From the NCBI RefSeq assembly GCF_949628265.1, contig NC_088787.1:5012501-5076500 (forward strand): DNA of 64,000 bases, read 5' to 3'. This DNA is from Cloeon dipterum (Eukaryota > Arthropoda > Insecta > Ephemeroptera > Baetidae). A program made the translations under genes and the position numbers. Each line of letters opens with the position of its first letter. The first letter of the stretch is position 1. A model generated the notes under the pieces. That model searched no databases, was not told where the DNA came from, and saw only the letters and a list, made by a program, of their open reading frames with translations. Of the stretch, positions 1 through 64,000 are shown piece after piece.

Positions 1-653
1 ATGTTGAGAAAGAAATGAAAGTTAAATCGTCACACACGAGACTTATTTGTGTATTAATCTCTCTTTCCTTTGAATGGCATTTTTTATGGACGCGTGAAAA
101 TTTCTGTGTAATCCGATTTAATTTAATCTGCGCCTTTAGGTTAATGTTTTTTGGTTAATCTCGCGATCAGATTTTTTACTCGGAACCTGGAACTTTCATT
201 GGTGTTTAAAAATAGGCATACATTTAATAATCACGCAGCTCAAATATAGATTTGAGAGTGGTTTACAATTTTAGATTTTAGTAAATTTTATATTTAAAAT
301 AGAGTAAAATAAATGCGTGTAACTTAGGCGTCGCAAATAAAACTTAATTTAATAATATAATTTACCTGTCCAGTAATTCAATGATCCTATTTTTTTTGCT
401 TCGCGGAGAAAAGGATCGGAAAATAATAGCCGGCAACAGAGCTGCCTCGGGAAACAGATTTGTTTTTCATTTGTTCAGCTCTTTCAATAATTGATAATAT
501 ATGTGTGTGTGTCAAATATACATAATATTTTTAAAGAGCACACATGGTGAGTTATTTTGACCCTCGCATGTAAAAGCAGTTCAGTTATAACGAAGGCCGG
601 TTATCAGTGTGGACTGAATTTTATAACATTAAGAAAGTCTTCCTGCTTCAATC
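1..653. other. AT-rich 5' flank and presumed promoter of the first DM9-like gene
   Basis: I see no gene here. From about 560 onward the sequence matches, in inverted orientation, the flank of the second DM9-like copy near 22261-22340. The best conserved stretch is an initiator-like TCAGTGTGGAC at about 604, some 50 bases before the start codon; its twin is at 22299-22304 on the minus strand. The stretch CCTGTCCAGTAATT near 366 also occurs at 6851 in the long inverted repeat described there. Confidence 0.4.
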
Positions 654-1808
654 ATGAGTTCGGGATCTGAAGTAGAAGGTAAATAAGTGACTTCATTTCA
701 TATCTAATTTTCTCTCATCACATGTTCACTCCTCTGCTATCGATATATATAGTTTCAATTATTATTTTGCTAATTGGTAAATCATATTCTAAAGAAATAA
801 TTAAAAATGAAATTCCAGAATGGTGGGAAATGGATGAATTTTGGACACCCCGCAAAATTCCAGTGAGACCGTCTTGTTCCAAAAGTAGAACGGATATGGA
901 TCAAGGTAAAATATTCCAACCCTAAAATTTAAAAAGATTTATAGGTTAAATTTTAAACTATCGTCAGGATCAGGGAATTTATTTAGAGAACGTAAAGGTC
1001 GTGAACCTGGAAATAGATTTTTATTTATAAGAATTTATCACTTAAACTAAATCAAAGGTTAAACTTTGGAATGAACCCTGGAATACCCTTAGCTGACTAT
1101 TTGAATCAACTTATAATATAATTGAAAAATCAGAAGCAGAAATCATCCGATCTAAATTTATAAACCTTCTGAAATAATAAATCCCTGAGTACCTGTAGAG
1201 AGAAAATTTCCTGTCCTGAGGACCCTGGCTAAAATTGCAACCTAATAATAATTTAATTTGGAAATATAAACCTTCCCCTAAGACCCGCATTGACCTAAAA
1301 ATTCATTCAAAGAATTTAAAATTTAAATTTTCCGTGTTTATAAAATTTTGCAGTCTTCAGGCGGCAAGTTCGCAAGAGCTGGGAGCTTTGCTTTAACGGC
1401 TTTGTGCCTCGAGGCGCATTCTCCATCGACGACGACGACGACTGCGGCTTCTCTGCGTACGTCGGCATCGTGTCGACCGACAACAACGAGTGGGTGCCAG
1501 GCATGTTGCTGCCCGAGGTCGGCGTCGTCGGTGTCACGCGCTCAGGGAAAAGGTTCACGGAGAGATCCAGGTACTTCGCCTTGGTTGGAAACCAATTCTA
1601 CTGGTACCCGTACCTGAAAAAGTTGCTGTTCGATGCTGTGGTTGTCTGTAACTTTTCGGGCTCCGACTTTTGCATAGGTCGCATCGAAATCAACGGCGTC
1701 TACTACGTCGGAATGGTGCATGAACACATCCTCCACGTGCGGTATAAGGAGAATGAGATTAAAAGGTTTCAAGCCTTCGACATTCTTTGTGGGGAGATTT
1801 TTATGTAA
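654..1808 (+). CDS. DM9-like (DUF3421) protein, inverted-duplicate copy 1
   Basis: Three exons fit one frame: 654-678, 819-905 and 1354-1808, both introns phase 1, giving 188 residues. The last exon carries two DM9-like repeats: one begins AYVGIVSTDNNEWVPG and the second begins CIGRIEINGVYYVG and ends in an IKRFQAFDIL-type segment. The short N-terminal exons encode a Trp-rich stretch (WWEMDEFW) that I do not recognise, followed by RRQVRKSWELCF. There is no signal peptide, as is usual for DM9 proteins. DM9 family members bind mannose in oysters and respond to infection in mosquitoes; a similar role here is inference. Unlike the DM9 genes at 43-63 kb, this one has no intron in the second repeat. 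Its inverted paralogue lies at 21112-22260. The start is chosen because both copies share it about 50 bases after the same initiator-like motif. Confidence 0.72.
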
Positions 1809-1881
1809 GAAGTGACTATATATACGTTCTTTGGTAAAGCCCTGAAATCGTGGACAATATATATTTTCTTATGATACATTT

Positions 1882-2163
1882 CTGCGGAGGTCAGATTTGC
1901 GATAAAATTGGTTCACATGCGCAGATCCAAGATGGCGTCTGAAGGTGAGAAACAAAAAGCTCTCTTTGGATTGCCGTACGAGTGTCAAGAGTTTGTTTTT
2001 ACGATCCAAAAGATACAATTTGTATAAGTAGTGCAAATTATACACGTCACAATATTGACAAAAACTCGGTTCTTTTCGCGCATTTTGACGTGCGAATGTT
2101 TGTCCGCGCCGCATACTCCACCGGACGCCATATCTGCGCGACGCATGAATCTGGCCCCCGCTG
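1882..2163 (+). mobile_element. MITE-like element with CAGCGGGGGCCAGATT ends (copy 1)
   Basis: About 282 bases with imperfect terminal inverted repeats (left CTGCGGAGGTCAGATT, right end the complement of CAGCGGGGGCCAGATT). The inside matches 44259-44530 and, reversed, 50886-51164. There is no coding capacity, so this is a non-autonomous DNA element. The inverted-duplicate arm at 20735-22450 lacks it, so the insertion is later than that duplication. Confidence 0.75.
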
Positions 2164-2503
2164 TTAAAATGTATTTTTCTTAATTGGAGGGAAATAATAA
2201 AAACAATTAATATGTTATCTGTCCATTTATAATTGTGTTTTTCTTTTAAAATTCCTAGTAACAATAATACCAAATTTAATAAACGCCTGTAAATTAATTA
2301 ATTAAAAAACAGACCATTTTAATGTTTTTATACTATGTATGAATTAAATGGAACATTCCGCCTTGAGGAATTTAATATTCTCTTAAAAAGCTCAGGAATT
2401 TCCAGGAAAAAATCACCGAAATTCCTGAGAAAATCCATTCTCCAAAGTTATCCATTCCAAGAGCAGGCAACCCTATAAGTAGGTTTTGGTCCCTTTCTGC
2501 GTG
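2164..2503. other. Remainder of inverted-duplication arm; flank of acidic gene
   Basis: Bases to about 2460 match the complement of 20735-21010, including the CAGGCGTTTAT and AGGAATTT blocks, so this is non-coding sequence of the inverted duplication. The match stops near 2460. A TATAAG lies at 2474, too close to the ATG at 2504 to be a convincing promoter for it. Confidence 0.5.
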
Positions 2504-4324
2504 ATGGAGTACATTGATAGTGAGATTTGCGGTAGGTTCTACATGGCCAACGAGCTCCAACACCAACACCAAATGTTGCCCTCGCCAGAACCAACGAGGT
2601 ATGATTATATATAGTAAAATAAAATCAGAGGAATTAATTCGTCAAAATGTTTTAGGTGCTCCAACTCTGACCAGACGCAGAAGCATTATAGCTTCAGTAA
2701 ATTTAAAAAAAAGATGACCCGTATATCGAAGCTTTATTTCGGTTTAATTTCAGATTTAGGAAAGAAGAGAAATCTTCAATCGGAGAGTTCCTCTTCCTCA
2801 GAAAGTTCGGATAGCCAACTCGTTTTAGAATGTAACGTCTCTGATCATGATTATAGTAAGATGGGCGTACTTTGGAAAAATAAAAAAAATTGAAAATATT
2901 ATATTTTAGCTTCCTCAGTTGAGATTAAACCTGAAGCGATTAATTCCCCTCGTCCAGAAGAATCAGATGACTCTCCTGTAGACCAAAAAATCCCTGACTT
3001 TGATTTTGGTGAGACGGAACCGACAAATTCTTCTTCTCCAGAATGCTGCTTAGATTTAGAGGACCCTGATTCAGAGTTTGAAACCATTGACTCTGATAAT
3101 TGTGGTGAGATGAAACTAAAAAAATTGAAAAGCCCTCCCTCACTCAGCAGTGCCAATGTTAAATTATTTGTTTGATTTTAGATTCACGAGAGGAAAGCCA
3201 AATTGGAACGATAAGTCTCTGCTCTCGTTCAGAAACTTCAGAGTTAGAAATGCTCGACCATGATTTCGGTGAGATATCTGAAAATTTAAAGACGGTCTTT
3301 GACGAAGTTTCTGAGCACACCAATCGATTCCTGAGGGTCGAATTAGGTACAGTAGATATTATTCCAGGCCAAAAAGTGTTGCGCGAGGTGCGAACTTTTC
3401 CCGCCAAAACAATATGAACGTAAATGAGAGAATTGCGCGTGCGCCAGAGCTGGTTTCAGCACTGGCGGAGAGATCCCCTGTACGAATGACTTCTTTGTCA
3501 GACTCAGCCAGCTCTCACGCATGCGCATTTCTCGCAGATAATACGTTCATATTGTTTTGGCGGGAAAAAGATAGAACGTTGCGCTCCACTTTTTGGTTGG
3601 AAAAAATATCCAATTTTCCTATAATTCGGCCTTGCAGAATCGATTGGTATGCTCAGAAACTTGACCATCAAAGGCGGGTCATCTTTAAAAGTTGCAAGCT
3701 AAATTTTATCTGGTTTAATTTTGGATTTTCCAGATCTTGAAACTAGTAATTCCTCTCCTCCGGAAGGTCCCGACAAATCCATTTCCGATCGAAAAACACC
3801 TGACCCTGAATTTGGTGAGGTTATTCTAGCTTTTAATAAAATCAGCTAGGGAAACTAAATTAGATTTTTACCAGACGAAAGCCATCAACTTCTACCGATA
3901 AGTTGCTGTTATCCAGAAAGCTTGGACGACCTCGCTTCAGAGCGTGAATTCTCCGAAACTAATTCTGGTGAATAATAATTATAACTTTTCCTGTTTTTTT
4001 TTTAATTCTTGAATGTCACAGACTATTTAAACACCTGCTCTTATGATCAGATCTCACAATTTGTGGACGAGCAAAGAAGAAAATTTGAAGAGATGGTTGA
4101 TAGAATCGGTATTTTCCAAAAGTACTTTAAGTATAGCTTAAAACTATGCCATGATTTTTTTGTTTTGTATTGCAGAGAAATCTAAACAAGAAAGACGACG
4201 AGAAGTAGTAAAGCGTAAGAGAATCAAATTCGCGTCTTCCTCTGATGGTAACGGAAAGAAATTGATTAGATAAAACAATTTTAAATTAGCAAAATATATT
4301 TCAGGAACTGGCTCTTCCTCCTAA
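2504..4324 (+). CDS. Acidic Ser/Glu/Asp-rich protein built from ten small, mostly symmetric exons
   Basis: I do not recognise the family. Ten exons join in one frame: 2504-2598, 2656-2696, 2754-2855, 2910-3104, 3182-3268, 3734-3814, 3875-3967, 4022-4108, 4176-4247, 4305-4324 (873 nt, 290 aa). All introns after the first are phase 1, so exons 3-9 are 1-1 symmetric cassettes of 72-195 nt. Several cassettes end with Phe-Gly across the splice (hDF|G, EF|G) and have SSxPE or SET clusters rich in Ser, Asp and Glu. Exon 9 is basic (QERRREVVKRKRIKF), which resembles a nuclear localisation signal, and the last exon adds only GTGSSS. Intron 5 holds a palindromic MITE. The AATAAA at 4541 lies beside the opposite-strand poly(A) signal of the Env-like gene (4574). 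A decayed copy of exons 9-10 lies at 13140-13340. The first exon is the least certain. Confidence 0.66.
3286..3689. mobile_element. MITE family A, full palindromic copy in intron 5 of the acidic gene
   Basis: The left arm starts TTTAAAGACGGTCTTTGACG and the right arm is its inverted equivalent. The arms (about 150 bases each) contain GAATCGATT, TAATTCGACC and TTTGGCGGGAAAAA-type blocks. The centre has paired GCGTGCGCCAGAGCTGG / CAGCTCTCACGCATGCG half-palindromes. Related copies: 13018, 31085, 43404, 47514, 52334, 62196, and a diverged subfamily at 7245-8290. No coding capacity. Confidence 0.82.
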
Positions 4325-4947
4325 AAAGCCTTTGCTCGTGCGCGATTCACCATTCAAGACGGAGGTTTAGCTCTTAGACTTTTTAATTGACCTGCAGCTG
4401 CAGCGCTGCGAGAAAGAAAATCAGAATTTAAAGTGTTCCAAAAATATAAATTTTAAAGCGGTATTTTTTGTAATTCAGGAACCTTTTAGTATTTTTTTAA
4501 TTAAGATGGGAATGTGAAAAATAATGTAGATTAGAAAAAAAATAAAAATTAGCAAGTAGATTACGATGATTTTTTTATTAAATTTATAACACACTGTACA
4601 AAAATAAATGTTTTAGACGGTTTGAGCTTTTACACAAAGAGCTCTTAGTGGCAATCTGAGTAACATCAAAGTGGCTACAAAAATTAAAATGTCTGTCTAG
4701 CTCCACAGCTGTCGTATATGAGTCGTAGGTAAAGGTCAATATCGCTCTTTGCCCTGCAGTCTAAGTATAGTACGACCACGAGGAAGCCAGAGACACTTTC
4801 TGCGAAGGACACACGGCCATAGTTGTCTCTATGAGGTACCGGAACAGGTACTAATTGTTCGCCACCTCTAATCCAAACTCTTTAACTTCCACTTGAATCG
4901 TCACTTCAACCTCCTTCTCCTTCTTCATAAAATCGTCTATATCGGCT
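4325..4947. other. Convergent 3' ends and decayed membrane-anchor sequence of Env-like gene 1
   Basis: Plus-strand AATAAA (4541) and minus-strand poly(A) signal (TTTATT at 4574) show that the acidic gene and Env-like gene 1 converge here with touching or overlapping 3' UTRs. On the minus strand, about 4740-4830 aligns with the transmembrane end of Env-like gene 3. Both share a run of Val and Leu followed by LYLDC, then the nucleotides of the CTTTACCTACGACT block. The stop codon of Env-like gene 1 comes before it, so it is now non-coding. Confidence 0.5.
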
Positions 4948-6675
4948 TCAACCGAAAATGTTTACTATGATGTTTACTATGTCGGACGTGATCGGCCTGT
5001 TCCACGCGCCGGGCAACTCTTTGATCCTATCCACCTCCGATCGCAGTTTGTGAATCGTGATCATTTGGAACTCCTTCCTTTCCCTCCAATGCACATTGAA
5101 CAGGGCGTCTACTTTGGGGCGACGCCAGTCGCTCAGTTTTGCCAGCTGCTTTGACACGTACTCGACGGATGGAAAGCTCACCTTAGGTATTTCGATGCTG
5201 TCCAAAATCCCACCAACGGTGTAGGTTCTGGAGGTGCCGATTAGGGTTGATCCGCTGGCTTTTACGGTGCAGCCGTCGGGTACGTGGAGGACGCCGGCGC
5301 CGCTGATCGAGTCAGGGACCTTAATGGTCCAGGCTTCCGTCCGGCAGTTCGTTTCCAGCTTCGTGTCGGATGGCACCGCGTAGATGAAGTCGGAAACAGT
5401 CGTCGGTTGGACGAATCGGGGCGTGAATGTCTTCATGACGACCACGTTGCACAGGTCGTCGATGTCCTTTTCATCGCTTTTGAGCAGCTTCAGCAGGCAG
5501 CTGGGCTCGTCGTCCTCGCGGCGGATCAGATTTTTCGGATAGCACTCCTTGTTGGCCGAATTCTGGCAGATGTTGAACTCGGAGAAACTCATGAAGAAAT
5601 ACCGTTTTCTCTCCTCGTCCACGGCGATCAGGTCTGCTTCCGGATTGATTTGGTAGAAGAGGCCCTTGGCGTCCAGTCTGGCAGGGAACGGCACCGGCTC
5701 AAATACAGTGAAATTCCTCTTCTCGTCCATCACCGGAAAGGACACGTCCAGCACCAGATCACTGCTGTCTGGTCCGCTGAAGACGCTAACCTTAGCGAGG
5801 TTGTAGAAATTATGCAAGGTGGTTCCTTGCCCTGTCTGGTCTTTAGGGAAGAACAGACCGCGTTCGTCGCCAATTTGATTCAGAATCTTCACCAGAATGG
5901 GCGTCGGGAGGAAGAAAGGGTCCAGCTTCCCCAGCGCGGACAACGTGTAGGCCTGCGTGAGGGACGTGATCTGGGCTGCCAGGAAATCGAAGGCATTGCG
6001 GAATGAATTCATGGCCTTCTTGAAAAAAGCCTCAATTTCGTCAAACACATGTCGCGCTTCTCTTGATCGACCAGCTGGGTTGGAGCTATTTTCTTGAAGG
6101 ATTTTAATGTTGTCCATGACGAACTGCAACTGCGAATAAACTTCGGTTTTCAACAGGTACAGTTGTTCGTTTGTACCGTTGTATATTGAGAATTCTTCAC
6201 TCATGAAGTTCAATATTTCTGCTGTCCCATTCGTGGCGCGTGACCGCAGCTTTTGATTTACATCATCCACGTCCGTCCAGTTGAAATGGCGGTTGTCTGC
6301 GTTTTGAGTTATTTGCCGCTTCGTGATTAGGTGCTTGATGTTAGAAAATATGTCTAACATCATGTTTTTCAGCTTAAGCGATACCTCTCTTATTTTGGAG
6401 TTTTTCGGCAGACTAGTCACCCAATCGGCGACCTTTTCCATCCCTGCCCGTCTTATTTTTTGCATAAATGCGTCCATGTCTGATCTGAGGTCATACAAGG
6501 CGGTGCTGAAAATTTTCACGTTCACCGGTATCCGAATTTTCCAAGTGTGGACGGAGGAAAGGACTTCCCCCCTTTCCATGAAGAGCAGGCCTTTTTCCAG
6601 GTCCACGTATTCACCGTTGGTTTTCTTAAGGTTGTTGAAGATCAACAACGCAGCGCACAACCAAATCAACCTCAT
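4948..6675 (-). CDS. Env/F-like glycoprotein 1 (errantivirus Env / baculovirus F type), anchor lost
   Basis: One uninterrupted 575-residue reading frame. It begins with a signal peptide (LIWLCAALLIF core). The body resembles the Baculo_F/insect errantivirus Env family: the GLLFMERGEV start, a dibasic KR near residue 120 where family members are cut, coiled helical segments, and a Cys-rich C-terminal half with spaced motifs such as SFSEFNICQ, EPSCLLKLL, DDLCNVV and DGCTV. Several NxT/S sites suit a secreted glycoprotein. The segment after KR is polar rather than a hydrophobic fusion peptide, and the protein stops before any membrane span, so it should be secreted and not fusogenic. No gag, pol or LTR is beside it, which points to host capture. 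It is spliced from a 5' UTR exon at 9311-9396 (acceptor at 6684). Its nearest relative is copy 2 at 13683. Confidence 0.68.
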   Translation of the reverse strand: MRLIWLCAALLIFNNLKKTNGEYVDLEKGLLFMERGEVLSSVHTWKIRIPVNVKIFSTALYDLRSDMDAFMQKIRRAGMEKVADWVTSLPKNSKIREVSLKLKNMMLDIFSNIKHLITKRQITQNADNRHFNWTDVDDVNQKLRSRATNGTAEILNFMSEEFSIYNGTNEQLYLLKTEVYSQLQFVMDNIKILQENSSNPAGRSREARHVFDEIEAFFKKAMNSFRNAFDFLAAQITSLTQAYTLSALGKLDPFFLPTPILVKILNQIGDERGLFFPKDQTGQGTTLHNFYNLAKVSVFSGPDSSDLVLDVSFPVMDEKRNFTVFEPVPFPARLDAKGLFYQINPEADLIAVDEERKRYFFMSFSEFNICQNSANKECYPKNLIRREDDEPSCLLKLLKSDEKDIDDLCNVVVMKTFTPRFVQPTTVSDFIYAVPSDTKLETNCRTEAWTIKVPDSISGAGVLHVPDGCTVKASGSTLIGTSRTYTVGGILDSIEIPKVSFPSVEYVSKQLAKLSDWRRPKVDALFNVHWRERKEFQMITIHKLRSEVDRIKELPGAWNRPITSDIVNIIVNIFG

Positions 6676-7244
6676 TTTGACAATCTGTGAACATTTTTAA
6701 TTTGAAATTATTGTTTTTGAAGATATAATTATAATCAAAACAAAATAATAAGCATCTTTTGAACAATTGATCAGATTTAGATTCCTGATATTGAGAGTCA
6801 CGCGCCTGCTCTTGGCCAATGAGAAAATATTTTGGTTTATTGAAACCTGTCCAGTAATTTTCCGGTTAAAATATTTCTGGATCCACGTGAAAAACCGGAA
6901 AAAGATCGGATTCCGGTTCCCTGTCTAGAGATACGATCTTTATGGCTGATTTAGAAAGTTCAAATAAGATAAATTAATTCGTGAAACCTAATCACCCTCT
7001 TAAAAAATAATTTTGGGAATAAATTGGTAGAAAAATTCAATTCAGAAACGTGATTTATTTGAGTGACTCGAGCCGCGCCGCGATTCGCGCCGTGAGCCAG
7101 CAGCCGCCTAATTTAGGCGAGAGCATACACACACTCTCCCGAAAATCCTCTCTTGTCTGCTGGCGAGCGAGGAGAGCAAAAAATAATAATGTGCACAGTG
7201 CACACCTCTCTCCATCTGTATCGGCAGGCAGGCCGCCCCGCCAG

Positions 7245-8290
7245 ATCTGACGCACAAAGGTTCAGATTATTTGGCGGTAAAAAAGGTTCCACGTGTGCTA
7301 CGCACGTCACGCTGGCCTTTTTGGTCGGAAAAAATATCAAATTTACCTAATTCGATCCTCATGCAACAATCGATTCGCGTGATCAAAATTTTCGTCAAAA
7401 TGGGCCTTCAGCACTCAAACTGACTTTTGACACGAAATGCGCTCTTTTTGGCGGCTTTCGGAAAAATGTAAAAAAACCGAAATTAATTTGGTTAATTTTC
7501 CCGCTGGTATTATACGCAAAAACAGTGGTTAATTTTTGCACATTGCAAAATTGGGGAATCCTGGTTAGCTATAAGTTGCGTTTTATATTCTATAAAATGG
7601 ACGACGAAGTAAAGTTAATCAAGTTTTTTGTATTACATTTGTGTTTTTCCTTTCAAATGGCCATAATTAACGTTTATATTTTAGGAAAAAAGAAGAACAG
7701 AAATTTTCAGATAATAGAAGTGAATTAGGTGGGAAAAATTGGTTTTCATATTGGAAAAAACACGCTGCGAACAGGGTTTGCCAATTTCACAATGGTGAAC
7801 CCCTGGTGGTATGTTGCCAGATTATATTTTTTTTTATTAATAGGCTCACTTTGACGAAAATGTTGATCACACGAATCGATTGTTGAGGTTCAATTAGGTA
7901 AATTTGATTTTTTTTTACCAAAAAGTCCAGCGTGACGTGCGTAGCACACGTGGAACCTTTTTACCGCCAAATAATCTGAGAACCTTTGAGCGTCAGATCT
8001 GGTGGGGCGGGAGGCCAGCCGATACAGATGGAGAGAGATGTGCACTGTGCACATCATTATTTTTCTCTCCTCGCTCGCCAGCTGACAAGATGCGACGCAT
8101 TTTATTTCCCCCCTCTATCTGTGCCTGCTGGCCTCCTGCCCCGCCAGATCTGACGCACAAAGGTTCAGATTATTTGGCGGTAAAAAATGTTCCACGTGTG
8201 CTACGCTTGTCACGCTTGACTTTATAGTCGAAAGAAAGCAAATTTACCTATTTCGACCCTAAAGAACAACCTTCTGCCGAACGGAAACCA
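7245..8290. mobile_element. Diverged MITE A subfamily (one arm plus one palindromic copy)
   Basis: A forward arm at 7245-7400 and a complete palindrome at about 7845-8290 share CAGATCTGACGCACAAAGG, TTATTTGGCGGTAAAAA, CCACGTGTGCTACGC and CAATCGATTCG blocks. The internal order matches MITE A (GGCGGGAAAAA, CACGTCACGCTG, TTTACCTAATTCGACC, AATCGATT). The arms flank a centre with GTGCACTGTGCAC. No coding capacity. Confidence 0.72.
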
Positions 8291-9310
8291 AAGTGATTTC
8301 AAGGAATTTTAAAAAGAACAGTATTTCAGGAAATATTGAACCTCTCTTTCAAGCAATTATGTACAAACTGCGATATAATTTTGTCTGGATATGGCAATGT
8401 ATGGGGCAAAATCACCCTGCAGAACCATATTAAAGGTTACTTTGAAAATAAAAAATTTATTCGTGTCTCGTGTCCGCAAAGTTTTCGTTAAAGTGGGCCT
8501 TTAAAATTTAATTGCTTATTAATTCCTAAAATTTAAATTAAATTATGGCCATTTGAAGGAAAAAACAAATGAAATAAACAAAAAAACTTAATTAACTTTA
8601 CTTTGTCGTCAATTTTATAGCATAAAATGCAACTTGTAGATTACCAGGGACCAGGTTTCCCCAATTTTGCAATGTGCAAAAATTAACCTTTGTTTTTTGC
8701 GTATAATGCCAGAGTAAAAATAATTATTTTTGCATTTTTCTGAAAAATAAAATCAAAACAGCCATAATTTTTGTCAAAGTTAAAATATTTTGGAAAATTA
8801 CGATGACTGTCCGGTCTTTTGGAGAAACCTACTGATTTTTTTTAAAAATCCCTATTAATTGGTCAACCAGCATCACGAGAATTTTTAACTTCTCTAAAAA
8901 TACACATGATTCAGAAAAAAGTCGCAAAATTTAATAAAAAAACACCAGTAAATATTTTTTGCGGATTATTTTTCCGGAAAAATGCGGGTTTATTGCGATC
9001 TCTGCAGTTAGCAGCGTGGTATACGCCTAAGTTTTGAGTTTTTGCAGTCTTAAAAAGCACATGAGCCGGCTGGAAGGCAGCCGCCAGCCGGTGAAATTTT
9101 GCCATCCAGCCGCCGATGTCTGTAAAGCCAGCCGCTGATCTAATTTTTGGTCTTTCGTGTGAATTTAAAATAAATTATTTTTAATGGAAATTAACTCAAT
9201 TGAATTAACCGGAATATACAGACAGGAACGGAATATTAAATGAATTCAACTTTAAAAATGTGATTTTAAGAAGGGAAATCAAATAAGATGAGTGAAATAT
9301 TGTTTCTAAC

Positions 9311-9430
9311 CTCTGATGCTGTGTAAAAATCGTGAAGTTCAGTCTGCGGACGTCTCTCACGCAACACCCTTGCAAGTTGTTAACGTTTTTGAGAATGAAC
9401 TCTAGAGTGATCCGATTGAGGGTTTTACAG
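9311..9430 (-). promoter_or_regulatory. Putative core promoter and non-coding first exon of Env-like gene 1
   Basis: Read on the minus strand: a TATA-like TGTAAAA (9428-9422), an initiator-like TTCATTC about 32 bases downstream (A at 9396), then an ATG-free exon ending AGAG|GTTAG at 9311. The acceptor would be 6684, giving a 2.6 kb 5' UTR intron. The block is duplicated at 15798-15916 before Env-like gene 2, where the TATA box is perfect. Joining the exon to the coding exon is inference from position and splice signals. Confidence 0.5.
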
Positions 9431-10510
9431 GCAGCGGCCAGATGGATCTTCCCCCGACGGATCACGTGGCCGAGCAGGGTATACGACACGTATGCGTGGG
9501 AAAAATAATTTTACACATAACACCTTTACAATGGACAAAAAAATCCCATTCAAAATAAATAAACTGCTTTAGAATTGGAAATTGTTTTGCCACCCAGAAA
9601 GATCGCCAATACAATGCTTTTTATTCTGATACAAAGAGCTTAGAGGAATTTGGAGGGCAAGCACGTTTCGCGCCCCGGGGGATATTCACTGTGCAGGTGA
9701 CAAAGCAGCGGGTGAATCGCCTGTTTGGAAAACAACATTCCTGAGAAGTATTCGTGCGTGAACAAATATATTCCGCCACTTTTTTACAATCCTTACGAAG
9801 TGAATTCCATTCCAGGTGTCGAGGTCGTCGAGGATAAAAAAATGCTTTATACTTTGGGACTTTCTTTTATTACCCAAAGTGTATTACTCGTGCAATGAAG
9901 AATATTTTGGTTGGGATTCACAGCAGCCATATAGTATTTCATCCCAGAAATACTCAAATTTCTCCCACTTAAAAGGCTGAGCCGCCCAATTTTTGTCGGC
10001 TGCTCGCTAAACCGGCTTAGCCACCTAAAATCTCGCGGCTGCTCGCCTGATATAGGCGATTTAATTACTGGCTCGCGGCGCCGGCGCGGCACGAGTCACG
10101 AATTACGTTTCCGATTTGAATTTTCTGAACAATTATTTTCATTTTTTCCCAAAATTATTTTTAAGATATGGTAAAAATTAGGTTTCACAAATTAATTTAT
10201 TTATATTTTTCCTTTCAGTCAAAAAGACTCTCAAGACAGGAAACTGGAATCCAGTCCTTTTCCGGATTTTATACGGAACCAGAAATATTTTAACTGGAGA
10301 AGATTTCAATAAACCAAAAAATTCGGTTTTTTATTTTAATTAAAATTAATAAGAAAAAATTATCGCCACAGCTAAATAAGCAGGCTGAAAATTTTAGAGT
10401 TATTTGATTTTTAGTTTTAAAGAAATTCCTAAAAAAATTGCATTTATCGATTTTTTTTGTTATTTGTATTTCTAATCTACCCAACCTGTGGTTCTAATTA
10501 ATAGAATTGC
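9431..10510. other. Non-coding sequence duplicated at 15920-16280, then inverted-repeat arm
   Basis: Bases 9431-9967 match 15920-16279 in the same orientation with several small indels (shared block AATGAAGAATATTTTGG), marking the far end of the tandem duplication that copied Env-like gene 1. Then comes the right arm of the long inverted repeat (10000-10318). GGCTGC/GCCGGC-rich patches sit at 9960-10090. No gene seen. Confidence 0.5.
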
Positions 10511-11770
10511 AAAAATCACCAACCATTAGACTCGTCTTGACCTCTTCAGAGCAGCTGAATGATTTAGGAGGTGCATGCTCTCTCATCCCCTGCCATTCCC
10601 AACCGTCAATTATTATTTATAATAAGCGACGACCGTTTCCTGTGCAACTTTTAAGCCGTATGTAAACTTTGGGGTTGAAATCAAACAGCCCTAAACCCTT
10701 CAGCTGCTCAGAGGAGGTCAAGACGAGTCCAACAGTGGGTAGTTTTTGTAATTGCGATGCTTAGAACCCGAGATTTAGAGCTGCAAAGAAACCAAAAAAT
10801 CGAAAAAATATTTAGGAATTGTTTAAATTTTGCTATTTTTGCAACTCCAAATCTCGGGTTCTAACCATTAGAATTGCAAAAAATACCCATCATTAGACTC
10901 TTCTCGACCGCCACTAAGCAGCTAATGTTTTTAGGGGGTGCTTACCCCCATCCTCTTTCAACCCCATTGCTATAATTTTGATAATAATTTTTTTTCGTGC
11001 TTCCCCTGTGGGCTTAAAAATATTTTATCCTAAGCTCCTCTATATTAAAGTGGAATGATACTGGGCAACAATTGAAAATTATTTAATTTGTTGGATGCCT
11101 TAAACAATTGACCGATTAACAAGCTGTTCAACAATTTGCAATAGTAAAAAAGGGCCTTCCTACAGTAAAAATTCAAATTTTGCCAATTTTCTCCAAATTT
11201 TGCAGTGCTTAAACATATTTTCTTGTCATATTCCGATTCCTCTCGACGAGATCTGTCCAACGGTGTATACCACTTATTGGGGAAACTCTTGGTTTTGAAA
11301 TTAAATCGGATTTCAAGTAAGGAGACAGCCATTACCATTTGAAAAGCACGCTAACTTTCCAGCCAATTTTCTCGAAAAATTACAGCGCTTCTTAGGTCAA
11401 TTTACGCTTTAACTGAATCCTAAGGGACGAGTTTATGCATTGGCAACCAGCATTTTCCAGGCTTTTCCAGTATCATTCCTCTTTAACACTATGCCTCGTC
11501 CCAAAAAAAACAATTTTTTTTTAATTAAATGCAAATTAATATTATAAAGTCCACACAGGTACAAAATGTTTTACTTTTTCAAGAGAGTTTTGGTATGGGG
11601 TGGAGGGTAAGCACCCCAAAACCCTTAAGCTGGTTAGGGGAGGTTGAGACGAGTTCAAAGTTGGGTATTTTATTTTGCAATGCTAATGGTTAGAACCCGA
11701 GATTTCGAGTTGCTAAAATAACGAAATGTAAAAAAACACCTAATTTTTCGACTTAAGGAGCGTGGTTTTT
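10511..11770. repeat. Cluster of inverted, hairpin-forming repeats with CGTCTTGACCTC cores
   Basis: Blocks such as GACTCGTCTTGACCTC, AACCCGAGATTT and GGGGGTGCTTACCC recur in both orientations at about 10520-10640, 10690-10790, 10850-10960 and 11580-11710, so the stretch folds into several long hairpins. The order suggests two or three related palindromic elements, some broken. No convincing coding region was found in 10.5-11.8 kb. Confidence 0.6.
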
Positions 11771-13017
11771 TTCTTGAACAAATCCATCTTTATGAAATTT
11801 TCTGCAAAGTAATCGTTACATGAAAACCTTCACAGCGGAATTTTTGCAATTGTACTCGCAGTATTTAAAATAGTACCCGGCTGGCTGGCTGGCGGATAAA
11901 ACTGGCGGATGCGGCTGGCTCAGAATTTGAGCGGCGCGGCTTGGCTCGGCTCGCTCAGGTCTCTAGTACTGGGAAAAGAAATTTAGAAGGTGCTCTGAAT
12001 TGATTAAATTTTGATGACGCTGCGAATTTATAAAAATCAGGAGAGGTTCGAATTTATTCGACACTTTAGTGAAAATATGCGGCAGAGTACAAAAGAGCCG
12101 CAATGTATGAGAGTGTTATTGTTGAGAAAAAAAGAAGTCGTGTGAGAAGGCCACATATATATAGAGAAGGAATAAGCCGGCGAAGCGAAAGGCTGATTGT
12201 GAGTAAGCGAAGAATGCAGCGCTGTTTGCCTATTGTGAAACAACAATGCCTCTTTGTGTCTTTGTGCGAGCAAGCAGCGCACACCCAGGTAGCTGCTTGA
12301 ACTATACCTGAGGGTATTTCCAAGCCAGGGTTGCATTTGCTTACCAGCCGGTTTTTTTCACCAATTGTTTTTAACGGCTTTTACCATTTAATTTTCACCA
12401 ATTTCTTGCGCAAGAAATGCAAGCAAGGAATTTATTCCATTTTTCTTCTGTGAAAATCCAAAATTTGCGGCCAGAGCCGTGATAATTTCCTCCGCTCTGC
12501 AGATATTTTATTAAAAATTGCTGCCAAAATTTTTCCATAAATTTATCTATCACAATTTTTCAAGGCGAGATCATGAGCTGAGGGTTGGAAAATTATTTAA
12601 AAATAAGGTGAAAATAAAGAAACTTGTAACAATGAAAAAAAAACACATTTTACCACTTTGCACTGCATTTTTTAAAAATGCGGTTTTTTTGCAACCGTGA
12701 TCAACGCGAAATTACTGACGGCCCACGCAGAGCACAAACCAATTCTTTCAATCAAAGAACTCGGTGCGAAGAGGGTAAAATATGGCAAAGATATTGGCTC
12801 CTCTACGGCCACTCGGGCCAAATTTTATCCGCTCGGCGGTGTTTTTGGAACCCACTCAGCTCATAGACCACAATATGTGCTTAGCAGAGGTTGAAAAATC
12901 TGCTAAAATAATCTGCTCTCAATCAGTTACAAAATACTCGGGAGATTTTCAGCACGGCTGATATTTGGCGACAGGTTTAATAATTTTTGCTCTGATTCCG
13001 AATTCAATGCTGCTTGT
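11771..13017. other. Gene-poor stretch with GGCTGGC-rich patch
   Basis: No supported gene. At 11875-11965 there is a local GGCTGGC/GCGGC-rich patch like the one at 9060-9135. A short part of 12695-12760 (ATTACTGACGGCCCACGCAG) resembles 17995-18035, so a small fragment is duplicated. Short open stretches near 12103-12300 lack codon bias and splice context. Confidence 0.35.
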
Positions 13018-13140
13018 TGCTTAAAGACCATCTCTGACGAAGCTTCTGAGAACACCAATCGATTCTTGAGGGTTGAATTAGGTAAAGTGGATATTTTTCC
13101 CGCCATAACAATAAGAACTGTGCATGCGTCAGAGCTGTGT
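13018..13140. mobile_element. MITE family A, half copy at a duplication/deletion junction
   Basis: One arm only, with CGAAGCTTCTGAGAACACC, AATCGATTCTTGAGGG and GTGCATGCGTCAGAGCTG blocks. It runs directly into sequence equal to intron 8 of the acidic gene (CATGATTTTTTTGTTTTG). In the parent locus these two are about 0.7 kb apart, so copy 2 lost what lies between. Confidence 0.7.
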
Positions 13141-13340
13141 CATGATTTTTTTGTTTTGTTTTGTAGAGAAATCTAACAAAGGACGATCGCCGAGAAGTAG
13201 GAAAGCCCAAGAGACTCAAATTCGCGTCACCCTCTGATGCGGTAACAAGAGAGAAAGTGATTATATATATTAAACTCTATTTTAAAATAGCAAATTGATT
13301 TTCAGAAGCTGGGCCCTTCTGCAATTAATTAATAAAGCCC
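13141..13340 (+). pseudogene. Decayed copy of exons 9-10 of the acidic gene
   Basis: After an acceptor like that at 4175 comes sequence clearly related to exon 9 (AGAAATCTAA, then CAAATTCGCGTC) and, after a short intron-like stretch, a relic of exon 10. Indels put the reading out of frame and the donor (GATGCGGTAAC) is altered. All earlier exons are missing. It sits downstream of Env-like gene 2, exactly as the intact gene sits downstream of Env-like gene 1, so it is the remnant of a tandem duplication of both genes. Confidence 0.7.
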
Positions 13341-13682
13341 TTGATCGTTCGCAATATACCATTCAAGAAGAGGTTTAGCTCTTAGACATTTTAATTTATC
13401 TGCAGCTGCGCGGCGCGGCGAGAAAGAAAATCAGAATTTAAATATAATTTTTAAAGCGATATTTTTTGTGATTCAGGAACCACTATTTTTTTAAAAAAAA
13501 AAATAGAGAATTTCCATTTTAAAAGTGAAAAATAATATATGTTAGAAATAAACATTAGCAATCAGATTACGATGATTTTTTTTATTAAATTTAAAACACG
13601 ACTATATACAAAATTTTATTACAAAAATGTTCTAGATGGTTTGAGCTTAGACACAAAACACTTCACTTTGGCCATCTCCATC

Positions 13683-15137
13683 TTAGCATCGTTTATCGGA
13701 TTCAACAAGTTGGCCAAACCGTTCTCTCAGTCCGATTTTTCCGAAATCTGGTTCATTATCGGTTTTGATGTTGATGCCATCGAGGAGATATCCGGCAACG
13801 CTCACGGTGCAGCTGGAGGGCACGTAAAGGGTGCCGGTTCCGCTGATCGAGTCAGGCATCTCCATAACCATGGCTCCCCACCCGCACTTCTTGTCCAGCT
13901 TCGTGTCGGACGGCACCGCGTAGATGTAGTCGGAAAAAGGCGTCGGTTTGATGAATCGGGGCTTGAATGTCTTTATGATGGCCACATCACACAGGCCTTC
14001 TGCGTCCGTGACAGCGGTTTTGAGCAGCCGCATCAGGCAGCTGGGCTCTTCGTCCTCGCGGCGGATCGGTCTTTGCGGATAACACACCTTGCTGGTCGAA
14101 TTCTGGCAGGTGCAGAACTCTGAGAAGCTCATGAGGAAATACCGTTTTCTCTCCTGGTCCACGGCGATCAGGTCTGCTTCCGGGTTGATTTGGAAGAAGA
14201 GGCCCTTGGCGACCAGTCTGGCAGGCAACGGCACCGGCTCAAATACGGTGAATCTACTCCTTTTGTCCAGCACCGGAAAGGACACGTCCAGCACCAGTTC
14301 ACTGCTGTCTGCTCCGCTCAAGACCCTCACCTTAGCAAGGTTGTAGAAATTACGCAAGGTGGTTCGCTGCCCCATCTCATCAGGGAAGAGCAGACCGCGT
14401 TCAGCGTCGATTTGATTCAGAATCTTCACCAGAATGGACGGTGGGAGGAAGAAAGGGTCCAGCTTTCCCTTCTTGGCCAACTTGTAGGCCTGCTTCAGGG
14501 ACGTGACCTCGGCTCCCAGGAAATCGAAGGCCCCTTTGAAAGCCTCCATTTCGTCTGACACTTGTCGCACTTGTCTTGAACGTCCAGCTGGGTTGGGGCT
14601 ATTTTCTTGAGGAATTTTGATGTTGTCCATGACCTGCTGCAACTGTGAATAAACTTCGGTTTTCAACAGGCTCAGATGATTGTTCGTTGCGTTGTATATG
14701 GTGACTTCTTCACTCATGATGTTCAATATTTCTGCAGTGGTGTTGAAATGGAAGTGGTGTGTGTTTTGAGTTACGTGCCGCTTCGTGATTAGGTGCTTGA
14801 TGGCTGAGAATATGTCGCCTATCCTGTGTGTCAGCTGATAAGATGCAAATCTCATTTCCGAGAACACCGGTGATTTAACCATCCAATCTGCGGTTGCTTC
14901 CATTCCTGACCGTTCTAAGTTTTGTACATATCCGTCCAGGTTCGATTTTAGATCAGCCAAGGCGGTGGTGAAAATTTTCGTGTTCATCGGGATTTGGATT
15001 CTCCAAGTTGTGGCTGTGGCAAGGACTTCACCCCTTTCCTTGAAGATAAGGCCTTTGCCCAGGTCCAGGTCGTCACCATTGGTTTTGTGAAGGTTGTTGA
15101 GGATCAACAACGCAGCGCACAACCAAATCCACCTCAT
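13683..15137 (-). CDS. Env/F-like glycoprotein 2, shortened secreted form
   Basis: One open frame of 484 residues, closest to Env-like gene 1. It has the signal peptide (IWLCAALLIL), GLIFKERGEV start, dibasic KR near 120, the conserved SFSEFCTCQ, EPSCLMRLL, GLCDVA and SSCTV cysteine motifs, and several NxT/S sites. The region after KR is shorter than in copy 1, so the fusion-peptide zone is deleted. The C-terminus ends about 90 residues earlier, in an unrelated tail (FGQLVESDKRC), with no membrane span. I infer a secreted ectodomain that could bind a receptor or other Env chains but cannot fuse membranes. An acceptor at 15146 and a TATA promoter and UTR exon at 15798-15916 support expression. 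The poly(A) signal is at about 13581. No gag or pol nearby. Confidence 0.66.
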   Translation of the reverse strand: MRWIWLCAALLILNNLHKTNGDDLDLGKGLIFKERGEVLATATTWRIQIPMNTKIFTTALADLKSNLDGYVQNLERSGMEATADWMVKSPVFSEMRFASYQLTHRIGDIFSAIKHLITKRHVTQNTHHFHFNTTAEILNIMSEEVTIYNATNNHLSLLKTEVYSQLQQVMDNIKIPQENSPNPAGRSRQVRQVSDEMEAFKGAFDFLGAEVTSLKQAYKLAKKGKLDPFFLPPSILVKILNQIDAERGLLFPDEMGQRTTLRNFYNLAKVRVLSGADSSELVLDVSFPVLDKRSRFTVFEPVPLPARLVAKGLFFQINPEADLIAVDQERKRYFLMSFSEFCTCQNSTSKVCYPQRPIRREDEEPSCLMRLLKTAVTDAEGLCDVAIIKTFKPRFIKPTPFSDYIYAVPSDTKLDKKCGWGAMVMEMPDSISGTGTLYVPSSCTVSVAGYLLDGINIKTDNEPDFGKIGLRERFGQLVESDKRC

Positions 15138-15146
15138 TTTGTCAAT

Positions 15147-15797
15147 CTGTGAACATTTTTAATGTGAAATTATTGTTATTGTAGACATAATTTTATTAAA
15201 ACAAAATAATAAGCATCTTTTGAACAATTGGTCAGACTTATAGAGTCCTTATATTGAGAGTCACGCGCCTTTTCGGACAGACGCGCGTTCGCCCTGCGCA
15301 GATCCACGTTCCTATCTTTTACTATATTAAAAAAGCTTTCGTTAGCGGCTTTGTTTCGGAATATATATTAAGTAATTAGTCCCCAAAGTTGGAAATGGAA
15401 TAAGATTTCGAATTTACGTTAAAAGAATGACTTCTCAGATCATAAGTTGAATTTAATAATTATTAACAATCAATTTATTAATTTAGAAAATGAAATTTTA
15501 AAACAGACAAAAATATGAATTTTAGATGATCTGAGCGGCTTATGGTTGCGTAATTTCTTTAATTATCATTGTAAAAAAATAAAAAAGGCTGATTTGTGAG
15601 CTTAATTAGCCACATTATTTCGTACACTGGAACAAAAGTTATATTACGTATATTTAACATAAATCATTTTCACCGTGAAATTAACTCAAATTATAACCGG
15701 AGTACAGAGAGGAACGGAATATTAAATGAATTTGACTTTCAAAAATGTGAATTTAAGAAGGGAGATAAAATAAGATAAGTGAAATATTGTTTCTAAC
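15147..15797 (-). other. Putative 5' UTR intron of Env-like gene 2
   Basis: 651 bases between donor GAG|GTTAGAAAC (15797) and acceptor TTCACAG (15147). Parts near the acceptor match the sequence before Env-like gene 3 (18530-18615), showing common ancestry of all three 5' flanks. It lacks the MITE nest that fills the matching intron of gene 1. No coding sequence seen. Confidence 0.45.
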
Positions 15798-15916
15798 CTC
15801 TGATGCTCTGCCAAAATCGTGAAGTTCAGTCTGCGTACGTCTGCCACACCACACTTGCCAAGTTAAGTTAATGCGTTGAGAGTGAACTCACGAGTAGTCT
15901 GACTGAGGGTTATATA
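15798..15916 (-). promoter_or_regulatory. TATA promoter and non-coding first exon of Env-like gene 2
   Basis: On the minus strand there is a perfect TATATAA (15916-15910), then a TTCACTC initiator with A at 15883, 33 bases downstream, which is textbook arthropod spacing. An 86-base ATG-free exon follows and ends AGAG|GTTAG at 15798. The same exon length and donor occur at 9311-9396. It is a cellular-type promoter; no LTR structure is visible around it. Confidence 0.6.
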
Positions 15917-17238
15917 GTGGCGACTGGAGCGTCGTCCGATGGATCACGTAATATGCGTTGGAGAAATAGTTTCACAACACTTTCACAATGGATAACAAAT
16001 ATCATTTCAAAATAAACTCCTTTAAAATGGGAATATTGCTCTTGCAATGCAATTTATTCTTACACAAAAATAAGCATTGAGGAATTTCGAAGGTATTTGG
16101 GTGAACAAATTTATTTCACCATACTTTTGCAATCCTTACGAAATCCAGGTTGTCGAGGATGAAATGCTTTAGTTTGGGACTTTTTTACCCAAAGTGCATT
16201 ACTTGTGCAATGAAGAATATTTTGGGATTCACAGCAGCCATTATTAGATCCCAGAAATGCTCACATATCTCCCACGGCTTTGACACTCCCTGAGAGAATG
16301 CCTTAACAATGGGAGCCAACGGTCTGGTTTATATTATTAACAAAAGATTGTTTCTGCTGCGAGAGACGTAAAAATGAAAAAAAATCTGAAGACCAAAAGC
16401 AAAAGATGATAAAACTGAAAATATAGAACTACCTGGCATCCCGCGTGTCTTTCGGCTGAAAATGCTTTTTGAAATTGGTTTGTGCTGCGTTAATAATATC
16501 CGTTCTTTTGTGCCAATATTGTATGAGTATTTATGCTCTCTTCTGTAGACAGGTACAAAAAAACTAATAATTTTTATCGTTAATGTAAACATTTATTGAA
16601 CACATGTTTCTGGATATTTTTTAATTGAGTGGTTGAGTTCATTGCACAATATCTTGTATTTTAGATTGATAAAGGTAGAAATAACAGACTACCATTAAAA
16701 ATTGAAAGTTGAGGAATGCCGAAAACAATAATAAAGCAAATGTTTTAAAAACTCTCTCTAGGACCTAGGCCGATTCACTACTTCCTGGTTTGCAATTTCC
16801 AGAGCAAGCGTGATTTGACTTAACAGGACGAATGTCCAGCGATTCAATGCAGTGCTCGGTGCGGGGACAAGTGGCCCTTCATAGTGGGCCGGGTCCTTGT
16901 GCGGCCTGGTGCGCTAATAATACCCGTTCGCGGTGTTATTCGCACTCGGAATTCAGCATTCATGCCAGTGCAGTGCGCGCCCTTCCCAGTCCTCGAACAG
17001 GGATAAAAAGAGCAAAAAAACGAAGAGCTATAATTTAATTTCAGTTTTGAGAGCAAATTCTCCTGTCAATTAAACCATGCAAACGTTAATATTAATTTCC
17101 TCCAGCTATGTTGCGGCCCTCAAAGGTTAATAAAAACCTGTGAATCGGCTGGAGCTATGCATTGTTGAGGCAGCATTTAAGCGAACTAACAATTACTAGA
17201 AAATTCGATTCAATTCACCAGTGGCATAAATCCTATAA
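15917..17238. other. Duplicated non-coding blocks between Env-like genes 2 and 3
   Basis: To 16280 this repeats 9431-9967. From about 16580 to 17200 it resembles 22390-22790 in the same direction (blocks GAACACATGTTTCT, GGTTAATAAAAACCTGT, ATGCATTGTTGA), the flank of the CaaX gene. Between them lies a GC-richer patch (16830-17000) with short inverted repeats. No gene supported. Confidence 0.45.
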
Positions 17239-17555
17239 GTGTTCGAAGCCGCTAACAGATGGCGCCACCGTATGCTTTGGTAATAAATTTAATTTTAAGT
17301 CCCTTCTGCTGCGATTTCAGACTTAATTCTGCTAATCAGTTTAGCCAATCGCCGTAAAATCGTTGGAAAAGATTAAAAAAACAGCTTTTCACGATTCTAC
17401 GGTGATTGCTGATCCGATTTTGGTTTTCAGCACGTCAAAAGAATGCATATTAAGTAAGAAATCCACAGTAGCTATAGATTGAGTCTGAAATTGCAACGTA
17501 AGTGTCTTAAAACTAAATTTTTAATGTGGCGTTATCTGTTGGCGGCTTCGAACAC
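17239..17555. mobile_element. MITE family B, palindromic, with CTCF-like motifs at both ends
   Basis: Starts GTGTTCGAAGCCGC and ends with the inverted GGCTTCGAACAC. The arms contain AACAGATGGCGCCACC, GATTTCAGACT and an AATCGCCG type block before a short loop. Related copies are at 39198-39584, 39600-39862, 53524-53907 and 59542-59905. No coding capacity. The outer motif fits the CTCF core CCASYAGRKGGCRS at almost every position. Confidence 0.8.
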
Positions 17556-18625
17556 TAAGGGCTTAAACAATTGATAATAGACATGTCATTATATAAACAT
17601 CACTATTTTTCCCAGAAGGGTTTACATAACGATAACAATTATTGTTATTGTACCTGTAAAAAGAAGCAAAATACTCGCACTATATTAACTGCCGTTGTCG
17701 TGCTCGGCGCTCCATGGCGCACGCGCCTGATTTCGCTAACTTTCCCCGACGCTATACCATTATTCTAGTTGATGCCAAAGAAAGCTCACAAGGTGCTGGA
17801 TTAGGGGTAAGAACACAAATTAGTTCTGTAGCTAATAATTATTATTGTGATAAATACATGTCTTAAAACTTTTGTGATTGCGATGACAATGCTCATTACA
17901 AAGTTTTCATGTTCTTTTATTGTAATACGAGAGGCATGTTCTTCAACCAATTCTTACGAATTCCCTTTTTTTCAGTTACCAACGCGCCAATACTGACGAC
18001 ACACGCAGCACAAACCAATTCGCAGTGCGCTTTTTCAGACAAAAGACGTGATACCAGGTAGTTATATTTTTTAGTTTTATCGCTTGCTTTTTAATTCATT
18101 AACTTTGTCTTCAGAAAATATATTTTTGTAATTTTTACGCCTCTCTCTCACACACACACCAGAAAAATAATTCTTTTGTTTTAAATATAAACCAGCCCGT
18201 TGGCTCGCGTTTTTAAGGCATTCTCAGGAGTGTAGAAGTGCAGTGGGAGATATTTGATCATTTCTGGTATCTAATATGGCTACCCAATGTCAGAGATGGC
18301 AAAAAGTGGTTAGTTTAGTGACTCGAAAAGCTCAAATTGCTCAACGGGCTGGGAGGAATCACCGCTCTTGCTAGTTTACGAAAACCTTTCCAGCAGCTTT
18401 TTGGCGTCAATTAAATTAATTTAACTATTGCAAAATTAGATTGTGATTTTGATAATTCCCCGAAAAATCATAGGAATCATAATGGCACTAATGTTTCATG
18501 AATTAATTTCCTCAATGTTGACTAGAAGAGAGAGTCTGACCAAATCAAATAGATGATTCTTTGTTTTGATAAAATTAGGTCTACACAAACAATAATTCCG
18601 AAACATAATTTCAGATTGCTATGAA
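17556..18625. other. 5' region of Env-like gene 3
   Basis: No gene seen. 17995-18035 resembles 12705-12750. The last 90 bases (from about 18530) match the 5' intron end of Env-like genes 1 and 2, with acceptor TAATTTCAG just before the start codon, so gene 3 probably also has an untranslated upstream exon that I could not place. A (CA) run lies at 18150-18160. Confidence 0.35.
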
Positions 18626-20416
18626 ATGAGGTGGTTCTGGCTGTGTACCTTATTGGCCCTCAACCTCCACAAAACCAATGCAAATAAATCTCTGGACAAA
18701 GGCCTCTTCTTCATGGAAAGGGGTGAAATCCTTGCCACAGCCGACACTTGGCGGGTTCAAATACCGGTGAACCTGACAGTTTTCACCAGCGCCTTGGCTG
18801 AATTCGAAGAGAACCTGGACATGTATCAACATAACGTAAAACCACTAGGAAAGGAAAAAGTCGCGCAATGGATTGATCTGGAATACTCCGCAATGAAAAA
18901 AGGGTCGGCTCAGCTGAACAAGATGATAGACGACATTTACTCAACCATCACGCACCACCGAATCAAGAAGCGACACATCTTTAAATACGGAGTCTACTTC
19001 CCCTTCAAATGGCTGTACGGCGTGGCTGCATCTTTGGACGTGGAGGAAATGAATCGAGTACTGCGGACAGAAGTCTCGGATAAGATTACGGAAATGGTAA
19101 ACGTCATGAATGAGGAAGTGTCCATGATCAACGCAACGAATATACATATGAACGAGTTGAAAAGGGAAGTAAATTCGAAGATACAGGTGGTCAAGCCGCT
19201 CATGAAGAACATTGAAATTCTTCAGGGAAAACACCACAACCTAACCGATCGTTTCGGTCAAGTGGTTGACCAAATGCTGGCTGCCGACAACGCCATAATG
19301 GCTATGAATGCGTTCCGCAATGCCTACGATTTCCTAAAAACCCAGATCACGTCCCTGAAGCAGGCCCACATGTCCTCCATGCAGGGAAAGCTGGACCCGT
19401 TCTTCTTCCCGCCGACCTATCTGTTGGAGATGGTGGATAAAATTCATGCTGAACGCGATCTGCTCTTCCTCGAAGGAGAGCAGGAGGATTCCACCTCGCT
19501 TGGGTTCTACAGCATGGCTGAGGTTAGCGTCTTCAGCGGAGCAGACAGCAGCGACCTGCTGCTGCACGTGACCTTTCCGGTGACGGACAGGAAGAGGTTG
19601 TTCACCGTATTTGAGCCGAGGCCGTTGCCTGCTGAACTGGGCGACAAAGGATTCTTCTTCCAAATCAATCCGGAAGCAGACCTGATCGCCGTGGACAAGG
19701 AGAGGAAAAGGTATATCCCCATGAGCTTCTCCGAGTTCAGCATCTGCCAGGGTTCGGCCGTCAAGGTGTGCTACCCGCTAGAACTGGCCCGCCGCGAGGT
19801 CGACGAGCCCAGCTGCCTGCTGAAGCTGCTCAAAAGCGATGAAAAGGACATCGACGACCTGTGCAATGTGGTCGCAATGGAGACGTTCAAGCCCCGATTC
19901 ATCAAACCGACGCCTTTTTCCGACTTCATCTTCGCGGTGCCGTCCGACACGAAGCTGGACAAGAAGTGCCGGACGGAAGCCCTGGCCAGGGAGATCCCTG
20001 ACTCGATCAGCGGCGCCGGCGCCCTCCACGTGCCCACCGGCTGCACCGTGAACGCCAACGGATCCATCCTCTTCGGCAGCACGTCCACAATCATCACCGT
20101 CGATCTGGTTTTCGACCAAATCCAAATTCCTGAGGTGGTCTTTCCGTCCGTCAATTACGTGAAAATTCAGCTGGAAAACCTGAGCAAGTGGGGTCGCTTC
20201 AACTTGGAAGCCCTCTTCAAAGTGGATTTGAAGAAAAGGAAGGAGTTCCAAATAACGATTCAGAAAATGCGATCGGAGCTGGACAGGATCAAAAATTTGG
20301 CCAACGCTTGGTACCCGATCCAGTACGTCATCGACAACTGGCCGTACGTCACAGTGTGTGCGGCTTCCACGATCGGCATCATAGTCATTCTCTACTTGGA
20401 TTGCTGGGCAGCATAG
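18626..20416 (+). CDS. Env/F-like glycoprotein 3, full length with membrane anchor
   Basis: One open frame of 596 residues. Signal peptide (FWLCTLLAL) at 1-19; a basic cluster RIKKR at 112-116 (not a strict RxxR furin site), followed by an aromatic, partly hydrophobic stretch with the order of an insect Env fusion peptide (FPFKWLYGVAAS); helical segments; the Cys-rich half with SFSEFSICQ, EPSCLLKLL, DDLCNVV and TGCTV; and a membrane span near 574-591 (ASTIGIIVILYL) with a minimal cytoplasmic tail. It is the most complete of the three and may resemble the ancestor. An intact frame without gag, pol or LTRs suggests selection after capture, but a lone recent insertion cannot be excluded. AATAAA at 20686. 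Orientation is opposite to copies 1 and 2. Confidence 0.7.
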   Translation: MRWFWLCTLLALNLHKTNANKSLDKGLFFMERGEILATADTWRVQIPVNLTVFTSALAEFEENLDMYQHNVKPLGKEKVAQWIDLEYSAMKKGSAQLNKMIDDIYSTITHHRIKKRHIFKYGVYFPFKWLYGVAASLDVEEMNRVLRTEVSDKITEMVNVMNEEVSMINATNIHMNELKREVNSKIQVVKPLMKNIEILQGKHHNLTDRFGQVVDQMLAADNAIMAMNAFRNAYDFLKTQITSLKQAHMSSMQGKLDPFFFPPTYLLEMVDKIHAERDLLFLEGEQEDSTSLGFYSMAEVSVFSGADSSDLLLHVTFPVTDRKRLFTVFEPRPLPAELGDKGFFFQINPEADLIAVDKERKRYIPMSFSEFSICQGSAVKVCYPLELARREVDEPSCLLKLLKSDEKDIDDLCNVVAMETFKPRFIKPTPFSDFIFAVPSDTKLDKKCRTEALAREIPDSISGAGALHVPTGCTVNANGSILFGSTSTIITVDLVFDQIQIPEVVFPSVNYVKIQLENLSKWGRFNLEALFKVDLKKRKEFQITIQKMRSELDRIKNLANAWYPIQYVIDNWPYVTVCAASTIGIIVILYLDCWAA

Positions 20417-21111
20417 AGAAGTACCTCAAAATATATGAGATTGACCTGCTTTACCTACGACTAAACAGAGAAGTAATTCCAGGGAATTGTCACTGCTTGA
20501 TTTTCCAGGCCAAATTTAGACAATGTTATACTCAAATTGCTACTTTGAGTCAAAGCTCGAACCATCTAGAACTTATTTGATTTGAATTTTAAATTGAATA
20601 GAAATAGATAAATTTTTCTCGATCCTTCCTGTGTATATTTAATCTATAATAATTTTGTAATTTAAAATTGCATGGAATGTATTTTAATAAAAAAATATAG
20701 AAGTTACATCAGAATAAATTAATCATTTCTTTTCATTCAATTAGAGAATGGATTTTCCAAGAAATCCAGAAATTTTTCTCCGGAAGTTCCTGAGATTTTT
20801 AAAGGAACAAGAAGGAATTTCTCGAGGAAGGTTCCATTTATATAGTTAATATATAAAAAATTAACACAGGTAGAATGGTCTGTTTGTTATTGAACTGGTT
20901 GGAGTACAAACTTTTGCAGGCGTTTATGAAATTCGATGTTATTGTTTTTAGGAATTCTAAAAGAAAAACAATGAATTGGAAAAATAACATATTATTTGTT
21001 TTTATCATTTCAATCCAATTTAGAAAAATACAATTAATTTTATCATACATCACTATTAACTGCAAGAAAAAATTGTCCACGATTTCAGGTCACTTCCAAA
21101 GAATATTCACA
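20417..21111. other. 3' flank of Env-like gene 3 and arm of the inverted duplication
   Basis: To about 20700 this is the 3' UTR of Env-like gene 3. From 20735 it is the inverted counterpart of 1810-2460, without the 282-base MITE found there. No coding sequence supported. Confidence 0.5.
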
Positions 21112-22260
21112 TTACGAATAAATCTTCCCAAAAAGAATGTCGAAGGCTTCAAACCTTCTAATCTCATTCTCCTTATACCGCACGTTGAGGATGTGTTCAT
21201 GCACCATTCCGACGTAGTAGACGCCGTTGATTTCGATGCGACCTATGCAAAAGTCGGGGCCCCAATAGTTCCGGATAGCCACAGCCTTTTTCGGCACCTT
21301 TTTCAGGTACGGGTACCAGTAGAATTGGTTTCCAACCAAGGCGAAGTAATTAGATCTTTCCGTGAACCTTTTCCCTGAGCGCGTGACGCCGACGACGCCG
21401 ACCTCGGGCAGCAACATGCCTGGCACCCACTCGTTGTTGTCGGTCGACACGATGCCGACGTACGCAGAGAAGCCGCAGTCGTCGTCGTCGTCGTCGATGG
21501 AGAATGCGCCTCGAGGCACAAAGCCGTCGGAGCAAGACTCCCAGCTCTTGCGAACTTGCCGCCTGAAGTCTGCAAAATTTTATAAACACAGAAAATTTCG
21601 ATTTTAGATTCTTAAAATGAATTTTTAGGTCAAAGGGTCTTAGGGGAAGGTTTATATTTTCAAATTAAATTATTATCAGGTTGCAATATTAGCCAGGGTC
21701 CTCAGGACAGGAAATTTTCTCTCTACAGGTACTCAGGGATTTATTATTTCAGAAGGTTTATAAATTTAGATCGGATGATTTCTGCTCCTGATTCAATTAA
21801 ATTATAAGTTGATTCAAATAGTCAGCTAGGGTATTCCAGGGTTCATTCCCAAGTTTAAACTTTAATTTAGTTTAAGTGATAAATTCTTATAAATAAAAAT
21901 CTATTTCCAGGTTCACGACCCTCTTTACGTTCTCTAAATAAATTCCCTGGTCCTGACGATAGTTTAAAATTTAACCTATAAATCTTTTTAAATTTTAGGG
22001 TTGGAATATTTTACCTTGATCCATATCCGTTCTACTTTTGGAACAAGACGGTCTCACTGGAATTTTGCGGGGTGTCCAAAATTCATCCATTTCCCACCAT
22101 TCTGGAATTTAATTTTAATTTTTTTTTCCTGTAGTATACGATTTACCATTTAGCAAAAGAATAATGAAAACGAAATCGATAAACATAATATATGATAAGA
22201 GAGAGTAGTACTTTTACCTATTCCTTCGCAACCTTTAGATTTTTTTGATTCCGAACTCAT
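21112..22260 (-). CDS. DM9-like (DUF3421) protein, inverted-duplicate copy 2
   Basis: Exons 22218-22260, 22015-22101 and 21112-21569, both introns phase 1, give 195 residues. Exon 2 is nearly identical to that of copy 1 and exon 3 differs at few positions until its C-terminal part (for example KKVPKKAVAIRNYWG replaces KKLLFDAVVVCNFSG). Two DM9-like repeats are kept: AYVGIVSTDNNEWVPG and CIGRIEINGVYYVG. The first exon is longer (SSESKKSKGCEGI), a small N-terminal change. The start is supported by the shared upstream initiator motif at 22299-22304. Function inferred from family: carbohydrate binding, possibly immune. Confidence 0.72.
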
Positions 22261-22788
22261 GACGATTGAAGACTTTCGTAATGCTACAATCAAGTCCACA
22301 CTGATAAACCTTCCTTATAGCTGAACCGCTATTACACGAGGGTAAAAAAACGCCGAGTTCTTTGAAAATATTATGTTTACACTTTAAAGCAATATTGAAC
22401 ACATGTTTCTTAATATTTCATTCATTACTCAACGGTTGAGTTTATGGCGCAATAACATATGTATTTTTACTGACAAAATTAGTAATAACAAGAACCACGC
22501 GTTTTAATTGAAAGCTGAGGAATTCCAAAAACAATAACAAAGAAATTGTTTTTGATTACGAAACGCTTTAATTTATTTTCAGTTCTGCAAGTCAATTGTT
22601 TCGAAATATCTAATCTTTGGGAAATTCTCCACTCAATTTCACCGCACGTACATATGCGGTCCTGAAAGGTTAATAAAAACCTGTTACTTTTGGCTTGAGC
22701 AATGCATCGTTGAAGCCGCGCATTATTGAGAAATAAATTTTTGGTGAAATTTGATTGCAAAAGGTTTTTTTAAAAGTCTATCGTTATA
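22261..22788. other. Intergenic sequence with block shared with 16580-17200
   Basis: Bases to about 22340 belong to the DM9-like inverted duplication. 22390-22790 repeats the block also found near Env-like gene 3. It precedes the acidic CaaX gene and may include its promoter; no TATA box at a clear distance was identified. Confidence 0.4.
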
Positions 22789-23808
22789 ATGGACAATTCA
22801 GGGCCGAATAATGATAATTGTAAAATGGAGGTGCGGACAAAGAGGTGGCGAAGGTTGAGGACGCGGAGGAGGACAAAGGGCAACTAGTGAAGGTCAAAAG
22901 CGAGCCACACTCGGAAGATGAAGTTCCTGAACAGACTGCCAAAGGTGAGGAATACTGGAATAACCAAAGATGGCGTCTCTAGCAAAGTGTCATGGTCCTT
23001 TAAAGCTTTGATTTACTGCCCCTCATCGAAATCGGAAACATATTTTTGGTTATTATTTTAAAGGTCGAGTTCCGCTTAGGTTTTAACTGAAATTCAAGAT
23101 GGCGGAAGGTTGATTGTTTCTTTAAGGGAAAGTAAATGCGAAATGAGCATGCTCCTTTGAATATTTTGAACTAAAATTTTCAGTTCCTGAAGGTTTTGTT
23201 AACTTTTAATCGATTTTAAACTTGGATCCGATCTAAATTCCCATTTGTTGTGTTAATCAGACCATTTTTGAGGGATAAAAATTCCAAAATGGCGGCAAGT
23301 TGACGTGTCCTTTAAAGCAGAAATAATTGTTCATCATTGTCACGTCCTTTAAAGCCATTCTGTATCATGATTTGATTTAATTTCAGCGGAGGCAGAAGTT
23401 GAATCCACGGCGATGCCGGAGGTGAAGGTGAAGTCCGAGCCGATGGACTTTGAGGAGGAGGACGTGGCGCCGCCACTGGTGCAGGCGACGGTGGACACGA
23501 CGACGAGCGAGCTGAAGAGCTCGATCGACGGCAACGTCGTGTTGAGCGACGCGGCGACGCACGTGGCACCGCCGGCGGCCAAGATCAAAATCACGATCAC
23601 GACGCCGGCGCCAGCGCCGCCGGTGAAGCAGCCCGAGGAGGCGGCGCCGGAGGCCGAGACGCCCGAGGCCGAAGAGGACGAGGCGCCGATGGCGCCGCCG
23701 CGCGACCTCGAGTTGGAACTGAAGCCGCGGCTGCGCGGGCGCAAACTGACTGAAATGCCGCCGGTGCTGAAAGGGCGCGAGGACTCGGCGCTGTGTTCAA
23801 TCATGTGA
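22789..23808 (+). CDS. Acidic GC-rich protein ending in a CaaX prenylation box (5' end uncertain)
   Basis: Exon 2 (23387-23808) is clear: 140 codons in phase 1 with the upstream exon, rich in Glu, Ala and Pro, and ending GREDSALCSIM. The final CSIM is a CaaX box for farnesylation, so a membrane-anchored protein is likely. Exon 1 (to donor 22944) encodes a related acidic segment; both exons contain VKVKSEP, a sumoylation-type motif, which suggests an internal repeat. The reading frame of exon 1 has no ATG: the ATG at 22789 is in a different frame from the segment after about 22831, so there is a frameshift, an assembly error, or an undetected exon. The internal ATG at 23413 would give 131 residues. 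Poly(A) signal at 23912. I do not recognise the family; paralemmin-like proteins share only the CaaX ending. Confidence 0.55.
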
Positions 23809-25188
23809 TTTTGCCGTCGGAATTTTCCCGACTTCGGGACGGCGTCCGTTGTTGCGACGCCGGCCGCCGGTTAATTTGCTTTTTCGCCGTCGCCGCCGCC
23901 GCACAGACCGAAATAAAGTTGTTGGACAAAAACACAATGCGCGCCTTTCTCCTCTTTCGCACCTCCCTTCATTCAATTCGATAAAAAAATATTAATTCTT
24001 CGCCTCGCAAATTTCTCTCTTTCAGCTTGCATCTCGCCAGTTCTTTCTGTGTGTATATAATAAATATCTTTAACCTGAGTTCAATTAAGTTTGACCATTA
24101 GTATTTAAGGAAAACACGGCTTTTCTTTTCTCACGTCCACCCTGAAAACCAAAAATAATATTAAATCTACGCATCTATTTTAGAACGAGTAGGAAACCTA
24201 TATGAATGCAGTTTCATTCAATAATTTTCCCAGAAAAGAATATTTGAAAATCATTTAAAAAACAACAAATAATTTTCGTCCTTCAAAACGAACGGATATC
24301 TTTTAAAAGATTTGTTTCACCGCACCTGCTTTGGCCGTTTGAGTTTCGCCGGGTTTCGAGTTGAATCCTCGAAGCAGTTGATCCTAAATTCTAATTCCTT
24401 AAAAATATGCCATGGATTGTTAAAATCAAACCGATTAATTAATAAACCACTATGAACATTAATCTGCATCTGAAGCTTCATGATAAAAAGAAGAATGATC
24501 AGGTCTTTTAGTGAGCACTGAAATATACAAACAATTTTAAAGTATCTGAAAAAATGTTAATTTTAAAAATAAAAATGCGAAAATCGCTCTAAAATCCAGT
24601 GTTTGCTGAGCACGTTATCGCAGCTAATAATAATCTGGCAATGAGAATCACGTGCTCTAGAAATGAAAACAAGAGGTCAAAGGCCTCAGACGCGAATCCG
24701 GCTGGCTTGACATTGAATTTGACTTTTTCTCCCTCCACGCAACAGTGATAGAAATCGAAACAGAACTTACACAACCACAAAAATCAAATTTTTATTTAAT
24801 TTCTACGAGTGATGTATCTCGAAATTTAAATTATTTGTAATTTTAATCGAAAGTCATAAGCATAAACATCGCTCCGTTAGAAACCAATTTTTTTTTTAAA
24901 TATAATTGTTTAATATTATTAAATATAAAAAATTAATATAAAAATACTAAGGAAAGTTTGCAAAGAAGTGAAAATGTTGCTGACAAAAATCTTTGCCCCG
25001 CTTGTTTCGCAATTTGTGGCGATAACGCGGAATGACGCACTTTAGAGGTCAATCGCCAACTGCAGGTCAAATGGCCGAAAGTAACGTTTTTAGTGAAGAC
25101 GCTTGACGATTTAATCTGACTGGGAGTGCTGTTCACCACGGTCGGAGCGCAGCAGCCCGGTCCATCGCGCGCAGAGAAGAAATTCAGG
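23809..25188. other. Intergenic spacer upstream of the protease
   Basis: To about 23935 this is the 3' UTR of the CaaX gene. The rest is AT-rich with no supported gene. The last 100 bases (GC-richer, AGTGCTGTTCACC, then CGCGCGCAGAG) are probably the promoter and 5' UTR of the protease. Confidence 0.4.
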
Positions 25189-28100
25189 ATGAGGCTTGGA
25201 CTTCTCGTGCTCCTCAGCCTCGCAGTTTGCGCCGCGCAAACGTCTCAGCAGAGCGACGACTACATCCCAGCTCCGTGTAAGCATTTCTCGATATTTATTT
25301 AGCCCCTGTAAGTTGGGAAATAATCAAAAATTTGACCAAACATATTATAATTTGTTGAGCCAAAGAAAATTTCACATATTGGGTATTTATTAGAAAAAAA
25401 ATTGCAAAAAGAAACCCATCAATTTTATAATTATAACGATCACTCGGTTTTAATAGGCTTAATCGTAGCTTTACTATTTTTAAATCACATTTTTTCCCCT
25501 CTCAGATTTTGACCAAGGAGAAAACTTGAGTAGCGAGAATTGTGAAATCGAAAAAACTCTGAGCCAATCGGCCGTTTATATTAAAAACATACGTACTGAC
25601 AGTCGTTGCAGAGGATTTATAGCTATATCTCAAAGGACTCTTCTTGGACTAGGTAACATGAATATCTCTCCCAGGATAATCAACGAGAAAGTTTTGTACT
25701 GTCTAGGAGATGGTTGTGCTTTACTCAATACAATAAATGATACAACTGATCTACGAGTGTTTCCGAATAACTGTCTTTACCGCACAACAAAAGAGGAATG
25801 CGTCAGAAATTCCGGCAAAGTAATTTTTTATAATTTTCAGCAAATCCGTTGCATTTAACTTTTGTTTATACATGTATTTTTCAATGATTAAAGGTGCTGG
25901 ATATAATCGATATTGCCATAAATCCGACAGAAACTAGAAAAGTCAAGATTTTGAGAACTGAGAAAATGCCGAGTGTGATATCTCCCATTTGCTTGTTTAA
26001 CCGTGACAACGTGATGGACTCGCAACTTCAAAGAGAATCGCCCTACTTTGAAGGGACACCATGGATCGTTCGTATATTCAAATTACTCTTTGCAGTTTTT
26101 TTCACTAATTATTAATCTAATTTTATAGAGTACTCTATCTGGCCAAAGTAAGTTTGTTAGATTATAATACTATTAGAAACATTTGAGACAGTAATGTGGG
26201 CTGATGGGCTGATTAAAATTTATTTTGAGTTTTTTGTCTCACCACATTAATCGAAATACGGCACCTTGAAGACAATTTATATAAAATTTCGTATTTTTAT
26301 TGAGATCGAAAGTCGGGCTTTTTTATTCTCATTGAGCTGCTTTTCGAATTTTGCAGCGATTGTTAACCTGATGAGATAGGGAAATATTTAACTCTGGCTA
26401 CCGCTGCACCTTTCGACTATTTGCCCGAGGCGTCATTAAATTAATTAAGACCTAAGATGCTCCAAACAAAAAAATGCTTATTAACGTTGTGTGCTAAAAA
26501 AATGCATATGTAAAATTGATGACTTTGATCGTGTGATAAATCGAAATTTACGCGACTTTTGTTCTGCGGCATTATTATATGTTTTCTATTTCAAAATCAA
26601 TTTTTATTGCTCTTGTTTACTGGCACGAAAGAATATTTAAAGTTAAATAGAAAGGAAAATGAAAGATTATATCAAATCTATAAAAAACCCATATCCGCCT
26701 TATGAACCATTCCCAAAAAAATGGGGAAATGAAAAATAATTTTTTCGTATACTGGAATTAAAAATATATAGAACCAATTTGAAACAAAATTTAAATTGAA
26801 TGCGTTTTTGAGCTAGTTTTCAGTTTTAATTACTCGCAATCAGAAGCTAAATATTTTCTTCTGTGAGATATTTATTGAAAAGTATTTGATAAAAACATGA
26901 CATGATTTTGCTTCGTAATTGTCAAATTTTACAGAAAATGTGACGGGTCAAAGCAACTGTAGCAGGTTTCTAAAGAGAACTGATTTGGAATCTTTGAAAT
27001 CAAATAATATTCCCATCAAGAATATCCTGTGTGTAGTAGATGACAATTTTAGTAAGTTTTATACAAAATTACGCCTAATTCAATTTTACTAATGGTCATT
27101 TAATGCCACACAGATTATGAATATCTGATCAATTTCTACAAAGGACGGTATTTCTTGAGAGGTGTAAAATATTTTTGGTTTGACCGTTTTTACATTGATA
27201 TTTTGCCATACATTGACGAGATCGCAAGGAAAACAAAAGACATTTCTGTTCTACGCCCGATCCCACCAACAAAACAACCGAGAGGTAATTAAACTCTAAT
27301 CAATATAATCCCACAGCGAGATTTTTTTCTTAAAAAAGGATTCAATGACCGAGACAACCTCAGTTTCCCAAACTGTGGAAGGAAACCGACTTCAACAATA
27401 AGGAAACGTGGAAATGACGATTCTTCTGATGATTTCCAACCGAGTATACATATTTTCGGCGGAATCATAGCTCAGACTGGCAGCCACCCTTGGCATGTTT
27501 ACATTGAGAATAATGTGACTGGAGGAAAATGTGGCGGGACATTGATTTCACCGTCAGCAGTTTTGACCGGTATAGTGAAGAAAAGAAACAATAAATTTTA
27601 TGACTTCGATTTAAAATGTTCTTTTTAGCTGCACATTGCCTTTATGGATCAGAAGCAGAAGACTTCGTAGTTTATCTTGGGATGGAAGATAAAAGAAAAA
27701 GAAGAGCTCCTGGTGTCCAGAGAAAATTGGTTTTTAACTTCCATGTAAATTATTCTCATCCATAATAATCTTGACATCGTTTAGGTTAGCAGTCTGATCA
27801 CGCACCCGAAATATGACCCTAAGGAGTTCAACAGTGACGTCGGACTCGTGATTTTGAACGAAAAAATTATTATAACCAACCACGTCCGACCGATTTGTCT
27901 GTGGAACGACGACTCTGACTTAGCTCGCGTGGCTGGAACTGAAGCTACGGTATAAATTGTACGGGAATTTGAAAAATCGATTTATTTTTGGCTTATCTTA
28001 TTCTGAAGGCGGTTGGGTTTGGGCTTGCTGACAACTACACGTTGCCAGATAAATTGCAAGAGGCTCGACTTCCGATTAGAGCTCACACAGAGTGCTACTT

Positions 28101-28449
28101 GTCAAGCAGAAGGTTTTTTGAGAAATATTTGCGGCCGGGAGTCAACTTTTGTGCAGGCTACACGAACAGTTAGTACACTCCTCATTTAGTCATCACTAAT
28201 TTCTCAATTTTAATATTTAATTCAGGAACGACCACCTGCAATGGTGACAGCGGAGGCAGCCTTTCCGTGAAAAAAGACGGCCGTTGGTTCATCAGGGGAA
28301 TTGTCAGCTTTGGAATTGCGAAAAAGGTGATGTTTGAGGGCGAAGAAATACCGTTGTGTCACCCAGACCACTATTCTTTGTTCGCTGACGTCGCGAGTTA
28401 CATGGACTGGATCGTGGACAACACGCCGGAAATTTCATTCCGTAACTAA
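25189..28449 (+). CDS. Secreted serine protease with degenerate protease-like N-terminal domain
   Basis: Eleven exons in one frame: 25189-25276, 25506-25819, 25894-26067, 26129-26147, 26935-27051, 27114-27284, 27339-27569, 27629-27729, 27785-27949, 28009-28168, 28226-28449 (587 aa). Signal peptide LGLLVLLSLAVCAAQ at 1-18. Residues about 35-290 look like a chymotrypsin-fold domain that lost its triad (CRGFIAIS, ISPICLF, GRYFLRG are recognisable, no GDSGG). Residues 333-587 are a complete catalytic domain: IFGG start, His374 in AAHC, Asp423 in NSDVGLV, Ser522 in NGDSGGS. The S1-base residue (chymotrypsin 189) is Thr516, so trypsin specificity is unlikely. The predicted activation site is His332-Ile333, not after Arg or Lys. 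These features recall initiator proteases of arthropod humoral cascades (gd/ModSP type); that role is inference. Exon 4 is only 19 nt and the exon 3 donor is weak. Confidence 0.8.
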
Positions 28450-30649
28450 ATGTTGGGGTTTGAAGCAAAACATGTGCTTTGACATATGGTTAATGGTTTA
28501 ATATAAATTTTTTAGCTAAACAGTGTAATATCTTATCAAAATATTTTATGGTGTTTCAATATAAATTGGATTAAAAGAATTGTTTGCTCGGCTTTTAATA
28601 TATGAAACCCTCAAAAACGAAATTATTGTAGCACACTCTACGTTGTGTTTTTGTTTTTGCAACTTAATCTGTGTAGGTAAAGAAGCTAATAATTATTTTA
28701 AGCACAAAAATATAGGACTTCTGGGAAAATTTATACATGTATTTTCTTTCAAAGGAGACAGCTTCAATTTTCATTTATTTTTTCTTATAGTCTTTCCCAT
28801 AATATCTCGGTCTCATTAATATTCTTTTGATGGATGACCAAAATGAAACCAATATTTCTTCTCGCTAATTTCTAATCGTCTAAAAAAATTCACTTAATTA
28901 GCCAACGCGATTCTAAATCGGCGCCTCGATCCGTGTCCACTTGAGGGATCAAAGCCATAACATTAAATTTGTTGCGTAAAAAGGTTTTAGATGAATTTAA
29001 TTATGGAAGTTTTACTGTAAGAGATTTTAAATTAGAAAATTCCCTAGATGCGTAAATGGACATGTTTCATTCTATCAAATAGAGCATCTTTGGTTTATCT
29101 GTTTTAAATCAGCATCTGTTATGGCAATTAATATTGTTCGTAATTTTGCTCAACACTTGGCAGCAGACGCGCTGTGCTTTTTTCAGAGGCAGATAGAGAT
29201 GCTTTTTAATACAAGCGAGGAGAGAGCAGCACGCCCGCCGTTGGAACAGCCGATTCTAGTGATAAATTTCGCTGGAGAAGACCTTCTCAAATAATTGCCA
29301 GAGACGACTGGTTTTTGCCTTTTGAAGAGCTATTAGATAAGCGAACTGCTGGTCGCCGGAGCAGCGCCGGCCGGATGCCCAATCTCATCATTTCAACAAA
29401 TTTCTGGCAATTTCTGGGCAGAACGAAGAATAAAAAAATTACCACAAAGAGATCGCAGGAAATGGGCCCCTCCTGCTTACCTCTTATTCCTGGCGGGAAT
29501 GAGTTTTCTCTGTTTGCATTTAATGAGATTATTTCATTTCCTCAAAACAGCAAACGCTTTTTTCACACGCTGTTTTCGTGAAATTTAATTTATTTGTAAT
29601 TTTTAAGAGAGGACAAGTCGAAGGTTATGGTTGTCAGAGTTTCTTTGGATGTTGAATTGCGGGACCAACTGTACGCCGCGCATTACAACTCCAACGCTTG
29701 CAAGCCTCCGCGCCTTTGTTCAGTTCAGGCGGCTGCTCTCCATTTATTTTGAATATCCACCCCCTTTTTCCTGCCTCTCCTGATAGACCATTTAAAACAA
29801 AAAATTCAGATATATATGTTAAGCACCCTTAACATAAAAAAATTTAATGATTTTTTCGGCTGAGATCAATCAAAAATCCAAAAATTGGTTGACCTTCCAA
29901 ATAAATCGTAATCAGAAGAACCCGAAACATAACCAAAAAAAAAAAAAAGAATTCCATAATACTGACCAAACGATTTCTCTTTTATTTTGTCACATTTTTT
30001 TTTATAATTTAGGAAATTCTTGAAATATATTCTGCGGAGCTATATAAATTCGAGAATAAAATACTAGAGATGTTTGGTAGATTCTTTTAATAAAAACGTG
30101 AAAAATTTAATTGTAAGGCAACAAGTAGAGTCACACTACAATTTTTCTGCGTCTGCATTCAGCTCGAAAAATAAACCAAAAGCGACAATTATTTAAAAAA
30201 ATCAGCTGTCATGATCCAAAACCTCAGTGGAAATTACTTGGACCTCTGAGTAGATTTTTTCTTTCTTCCCAAAATTATCCCATAATTATTTTCCAGTCTA
30301 ACGACAAGATGATAGAATTTTATTAAGGCTTTAGAAATCGGCGTTATGAGAATATATTTTGCAATCCTATTTTCGTGGTAATGTACCCGTGAGAGATATC
30401 GGAATGAGAGACGCTTCAAAAATTGATGGAATTCCAAAATTGTCCACATTTTATTCTTTGAAAAGATAAAATTTCCCGCGGGGGGTAAAAATGCGTGCAT
30501 TCACTGCCGCTTGCTGTCTGCCCTGAAAGGTTATTCGGATGCCACACACCTTGTAATCGGCACGTTGATTCCGGAACAAAATTTGGTAAGACGTTATGGA
30601 GTAGCAGTTTCAAGCTGTATTTAGTAATTGTTTTTACAGGTAGATTGAA
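28450..30649. other. Intergenic spacer with 5' UTR exon of LRR-like gene 1 at its end
   Basis: No supported coding region. A probable untranslated exon ends at AAATTTG|GTAAG (30585) and joins acceptor TTTTTACAG just before 30641, ten bases before the start codon of LRR-like gene 1. A GC-richer patch lies at 29160-29480 without codon bias or splice sites. Confidence 0.4.
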
Positions 30650-32823
30650 ATGGCCGGCAATGAGCAACTGCTTTCCTTAGCTAAAAGTAGACTGGTTGAT
30701 GTATTATTCCAGAGAGGAGACGCATTCCGATATTTGATTAAAAGATGTATCGTAAGAAACATCGATCGGTACATGCAAAATGATGCTACGAAACAACGCT
30801 TTAAAGAAACCATTTGTAAGATCTGTAAATATCCATAGCCAATTTATTTTCATTAAATTCTTTATATTTCAGCTCCTCGGTTGCGAAATGAAATTTTGTT
30901 TGAGCTCCTGAAGCCAAGGTTCATTCGTCATGGGCAAGAGCAGATAGATGAGTTTAAAAATAGAATGAAAGCTTTGCCATGTCTGCTTAACTCGATGACC
31001 AAACAAATCAACTTGTGTAGTCTTTATAGATGTTTTCCAGAGGATTTGAAGGAGGTTTCCAAGCTAAGTGTAATCATTCTATTATTAAAGAGCGACTTTG
31101 AAGAAGTTTCTGAGCCCAGCAATCGATGATTCTTGAGGGTCGAATTAGGTAAAGTGGATCTTATTTTCCAGACTAAAAAGTCTAGCACGACGTTCCAACT
31201 ATTTTTTCCGCCAATACAATATGAAGCTCTGCGCATGCGTGAGAGCTATTTGAGCACTTGCAATGAATGACTTCTTTGTCAGCTCACGCATGCGCACTTC
31301 TCGCATAAACGTTCATATTGATTTGGCGGGAAAAAAAGTTCGCACGTCGCGCTGGACTCTTTGCTGGAAAAAATATCTACTTTACCTAATTCGACCCCCA
31401 AGAATCGATTGGTTTGCTCAGAAACTTCGTCAAAGACGGTCTTTAAGCAGTGTGTGATTTAATATTTTTCTATATAATTCAAGGTCTTCGATTGGATCGC
31501 TGAAAAAGCTCCAAATATGGAAGTGCTTGCTTTCACCTTTAAAGGAGCAGTTGTGAGCAAACCTATCGTGCAATCATTGATCAGAATGAAGCAACTGCGA
31601 AGTTTATGGCTCGTCGGTGGCATCCTGCGCTGGCAAGACTTTGTGGAGATTTGTAAAAATTTGCCCAATCTCATTCAAATTAAATTTTCTCACTTTGATG
31701 AATCTGCCGATTGTATCCGCCTTCTCGAGATGAAAAGAAACCTCAAAGACATTTCCCACCTCAAAAGCATAACTTGTGGAGAATTATGCTGCCGAATTAT
31801 GGAACTTTTTGAAAGGCATCTGCCCGATTTTCAATGGTGTTGCGAAGGACCACTCACCACTAATCATGCCAAAGCGTTTGATCTCGACGGAAACAACAAA
31901 AAAACAGCGACAGCGCGTTCATTCATGCACAGACCTTTGTACCATCGCCTCGCCAAGGAGATTCCTGCCAAGTTCCCAAATATAGTGTCATATCAGGTGA
32001 CTATATTCAATTTAGATACGTGATAACTATAATCATTTGTGACTTATTTGCACAGATGGACTGTCATGAAGAGAAATACGAAGATTCTCTCCTTCAACAT
32101 CTGCCGGATTTTCGGGTACTTCAGAATTTGCGCTTTGCGGGGCTGAATGATCCGCAAATTTTGTACCACGCTTTGGTGAAGTACGGTGGAAACTTGCGAA
32201 AGGTCACCGTTATCGGGCACAGAGAGCCAAGTTTAGATATTAAACGCATTTTTGACCTCAGCCCCAATTTGGAACACCTGGAACTGGTAGGGGTCCGCCT
32301 GATCAACCATTCAGGTCAGATTAACCACTCGAGGCTCATGAAACTCTCGCTGGTGAACACAAGGTAATTTTCATGAATTAAAGGTTTTTATTAATATCGT
32401 AAACCATTCAATCGTAGATGCAACAAAAAATCCGAGATTCTACTGGCTCCGCAACTTCAGGTGGTAACGCTCTGTGGACATTACTCTGACCTGCTGCATT
32501 TATGTTTTAATCCGTTAATCCATAATGTAAGCGCGATATCCATGGCTACTAGACATTATCGTTACACTAAGATGATCAAAATTTGGAATTTGACAATGGT
32601 CGTGTCAGACTGTGAAAATATTTCTGTTGAACAGTTCACAGTTCTATCTCAGTCTATTCAATTGTTGTCTGCCTTTTCTGTACCGTGTCTGACAGATTTC
32701 CACTTGTTTTACGGTGAAATCGGCGAGATTGATGACGTGCACTATTTGCAAGTAGACCCATATCCCAGAATTTATTGGCCAGCCGTTGCCAACTTAATCG
32801 AGATTTTGAAAGTGTATCAATGA
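30650..32823 (+). CDS. LRR-like protein 1 of a tandem triplet
   Basis: Exons 30650-30815, 30873-31069, 31484-31996, 32056-32363 and 32418-32823 (529 aa). The N-terminal exon is helical and basic (RYLIKRCIVRNIDRYMQN). Exon 2 has RNEILFELLKPR. Exons 3-5 contain irregular leucine-rich repeats, recognisable by the family motif WQDFVEICKNLPNL and by LPDFRVLQNLRFAGL, LVKYGGNLRKVTVIG and SPNLEHLELVGV spacings. This is the layout of F-box/LRR-like arthropod proteins, but I see no certain F-box. No signal peptide, so intracellular. Intron 2 was enlarged by a MITE A copy. Poly(A) signal at 32879. Substrate-adaptor or recognition roles are typical of such repeats but unproved here. Confidence 0.72.
31085..31446. 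mobile_element. MITE family A, full copy in intron 2 of LRR-like gene 1
   Basis: Arms start TTAAAGAGCGACTTTGAAG and end in the inverted CGTCAAAGACGGTCTTTAA. The centre has GCATGCGTGAGAGC and CTCACGCATGCGC. The matching introns of LRR-like genes 2 and 3 are only 48 and 67 bases long, so this insertion postdates gene triplication or hit one copy only. Confidence 0.82.
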
Positions 32824-34314
32824 TATACACTGCCCGGAAGTGTTAAAAAATGCCTGCTTTTTTAGATGTAAACCTAGAATAAATAAAAAGAGCTCGTCTT
32901 CAAGTGCCTAAACCAGTTCGACTTTCATTTAAAAACTCGCTTTACACAAATCAGAATCTTGCAAAAATCGAGGAAAAGTTAAAATTCAACCCTTTGTTGG
33001 AGGTCACTGGAAATCTAGAGCGCTAGAATAGTTTCGATGGAAAATAATGCAAAAAATCCCCGGGGTCCAGATTGCGATCTGTGTTTGGTTCCCGCCAGTC
33101 AGATTTTTAAATAAATGGCATCGAAATAATGGAGGCCAATCAGAAGCGTTGAAAAAGAGGCGACCTAATGATTTCATTCCCGCGTATTTTGTTATATTTC
33201 CAATTGGCCTGAAGTGCCATCTAACGGTCGATTCGCCAATTACCGGGCTAATCAGCTGTTCATAAAGAAATGACAACAAATAAATCAGTCAGCTTGAAAA
33301 ATTCGCCTTTTTTGAAGCTGCGCAGTAAACTTGAGCGCATCTTAAGCATGCGCAGCATGATCATATCGCTTTCTAATCTCACTGAGAGGTCAAAACGCAG
33401 CACTGCGCACGCTTGACCAAAATTAAAACCTTCTGCGCACTCAGAATTTCCACCGTGTTGCGATCTGTATTGATTCCCGCCGGTCATAAGTCAATATGGC
33501 GTCAAATTAATGGAGGTCAATCAAGAGACAGGCCAGTGGCCAATCAGAAGCGTCAAAAAAGAGGCGTATACTTTCATTTTGGCATTTTTTGCTTTATTTC
33601 CATTGGCCTGAAGTGCCATCGAACGTTTGATTCGCCAATTACCGGGCTATCAAGCTGTTAGTAAAGAAACAGCAAAAATATTCATCGCCGTGCTGACTTT
33701 ATTTTCATGATAAATTTCATTTCACACGCGTTTTTAACTTTCCCGCCGTAGTCTACCAGACGCCATATCGCTGCGCGTCGCATGAATATCCGGCCCCTGA
33801 TGCTAAAAATAAATGTTTGGCCGTGCACTCTCGAATAATTTTATCAAATATTTCTTTTTCTCCGCGATATTTAATCTAGTTGCAAGCCATATCCATGTCC
33901 CTGAAATAAAAATGATTCCAACTTGAAAACTGCGATTATAGTTTTCATTTTTCGAGGAGTTTCAAAATATTTTTCTGAATAGTTGATATGGGAACAACGA
34001 TGTGTGGCTTCTGGGGAGTTATGTTTTGATTAAAGCCTCTCAGGGCGAGAGTCAGAGAGAGAAGTGTTGGAGGAGGAGAGAGAAATCAGCTGGAGATTGG
34101 AGGGAAAAACCTTCATTTCGAGGCAAGCAGCGGATTTGACGACCTAAACATTCTGGACCGCTCGAAGAGCAGTTTTTCTGTGGGTGCAAACCTTGGCCAA
34201 CGTTTTACTAAGTATAAATTTGCACCATAAATCCTATTAAATCCTGGAGAAGTATTAAAAGCGTAATTCATGGATATTTTTGTTTTGATTCAGCAGGTCG
34301 ATAAGTCGTACGAG
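32824..34314. other. Spacer between LRR-like genes 1 and 2 with repeat family C
   Basis: Contains the 3' UTR of gene 1, then about 33055-33665 of repeat family C, then a short piece at 33735-33810 related to the GACGCCATATC part of the CAGCGGGG element. 33990-34200 is purine-rich and may be the 5' UTR exon of LRR-like gene 2; the acceptor CAGCAG precedes its start codon by about 20 bases. Confidence 0.45.
33055..33665. repeat. Repeat family C (CGCCGGTCAGAAGTCAATATGG type), copy 1
   Basis: Blocks CCCGCCAGTCAG, GAGGCCAATCAGAAGCG, CATCTAACGGTCGATTCGCC, AATTACCGGGCTAATCAGC and GCATGCGCAGCATG occur here twice in sequence and recur at 45478-46010 and 48898-49545. No coding capacity. It is probably a non-autonomous DNA element with internal duplications; exact ends not resolved. 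Confidence 0.7.
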
Positions 34315-36055
34315 ATGGTTGCCACATTACTGACTAAACTCAGGCTGCAGAAAATAAATCTGAGAAGAAATGGCGGCTTGAAGAAAGACCTGATTAAAAG
34401 ATGCTTCGTAAAAAACATCGATTGGTACATGCAAAACGTCAGAAAACGCCACTTTTCGACAAAAGTTTGTGAGTCCTGGAGGAAATAACAAATTAATCTT
34501 TGTGCTGATTCAATTTTGTTTGTTAGCTGGTCCGATGCGTAATGAGATTCTGGAAGAGATCCTGAAGCCAAGGTCGATTGATCACGATCAAAAGAAGAAG
34601 GAATTTGATAGAATGATGAGAGCTTTACTTTATCTTCTCAGCTCGTGGACCAAAGAAATTAATCTGGACAGCCTTTTGATTTTCTGTCCGGAAAGATTAG
34701 TGGAGGTCACCTTCCCAAAGGTAACTATTATTTTAATGCGTGGTTTGAGGCTGTATTTATTTGTAAAGGTCCTGAGGTACGTCGCTCGAGGAGCTCCAAA
34801 CCTCGAAAACCTCAGTGCCCACACTCTTCCAGCAGTTTTGCGCTCTAAAGTAATGAAGAACTTAATCAAAATGAAGCAACTGCGACATCTTACGCTCAAA
34901 GGCTGCATCCTCCACTGGCAAGACTTTGTGGAACTTTGTAAAAATTTGCCACACCTCAAGGAACTTCGAATCGGTCGCTTCCACGACTCAGCCAACACCC
35001 TTCGCCTTCTGGAGTTGAAAAAAGGCCTCAACGACATTGCTCACATCCGTACCCTCCACTGCAAAACAATTCAAGGCCTAATGCTTGAGGTTTTGGAGAG
35101 GAATCTGCCCAATCTTAACCTGGTATTCAAGGGACCACTCAAAAATGCAGCCTTTTTGTGCGATGGTGATCACAAAACAACTGCAAATATGCGTGAAATT
35201 CTGTACAGACCTCTTTACAGTCGTTTCGCCAGGCAAATTTCTCAGAGGTTTCCAAATGTAACATTCTACCAGGTATTCTCATTTTTATATTTGTCAAACT
35301 GTCGTCATGAGAGAGCGTTTCTAGGTAGACTGTCATGGTGCGGAATACAAAGATTTTCTTCCTGATCACCTGCCGTATTTCGCAAAACTCGAGCAATTGA
35401 AATTTGAGGGTCTGAAGTGTCCGGAAATTTTTTACTGCGTCCTGCTGAGGTACGGTAGAAATTTGCAAGAGCTCGTCGTGAGAGGAGATGGAGAACCGAG
35501 ATTAAGTTTCCAGCGCATCTTCGATCTATGCCCCAAATTGCAATATCTAACTCTGCGAAGGGTTTGTGTGGTAGACAATTCAGAGCCGATAAACTTCCTG
35601 AAGCTCAAGGAACTCTCCTTGATCAAAATCAGGTATTTATATACATCTCAAGTTAGTTAATTATTTATTCTGATTGTTTGTTTAACAGTTGCGAAAATCC
35701 GTCCAACATTTTGCTGGCTCCTAACCTCTATAAGGTAACCCTCAATGCGAAATATTCCGATTTGGAGAAATTGTGCCACGTGCTGCCCGCCGGCCAGAGC
35801 AAAATCGAGACCTTCATCATGCACTTGAGAGACCTTGTATGCATATCAAGGGAAAATTTCGAAAGTCTCTCACAATTTTGGAAAGTCCTATCAGCTCTAT
35901 CACCGAGACTGACTTTTTGCAAGTTTTTCATTGGTGTTTGGAAAACTGAGTACTGCTCGCATGTGAAATTATGTCGATATATTTGTGGAGAGGTCGGAGG
36001 CATGTTGTTTTACCCTGATTCGAGCCTTGTCGACGTTTTGCAAGCGTATGACTGA
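34315..36055 (+). CDS. LRR-like protein 2 of a tandem triplet
   Basis: Exons 34315-34468, 34527-34720, 34769-35272, 35325-35632 and 35689-36055 (508 aa). Structure equals gene 1: basic helical N-terminus (LIKRCFVKNIDWYMQN), RNEILEEILKPR, LLSSWTKEINLDSL, then leucine-rich segments with HWQDFVELCKNLPHL, VLLRYGRNLQELVV and CPKLQYLTLRRV. Exon 4 is 308 nt as in both paralogues, and all splice phases are the same (1,0,0,2). No signal peptide. Poly(A) signal at 36103. Function unknown; LRR surfaces usually bind proteins. Confidence 0.75.
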
Positions 36056-38116
36056 TAAGAGGGGTTATTCTCCAAGCCAGAATTAAAACTTCAACTCCTT
36101 TGAATAAAGAATGACCTCATGCATGCGATAAAAAGATTTTTCAACTTTTATTTTGCACACCCTTGCACCTTTCGAGGTTTAAAGGACAGTTTTTTCATTT
36201 CTTTGATGAAGATTGTGTATTTAAAATTAAAAATTCAACAAGTCAATCTATTCAATCATTTCATTTAAAATTTTATTAACGAATGATTAATATTTCAAGG
36301 TTTTGCTAGAAGGTTTCTGTCATGCGCACTCGCCCCTGCCAGGCTGTGGCCCTGAGTAAAGACTTGCGGACATTGCGGGCACCAAATTTAAGTCCCTCCT
36401 CCTGCCAATGACGTCACTGACTGCCAGCACTCTGGCGCGGCATGAAGTACTATGCTGTGCTAAAACACCGAGCAGTGACGTCATATTGGAGGAGAGGCTT
36501 AAAATTCCGTTTTAAATATATTATGTCGGTGTCCACCAGCCCTACTTAAATAGCCGTGAGAGGGGGCATTCACCTTATTCCCCTGGCACCCAAACCAAAA
36601 CCCAACACACAGCGTCTGCTGCTGAGCCAGAGTCCACTTGTTGCCAAGGGGTGTGGAACTAAGAGTGGTAGTTGGAAATTAACCGACAAAATTAGGCTGT
36701 ATCAGTAAGGAGAAACTTCATTAATTTAACTCGAGCGTTTTTGGAGGAATGTAGTGGGCCAAAAGTAGGGGTGCCAGACTTCCAAAGCTGTGGGGCAGAG
36801 ACCGCCGAAGGCACCGGGATCTGCCCTCGGGGAAATTCTGCGTCCACCGCCGTGCTGTTCCGTTTACTCGTTGACGCTCGTGGCGCGCCGAGCTCGGCGC
36901 CCACTAGCGTCTCGGCAGGAGGGGTGGCAGCAGCTGCGGTTCGCGCATCCCCCTGGGCAATTGGGTTCTCAGACAGGGGCACAAATTTCCCGTCCGTTGG
37001 AATCGAGGGAATTGACGGAAATAAAGGGGCCATGTGTATAAACAGCGATAACTGAAATTTTGGGGCGCAACAACTTGATATTTCAGATTTACTATATCTG
37101 AAATTTTCAATTTTCGAAAATCGCGATTTCCCAACAAAGGCCCCCGATTTTTTTGCTCAAAATTTCCCTATGAAACACCTCTAAATTCAGGATGGGCAAA
37201 TAAAGTCGGTAAATATTGACAATAGCCCTTAATCCTATCGCGAAAATCGTCAGCTAGCTTTGACCTTTTAGGGGTTAAAAAGAAATTTAAAAAAAATTGT
37301 TTCATTCCTTTAGCTTTAGAGCATAAACAAAAATATACAGAATTAATTTTAATTTTTTATGTAAGGATCCAAATATAATGACACCCTGTTTGGCACGTGG
37401 TTTTCAGATCTTGATGAAATTCGGTGGAGATGTTGCCCTAGTAGACCTAAGTTGAAACCTAAAATATAAGTTGAAAATTAAGAAAATTGTCCATTTTGCA
37501 GGGGTTCAAAATTTAAGATTTTTGAAAAAGGTGATGTTTTCGGCGATTTGTAACTAAGACTCTGTTTGTGGTGAACACGAAATTTGGTATCCAAATACAA
37601 CGAATAAAAGAGATCTGTCAAAATTATGCATATATAATAACGGGTTTATTTTTAAAATAACTTGCTCTGCTTTAAAATCACAATATTAGATTCGTAAAAG
37701 ACTTCAAGGAGGTTTTGCTAGACGGTTACAGTCATACTCATTGGCACCTTCCAATTAGCTGCGACCTTTCGAGGTCATTCCACCCACCTGGCTGCCGCAG
37801 GTAAACAAAAAAACCTCGTCAACTGCGAACTTGCGGAGCACATGCTACAGGGAGTCGCAATACTTGTAACTTAACCGAGAAAATTAAGCTGAATCGATCA
37901 GGTTAGACTCAAATCATTTATAACAGGAATTCACTCTTTCGAAGCAAATTTAAAAATACATATATAGGTTGTGCTTTAAGTCTCCTTTCGCCAAGCCCAA
38001 TCGAACAAACGTGAAATTCGAAAGTCAAACTTAATCGCTACTGTTAATTTTAATTTACATAAAAAATGCGCGGCTCAGGATTTAATTCTTTTTTTTTTTA
38101 TTTCAGATCAGTCAAC
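36056..38116. other. Spacer between LRR-like genes 2 and 3
   Basis: Includes a palindromic element at 36385-36520, a GC-rich patch at 36740-37010, and two related segments (about 36300-36710 and 37700-37910) that each end in AAATTA(G/A)GCTG-TATCA-type sequence before a GT. The second is a good candidate for the promoter and UTR exon of LRR-like gene 3 (acceptor TTTCAG at 38106). The first may be an orphan promoter of a lost paralogue. Elsewhere nothing seen. Confidence 0.4.
36385..36520. mobile_element. Short palindromic element with paired TGACGTCA
   Basis: Left arm AAGTCCCTCCTCC, TGCCAATGACGTCACTG; right arm CAGTGACGTCATATTGGAGG, AGGCTTAAA, inverted. Each arm contains the CRE-type octamer TGACGTCA. 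No coding capacity. Single copy in this window. Confidence 0.6.
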
Positions 38117-41100
38117 ATGAAGGACGACTTGGTTTCCTTAACCAAAGTCAGGCTGCAAAGAAATATTCTGAACAGTCCAAGCAGCTTGAAGGACAATTCC
38201 ATAAGAACTTTCATAAAACACATCGGCTGGTTCCTAGATAATGTCAACAAAATTCAATTCACCAGAAAAGTGTGTAAGTGATGGACAAAATCTAATTTGA
38301 AACGAATAATAACGTTTTTTTTTTGCTCAATTTTAGCCGGACCGGTGCGTGAAGAGATTTTGAAAGAACTGCTGAGGCCGAGGAAAATTGACCGTGGAGA
38401 AAGGAACAGGAAATTTGCAAATACAATGAAAGCTATTCCCTATTTGCTCAGCTCCTGGACCATAGAACTCAAACTGAACTTCCTCTACTACCTTTGCCCG
38501 ATGGAGATTCGCCAGAACCTCACACCAAGGGTACATTAAATAGCCTTATTATTGTGATTTTTTTAAATTACATTTTACGCTATTTATAAAATTTTAGATC
38601 CTCTCCATGATCGCTAAAGGAGCGCCTAACATCGGAAAACTGATCGACCGAGGCTCAACGACAGTTTTCACCAAACAAATACGGAAGAGTTTGTGCAGAA
38701 TGGACAAATTGACCTGTCTGGAGCTGAACAATATGGCCCTTCAATGGAGGGACTTGGTGAATATTTGCAAAGCTCTGCCAACACTCGAGAAAATGGGCTT
38801 TTTATGCTTCGACCGCTCTATTCGCCCTGAGGAGATGGAAAAAGACCTAGACGCCGTGGTTCGATTGAGGGAATTGTATTGCAGGCAAATGAGCTTCTTC
38901 GAGCTGGATTTGTTTGAAAAGCTTCTGCCCAACCTTGACGTGATCGTCGAAGGACCGACAGCGACAGTGGAGAGAGTCCCTCTCATTTCTCATGACGGCG
39001 ACACGCAAGTTATTGCACACCTGCGTGGATTTTTGAGCAGACGTTTAAACGACCCTTCCGGAAGTCAGATCTCGAGGAAATTTCCAAATATTAAATTCTT
39101 TGCGGTAATTACAATTATTTTAAAAGAGTGAACAGAGGCAGGACAGTAGATTGCACCACCGGTAATTGCGATTATTAGGAAATTCAGCATCCTTTAGTGT
39201 TCAAAGCCGCCAACAGATGGTACCCCAGTATAATTTCGTTACAAATTTAATTTTAAGGCATTTTCGCCGCGATTTCAGACTCAATCTTGCCACTGTGCAT
39301 TATACACTTAATATTAAATTCTTTTGACGTGCTGAAAACCAATTCAGCTTAGAAAATTGCCGTGGAATCGCGAAAAACAATTTATTTTTTAAATAAAATT
39401 TTTTTCGACCGTTCTACCGCGCATGGCTGGACTGATTTTGGTTTTCAGCAAGTCTAGAGAAATTAATCTAGAAGCAGAATGCACAACAGCAGGATTGAGT
39501 CTGAAATCGCCAAGGAAGGGCTTTAAAATTAAATTTATTACGAAAGTATACGGTTGCGCCATCTGTTGGTGGCTTTGAACACTAATTGCTTACACAACTG
39601 GTGTATGCCGCTGTGATTTCAGATTTAATCATGGCACGATGCACTCTTTACTTTAAATTAATTCTTTTGATGAGCTGAAATTTAAATTTTGTCCAGCTGA
39701 TCGCCGTAGAAAATATTTATTCTAATAAATTGTGTTTTACGGTCATATGGGGATTGGCCAAATTTATTTTTGTTTTTTAAATGCACAGCAGCAGGAATGA
39801 GCTCTAAATCGCAGAGGAAGTGCCTGATGAATCATAAATATACAGTGGCGCCATCTGCTAACTTTCAACCGAATTATAGATAAGGGATGTTATGTCCTTC
39901 AATCAGGTTTATGGTATCAAAAAATGCTAGATTTTTTGGCTGATTTTTAGATTTGCATGAAACCGAAATGTTTGGTGTCAAAACAGCTGAAAAAGGGGGC
40001 GTAACCGAGGAAATACAATGTAGCGGCGCACCACGCCCCCTACGAGCGGCGAGCAGTGTACTCTTGCCTGCCATATTGTATTACCTCGGTTACGCCCCCT
40101 TCTTCGGCAGCCGATTTGTCTGTAAAACATACAAGTTTCACGCCCATAAAAAAAATCAGCCTTGTTTTTAAATGACTAATAACCCGGCGGTTCCAAAAGT
40201 CGAAGGAAAAATCCCTATGGTTGAGTAAGGCTCTGTCGGAAAGCGATCCCTTTTCGACCACACATCTTATCTTCTCATTCACCTTGAGGAGAGGGTAGTT
40301 TTTATTTAAAGTATTTTTAAAAAACTTAAAGCAATTCTGAAAATTTTCAGGTGGACTGCCATGATGCCAAATACGAAGAAAGCCTAAATTATTCTATGCC
40401 GGATTTTCCCAAACTCACGGATTTGGCTATGTACGGCGTGGAGTTTGCGGAAATCGTGGACTGCGCCTTGCAGAAGTACGGCAAAACCTTGCAGTCGCTC
40501 CGCGTGATCGGAGTTAAGATGCCGAATCTGAGCTTTCAACGAATCTTCAAGTCCTGCCCGAAACTGGAAGGTCTTTACTTGGAGAAGGTCGGCGTGACCG
40601 ACAATTCTGAACCAATAAACTTCAACAAACTCAGGGTGCTAAATCTGGTGAAAGTCAGGTGAGTATATATTTCCTTTTAAAAATAATATATCCTTACTAA
40701 AATAAATTTAATTGAACAGCTCTCCAGGCCCCTCCAAAATATTGACGGCGCCAAACCTGAAGACCATTGAGCTCAAGGTCACGGGCTTGGACATGAGGAA
40801 TTTGAGCCAAGTGCTGCCTCCTAGAAACCAGAACAACCTGAAGTCTTTCTACCTCACCCTGAGAACGAGTGATATTATTAGTGAAATTTCAGAGGACGAT
40901 TTCATTCGAATAGCCAGCTTTTTGAAACATTTAGCCGCCGTCTCTCCGAGGCTGACTTTCTTGAATTTTAACATAGGCTGCACCAGCCATAATTACTACA
41001 CTTACCCCTCAGTAGTGCAACATGTCAATGAACAATATTCATTCTACAAAGAAAAGGGATTTAATCTTGATTGGCTAATTGATTTAGATTTAGTCCGCAT

Positions 41101-41131
41101 TTTGGAGGCAATCGGCAACGCGCGATTTTAA
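38117..41131 (+). CDS. LRR-like protein 3 of a tandem triplet
   Basis: Exons 38117-38273, 38337-38530, 38598-39104, 40351-40658 and 40720-41131 (525 aa). Same exon plan and phases as genes 1 and 2. N-terminus TFIKHIGWFLDNVNK; REEILKELLRPR; LLSSWTIELKLNFL; leucine-rich segments with QWRDLVNICKALPTL, ALQKYGKTLQSLRVIG and CPKLEGLYLEKV. Intron 3 is 1.25 kb, against 52-59 bases in the paralogues, because two MITE B units and one other palindromic element landed in it. Poly(A) signal at 41209. Function unknown. Confidence 0.75.
39198..39862. mobile_element. MITE family B, one full and one partial copy in intron 3 of LRR-like gene 3
   Basis: Full copy 39198-39584 begins AGTGTTCAAAGCCGCC and ends GGCTTTGAACACTAA. 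A second, partial unit (about 39600-39862) ends AGTGGCGCCATCTGC. TGCGCCATCTGTTGG near 39555 and the second end keep the CTCF-like core; the left one (AACAGATGGTACC) has decayed. Confidence 0.75.
39930..40165. mobile_element. Palindromic element with GGGGGCGTAACCGAGG arms
   Basis: Left arm (GGCTGATTTTTAGATT, then AAGGGGGCGTAACCGAGG) and inverted right arm (CCTCGGTTACGCCCCCTT, then AAAAATCAGCC) surround a short GC-rich centre. About 236 bases, no coding capacity, inside intron 3 of LRR-like gene 3. Confidence 0.75.
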
Positions 41132-43028
41132 TTGATTTGTAATGCCTAGTATTTTTCCAGTCCATTATTATGATTTTGTAAATTTTGTATATTTTGAAAA
41201 TTTGTATAAATAAAATCTGGACTTAATTTTGCTGATTTTTTTACCCTGAAACACCTGCGCAAAGGTAGACTGTGATTTTATTTTTTATTCAATGCACAAA
41301 CAGACTGTAAATGTCTAAAATTAAATCTCAGGGCCAAATAACAGTTTTATAAGAGTTTTTTTAGTCCTTATTTTTTCGCCTTAATTCGCGGCCTATCGAA
41401 TTCCCTCTTGCCGATTTAATTTCCAGCAGAGAAACCACTTGATTAGAAAGCAAACTTTGGAATCGATTTTCTCATATTGAAATTTCAATATCTTTAGAAC
41501 ATTTTTGCAGCACGGAGTTCCACTTTAATCTAGCATAACGCCTTCTGGAGGTAAAACTGGAAATTCAAGCCCAAATTTTAATTTAAAAAAAGAACAACGA
41601 TCTACGTGCAACAGTGCACTTCAACAATTTGAATTGCGCATTTTCAACCTCATGGCTGCTACCCTGACCCTGAGATTCACCAGCGCCACCAAGCAGGTGT
41701 CTTGGAAACTAACCATTCAGTCAGAAAGGTCATTTATTGCAATAATATTAAATTGCACCTTCGAGAAATCGAACATTTTTATAATTCATAATTTAGATCA
41801 CATAGAGACGAAATTTAAATTTCAAAATTAAATTCTTCCATCATTTTATGTACGAGTTAAAAATTCATTAGGGAAATTTCGTTTGGAACATTAGGACTGC
41901 AAAGATTGTAAAGCGAGGATGCAGGTGCTGCAATGTATTATTATTTTGGGTGCTTACAATTAGATGGATAGTTAAAATCCTGGCCCGCATGAAATTAAAA
42001 AAGCGAGGACATATGTATTTATTGCGAAAAAATGCATAAAAAATCATGGTGCATACCTCCACCTCCTGGTTCAGTCATAATTCCGTCCTGAGTCGAAATT
42101 CGGTCTAGATTCCGTGATTTGAGGCCACAACAAAGGCTGACTTCCTCAAATCCTGCTCAAATCTAATCGCTGAACTCAATTAATAACAAAAACAATAACA
42201 AACGCTGACGTCACTGACAAGGCGATTGCAGCGACAGCGACCAAAAACAGCAACCGAAAAAGCCGTCAGTCAGCGGTGGCGCCAATTTGCATTCACTTTT
42301 GACACAAGACAGATCGCTGGAGGCCAGACGAACCGCATCAACACCAACAGAATAGGACAAATTCTTCTTATCGCTCCTTTGGTTTTTCTCGTTTCTGGTG
42401 CTTGTCGACAACAAATTTCTTCACTCTCCTGCTATTTCTGAGTCAGCCGGTCAGTAACAATAAAAAGTGAGAGCATGATAAGTGCGAATTCTGGAGAGAT
42501 GAGAAGCTGAAAAGGGCTGCCAATCTCCGGGTTTTAGCCCCGACTAATCGGACCCTTTAAAAATATTTCTTAAAACTCCAGTTTTGGCCGATTTTGGGGT
42601 ATTCTCACGAGAAAAGGGGTAATGTACTATAACCTTTCGCCGTTTTCTAAAGGCGATTTTATTCCGGTTACGCCCCTGACATTTAGAATTTCCCGCTAAC
42701 CCGCTGCCAGGCACGCCCCCTTGACCTGGTATCCCTCCATTTCCGGGCATTAAACCTCGACTCAGACATTCGATCAAAAATCTATAATATTTATTCAAGA
42801 GAGTGGAATTATGGGATCAATACGAAGACATCAAGAGATAAAGATTTAACATTTTTAAAATTCCAATGCCAGAAAATGAAATAATATTTTTAAAAACTGG
42901 TTGTTATGAAAAATATATTTTCAACTACAAGAAAGATTTTGTCACATTTTTCTGCTTACTAAAAAAACTCAATTTCTTATAGCATTTTTCAAACCCCGTA
43001 ATTATATTTTCAGGCACAGGCAGGCAGA
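41132..43028. other. Spacer between LRR-like and DM9 clusters
   Basis: No gene supported. 42190-42440 is GC-richer and may hold a promoter or UTR exon of the next gene, whose start codon follows acceptor ATTTTCAG at 43014. A TGACGTCA lies at 42208. 42600-42740 contains GTTACGCCCC and CACGCCCCC, loosely like the arms at 39930-40165. Confidence 0.35.
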
Positions 43029-44085
43029 ATGCCTCTCCAATGGCACACTTTCACGCCGGGAATGTCGTTGCCGACGAGCCCATTCATTTCTGGCTTCACG
43101 CACCTGAGCGACCTGACCTACGTGGCCAGGTTGGAGCTGCAGGGTCGGCGCCTCGTCGGCTACATGGCCAGAGGCGTTGGCTATTTCGCTGATTGTGAGG
43201 GCTCTTCCGTGGTCAGAGTCAAGGATTTCTTTGAGGTGCTGGAGGATTGCAATTATTCGTCCTTGTGCTGGCTGTCACCCTCGGAGGAGGCTCAGATGCC
43301 GGCCAACATCACCTTCCTCAACCTGAGCCAGACGATAGATGAAGTTGTTTACTTGGGACAGGCCTTCTGCAATGATGGACTGTTGTCCGGGCCCGTGAGT
43401 ACTTTGTTTTGGCGGGAAAAAAGGTCGCACATCACGCTGTGCTTTTAATTGGTCGAAAAATATCCACTTAACCTAATTAGACCTTCAGGAATCGATTAGT
43501 GTGCTCAGACACTTCCTCTAAGACGGTTTTTAAATTTTAAATTTTTTTGTCCGTTTGCGCATGCGCATGCTAGATCACTTATTTCTTAATGCTTGTTCTT
43601 TTGCCCGCTGGATGACAACTGTGGAATCTCCACTTTTCAAACAACACTGGCCAAAGAATTAACGGTCCCCACTCGCCGCCATGTCTGCGCGAAAATTTCT
43701 AGTGCGCCAACCTTGCTCGATTATTTATATTTTGGTGTTCATTCGAACGGGCTTGACGAGAGGAATGCAATGCACTATTTATTTTATAAATTTGACTACC
43801 CAAAAATTACATAATTTTAAAATTTGCTTGAAACAAAATAATTTTTTAAATTGTTTTTCATGTGTGTTTTTTCAGGTGATTAATAACAAGTGCTTCATTC
43901 CATTGGAGTCAGGAGAAGTGGTGGAAACGAGCCCAATGACCTTATTAGCAATCCGAAACCAAGAAATGTGCGGTCGATGTGGGGCCGAGCTGCGGTGGAG
44001 CAACCGCCACATTTACCACGTAAAGCGCGACAGTGTTGGCCGTCCGCAGTATTTTCAGCAGTGTGACCAGGCCATGGAGACATGA
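43029..44085 (+). CDS. DM9 protein with C-terminal C2HC motif (first of pair)
   Basis: Exons 43029-43394 and 43876-44085 (191 aa), intron phase 0. DM9 repeat 1 is seen in TYVARLELQGRRLVGYMARG with FFEVLED; repeat 2 in VYLGQAFCNDGLLSGP|VINNKC. The second exon then adds Cys154, Cys157, His170 and Cys185 in the pattern CX2CX12HX14C (CGRCGAEL ... YHVK), also present in the gene at 51773; it could bind zinc. No signal peptide. DM9 proteins of molluscs bind mannose; here carbohydrate recognition is inferred. The intron, at the position shared by this gene cluster, contains a half MITE A. Poly(A) signal at 44171. Confidence 0.78.
43404..43532. mobile_element. MITE family A, half copy in the DM9 intron
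   Basis: Single arm with TTTTGGCGGGAAAAAAGG, CACATCACGCTGTG, AATCGATTAGTGTGCTC and AAGACGGTTTTTAAA. The other arm is missing and the exon donor lies about 9 bases upstream. Confidence 0.75.
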
Positions 44086-44814
44086 TTCCTTTGCGTTCTA
44101 AAAATGAAATGAAAACTTTGCTTCTATACAGCAATGGACGAGCTAATTTAAATCGACATATTTTATACATAATAAAATAACACTATACAATTTAATGAAC
44201 TTATTTTCTATCCGATTCTGTTCTGTCGCTTTTAGTAAGAAGGATCCTAAATAATTTTCAGCGGGGGAGATCTGCGATAAAATTGGTTCCTACTGCACAG
44301 ATCCAAGATGGCGTCTGAATGTAGGAAGCAAAAAGCTTTCTTTGGATTCCCGTGCGAGTGTCAAGAGTTTGTTTTTACGATCTAAAAGACACAATTAGTA
44401 CAAATAATGCAAATTTTGTCACAATATTGACGAAAACTTGCTTCTTTTCGCGCATTTTCACGTGAACGTTTTTTGCGCAACGCTCCACTAAACGCCATAT
44501 CTGCGCGTCGCACGAATCTGGACCCCGCTGATAATTTAAATTTCTTTGACCTCTTTTTTAATCAAACTGACTTAATGATAGGCGCAAATAAAGGGAATTT
44601 TAAAATGAAGATTTCAAGAATAAATTAAATTTCGTCAGTTTAAACAAGATGCATAAATATTTTAGAAACTAAATTTCGGGTTCTTATCTTGTCAAGCAAA
44701 CAGTACAAATCATGCTCATAATTATATAAATTTATTGAATACTTGCAGATGACATAATATTCATTTTAAGAAGGAGTAAAAATCTTCTAAAACTATCGCT
44801 TTTCCTACGAGCTC
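44086..44814. other. Spacer with a CAGCGGGG MITE between convergent DM9 genes
   Basis: Contains the 3' UTR of the gene at 43029, the MITE at 44259-44530, and from about 44710 the 3' UTR of the next minus-strand gene (poly(A) signal at 44731), which is nearly identical to 48140-48247. Confidence 0.5.
44259..44530 (+). mobile_element. MITE-like element with CAGCGGGG ends (copy 2)
   Basis: Starts CAGCGGGGGAGATCTGCG and ends GAATCTGGACCCCGCTG. The inside matches 1882-2163 (GATCCAAGATGGCGTCTGAA, TTTGTTTTTACGATC). About 272 bases, no coding capacity. Confidence 0.78.
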
Positions 44815-46891
44815 TTATAATGTCCCGCCTTCCGCGAGGTATTCTGCGAGTTCGTCATCTGACATTGTAGCTAGATATTCCTCACGGTCTAACTCACTCA
44901 TGTTCTCAACGTTAGCAGTTTTCTTCTTCTCGAGGAGGCTGTTTAATTCCACTAAACCAATCCTGCCGGTCTTCTCATAGTCGATCTCATTGTCTATCTT
45001 GGGCCGATTAGTTTCAACACTTGTGGTATCTTGAAAATCCACACTTTCCGCAATCGTTCTAACGTCTGTGATCTTCGGAATGCCGTTGTCCTCCGATTCG
45101 TGGTCAGATAATTCATCCCATTCATCATCCAACGCAATTGCCGCGTCATCAGGGAACATATCCTCGTTTGTCAGGTCTACTAAAATGCTAAATGTGTCTG
45201 ATTCAACCACCTTCATGGTGTCCAAGGCTACATAGCAAGTACTGTTCTTAATCTGTAAAAAATAGAACCAATAAATAATTAATAGAAACAGAAAAGAATT
45301 GGGAGACTCGTTCAACAGTTTTTTAAGACGCAAAAACTTAAAGAACCACCGCTTTTTTATAATTAACGGATCACACTGAATCTATCAGATTTAGTTTTGG
45401 TTGTTTGCCAGTCAAATGATGAAAGCACAGAAGAGTTTTTAATTAGAAATTCAGTTTAACAACGAAAATATTGAAAACCCGGGGCCAGTTTGCTATCTGT
45501 GTTAATTCCTGCCGGTCAGAAGTCAATATGGCGTCGAAATTATGGAGGCCAATCAGGAGAAAGTCTTTATTTATAGTTGTTTGAATATTCGCCCATTTTG
45601 AAGCTGCGCTGTAAATCTGTGCACATCTTAAGCATGCGCAGTATGTTCAGATCGCGTCTTTATCTCACTGAGAGGCCAAAATACATCACTGCGCATGCGT
45701 GACCTGAACTAAAACCTTCTGCGCAGTCGTAATTGCCACCGGGGTCTGGTTTGCGATCTGTGTTAATTCCCGCCGGTCAGAAGTCAATATGGCGTCAGAA
45801 TAATGGACACAATCAAGAGGCAGTTCAGAAATAATAGAGGCCAATCAGGATAGACAATTAGACAGTCCAGCGGCCAATCAGAATCGTCAAAAAAGAGGCG
45901 CGCTGACCTAATAATTTAATTCCCGCGTATTTTGTTCCATTTTTATCAACCTGATGCGCCATCTAACGGTCAATTCCTAAATTACCGGGATTATCAACTG
46001 TTATTATAGAAATAACAACGAATTGTGCTAACGGCATTTTCATATAAAACTATTTCCAAGCCAATATCATAATTTACGTTGAATATAATTAAAACCAGGC
46101 TTCATCCTCGTTGGCAAAAAAGAGAAATTCGTCGTTTTTATTCCTCGACCAGTTTCAACGTCATCACATCATACGTCCTAATCATGAGTTACAATTACAA
46201 TAAAATCCAACAATGCAATAATGTCACATCTAAAATCACAAAAATTCCATACGACGAATTTCTCTTTTTGACAGCGAGGATGAAGCCTGGTTTTTATTAT
46301 ATTCAACATGAAAACAACCTCGAGCGGTCGCATTTTTCAAATATCATAATTTACGTTTGTAACATTCCCGCCATACTATACCAGACGCCATGTTTGACCG
46401 TCGCTTGAATCCAGCCACCGGTGATTTGAAAAAATGGTGGTGCCATCCGTTTTTGGCTCCAAAAACACATAAGACTTTCCAAATCAATGGCTACTAATAA
46501 AATTAAATAAAACAAAATAACATACATATCCGCTAAGTTCAACTCCACGGATGGTCATACATCCAATGTACAAAGGATCGCACGAAAAGGTGGAGCCTCC
46601 TTTCATGGCGCTTGAGGCTATTTCTGTCACATCCGGAGAGAAATTAGTGCCCCAAGCGTACGAATTCACGTTGGTGGAGACGAGCACTTCAAACTCATCC
46701 CGCGTTACCACGTCATTCTCGACAACAAAGTAGCCGACGCCAGTCTCCTGCTTCACGTACCCCGGCACAAGGTTGCCCTCGTACCACGCCCTGGCGATCA
46801 CCCTCTTCGGCCCACTGCGCTTGTCACTCCCGCCATCGAGTGCATTGGCGGGCATCTCGTGACCCTTCAGCATGTAATACCAATACAGCAT
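44815..46891 (-). CDS. DM9 protein with long acidic C-terminal tail (copy 1)
   Basis: Exons 46526-46891 and 44815-45252, phase 0 intron, 267 aa. Start chosen at MLYWYYMLKG because the similarity with the tandem copy begins there. Repeat 1: RVIARAWYEGNLVPGYV with GVGYFVVENDVVTRDEFEVL; repeat 2: LYIGCMTIRGVELSGY|IKNSTC with DTFSIL. The second exon continues into an acidic, helical tail (WDELSDHESED, YEKTGRIGL, DREEYLATMSDDELAEYLAEG) not seen in other DM9 genes here except the tandem copy at 48248. The tail has no known domain I recognise. The intron is filled by repeat C. A conserved leader at 47043-47094 contains a two-codon upstream ORF. Confidence 0.75.
45478..46010. repeat. Repeat family C, copy 2, in a DM9 intron
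   Basis: CCGGTCAGAAGTCAATATGG occurs at about 45514 and 45774, with GAGGCCAATCAGGA, TTAAGCATGCGCAG, CACTGCGCATGCGTGACC and CATCTAACGGTCAATTCC. Same order as 48898-49545 in the intron of the tandem gene. The following 46370-46445 (ACCAGACGCCATG, GGTGGTGCCATCCG) also recurs at 49650-49745. Confidence 0.72.
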
Positions 46892-47513
46892 CTTCGTTGT
46901 GGCCTTGTAAGGGAAGGTCGGTCTCTGGCTAAATACGCCTGTTCTCGTATAGGGCTTGACTGGCACTGGCTTTGCGCGGGTTTTGCGGCTGAAGCAGCTG
47001 CTGACTGTCAACTGATAAGAAATCGGATTGGGAAAAGGAAAAAACCGGTTATTGCATGGCCGTGATTTCGTTGAATCTGAACATCTGAAGCCATTCATTG
47101 CGTTTGAGACGTGATTTTTGATTATTTAAGCTTGTTTTGAATAGTAAATCTAAAATCAGTGCAAGAAAATCAATTAAGATTTTAAGAATCGTGTCAGCAG
47201 TATACTTCATACCGGTTTTTTGTACTTTCCAAAATTTTCTGGTCAGAGGTACAGCTTAAAAATGTTGTTGCGCGCCATAGAAATATCTAGAGCTTTCTAG
47301 ATATTTCTTGACAAATTCTTAGTCTTCTAGACCATAGCTTTGACCTCTAGAAGTCACCTGGTTATCATTATTTATAGAGTAATTTCATTCCAGCGATTTT
47401 ATAGCTTCAAAAAATTCGTATGACCGCATCTTGGGTTTAAAAGTTTTATTCCGGAGCTCTGATTACTACCGTCAAATTAGCGGGAGAATTTCGGTAGCTT
47501 GAAAAGTTCTGAA

Positions 47514-47820
47514 GTTTAAAGACCGTCTTTTAACAAAGTTTCTGAGCACAGCAATCGATTCCTGAGGGTCGAATTAGGTAAAGTTGATGATTTTGCTGGC
47601 CAAAATATGCAGAACTTTTTTCCTGCCCAAAACAATAAGAACCTATTTACGAGAACTGCGCATGCGTCAGAGCTGGCTGGATCTACCAAAGAAGTCATTC
47701 GTGCACGTGCAGGCGGTCTCTCTGCAAGTGCTCAAACCAGCTCTGACGCATGCGCACTTCTCACGAATACATTCATATTGTTTTGGCGGGAAAAAAGTTA
47801 TACTTGTGCTACGCATGTTG
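47514..47820. mobile_element. MITE family A copy, right end truncated
   Basis: Starts TTTAAAGACCGTCTTTTAAC; contains GCGCATGCGTCAGAGCTGG and CAGCTCTGACGCATGCGCAC and the inverted TTTTGGCGGGAAAAAAG. It stops near GCTACGCATGTTGCC, where the next palindrome begins. Confidence 0.78.
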
Positions 47821-47864
47821 CCTGGGAAGAGAGCTAGAGTTTGTACGCAGGCGACAGTAGACAT

Positions 47865-48050
47865 CATACCCAGCCAGAGCAGTGAAGCAAACGCTGCTCG
47901 AGCAGTCACGTGATTCAGTCCCGCCATCTTATTGGCCGAGGGAGCAGGCAAGCCTTGATGCGTGCGCATCACTTGGCATCACATTTAGCCAATGAGATGG
48001 CGGGATTGAGTCACGTGACTGCTCGACTGAGTTTGCTTCACTGCTCTTGA
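47865..48050. mobile_element. Palindromic element with AGTCACGTGA arms
   Basis: Left arm GAGCAGTGAAGCAAACGCTG, CGAGCAGTCACGTGATTCAG and the complement of GCCAATGAGATGGCGGGA; right arm is its inverse, ending TTCACTGCTC. About 186 bases with arms of about 65 bases, no coding capacity. Each arm contains the E-box CACGTG. Confidence 0.75.
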
Positions 48051-48247
48051 TGGGTATGAGCAGATGAAAGTATTTCATAGTGCAATTAATCTAAAAATAA
48101 TATTTCGGGTTGAATAATCCTGTCAAGCAAATACAGTAAAAATCATGCTCATAATTATATAAATTTATTGAATACTTGCACATGACATAATATTCATTTT
48201 AAGAAGGAGTAAAAATCTTCTAAAACTATCGCTTTTCCTACGAGCTC

Positions 48248-50180
48248 TTATAATTTCCCGCCTTCCGCGAGGTATTCTGCGAGTTCGTCATCTGACATTG
48301 TAGCTAGATATTCCTCACGGTCTAACTCACTCATGTTTTCAACGTTAGCAGTTTTCTTCTTCTCGAGGAGGCTGTTTAAATCCACTAAACCAATCCTGCC
48401 GGTCTTCTCATAGTCGATCTCATTGTCTCTCTTGGGCCGATTAGTTTCAACACTAGTGACAGCTTCACTTTCCGAAATCGTTCTAACGTCTGTGATCTTC
48501 GGAATGTTGCTGTCCTCCGATTCGTGGTCAGATAATTTATCCCATTCATCATCCATCGCCATTGCCGCGTCATCAGAGCAAATTTCCTCGTTTGTCAGGT
48601 CTATTAAAATGCTAAAGTTGTTTGATTCAACCACCTCCGAATCCACGGCTACGTAGCATTTACGGTTCTTAATCTGTTAAAATGGAACAAGCGAATAATT
48701 AGAAACAGAAAAGAGAATTGGGAGAGTCATTTAACGTGTTTAGAAGCCGCAAACTGAAGGCACCACCGCTCATTAATAATTAACAGATATATAACTGCAC
48801 ATTACTGTGATTCCATCAGATTTAAATTTAAATGATGAATACACAGAAGAATTTCGAATCAGAAATTAGGAAATCAGTTAAATAACGAGAATATTGGAAA
48901 AACTGGCGACCGGTTTGCGATCTTTGTTGACTTCCGCCGGTCAGAAGTCAATATGGCGTCGATATGATGGAGGCCATTCAGGAGATGACATTCCAGCGGC
49001 CAATCAGAAGCGCCATAAAAGAGGCGTGCCGACCTATTAATTTAATTCCCACGAATTTCGTTACATTTCCATTAGCTTGATGTGCCATCTAACGGTCGTT
49101 TCGCCAGTTACCGGCTAATCAGCTGTTAATAAAGAAATAACAACATTTTTAGTCAGCTTGAAAAATTCGCACATTCTGGAGCTGCGCAGTAAACTTGTGC
49201 GTGTCTTAAGCATGCGCAGGATGTTTAGATTGCCTTCTAATCTCACAGAGAGGCCAAACCGCATCACTGCGCATGCGTGACCAAAATTTAAACCTTCTGC
49301 GCAGTCGTAATTATTGCCACCGGGGTCTGAGTTGCGTGTTTATGTTGGTTCCCGCCGGCCAGAAGTCAATATGGCGTAAAAATAATAGAGGCCAATCAGG
49401 ATAGACAGTCAAGCGGCCAATCAGAAGCATCAAAAATGGGCGTGCTGACCTAATATGTTAATTATCGCGTATTTAGTTACATTTCCATCAGCCTGATGTT
49501 GCATCTTACGGTTGATTCATCAATTACCGGGCTAATCAACTGGTATTATATAGAAAGGACAGCGGAAATATTCATTGCACTAACGATATTTTCATTTAAA
49601 ACCATTTCCAAGCCAATATCATAATGTACGTTTGTAACTTTCCCGCCATAATCTACCAGACGGGGAGACGCCATACCTGACCGTCGCGTAAATCCGGCCC
49701 CTGGTGGTTTGAAAAAAATGCGGTGGTGCCATCCGTTGGCGGCTCGAAAAACATACAAGACTTTCCAAATCAATGGCTAATAAATTAACTATAATACAAA
49801 ATACATACAAACCCGCAAAGATTATCTCCACCGACGGTCACACATCCAATGTGGTAAGTAGCGCAGTGGAAAGAGGAGCCTCCTGCCAGAGCGAACTGGG
49901 GAAAGAGTTGCACGTCCGGAGAGTAATTCTTGCACGAAGCGATCGACATCCAGTCTGTAGCGACGAGCACTTCGTACTCATCCCGCGTTATCACCACGTC
50001 ATTCTCGAAAGCAAAGTAGCCGACGCCAGTCTCCTGCTTCACGTACCCGGGCACAAGGTTGCCCTCGTACCACGTCCTGGCGATCACCCTCTTCGGCCCA
50101 CTGCGATTGCCACCCAGCGTGCTATCGAGTGCATTGGCGGGCATCTCTTGCCCCTTCAGCATGTAATGCCAATACAGCAT
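48248..50180 (-). CDS. DM9 protein with long acidic C-terminal tail (copy 2)
   Basis: Exons 49809-50180 and 48248-48673, phase 0 intron, 265 aa. Repeat 1: RVIARTWYEGNLVPGYV, DEYEVLVAT; repeat 2: HIGCVTVGGDNLCGF|IKNRKC. The acidic tail ends DDELAEYLAEGGKL. The last 58 residues differ from copy 1 at only two positions, and the 3' UTR is almost the same, while the DM9 part between residues about 75 and 120 is much more diverged, pointing to gene conversion of the tail or fast evolution of the DM9 body. Intron holds repeat C. Cytoplasmic by lack of a signal peptide; carbohydrate recognition inferred. Confidence 0.75.
48898..49545. repeat. Repeat family C, copy 3, in a DM9 intron
   Basis: CCGGTCAGAAGTCAATATGG, CAGCGGCCAATCAGAAGCG, CATCTAACGGTCGTTTCGCC, TTAAGCATGCGCAGG and CACTGCGCATGCGTGACC in the same order as at 45478, so probably inherited when the host gene duplicated. 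Confidence 0.72.
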
Positions 50181-51772
50181 CTTCGTTTTGTAGCCTTGTA
50201 AGGGATGAAGTGATGAAGTACTGTCTCTGGCTAAAAACGCTTGATCTCGGATAGGTCTTGATTGGCACTGACCAGTGCCCACGCCCACTGCCGGAGAGTG
50301 CCGGAACTGCCGGAGTTTGCAGCTGAATCAGCTGGTGACTGTCAGCCGTTAAGAAGTCGGTTGGGGAAGATGAAAAGACCGGTTATTGCATGGCCGTGAT
50401 TTCGTTGAATCTGAACATCTGAAGCCTTTCTTTGAGTTTTGAGACGTGGTTTTTGGTTTTAAGCTTGATTTGAATTGTTAAATCTAAAAGCAGTGCTGGA
50501 AAATCATTCAAGATGTGAAAAATCGTGTCAGCAGTATTTTCATACCGGTTCTGTATGAAGTGCTTCGATGACCGGCGTCCAATTGGCGGGAGAATTTCGA
50601 TAGTTTGAAAAATTCTTTAGTTAAATAATTGATTTCTCATCGGAACTTCTTTGTGTGTATTAGTGCCTGCCAATAATAGGTGGCACTCTCCGTCACCTTT
50701 TTCAACCTGTGTACCCTTTGTTAGTAGTATTGTCTTACCCTTTGCGTGAAACGTCAAACTATCACACCGCAAGACATTCTCGAGACTATAACATTTTTTA
50801 CTGTAAGAATTTAGTCACACGTGAGAATTTTTATTATACTTGTAAGTGCTCCGATTTTAGCGATTTTAGTGTTAATTAACCACAGTAGCGGGGGCCAGAT
50901 TAGTGCAACGTGAAGATATTGCGTCCGGTGGAGTATGGCGTGAAAAACGGTCACGTGAAAATGCGCGAAATTAACCAAGTTTTTGTCAATATTGTGACAT
51001 AATTTGCATTTCTTGTGTACTAATTGTCTTTTGGATCGTAAAAACAAACTCTTTTGACACTCGTACGGGAATCCAAAGAGAGCTTTTTGTTTCCAACATT
51101 ATTCAGACGCCATCTTGGATCTGCGCAGTGCAAACGAATTTTATCGCAAATCTTGCCCCCGCTGAATAACAATTATTTCTTTTACTGCATTCGTTTTGTG
51201 TTATTGAGAACCAATATTGCGGAGAATTTGTTGAACCTTATAATAATTGACACTGGCCCGGTTAAGCCACGAATGTATTTTAATTTAATTGATATTAAGA
51301 CTTTTGCGTGATATTTATTTTGATTATTTAAATTATAAATTATTTGAATATTCTAGTTCTAAATTCCACATTACTGAATGAATTCTTGTAATGATTTTAC
51401 CGATGTTTTCAATAAAGGAATTCTACACATTTTAAGAATTCCCCTCACTTGTCAATTTTAAAATGTAAAAATTTATTTGTTCATCTATTTAGCTCGATTA
51501 TATAAAACCTCGGTATTTTTAAGCTTTCTTGATTTGTATCACTGTTGGACAAAATGTAAACATAATTTATCAAGATCTAAGGAAAAACATTTTACTGAGA
51601 TAACATATTCTTTTCGTCAAACTCAAAACAAATCCAAAAAAAGCCACTTTTACAAACGATCGCCGAGAAACCGCGCGGGTATAAGCTGTAAGAATTCGTT
51701 TTTTATCCTCTACTCATTTCAAAATCTGTTTGCAGCAAAAATCTCTCTGCCAGCCGAGCAAAAAGTGTTAAA
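50181..51772. other. Divergent spacer between two DM9 genes, with CAGCGGGG MITE
   Basis: 50379-50430 is the conserved leader of the minus-strand gene. 50886-51164 is the third CAGCGGGG element. 51165-51720 is AT-rich; an acceptor TTTGCAG at 51729-51735 lies shortly before the start codon at 51773, so an upstream UTR exon is expected but not located. Confidence 0.45.
50886..51164 (-). mobile_element. MITE-like element with CAGCGGGG ends (copy 3)
   Basis: Inverted relative to the other two: begins GCGGGGGCCAGATT, contains GATCGTAAAAACAAACTC and GACGCCATCTTGGATCTGCG, and ends CAAATCTTGCCCCCGCTG. About 279 bases, no coding capacity. Confidence 0.75.
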
Positions 51773-53074
51773 ATGAGTGAGGGACCTCTTCAGATAAGTA
51801 CTAAGAAGTATAAGAAGCACGCAACATGGTCGTTTTACAAGCGTGACATGCGCTTGAAGCGGTGTCTGGTTGCATGCGGCTGGAAGCACATCGGCGAGGT
51901 GATCCACGTGGCCAGGGTGCTGCAAAACGGCTACTACCTGTACGGCTACCTGGACAGAAACAAAGGATACTTCGTCAATGGGAACAACGAAGTGGTTACG
52001 AGTGACGAAGTGGAGCTGCTCGTGGGATGCAGGTACTTCTGGATTCCGGCCGCTACCATCTCCACAGATTTTCCCAAGAACCTGAAACCCCTGGCCCTGG
52101 ATGCAAAGTTCCAGGGTTGCCCTCACATGTTCCTCGGACAAGCCTTCTACCAAGGCGAATTACTCAGCGGGCCGGTGAGATTTTTCTTTTATTTCAGAAA
52201 TTTACTGTTTTCCTGGTTTAACTATAAATATGGCAACACCGTTCATTTACAATTTTACAAAAAGCAGGATTAAACCTGAAATTTCAGTGCAATAATTAAC
52301 CAAATATTGTAAATTAATGGTGGCGCCACCTGTTAAGGACCGTCTTTGATTAAGTCTCTGAGCACACCAATCGATTCCTGAGGCTCGAATTAGGAAAATT
52401 TGATGTTTTTCCAGCCAAAAAGTGCAGCGTGACGTGCGAACTTTTTTCCCGCCAAAACAATATTAATGCGAGAAGTGCGCAGGCGTCAGAGCTGGTTTGA
52501 GCACTTGCAGAGATTCCGCCTGTATGAATGACTTCTTTGTCAGGTCCGGCCAGCTCTGACGCATGCGCACTTCTCGCATTCATATTGTTTTGGCGGGAAA
52601 AAAGTTCGCACGTCACGCTGCACTTTTTTGGCTGGAAAAACATCAACTTTACCTAATTTGACCCTCAGGAATCGATTGGTGTGCTCAAAAACTTCGTAAA
52701 CGACGTTCTTTAAAGGGTCTTAATATATGGTATTACAGGTTGACAAAGATATTTGCCTCGTTCCAACAAAAGATGGTGTGAAACGCTGCCCTCCAATCTC
52801 CATCTTGTGCATCTCATATCGTGGAAATTGCGGAAAATGTGGAGAGGATCTTAAAGTCTTGAACAAGTTTTACTACCACGCCAAGGGGTCAGAAATGATG
52901 CTGCGGTATTCACCAAAATGTGACTATGGCAAAACGCCTGAGAAACCTAAAGAGGAACCGTTTTTCGGTCCAATAGACGTGCTGCCCAGCGATATGAAAG
53001 AGGGAGAATCGATTCAAGATATCGCTAACCTTGATATGGAATTGGAGAACGAAGACGAAACACAGAGTAATTAA
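51773..53074 (+). CDS. DM9 protein with C-terminal C2HC motif (second of pair)
   Basis: Exons 51773-52174 and 52739-53074, phase 0 intron, 245 aa. Basic N-terminus (STKKYKKHATWSFYKRD). Repeat 1: VIHVARVLQNGYYLYGYL with DEVELLVG; repeat 2: MFLGQAFYQGELLSGP|VDKDIC. The second exon then gives Cys165, Cys168, His181 and Cys195 (CGKCGEDL ... YYHAKG ... SPKC), pattern CX2CX12HX13C, matching the gene at 43029, followed by a unique acidic tail (ANLDMELENEDE). The motif is a possible zinc knuckle; I know of no named DM9 family with it. The intron contains a full MITE A. Poly(A) signal at 53105. Confidence 0.78.
52334..52715. mobile_element. MITE family A, full copy in a DM9 intron
   Basis: Arms begin AAGGACCGTCTTTGATTAAG and end with the inverted ACTTCGTAAACGACGTTCTT. 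Both arms keep CCAATCGATTCCTGAGG / CCTCAGGAATCGATTGG and the GGCGGGAAAA block. The centre has CTCTGACGCATGCGCAC. A GTGGCGCCACCTGTTAAGG sequence, like MITE B ends, adjoins it. Confidence 0.85.
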
Positions 53075-53359
53075 TTCATGTTTTTTACATGATATTTTTG
53101 GCATAATAAAAATATATTTTTACATTCGCACGGAAAGAAACAGTTTCAATGTTTTTACCTGAGCGGGATATTTTTATTCAAGGGTTTAAAATACAAAACA
53201 TATTTTATTGCTGATGCGGTGGCTTATTTTAGTTAAAATTCTATTCCTACATCTTAAAGCTGTATTTAATATATGCGGTATTCAATTTATAATTTTTTGT
53301 TATAAAAAAACTGTTGAAAGCGCGGAAGTTGTTGCGGAAATCCAGGGTCGTCTTCGGTG

Positions 53360-54439
53360 TCAATTACTGTCAGAACATTCATTATTATTGGATCCGTCGT
53401 AGTCCAGCAAATACGAAAAATCCTTCATGCTCACGACTTCAGTTTCGTCAACAGCGATGTGACAAGCGCCACCAATCACCTGTTGAGAGGATTTTTAGCA
53501 AAATAACTAAATTCACGAGTTGTTTTAGAAGCCGTCAACAGTTAGCGCCACCGCATATTTTCGTTATAAATTTATTTTTTAGTAATTTCGTTTTGATTTC
53601 AGACCCAATCCTGCCACTGTGTATTCTCCACTTATTTTGCTTTCTTTTAACGTGCTGAAAACCAAAATCGGTTAAACCAATCGCCGTAGAGTCGTGAAAA
53701 ACTATTTTTTTAAATACCAAAATCTTTTCCAATGCTTCTACGGCGAATGGCAGGACTGATTTTGGTTTTCAGCACGTGAAAAGAAAGCAAATTAAGTGAA
53801 GAATACACAGTGGCAGGATTGAGTCTGAGTTTGGAGCGGAAAGTGCCTTAAAATTAAATTTATTACGAAAGTATACGGTGGCGCCATCTGTTTGCGGCTT
53901 CGAACACGAAGAGTTTACACAACTATAATTAACTATAATTTTCCAAATCACCAACAGATAGCGCCAACGGTACAAAATGAACCTAAAATCGCGAAAGTAA
54001 TACTAGAAATCCAGAAAATTATAGTGGCGCCATCTATTGGCAGCTTTTGAAGAAATAACTTCAAAATTTTCCACTTTCGCACCTGTCCGCACAATTCGAG
54101 TCCGTCGACCAGGGCCATGCCAACGAACGTCCTGACCCCCATGAAGGTGCGTCCTGCCCTGAGGGCAGGCGGAGGAAGGTCCTCCTCAATAAAAGAGGCA
54201 GCAGACACCCAAACGAAGTCACCGTGGAGGATTTTGAACTCTTCTTCCTTGGTTACGACCTCACCCTTGTAGACGAAGAAGCCGACGCCGTCCTTGGCGT
54301 ACCCTGGCAGCAGGCAGCCCCTGTGCAGCACCCGAGCCACGTAAATCGGCTCGCCGCACCTATGACCAGTGGTAAACGCTTCACGGCTGATGGTGGCTCC
54401 TTTCCTGTACAGCTTCCACTTGATAGTGGAAGTGGACAT
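53360..54439 (-). CDS. Short DM9 protein
   Basis: Exons 54083-54439 and 53360-53479, phase 0 intron, 158 aa. Repeat 1: PIYVARVLHRGCLLPGYAKD with EEEFKILHG; repeat 2: TFVGMALVDGLELCGQ|VIGGAC with DFSYLL. It ends shortly after (NNECSDSN), so it is the minimal two-repeat form with no added tail. The start is the ATG opening MSTSTIKWK; an in-frame TTG further upstream is unlikely. The intron contains MITE B. Its 3' end converges on the gene at 51773, with opposing poly(A) signals at 53105 and about 53173. Lectin-like role inferred. Confidence 0.75.
53524..53907. mobile_element. MITE family B, full copy in a DM9 intron
   Basis: Begins TAGAAGCCGTCAACAG and ends GGCGCCATCTGTTTGCGGCTTCGAACAC; internal GATTTCAGACCCAATCCTGCC and TGCTGAAAACCAAAATC blocks in both orientations. 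Two further loose ends with CCAACAGATAGCGCCA and GGCGCCATCTATTGG lie at 53950 and 54020, perhaps a shorter relative. Confidence 0.8.
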
Positions 54440-54996
54440 CCTTTCACGCTGGCACTGCTGGCAGCTGCCGGCCAAATGATTGTGTGTACACGAGAGGAGG
54501 AGATAGCGATATTTTTTCGGTCAAGATTACCGATTGCCAATTTTTGTTGCAGAAAATTAATTTATCACTCGCCCCGCCCACTTTGTTATCTCTCTCCGTT
54601 GCGCACACGAGTCAGCTGATGGGAGTGAAGTTAGCTCCACGTGGTGGATTTCTCTCCAGTACGAACTATCGCCTAGAGCAAAATTTACTTCGATCAGCTG
54701 ACTTCTTCGCGCGATGGAGAGGGATAAAAAAGTGGGCGGGGCGAATGATCGGTCAAATTTCCGCGACAGGAACACATAATTTTAAGAAAATATCGATGAC
54801 AAACATTTAACTTCAAAATTTATTTCTCTGAAATAGATTTTTTCAATGAATTATTTTAAAAAACCAAAAATTATTTTTTAAAATCACGTCCAGTTGATCA
54901 AAATTCGTTAAATTAAAATATCAGGATCATTTAATTTTAACTCGCCTGTTTTAATCAACTACTGACAACAGAAAATAACAATGAAACAGTGGCTGC
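54440..54996. other. Spacer with MITE family D
   Basis: 54515-54770 is a palindromic element (family D). The rest is the 3' UTR of the next minus-strand gene, with a poly(A) signal on the minus strand at 54829-54834. Confidence 0.5.
54515..54770. mobile_element. MITE family D, copy 1
   Basis: Arms with CTCGCCCCGCCCACTTTGTT and AAAAAAGTGGGCGGGGCGA flank a centre containing TCAGCTGA in both orientations; outer parts GATCGGTCAAATTTCCGCG. Related copies are at 55360-55515 and 55620-55775. No coding capacity. Confidence 0.72.
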
Positions 54997-56609
54997 TTAT
55001 TCCACATCCGGTTCTACTGTTTCTCTTGACCAGCCGAGAATTGCGTAGCGTTCCGACTCGGACAGTATTATCTTCTTGATTGGGTCTCCAACAATGGTGC
55101 ACACTCCTTGGCGAACCTGAAGGCAGATAATAAATATAGGTTTACTATGATGCTTTAAGAATAAAAAATAAAAATGACTGAACAAACAAAATTCTCAAAA
55201 TCAGAGAGCCGTTGGAATTTTTGAAATCGGCAGTCTCTTTTTGCCGTTTGACCACCGCTAGAAAAGAATGAGATCATTTAAGTGTGACGTCATCAATGAT
55301 CAGGGTGGCAATCAACTGCTTATCGAAATTAAAAACGCAAAGGATAACATTTTTTGGCAAGCCGCTCTCTAACCCCGCCCACTTTTTTATCGATCTACAT
55401 CGCGAAGCAAAAAAGTAAGCTGATTTTGGAGTTTTAAATTCGATGATGATCAGCTGGGATGTAGAGGGAAATGAAAATGTGGGAGGAGAAAGTGATCGGC
55501 CAAATTTCCGCGTCGCCATTACCCAATTATGCCTGTTGTCCACGCCTTTTAAACAATTCATAATTATCGAAATAGAAATTAATATTATTATGTCCTGAAC
55601 ACCGATGAAAAAATTGTATAAGCAGCGGAAATTTGGCCGGCCCACTTTTATATCTCTCCACATTGCCCTCATGGGATTGAGGATTGCTCCAGGTGGTACA
55701 CCTCACTCCAATCAACTGACTCCTGCGCGCCAAAGTGTGAGGGGCGAACGATCGGCCAAAATTCCGCGGCACATGAAATATAAAAAATTCACCAACAGTG
55801 TCCTTTAAGAACAAATAATTTACCTCTCCGAAGAGCTCGGTTCCATTGACAAAGAATCTGCCGAGGAAGAGTGGATTTTTGTCTTCGTCGTGTCCAATAA
55901 CGACGACGTGGTTCTCGTCCACGCGATGGGGCAGGTACCACTTTACGTGGCCATCGTAGAGCAGTTGGTGTTTTTCGCAGGTCTTGATCACTTCTCCTTT
56001 GTAGGCAAAGCAGGCCCAGCCGTTTCTCATGTAGCCAGGCAGCAGTTGGCCCTCGTGCTTGAGTCTGGCCATATAAATCCTCTCACCAGTCTTCGCTGTC
56101 GAGATCACACTCGGCCAGTTGGGCTTCACCGGGTATGTCCCTGCGAACCATTTCATGTGCTCAGGGTCCTTCTCGTATTTCTCTCCTGCAAAGCGAAAAG
56201 GAAAGTTACGCCAAGAATTTCTTTCTTTCTGGATATTCACGTCCGAATGCCAGACATTTCATGAATTTTCTCCACGCATTGATGAGAAAATTCCAACATT
56301 TTCTGCATCAATCAGGTAAAAGCCGGTGTGGAAAATTTTTGCAGACCATGGCCCCAAAGAGACGCGCGTTAGGCAGGGTTAATTACCTTGTACTTGGAAT
56401 TAAAAGCCTATTACACCGAAAATAACAATTAAAACTACATGGGATCAATTTAATACGTGAATATTTTAAACAACCACGCAGTAATTAAATAATCGGCCCA
56501 ATTGATACAAAAATACTATTAAGCTGGAAAATTCAAAGTTACCTATCTTGAAATTCTTCCTCCTTCCTGAGGCAAAATCATGGAAGTAAGCATCATAACC
56601 GAGAGGCAT
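54997..56609 (-). CDS. DM9 protein, three-exon form
   Basis: Exons 56543-56609 (phase 1), 55824-56185 (phase 0) and 54997-55116 give 182 aa. The short first exon (MPLGYDAYFHDFASGRRKN) joins in frame to GEKYEKDPEHMKW. Repeat 1: IYMARLKHEGQLLPGYMRNG with EKHQLLYDG; repeat 2: LFLGRFFVNGTELFGE|VRQGVC with ERYAILGW. The end follows closely (ETVEPDVE), so no special tail. It is nearest in style to the gene at 62811. The last intron contains two MITE D copies. Poly(A) signal at 54829. Two-repeat DM9 proteins act as lectins or pathogen-responsive factors elsewhere; here inferred. Confidence 0.78.
55360..55775. mobile_element. MITE family D, copies 2 and 3 in the last intron of a DM9 gene
   Basis: Copy 2 at 55360-55515 (CCCCGCCCACTTTTTTATCG to GTGATCGGCCAAATTTCCGC) and copy 3 at 55620-55775 (GCGGAAATTTGGCCGGCCCA to CGATCGGCCAAAATTCCGCG). 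They lie in tandem about 100 bases apart. No coding capacity. Confidence 0.72.
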
Positions 56610-57965
56610 TGTCGCTTACAATTAGAGTTTTTACGGTCGCACTTCCGTGAACGAAAATGAGAAATAACACGATTTAAACAACGCAGCGCGGGTATTTGAT
56701 GAATGCTTATACTCTCAACATTTTGCTAACAGCTGACATGCCGACGGCGCTGCGCGAAACGACAGAGCGGTGGATAAATAAACTACAACAAGCAACAGCA
56801 GATGGCAGAACGGTAGATTTGGCGGAATAAAAACTATAAATTCACGTTTGTTAAAACCTCTATTATTATGATGCTATGCGAAATTTACGGATAATTGAGG
56901 CAAAATTAACCCCCTGGGACCCCATTTCAAAATTATTTTTTGAGCTTGCGAGTAAATTGCGCATGTGTCAAGTCCTGTTTCGTAGCAAAGCAGCGCGGCG
57001 ACCAATCAGATGCGCCAGCTCTCTACAGAGAAGGTGCTCATTGGCTGAGACGACAGCTCTAGCTCTGCAGTGTATGTTAAGGAGTAGCAAAGTATCAGTT
57101 CTGATGCCCTTGTCGCCTTCTAGTAACTACTCTCTTTACTTTACACTGTGCTGCTGGTGCTGCTTCTTGAACCAACCACACAGCTGGGGCTGGAGTCTGG
57201 GATGTGGAGTTAAGATCTTTCCGATTGGTGTATTCAAGCAGCTGTTGCGTGGGAGAGTTTGGATGGGTTTAAAATTGTAAACTAAAAGGAAATAAATAAT
57301 GCTGTTATTAAGATTTTAATTTAATTCTGATCTCCTATTTCAAATAATTTTTTATCGTCAAGTAATGTGAAAACTCTACTACTCCTTTCCTCACACTGCA
57401 AATGCAAAGTCAGATGTCAGAGTGGCCGTCGCGGGTAGAGAACTTCTTCTCTTCTCTATATAAGAGTGTTGGGTGTTGGACGTTAGGGGGCCAAGATAGC
57501 TGGTGCATCTGATTGGTCCCTGCGCTGCTGATACTAAACACGACATGACGCATGCGCAGTTTGTTGATACGCTCAAAGAATCATTTCTGCGTGGGGTTCT
57601 TTGAGGTCCTGCGGGGGCCGAGTGGCACGGTGATTAATTTAGCCTTCATTATCCGTAACTGTTTCCTGAGGAACGAATAAAGGTTTGAAAATAACCCAAA
57701 TGGTCGAAAATTCGAAGTAAACATGCAGAAGACCGTATTTTTTACATTTTTTTGGACTTAACCAACCCTGCAGAATCACTTAAGACCATAATTCTTGGAA
57801 TTCCGCATTTTGTCCCGAAACAATATTCAAGAAGCAAAAAAAAGGCAAAATTTATAGTTCCATAAAGTGTAGTTCAATTTTTATTATATTATCATACAAT
57901 CGAGACAGGAGAAAAAACTCCAATGTATATATTATATTGATTTAATAATAAACAATGCATAATGT
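56610..57965. other. Spacer with a roughly 0.65 kb inverted-repeat element
   Basis: 56610-56850 is the presumed promoter of the gene at 54997. 56935-57600 is an element with long inverted ends. The remainder is AT-rich and includes the 3' UTR of the next minus-strand gene. No coding region supported. Confidence 0.45.
56935..57600. mobile_element. Inverted-repeat element with GACCAATCAGATGCxCCAGCT ends
   Basis: Left end TGCGCATGTGTCAAGTCCTG, then GCGACCAATCAGATGCGCCA; the right end (57480-57570) is the inverse (TGCATCTGATTGGTCCCTGC, then CATGACGCATGCGCAG). The middle is unrelated single-copy sequence with no convincing open frame, so this is a non-autonomous element or a captured fragment. 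Confidence 0.65.
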
Positions 57966-58945
57966 TTAAATGGTTCCTTCTTCATTCAAAGCCAAGATCT
58001 TGTAGTTTTCGTTATCAGAACAGACTGATAAATTGTTAACATAGCAGACTCCATCTATCACCTGCCAAATAATGAATTAACAAACTATGACAACTAAAAT
58101 TTCTAACAAGAAAATGTACCGGTCCACAAATTTCCTCTCTTCCGATATTAATAGTACCGATGTAAACAGGTATATTGTCTTTTGTATGGCCAACTATGTA
58201 CCTCAGGTTTTCCGCAACCTCCGTATGTGGACGGAAGGAAACATTACCGCCAACTAGGAAGTGATAATCCTTTGATTCTTCGACCACTTCATCGGTTCCG
58301 TTCATAAAGTATCCACTACTGAATGACCCTTAAAAAATAATAATATAAATACAAGGAAAAATAGTCTGGGGGCAGATCATGGCAACGCAACCTTGAGAGG
58401 AAATGGCAACGCTGGGCATAAGGCAAGCATTGTACAGTGTTTCAAGGTCGAGCTAAAAAACGGTGCCGTAATACGCCCCTTGAAACTTATCGGTTGATAC
58501 TGGGCGATAAATCGATATTTACCTATCCTTTAGCACGGAGCGATAACTATGTATCGCTCTCAGTAACGACCGATACTTTTTAAAAATGACTGCCGGGGCG
58601 GATTAAGTCACAGTTTTTAGCTCAACCTTGAAACACTGTACAATGCTTGCCTTATACCCAGCGTTGCCATTTTATCTCAAGGTTGCGTTGCCGTAATCCA
58701 TCCCCGGTTATCACTTTGTCACAGCCGTAAAGAGCCATTGGAGAACATTTAGAAAAAGCCAAACGTTATTTCCTACCTTCGGAATAATAAACGTAGCCCA
58801 GTTGAGGGTAGTCGAAATCTTCGTCGAACATTCCGACTACGAAGGTCGGAATGCGGTTGTTCGAGGAACATGGCATCATTGCTCCCATCGGGATCTCACT
58901 CGGGTCATCAGTTGCAAACCAATAAGGCCAAATAATTTGAGTCAT
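57966..58945 (-). CDS. DM9-like protein, compact three-exon form (copy 1 of pair)
   Basis: Exons 58777-58945 (phase 1), 58120-58328 (phase 0) and 57966-58061, 157 aa. Repeat 1 is interrupted by intron 1: PTFVVGMFDEDFDYPQLGYV then SSGYF and YHFLVG; repeat 2: VYIGTINIGREEICGP|VIDGVC with ENYKILALN. N-terminus MTQIIWPYWFATDD has no signal peptide. The pair partner at 60331 has the same exon plan. Intron 1 contains a palindromic MITE (58372-58702), whereas its last intron is only 58 bases and free of elements. Function inferred from the family only. Confidence 0.74.
58372..58702. mobile_element. Palindromic element with CAACGCAACCTTGAGA arms
   Basis: Left arm GGCAACGCAACCTTGAGAGG, AGCATTGTACAGTGTTTCAA, GAGCTAAAAA; right arm the inverse, ending CTCAAGGTTGCGTTGCC. 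The centre has ATCGATA and CGATAACTATGTATCG. A half copy is at 61200-61312. No coding capacity. Confidence 0.82.
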
Positions 58946-60330
58946 ATTATCAATTTAACTTGAATCCAGATCACTCAAAAAACAGGTGCATACACCGTGT
59001 GGATTTGAGGGTAAGCCGTGAAGTATCAAGGTCAGCACTCAAGACTGTGAAATAACATGCATACTTAATGATTAAAATCACAAACACACGTTTAACAATT
59101 AATAATTAATTAATTCTTACCCCGTATGTATAGTGCGGGTCTGATAAGAAATAGTTTCTAGGGTTACTAGTATATTCTCGCACGAAATCTCTATCAGTCG
59201 TAGAGAAATTTTTGTTTCACTTGCTGTCGTGCGAGGTTGAAGATGCAGTAGGGGTGAAGGTGCAGTAATTAAGGGTGCAACGCTTATCGCACACCTTTAC
59301 ACTGCCACCTAGCGATGGGTGTTTAATGCAAACTAGTGGCGAGAAGGCGCCACAACCGTAAAAGGCGAAAGCAGGCAAGAGAACCCGATGAGAATATAAT
59401 GAAAATTTAATTAAACGGTGCTTTTTAATTAGTTGTATTTAAAAACATTATTCAAATGATGGTTAAAAATAGCATTTTTTAATAATATTGTCGATCATTT
59501 AAATCGATTGTTTGGAATTGACCTGTTGTATATAAACCCTTAGTGTATGAAGCTGCCAACAGATGGCACCACCGGATACTTTCTTAAAAAATTTAGTTTT
59601 GAGGCACTTGTGCTGCGATTTCAGACTCAATCCTGCTACTGTGCGTTCTTCACTTAATAATCTTTCGAAAACCAAAATCGGTTCAGCCAATCACCGTAGA
59701 AACATAGGAAAATATTTTAATTCAAAAAATGTTAACGGCGATTGGCTGAACCTATTTTGGTTTTCGACTCGTCAAATGAAAGAATATTAAGTAGTGAAGA
59801 ACTCATGGTAGCAGGATTTAGTCTGAAATCGCAGCGGGAGTGCCTCAAAACTAAATTTTTAAGAAATTATCCGATGGCACCATCTGTTGGTGGATCCGAA
59901 CACTAAGGGTTTATACAACTGGTGAGTTAAAAAATCAAGGCAAAAGAAGGGAGTAAATTATAGAAAGGTTAGAGCTGGCCACGAATTAATGGAAAGCAAA
60001 AGATAGATTAGTTATTGAAAGCGACGCAGAGTGGCGCCACTGCCTGCAGCGCGCATCATAATAGGTTTGTTTACCACTTGGCAGAATTCTTTTAGCATTG
60101 GGACCGTTCTCCTAACGATCTTAAGTAGCAATAAACATCCGCAAAACCCCTAATTTTCACTGTAAGAGTTTCATTTCGTGCTGATTGATGAATTACAAAT
60201 TCTAACCGATCCAATAACGTTTATTCAACTAAGTAAGGAGACAAATTTTATAGTAGCATCACAAGAAGTATTTCTTTTTTATTGTCTATCTTAATCAAGT
60301 TCAAATTTATGCTCGAACATGGGTTCTCCC
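58946..60330. other. Spacer with MITE family B
   Basis: 59542-59905 is MITE B. 58980-59450 and 59930-60230 are AT-rich with no recognised gene; 60230-60330 is the 3' UTR of the next gene (poly(A) signal on the minus strand at 60230-60235). Confidence 0.45.
59542..59905. mobile_element. MITE family B, full copy
   Basis: Begins AGTGTATGAAGCTGCCAACA and ends CATCTGTTGGTGGATCCGAA then CAC; arms share GATTTCAGACTCAATCCTGC and CCAATCACCGTAGAAAC. End motifs are AACAGATGGCACCACC and its inverse, one base away from the best CTCF-like form. Confidence 0.8.
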
Positions 60331-60959
60331 TTATTTATTCAAAGCTAAGACCTTGTAGTTTTCTCCATCAGAACGGACATAAACATTGTGTGCATAGCAG
60401 ACTCCACCTATCACCTGCCAAATATAGAAATAGTTTAACTCAGTAAGCAGCTGATTTTCTCAAAACTGAAGAATATTTATACCGGTCCGCAAATTTCCTC
60501 TCCTCTGATGTTAATAGTGCCGATGTAAACGGGTCTATTTTGTTGGTTTATGCGGACTTGGCCAACTTGGACCCTCTGGTCTTCCGGAACTTGCTGATGT
60601 GGACGGAACGAAACATTGTCGCCGACGAGGAAGTGAAAACCTTTTTCCACAATGGCCTTATTTTCGGTTCCTACCGTAAAGTAACCACTCGTAAACATCC
60701 CTAATAAAAAAATACTGTTTTTTAATGATTTAAGACAAAAATCAGGTTTTATGATGCAAGAGGGATAACTGGTGAACATCATACCTCTATGACAGTAGGT
60801 GTAGCCGGGTTGAATGTAGTTGCAGTCTTCGGTAAGCATTCCAACTACGTAGGACGGAAGAATGTTGTTTGGGGAGCACGGCACTAAATATTTCCAAGGG
60901 ATACCATACTCGTCTATTGGGTATGCAATCCATTGAGTCCACCCTTTTTTAGACGACAT
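60331..60959 (-). CDS. DM9-like protein, compact three-exon form (copy 2 of pair)
   Basis: Exons 60785-60959 (phase 1), 60483-60700 (phase 0) and 60331-60414, 158 aa. Reading on past the first donor stays open, so an unspliced product is possible but the frame matches the paralogue only when spliced. Repeat 1: PSYVVGMLTEDCNYIQPGYT, SGYFTVG, FHFLVG; repeat 2: VYIGTINIRGEEICGP|VIGGVC with ENYKVLALN. Introns are short (84 and 68 bases) and contain no element. Family-level inference: carbohydrate-binding or stress-responsive protein. Confidence 0.76.
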
Positions 60960-61199
60960 GATGAAGATTCAAATCCAGAGATCACCTGTACTGACCGCTG
61001 ACTAAGAAGAGTAGATTAGATACTCTCCTTACCGCTGAAACTCAAACACTGCATGTTGTGCTAAGGAGAGTACTCTCCTTATGTTGTGCATGGGGATGGG
61101 ATGCCAGAATGGGGAGGGGGACAGCCAGCTGGTGGGAAGAGATAGGAGTGCTGAAAGGATTTAATATCGATATACATCGATAAATATATCGCTTATAAA

Positions 61200-61312
61200 T
61201 ATCATCTTCCGGGCGGATTACGGCACCGTTTTTTAGCTGGACCTTGAAACACTGTACAACGCTAGCCTTATGCCCAAATGTTGCCACTTTCTTTCAAGGT
61301 TGCGTCATAATG
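61200..61312. mobile_element. Half copy of the CAACGCAACCTTGA palindromic element
   Basis: CGGGCGGATTACGGCACCG, GCTGGACCTTGAAACACTG and TTTCAAGGTTGCGTCA match the right arm of 58372-58702; the left arm is not seen next to it. Confidence 0.7.
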
Positions 61313-61467
61313 TTGAAATGAAACCGGTGCTGAGCGCGTACTTCGAGAAAACTGCGATGCAAAAAGATCAAAATTGAATGCGCAGTATGTTGATTTTGTC
61401 ATCTGCGCATGACCCGAGACGTGAACAAGGCAAGTGGCAGTGCCGCAGTGGTGGGAGTCAGTCGGAG

Positions 61468-61742
61468 CCAGGGGGCTACCACTCTTATCGGCCGAACCCG
61501 TTCCCGCTAAGAGCTTCCCCCCAACCGTTGGTGTCGTGTCGGTCGCTTTAAAACAGGTCTTATGGTGGCCATATCCGGTGTTTTGTGGGCGTAACTTTGT
61601 GACGTCATAAAGTTACGCCCCCCAAAACACCGCATATGGCGGCCATAACCCTGTTTTAAAGCGACCGACGCGACACCAACGGTTGGGGGGGAAGCTCTTA
61701 GCGGGAACGAGTTCGGCCCATAAGAGTGGTAGCCCCTGGTCG
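61468..61742. mobile_element. Near-perfect 275-base palindrome with arms of about 130 bases
   Basis: Left arm: CAGGGGGCTACCACTCTTAT, GGTTGGTGTCG-type block, TTTAAAACAGG, GCGTAACTTTGTGACGTCA. Right arm: the inverse with few mismatches, ending ATAAGAGTGGTAGCCCCTGG. The centre is TGACGTCA. No open frame. The high arm identity means a recent insertion and strong cruciform potential. Confidence 0.85.
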
Positions 61743-62195
61743 GAGCGTGGGACGGGTCACGTGACACGATTCACGCGATCTCATTGGTTTATCGGCTATC
61801 CAGCAGTCTACTGTTTCTTGTTTACATTTACGCGCATTAAATTTGATATTTTTGCATCGCGGTTTTCTCGAAGTTCGCGCTCAGCACCGGTTTCATTCCA
61901 ACACATATTATAGACAAACTCTTTAGCTTTCGATTGGTACCGGTTTCGCCTGATCATGTGAGCTTTTTCGACCGATTCCGACCGTCGGCGCGGACCAATT
62001 TAACATGGCGTTTTGATGGGACTGAAAAGTGCGCTGGGAAGTACAGCAGCTCTCTAGTCTGTGATAATACACCTCAGGTCAGAATGGCAGAATATGCAGT
62101 GATGGGGGGGAGTAACCTTAAAAAAAGCGCTACATACAAAAAAATAGCTAGGAACTTGGGAAACGGGTGAGAGGGGGCTTGTTACACAATAGAAG

Positions 62196-62519
62196 AAGGT
62201 AAAGTGGATGTTTTTTCGACCAAAAAGACCAGCGCGACGTGCGAACTATTTTCCCGCCAAAAACAATATTAACCTAGAAGCGAGGAGTGCGCATGCGTGA
62301 GAGCTGGTTTGAGCACTTGCAGAGAGACCGCCCGACCGAATGACTTCTTTGTCAGATCCAGTCAACTCTGACGCATGCGCAGTCTCGCTTATACGTTCAT
62401 ATTGCTTTGGTGGGAAAAGCGCTGGAGGTTTTGCTCGAAAAAATATCCACTCTACTTAATTTGACCCTCAAGAATCGATTGGTGGGCTCAGAAAATTCAT
62501 CAAAGACCGTCTTTAAAGG
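62196..62519. mobile_element. MITE family A, left end truncated
   Basis: Starts inside the left arm (GGTAAAGTGGATGTTTTTTC) and runs to the intact right end CATCAAAGACCGTCTTTAAA. Centre with GTGCGCATGCGTGAGAGC and TCTGACGCATGCGCAGTC. Confidence 0.8.
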
Positions 62520-62810
62520 TACTGCTGTATTCTCAGACCACTTTGGTCATTTCGGTTGCTTAAAAAACATCTTAATCTGGCGGGAAAGTTAAGCAAAAAA
62601 GGCTCCTGTGACAGTTGGTTTTGACCAGAACGCAATCATTCGCCAAAAAATGCAGCAGTCAATGTCAATTCTGTTAATTATATAAATATAATATTAAGGG
62701 GTTAACTGTGTGCATTAATTACAGTTGGAAAAAGCGAAACACCGTTTTTTTGCTTTTCTACGCCTTCATTTATTCAAATCACACTTATGGAGAAGACAGG
62801 CAATTGTGGC

Positions 62811-63436
62811 TCATTCCTGTTGGTTTTTCGCCAGAATCAAATATTTCCTTGGTTCAGTTAGAACTGCGGTATCAGTTCCTGCAATGCTGCAAAGACCGTT
62901 ACGCACCTGCAACACAAAGAATAAATACATCAGAAAATAGGAAACAGCTATAAAAAATTCTGGACGGCTATTTAAATAAACAAATTTCCACCTAGAGATT
63001 TTAAATAAGGTTAAAAAAATAGCGCCACCATTCAATCACAGTAAAGGATTAACCTGGACTGGAGCGATTTTTATTTAATAACATAAAAAATGACCTCTCC
63101 GCAAAGCTGGACTCCATTGACGTAGAACGCGCCCATATAGAGATGAGTGGATGCAGCGCCGCACCCGACGATGTAGTGGTCGTCAGGTTTGCAGCGGCTT
63201 TGCATCCTGAACTTGGCGCCTCTGCCGGTCAGCATTTGGCAACTCGTGCTGGGCAGCTTGATCACCTTTCCCTTGCAGCAGAAGTAGCCCCAGCCGTCCC
63301 TAATGTAGCCGGGCAGCAGCTCTCCATAGTGCCACGTCCTGGCGACGTAGATGTTCTCGTTTACATTCTCGACCTTAATCACGTCCCATGGGATTTCATC
63401 GTTGGCGGCCAGCAGCACCCACCTCAGATCGTACAT
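62811..63436 (-). CDS. DM9 protein, short form at the window edge
   Basis: Exons 63095-63436 and 62811-62906, phase 0 intron, 145 aa. Start at the MYDLRWVLLA methionine, six bases after acceptor TTTCTAG (63443); any upstream exon would then be untranslated or add residues. Repeat 1: IYVARTWHYGELLPGYIRDG with GYFCCKGKV and SCQMLTG; repeat 2: LYMGAFYVNGVQLCGE|VRNGLC with RKYLILAK. It ends at once after repeat 2 (NQQE). Poly(A) signal at 62769. Most like the gene at 54997. Lectin-like function inferred. Confidence 0.75.
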
Positions 63437-64000
63437 GTTTTCGTCTAGAAATTGCCGAGAAAATATTAATAATGCCTGGAATTTTATCCTTGCGTGAGTG
63501 GTTTGCCGAGTGCGTGGCATTGTTGTGATACTTTTCTCTTCGGATTTTTCCTCAAGAATTTCAATCGTTTCAGAAAAAGGCCAGAGACACCAAATTTAAG
63601 TTAAATTTAATTTATTAAATTGTTTAATGTTTGCGCAGATTAATAATAATTGTTATCTCTGTAGGCATTAAAATATTTTTAAAAATTCAAAAGAAAGTTT
63701 AATCCAAAAAATTAACTGACATTCCGAAAATTAAACCAGCTGTGCGGCAAGAATTGAATTCCAATTAAAAGTTACCTTAAAAAGTTATCTTTCGCAGAAA
63801 GAATTAGAAACTCTCCAGTCGCAGCCTTCTTTGGTGGTTACGTGCGTGTGTGTATTAATCGAAATAATCGAATCCTGAGTATTCCCCTACTTTCCTTTAA
63901 GAGAGCGGCGGAGAAAAAAGTTGTGGCGGAAAACGCAGGGATCGGAGCCCGCCAGTCATATTGAAATCGTCCCTCTAGTTCGTCTCCCCGCCGCTCCCTC
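63437..64000. other. 5' region of the last DM9 gene
   Basis: No coding exon found. A possible untranslated exon ends TTTTTAAG|GTAACT on the minus strand near 63777. The last 100 bases are GC-richer and may be promoter. Otherwise AT-rich without recognisable features. Confidence 0.35.

What the first reader, a model, noticed from the sequence alone, without database searches (positions are those of the whole stretch)
4948..20416. Three intact Env/F-like genes without gag, pol or LTR
Seen: three long single-exon frames (575, 484, 596 aa) with signal peptides, shared Cys motifs (SFSEF-C, EPSCL, LC) and F-protein-like layout, and no retroviral neighbours. Known: insect Env and baculovirus F genes have been captured by hosts, as in the Iris gene of flies. 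Inference: a captured envelope gene that multiplied here and may serve in antiviral defence or in cell contact.
Basis: partly seen in the sequence, partly recalled or inferred. Interest (0 to 1): 0.8.

Follow-up and report, generated by a model that had tools for sequence, protein, structure and literature searches.

The report
Captured viral envelope genes in mayfly
A mayfly genome carries three intact genes descended from a viral cell-entry protein; two of them lack the parts needed to fuse membranes and look like secreted proteins, which could act as decoys against viruses.

Summary
Observation confirmed. Genes A (4948-6675 -, 575 aa), B (13683-15137 -, 484 aa) and C (18626-20416 +, 596 aa) score far above the Baculo_F cut-off; C's model resembles baculovirus and RSV F. 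No gag, RT or integrase domain was found in 125 flanking ORFs. The host is a mayfly, Cloeon; its C. dipterum proteins include an apparent orthologue of each gene. The copies share flanking DNA, so they arose by segmental duplication.

New point: the fusion machinery is largely gone. None has R-X-X-R at the usual cleavage position; A and B, and their orthologues, have lost most of the fusion-peptide segment and any membrane anchor; only C keeps an anchor. The frames are open where neutral drift would leave 7-8 stops each, but paralogue dN/dS is 0.82-0.84, not distinguishable from 1. Best reading: captured F-type Env genes turned into fusion-impaired, mostly secreted proteins, plausibly entry-blocking decoys. 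Function is untested. The own-genome search did not complete (10 calls), so family size and gag/pol elsewhere in the genome remain unknown.

The parts
4948..6675 (-). Gene A: F-type Env-derived ORF, 575 aa, most of the fusion-peptide segment gone, no C-terminal anchor
   Evidence: P0002 of C. dipterum 75.6 % identical, tree
4750..4827 (-). Decayed relic of the membrane-anchor coding stretch, 3' of gene A's stop and not part of its protein
   Evidence: tblastn of gene C's tail against 1 kb, E 0.001, without composition correction; alignment. No such relic found 3' of B
13683..15137 (-). Gene B: F-type Env-derived ORF, 484 aa, fusion-peptide segment gone, C-terminal part replaced, no anchor
   Evidence: P0003 66.9 % identical, tree
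18626..20416 (+). Gene C: F-type Env-derived ORF, 596 aa, anchor at residues 575-593, basic site without R at P4, altered fusion-peptide segment
   Evidence: P0001 87.7 % identical
6676..6807 (-). 5' flank of A, shared with B (91.6 % over 131 aligned bp), with acceptor-like CAG|ATTG just before the ATG
   Evidence: splice use is inferred
15138..15270 (-). 5' flank of B, shared with A; same acceptor-like site
18533..18625 (+). 5' flank of C, 70-72 % identical to those of A and B over 94 aligned bp; acceptor-like site kept
4144..4638 (.). 3' flank of A shared with 13135-13657 (3' flank of B)
   Evidence: 74.9 % identity
9163..9968 (.). Upstream flank of A shared in the same order with 15652-16275 upstream of B
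   Evidence: 73-75 % identity in two pieces
18003..18281 (.). Upstream of C, inverted match to 16236-16490 upstream of B
   Evidence: 71.5 % identity
20741..21035 (.). Downstream of C, inverted match to 2167-2445 on A's 3' side
   Evidence: 72.5 % identity
517..1858 (+). DM9-repeat gene copy 1, inverted repeat of copy 2
   Evidence: 87 % DNA identity; DM9 E 1.7e-7
21072..22379 (-). DM9-repeat gene copy 2
   Evidence: DM9 E 6.2e-10

Best explanation
The three are host genes that descend from one captured F-type (class I) viral envelope gene in a mayfly lineage. Supported by calls: homology, C's fold, lack of retroviral neighbours in the scanned 26 kb, spread by DNA-level segmental duplication (one tandem, one inverted), and apparent 1:1 orthologues in a second Cloeon genome. 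Seen in the sequence: no R-X-X-R at the usual cleavage position in any copy; most of the fusion-peptide segment and any anchor lost in A and B and in their orthologues. Inferred: C is an anchored, fusion-impaired Env; A and B are secreted, still bind the receptor that the ancestral virus used, and so block entry of related F-bearing viruses or endogenous retroviruses, as soluble truncated Envs do in mammals.
Against: Paralogue dN/dS is 0.82-0.84 by ML and 0.87-0.98 by NG86, not distinguishable from 1; none of 16 whole or regional ML fits reaches significance. A, B and C do have R-X-X-R elsewhere (A 205, B 188, C 144); the one in A and B also occurs in P0002 and P0003, so cleavage at another place is not excluded. 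In the tree of residues 1-300 B and P0003 do not pair (open fork), and P0002-P0003 identity in residues 61-120 (78 %) exceeds that of the orthologue pairs A-P0002 and B-P0003 (63 and 61 %), which points to local conversion. B's tail differs from that of P0003. P0001 as annotated lacks the leader. Fold evidence rests on a model of pLDDT 58.7 with TM-scores of 0.2-0.5, and VIA's note warns that such Z can be ordinary for long helical models. A's model is poor (pLDDT 49.4). No viral relative in two viral-contig scans. No expression, secretion or binding data.
Confidence: 0.5

Rival explanations
1. Captured Env genes kept for a host cell-surface or reproductive role: C is the working, anchored protein and A and B are modulators that bind the same partner or co-oligomerise with C (a syncytin/suppressyn-like pair).
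For: C is the only anchored copy and the most conserved one (87.7 % to its orthologue; shortest branches).
Against: C lacks R at P4 of the basic site and its fusion-peptide segment is altered, so fusion is doubtful. No expression data.
Confidence: 0.2
2. Slowly decaying relics: A and B are pseudogenes on the way out, open by chance or recently released from constraint.
For: dN/dS not different from 1; anchor relic beyond A's stop; B truncated, with a tail that differs from its orthologue.
Against: 7-8 stops expected per gene under neutrality, 0 of 400 simulated runs open for each; CDS gaps mostly in frame; gene models of similar length in the second genome; six core cysteines invariant in all ten aligned proteins.
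Confidence: 0.15
3. Env of a degenerate endogenous retrovirus or other virus whose gag/pol parts lie beyond what was scanned, with the family still mobile elsewhere in the genome.
For: More distant Cloeon members P0005 and P0006 have RKKR at the cleavage position and a fusion-peptide-like segment, P0006 also a hydrophobic C-terminal stretch; their neighbourhoods were not seen. One direct repeat pair around C plus DM9 is unexplained.
Against: No gag or pol domain in 125 ORFs around A, B and C; copies share longer flanks in collinear order; apparent 1:1 orthologues.
Confidence: 0.08

Closest known systems
Iris of Drosophila (Malik and Henikoff 2005; paper not held; seen only as a cited reference in PMC4276936 and PMC5408687)
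   Same: An insect host gene derived from an envelope gene, by the title of that reference; F-type and without gag/pol is recalled.
   Different: Here three tandem/inverted copies in a mayfly, two of them anchorless. Orthology to Iris was not tested.
Baculovirus F protein and the F-type Env of insect endogenous retroviruses (PMC12992720, passages)
   Same: Pfam Baculo_F, class I F-like fold for C, conserved C-terminal cysteines.
   Different: That paper's passages name furin site, fusion peptide and transmembrane domain as conserved in such Envs; here the furin site is missing at the usual position in all three, the fusion-peptide segment is mostly gone in A and B and altered in C, the anchor is gone in A and B, and no viral neighbours were found.
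Soluble truncated Env restriction factors of mammals: FeLIX, Refrex-1, suppressyn (PMC11019853, abstract and passages)
   Same: Env-derived and without a membrane anchor.
   Different: Those are mammalian retroviral Envs, unrelated by sequence as far as I recall; here only the architecture is alike and no inhibition is shown.

Membership tests
Baculo_F (PF12259) protein family | Score above Pfam's gathering cut-off | tested here: met
   81.3, 81.1 and 70.9 bits against 24.1
Class I F-type fusion glycoprotein | Class I F fold | tested here: met
Class I F-type fusion glycoprotein | Furin site R-X-X-R at the F2/F1 junction | tested here: not met
   A, B and C have KR without R at P4 at that position; P0005-P0007 have R-X-X-R there. 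R-X-X-R occurs elsewhere in A, B and C
Class I F-type fusion glycoprotein | Fusion peptide | tested here: not met
   A and B: segment mostly replaced or deleted. C: present but altered, inconclusive
Class I F-type fusion glycoprotein | C-terminal membrane anchor | tested here: not met
   A and B: none by hydropathy. C: met, residues 575-593
Insect endogenous retrovirus (errantivirus) | gag and pol next to env, LTRs | tested here: not met
   0 of 125 flanking ORFs with a gag/pol domain; of three direct pairs bracketing an env gene two are collinear duplication flanks and one is unexplained
Domesticated env gene (Iris-like) | Orthologues at the same locus in related genomes | tested here: inconclusive
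Domesticated env gene (Iris-like) | Selection on the protein (dN/dS different from 1) | tested here: inconclusive
   0.82-0.84, 2dlnL 1.14-1.85 against 1
Soluble Env restriction factor | Secreted, no anchor | tested here: inconclusive
   No anchor in A and B by hydropathy; leader seen by eye only; secretion not tested
Soluble Env restriction factor | Receptor binding and block of entry | not testable with these tools
   needs binding and entry assays

The most novel reading that the evidence does not exclude
Mayflies run a fast-evolving family of fusion-dead, secreted F-type Env decoys, multiplied by segmental duplication inside a cluster of DM9 (pattern-recognition-like) genes: an invertebrate counterpart of receptor-interference immunity by soluble Env, with the losses of cleavage site, fusion peptide and anchor still readable in the paralogues.
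Probability: 0.3. Interest if true: 0.75.

Novelty: new variant of a known kind. Interest (0 to 1): 0.55.

Why it matters
As far as I recall, captured envelope genes in insects are known mainly from one fly gene; a 2014 review says that the cellular roles of the Drosophila env- and gag-derived proteins remain to be demonstrated (PMC4276936, passage). A mayfly cluster in which one copy keeps the anchor and two are anchorless, with apparent orthologues in a second genome, makes the decoy hypothesis directly testable in an early-branching winged insect, and shows how a fusogen loses its fusion parts while its frame stays open.

Tried and rejected
Gene conversion among the paralogues: over all sites, 5 site-pair patterns fit within-genome sharing in both genomes against 232 that fit orthology, so it is not a major force; but that count misses conversion in one genome only, and P0002-P0003 look converted around residues 61-120 (78 % identical, orthologue pairs A-P0002 and B-P0003 63 and 61 %). 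A single co-duplication of the DM9 genes with A and C: the DM9 pair (coding DNA 93 %, non-coding flank 88 %) is much younger or homogenised compared with A-C (75 % in the CDS), so one event is not assumed. The DM9 pair's omega of 1.99 is not significant (2dlnL 1.76). Retroposition was set aside because flanks are shared; against this, blastn of the same-strand upstream regions of A and C gave no match and their immediate 3' flanks do not align, so for C the shared flank is short. Two viral-contig scans and a tblastn of the phage collection gave no relative. The three protein searches returned only proteins named Cloeon dipterum; two scored only the about 8000 candidates that share most words. 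Gene A's model was not searched because of its low confidence. P0005 was left out of the tree because its model is fused to a trypsin domain.

Literature: eight searches bore on Env in insects, soluble Env or the mayfly genome and one on DM9. One search was flooded by vertebrate papers (20 of 22,537 listed). In the listings and the passages read I saw no description of mayfly env genes; the Cloeon genome paper has no 'baculo', 'envelope' or 'virus' in its main text (PMC7250882, term search). Most subscription papers and preprints are not in the library.
Full report
What is there. The window holds three long ATG frames at the stated places: A 4948-6675 (-), B 13683-15137 (-), C 18626-20416 (+). 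They align over most of their length and each scores 71 to 81 bits against Pfam Baculo_F, whose cut-off is 24.1. Of the about 8000 candidates scored in a search of C against a 5.8-billion collection, 4 passed, all named Cloeon dipterum, a mayfly: P0001 is 87.7 % identical to C, P0002 75.6 % to A, P0003 66.9 % to B; P0004 is more distant. A further search brought P0005-P0007. The window is therefore from Cloeon or a close relative; its exact species is inferred, not shown.

No viral context seen. All 125 stop-to-stop ORFs of 55 aa or more that end by base 26000 and do not overlap the env genes were scanned against Pfam; 2 of 125 matched, both DM9. Shorter or strongly broken remnants would be missed, and the rest of the window was scanned only in part. 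Self-comparison shows collinear flanks: 4144-6807 with 13135-15270, 3286-3365 with 13021-13100, 9163-9968 with 15652-16275, so A and B are a tandem duplication of several kilobases. C is inverted relative to both: its gene and about 94 bp of 5' flank match A and B at 70-72 %, 18003-18281 matches 16236-16490 near B, and 20741-21035 matches 2167-2445 on A's side. The same-strand upstream regions of A and C gave no blastn match beyond that. One direct pair, 16594-16746 and 22393-22552 (74.5 %), brackets C plus the DM9 gene and was not explained. No further env fragment was found in the window by tblastn with six family members at E 1e-3.

Age. The full-length tree of nine proteins is ((C,P0001),((A,P0002),(B,P0003))), each of six inner branches at least 99 by bootstrap and 98 by SH-aLRT. 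With residues 1-300 alone B and P0003 do not pair (5 of 6 branches starred), with residues 301-480 the three pairs stand (3 of 6 starred). P0002 and P0003 are 78 % identical in residues 61-120, above the 63 and 61 % of A-P0002 and B-P0003, so local conversion is likely there. On balance both duplications predate the split from the C. dipterum proteins' source. P0001 as annotated lacks the leader.

Loss of the fusion machinery. P0005 and P0006 have RKKR followed by a hydrophobic fusion-peptide-like segment (by eye), and P0006 has a hydrophobic C-terminal stretch. P0004 keeps the segment and an anchor but has no R at P4. C keeps an anchor (575-593), has no R at P4, and its segment is altered. 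In A and B most of the segment is replaced or deleted, and neither they nor P0002 and P0003 have a hydrophobic stretch that could anchor them. The same scan did not flag the leaders either, so these rest on inspection. R-X-X-R does occur elsewhere: A 205, B 188, C 144; the A/B one also stands in P0002 and P0003, so cleavage at another place is possible. Beyond A's stop, at 4750-4827, a relic of the anchor-coding stretch can be recognised (E 0.001 in a 1-kb search without composition correction). P0002 ends at about the same point as A. B shows no such relic, and its tail differs from that of P0003.

Selection. Pairwise ML omega over the alignable part is 0.84 (A-B), 0.82 (A-C) and 0.83 (B-C), none different from 1 (2dlnL 1.14, 1.85, 1.30); none of the 13 regional fits is either. 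NG86 gives 0.88, 0.98 and 0.87 with intervals that include 1 (which kept B's divergent tail). Yet with 0.15 neutral changes per site each gene should hold 7 to 8 stops, and 0 of 400 simulated copies of each stayed open. Gaps in the CDS are multiples of three in 24 of 30 cases against 10 of 35 in the flanks; the pairs share events, so these are not independent. Between A and B the CDS is 79.1 % identical, less than the 5' flank (91.6 % over 131 bp) and the 3' flank (81.7 % over 520 bp): a kept promoter or leader, conversion, or fast protein change. Together: frames kept, amino acids changing about as fast as silent sites. The anchorless lineages have the longer branches.

Surroundings. DM9-repeat genes flank the cluster on both sides (517-1858 +, 21072-22379 -) and more lie further on; of ten ORFs scanned five matched DM9, three above the cut-off. 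A DM9 protein of oyster is described as a pattern recognition receptor (PMC5712788, title and start of abstract in a listing). The neighbourhood is suggestive, not evidence of function.

How it most likely works. Supported by calls: identity, fold of C, loss of parts, mode of copying, apparent orthologues. Inferred: A and B are secreted and still carry the receptor-facing core, so they can occupy the receptor and block related viruses; C stays on the membrane and may interfere in the producing cell. The pattern is the soluble truncated feline Env FeLIX, which inhibits infection by competing for the receptor (PMC11019853, abstract and passages). I give this reading, mechanism included, 0.5; identity alone is nearly certain.

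Verdict. A real and well-founded observation, a new variant of a known kind (captured insect envelope genes).

Noticed in passing
window 517-1858 and 21072-22379; also 43002-43445, 46487-47125, 51692-52270: A cluster of DM9-repeat genes (two of the five scanned copies fall below Pfam's cut-off); the pair flanking the env genes is inverted and 87 % identical, younger or more homogenised than the env copies.
   Followed up: partly
window 31478-41131: Tandem array of related ORFs that look leucine-rich-repeat-like by eye, without a Pfam match for the two scanned, 31478 and 34412.
   Followed up: no
window 3285-3689, 7880-8266, 10689-10936: Long imperfect palindromes, perhaps foldback or MITE-like elements near and between the env copies.
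   Followed up: no
window 44815-45381 and 48248-48676 (-): Two similar acidic ORFs with a shared C-terminal stretch LAEYLAEGG, a further local duplication.
   Followed up: no
P0005 (C. dipterum) and window 27293-27625: P0005's gene model joins a Baculo_F part to a trypsin domain, and the window has a trypsin-like ORF (20.1 bits, cut-off 20.6) some 7 kb from gene C; possibly an old env-trypsin neighbourhood.
   Followed up: no
window 16594-16746 and 22393-22552: A direct repeat pair, 74.5 % identical, that brackets gene C together with a DM9 gene; origin not explained.
   Followed up: no
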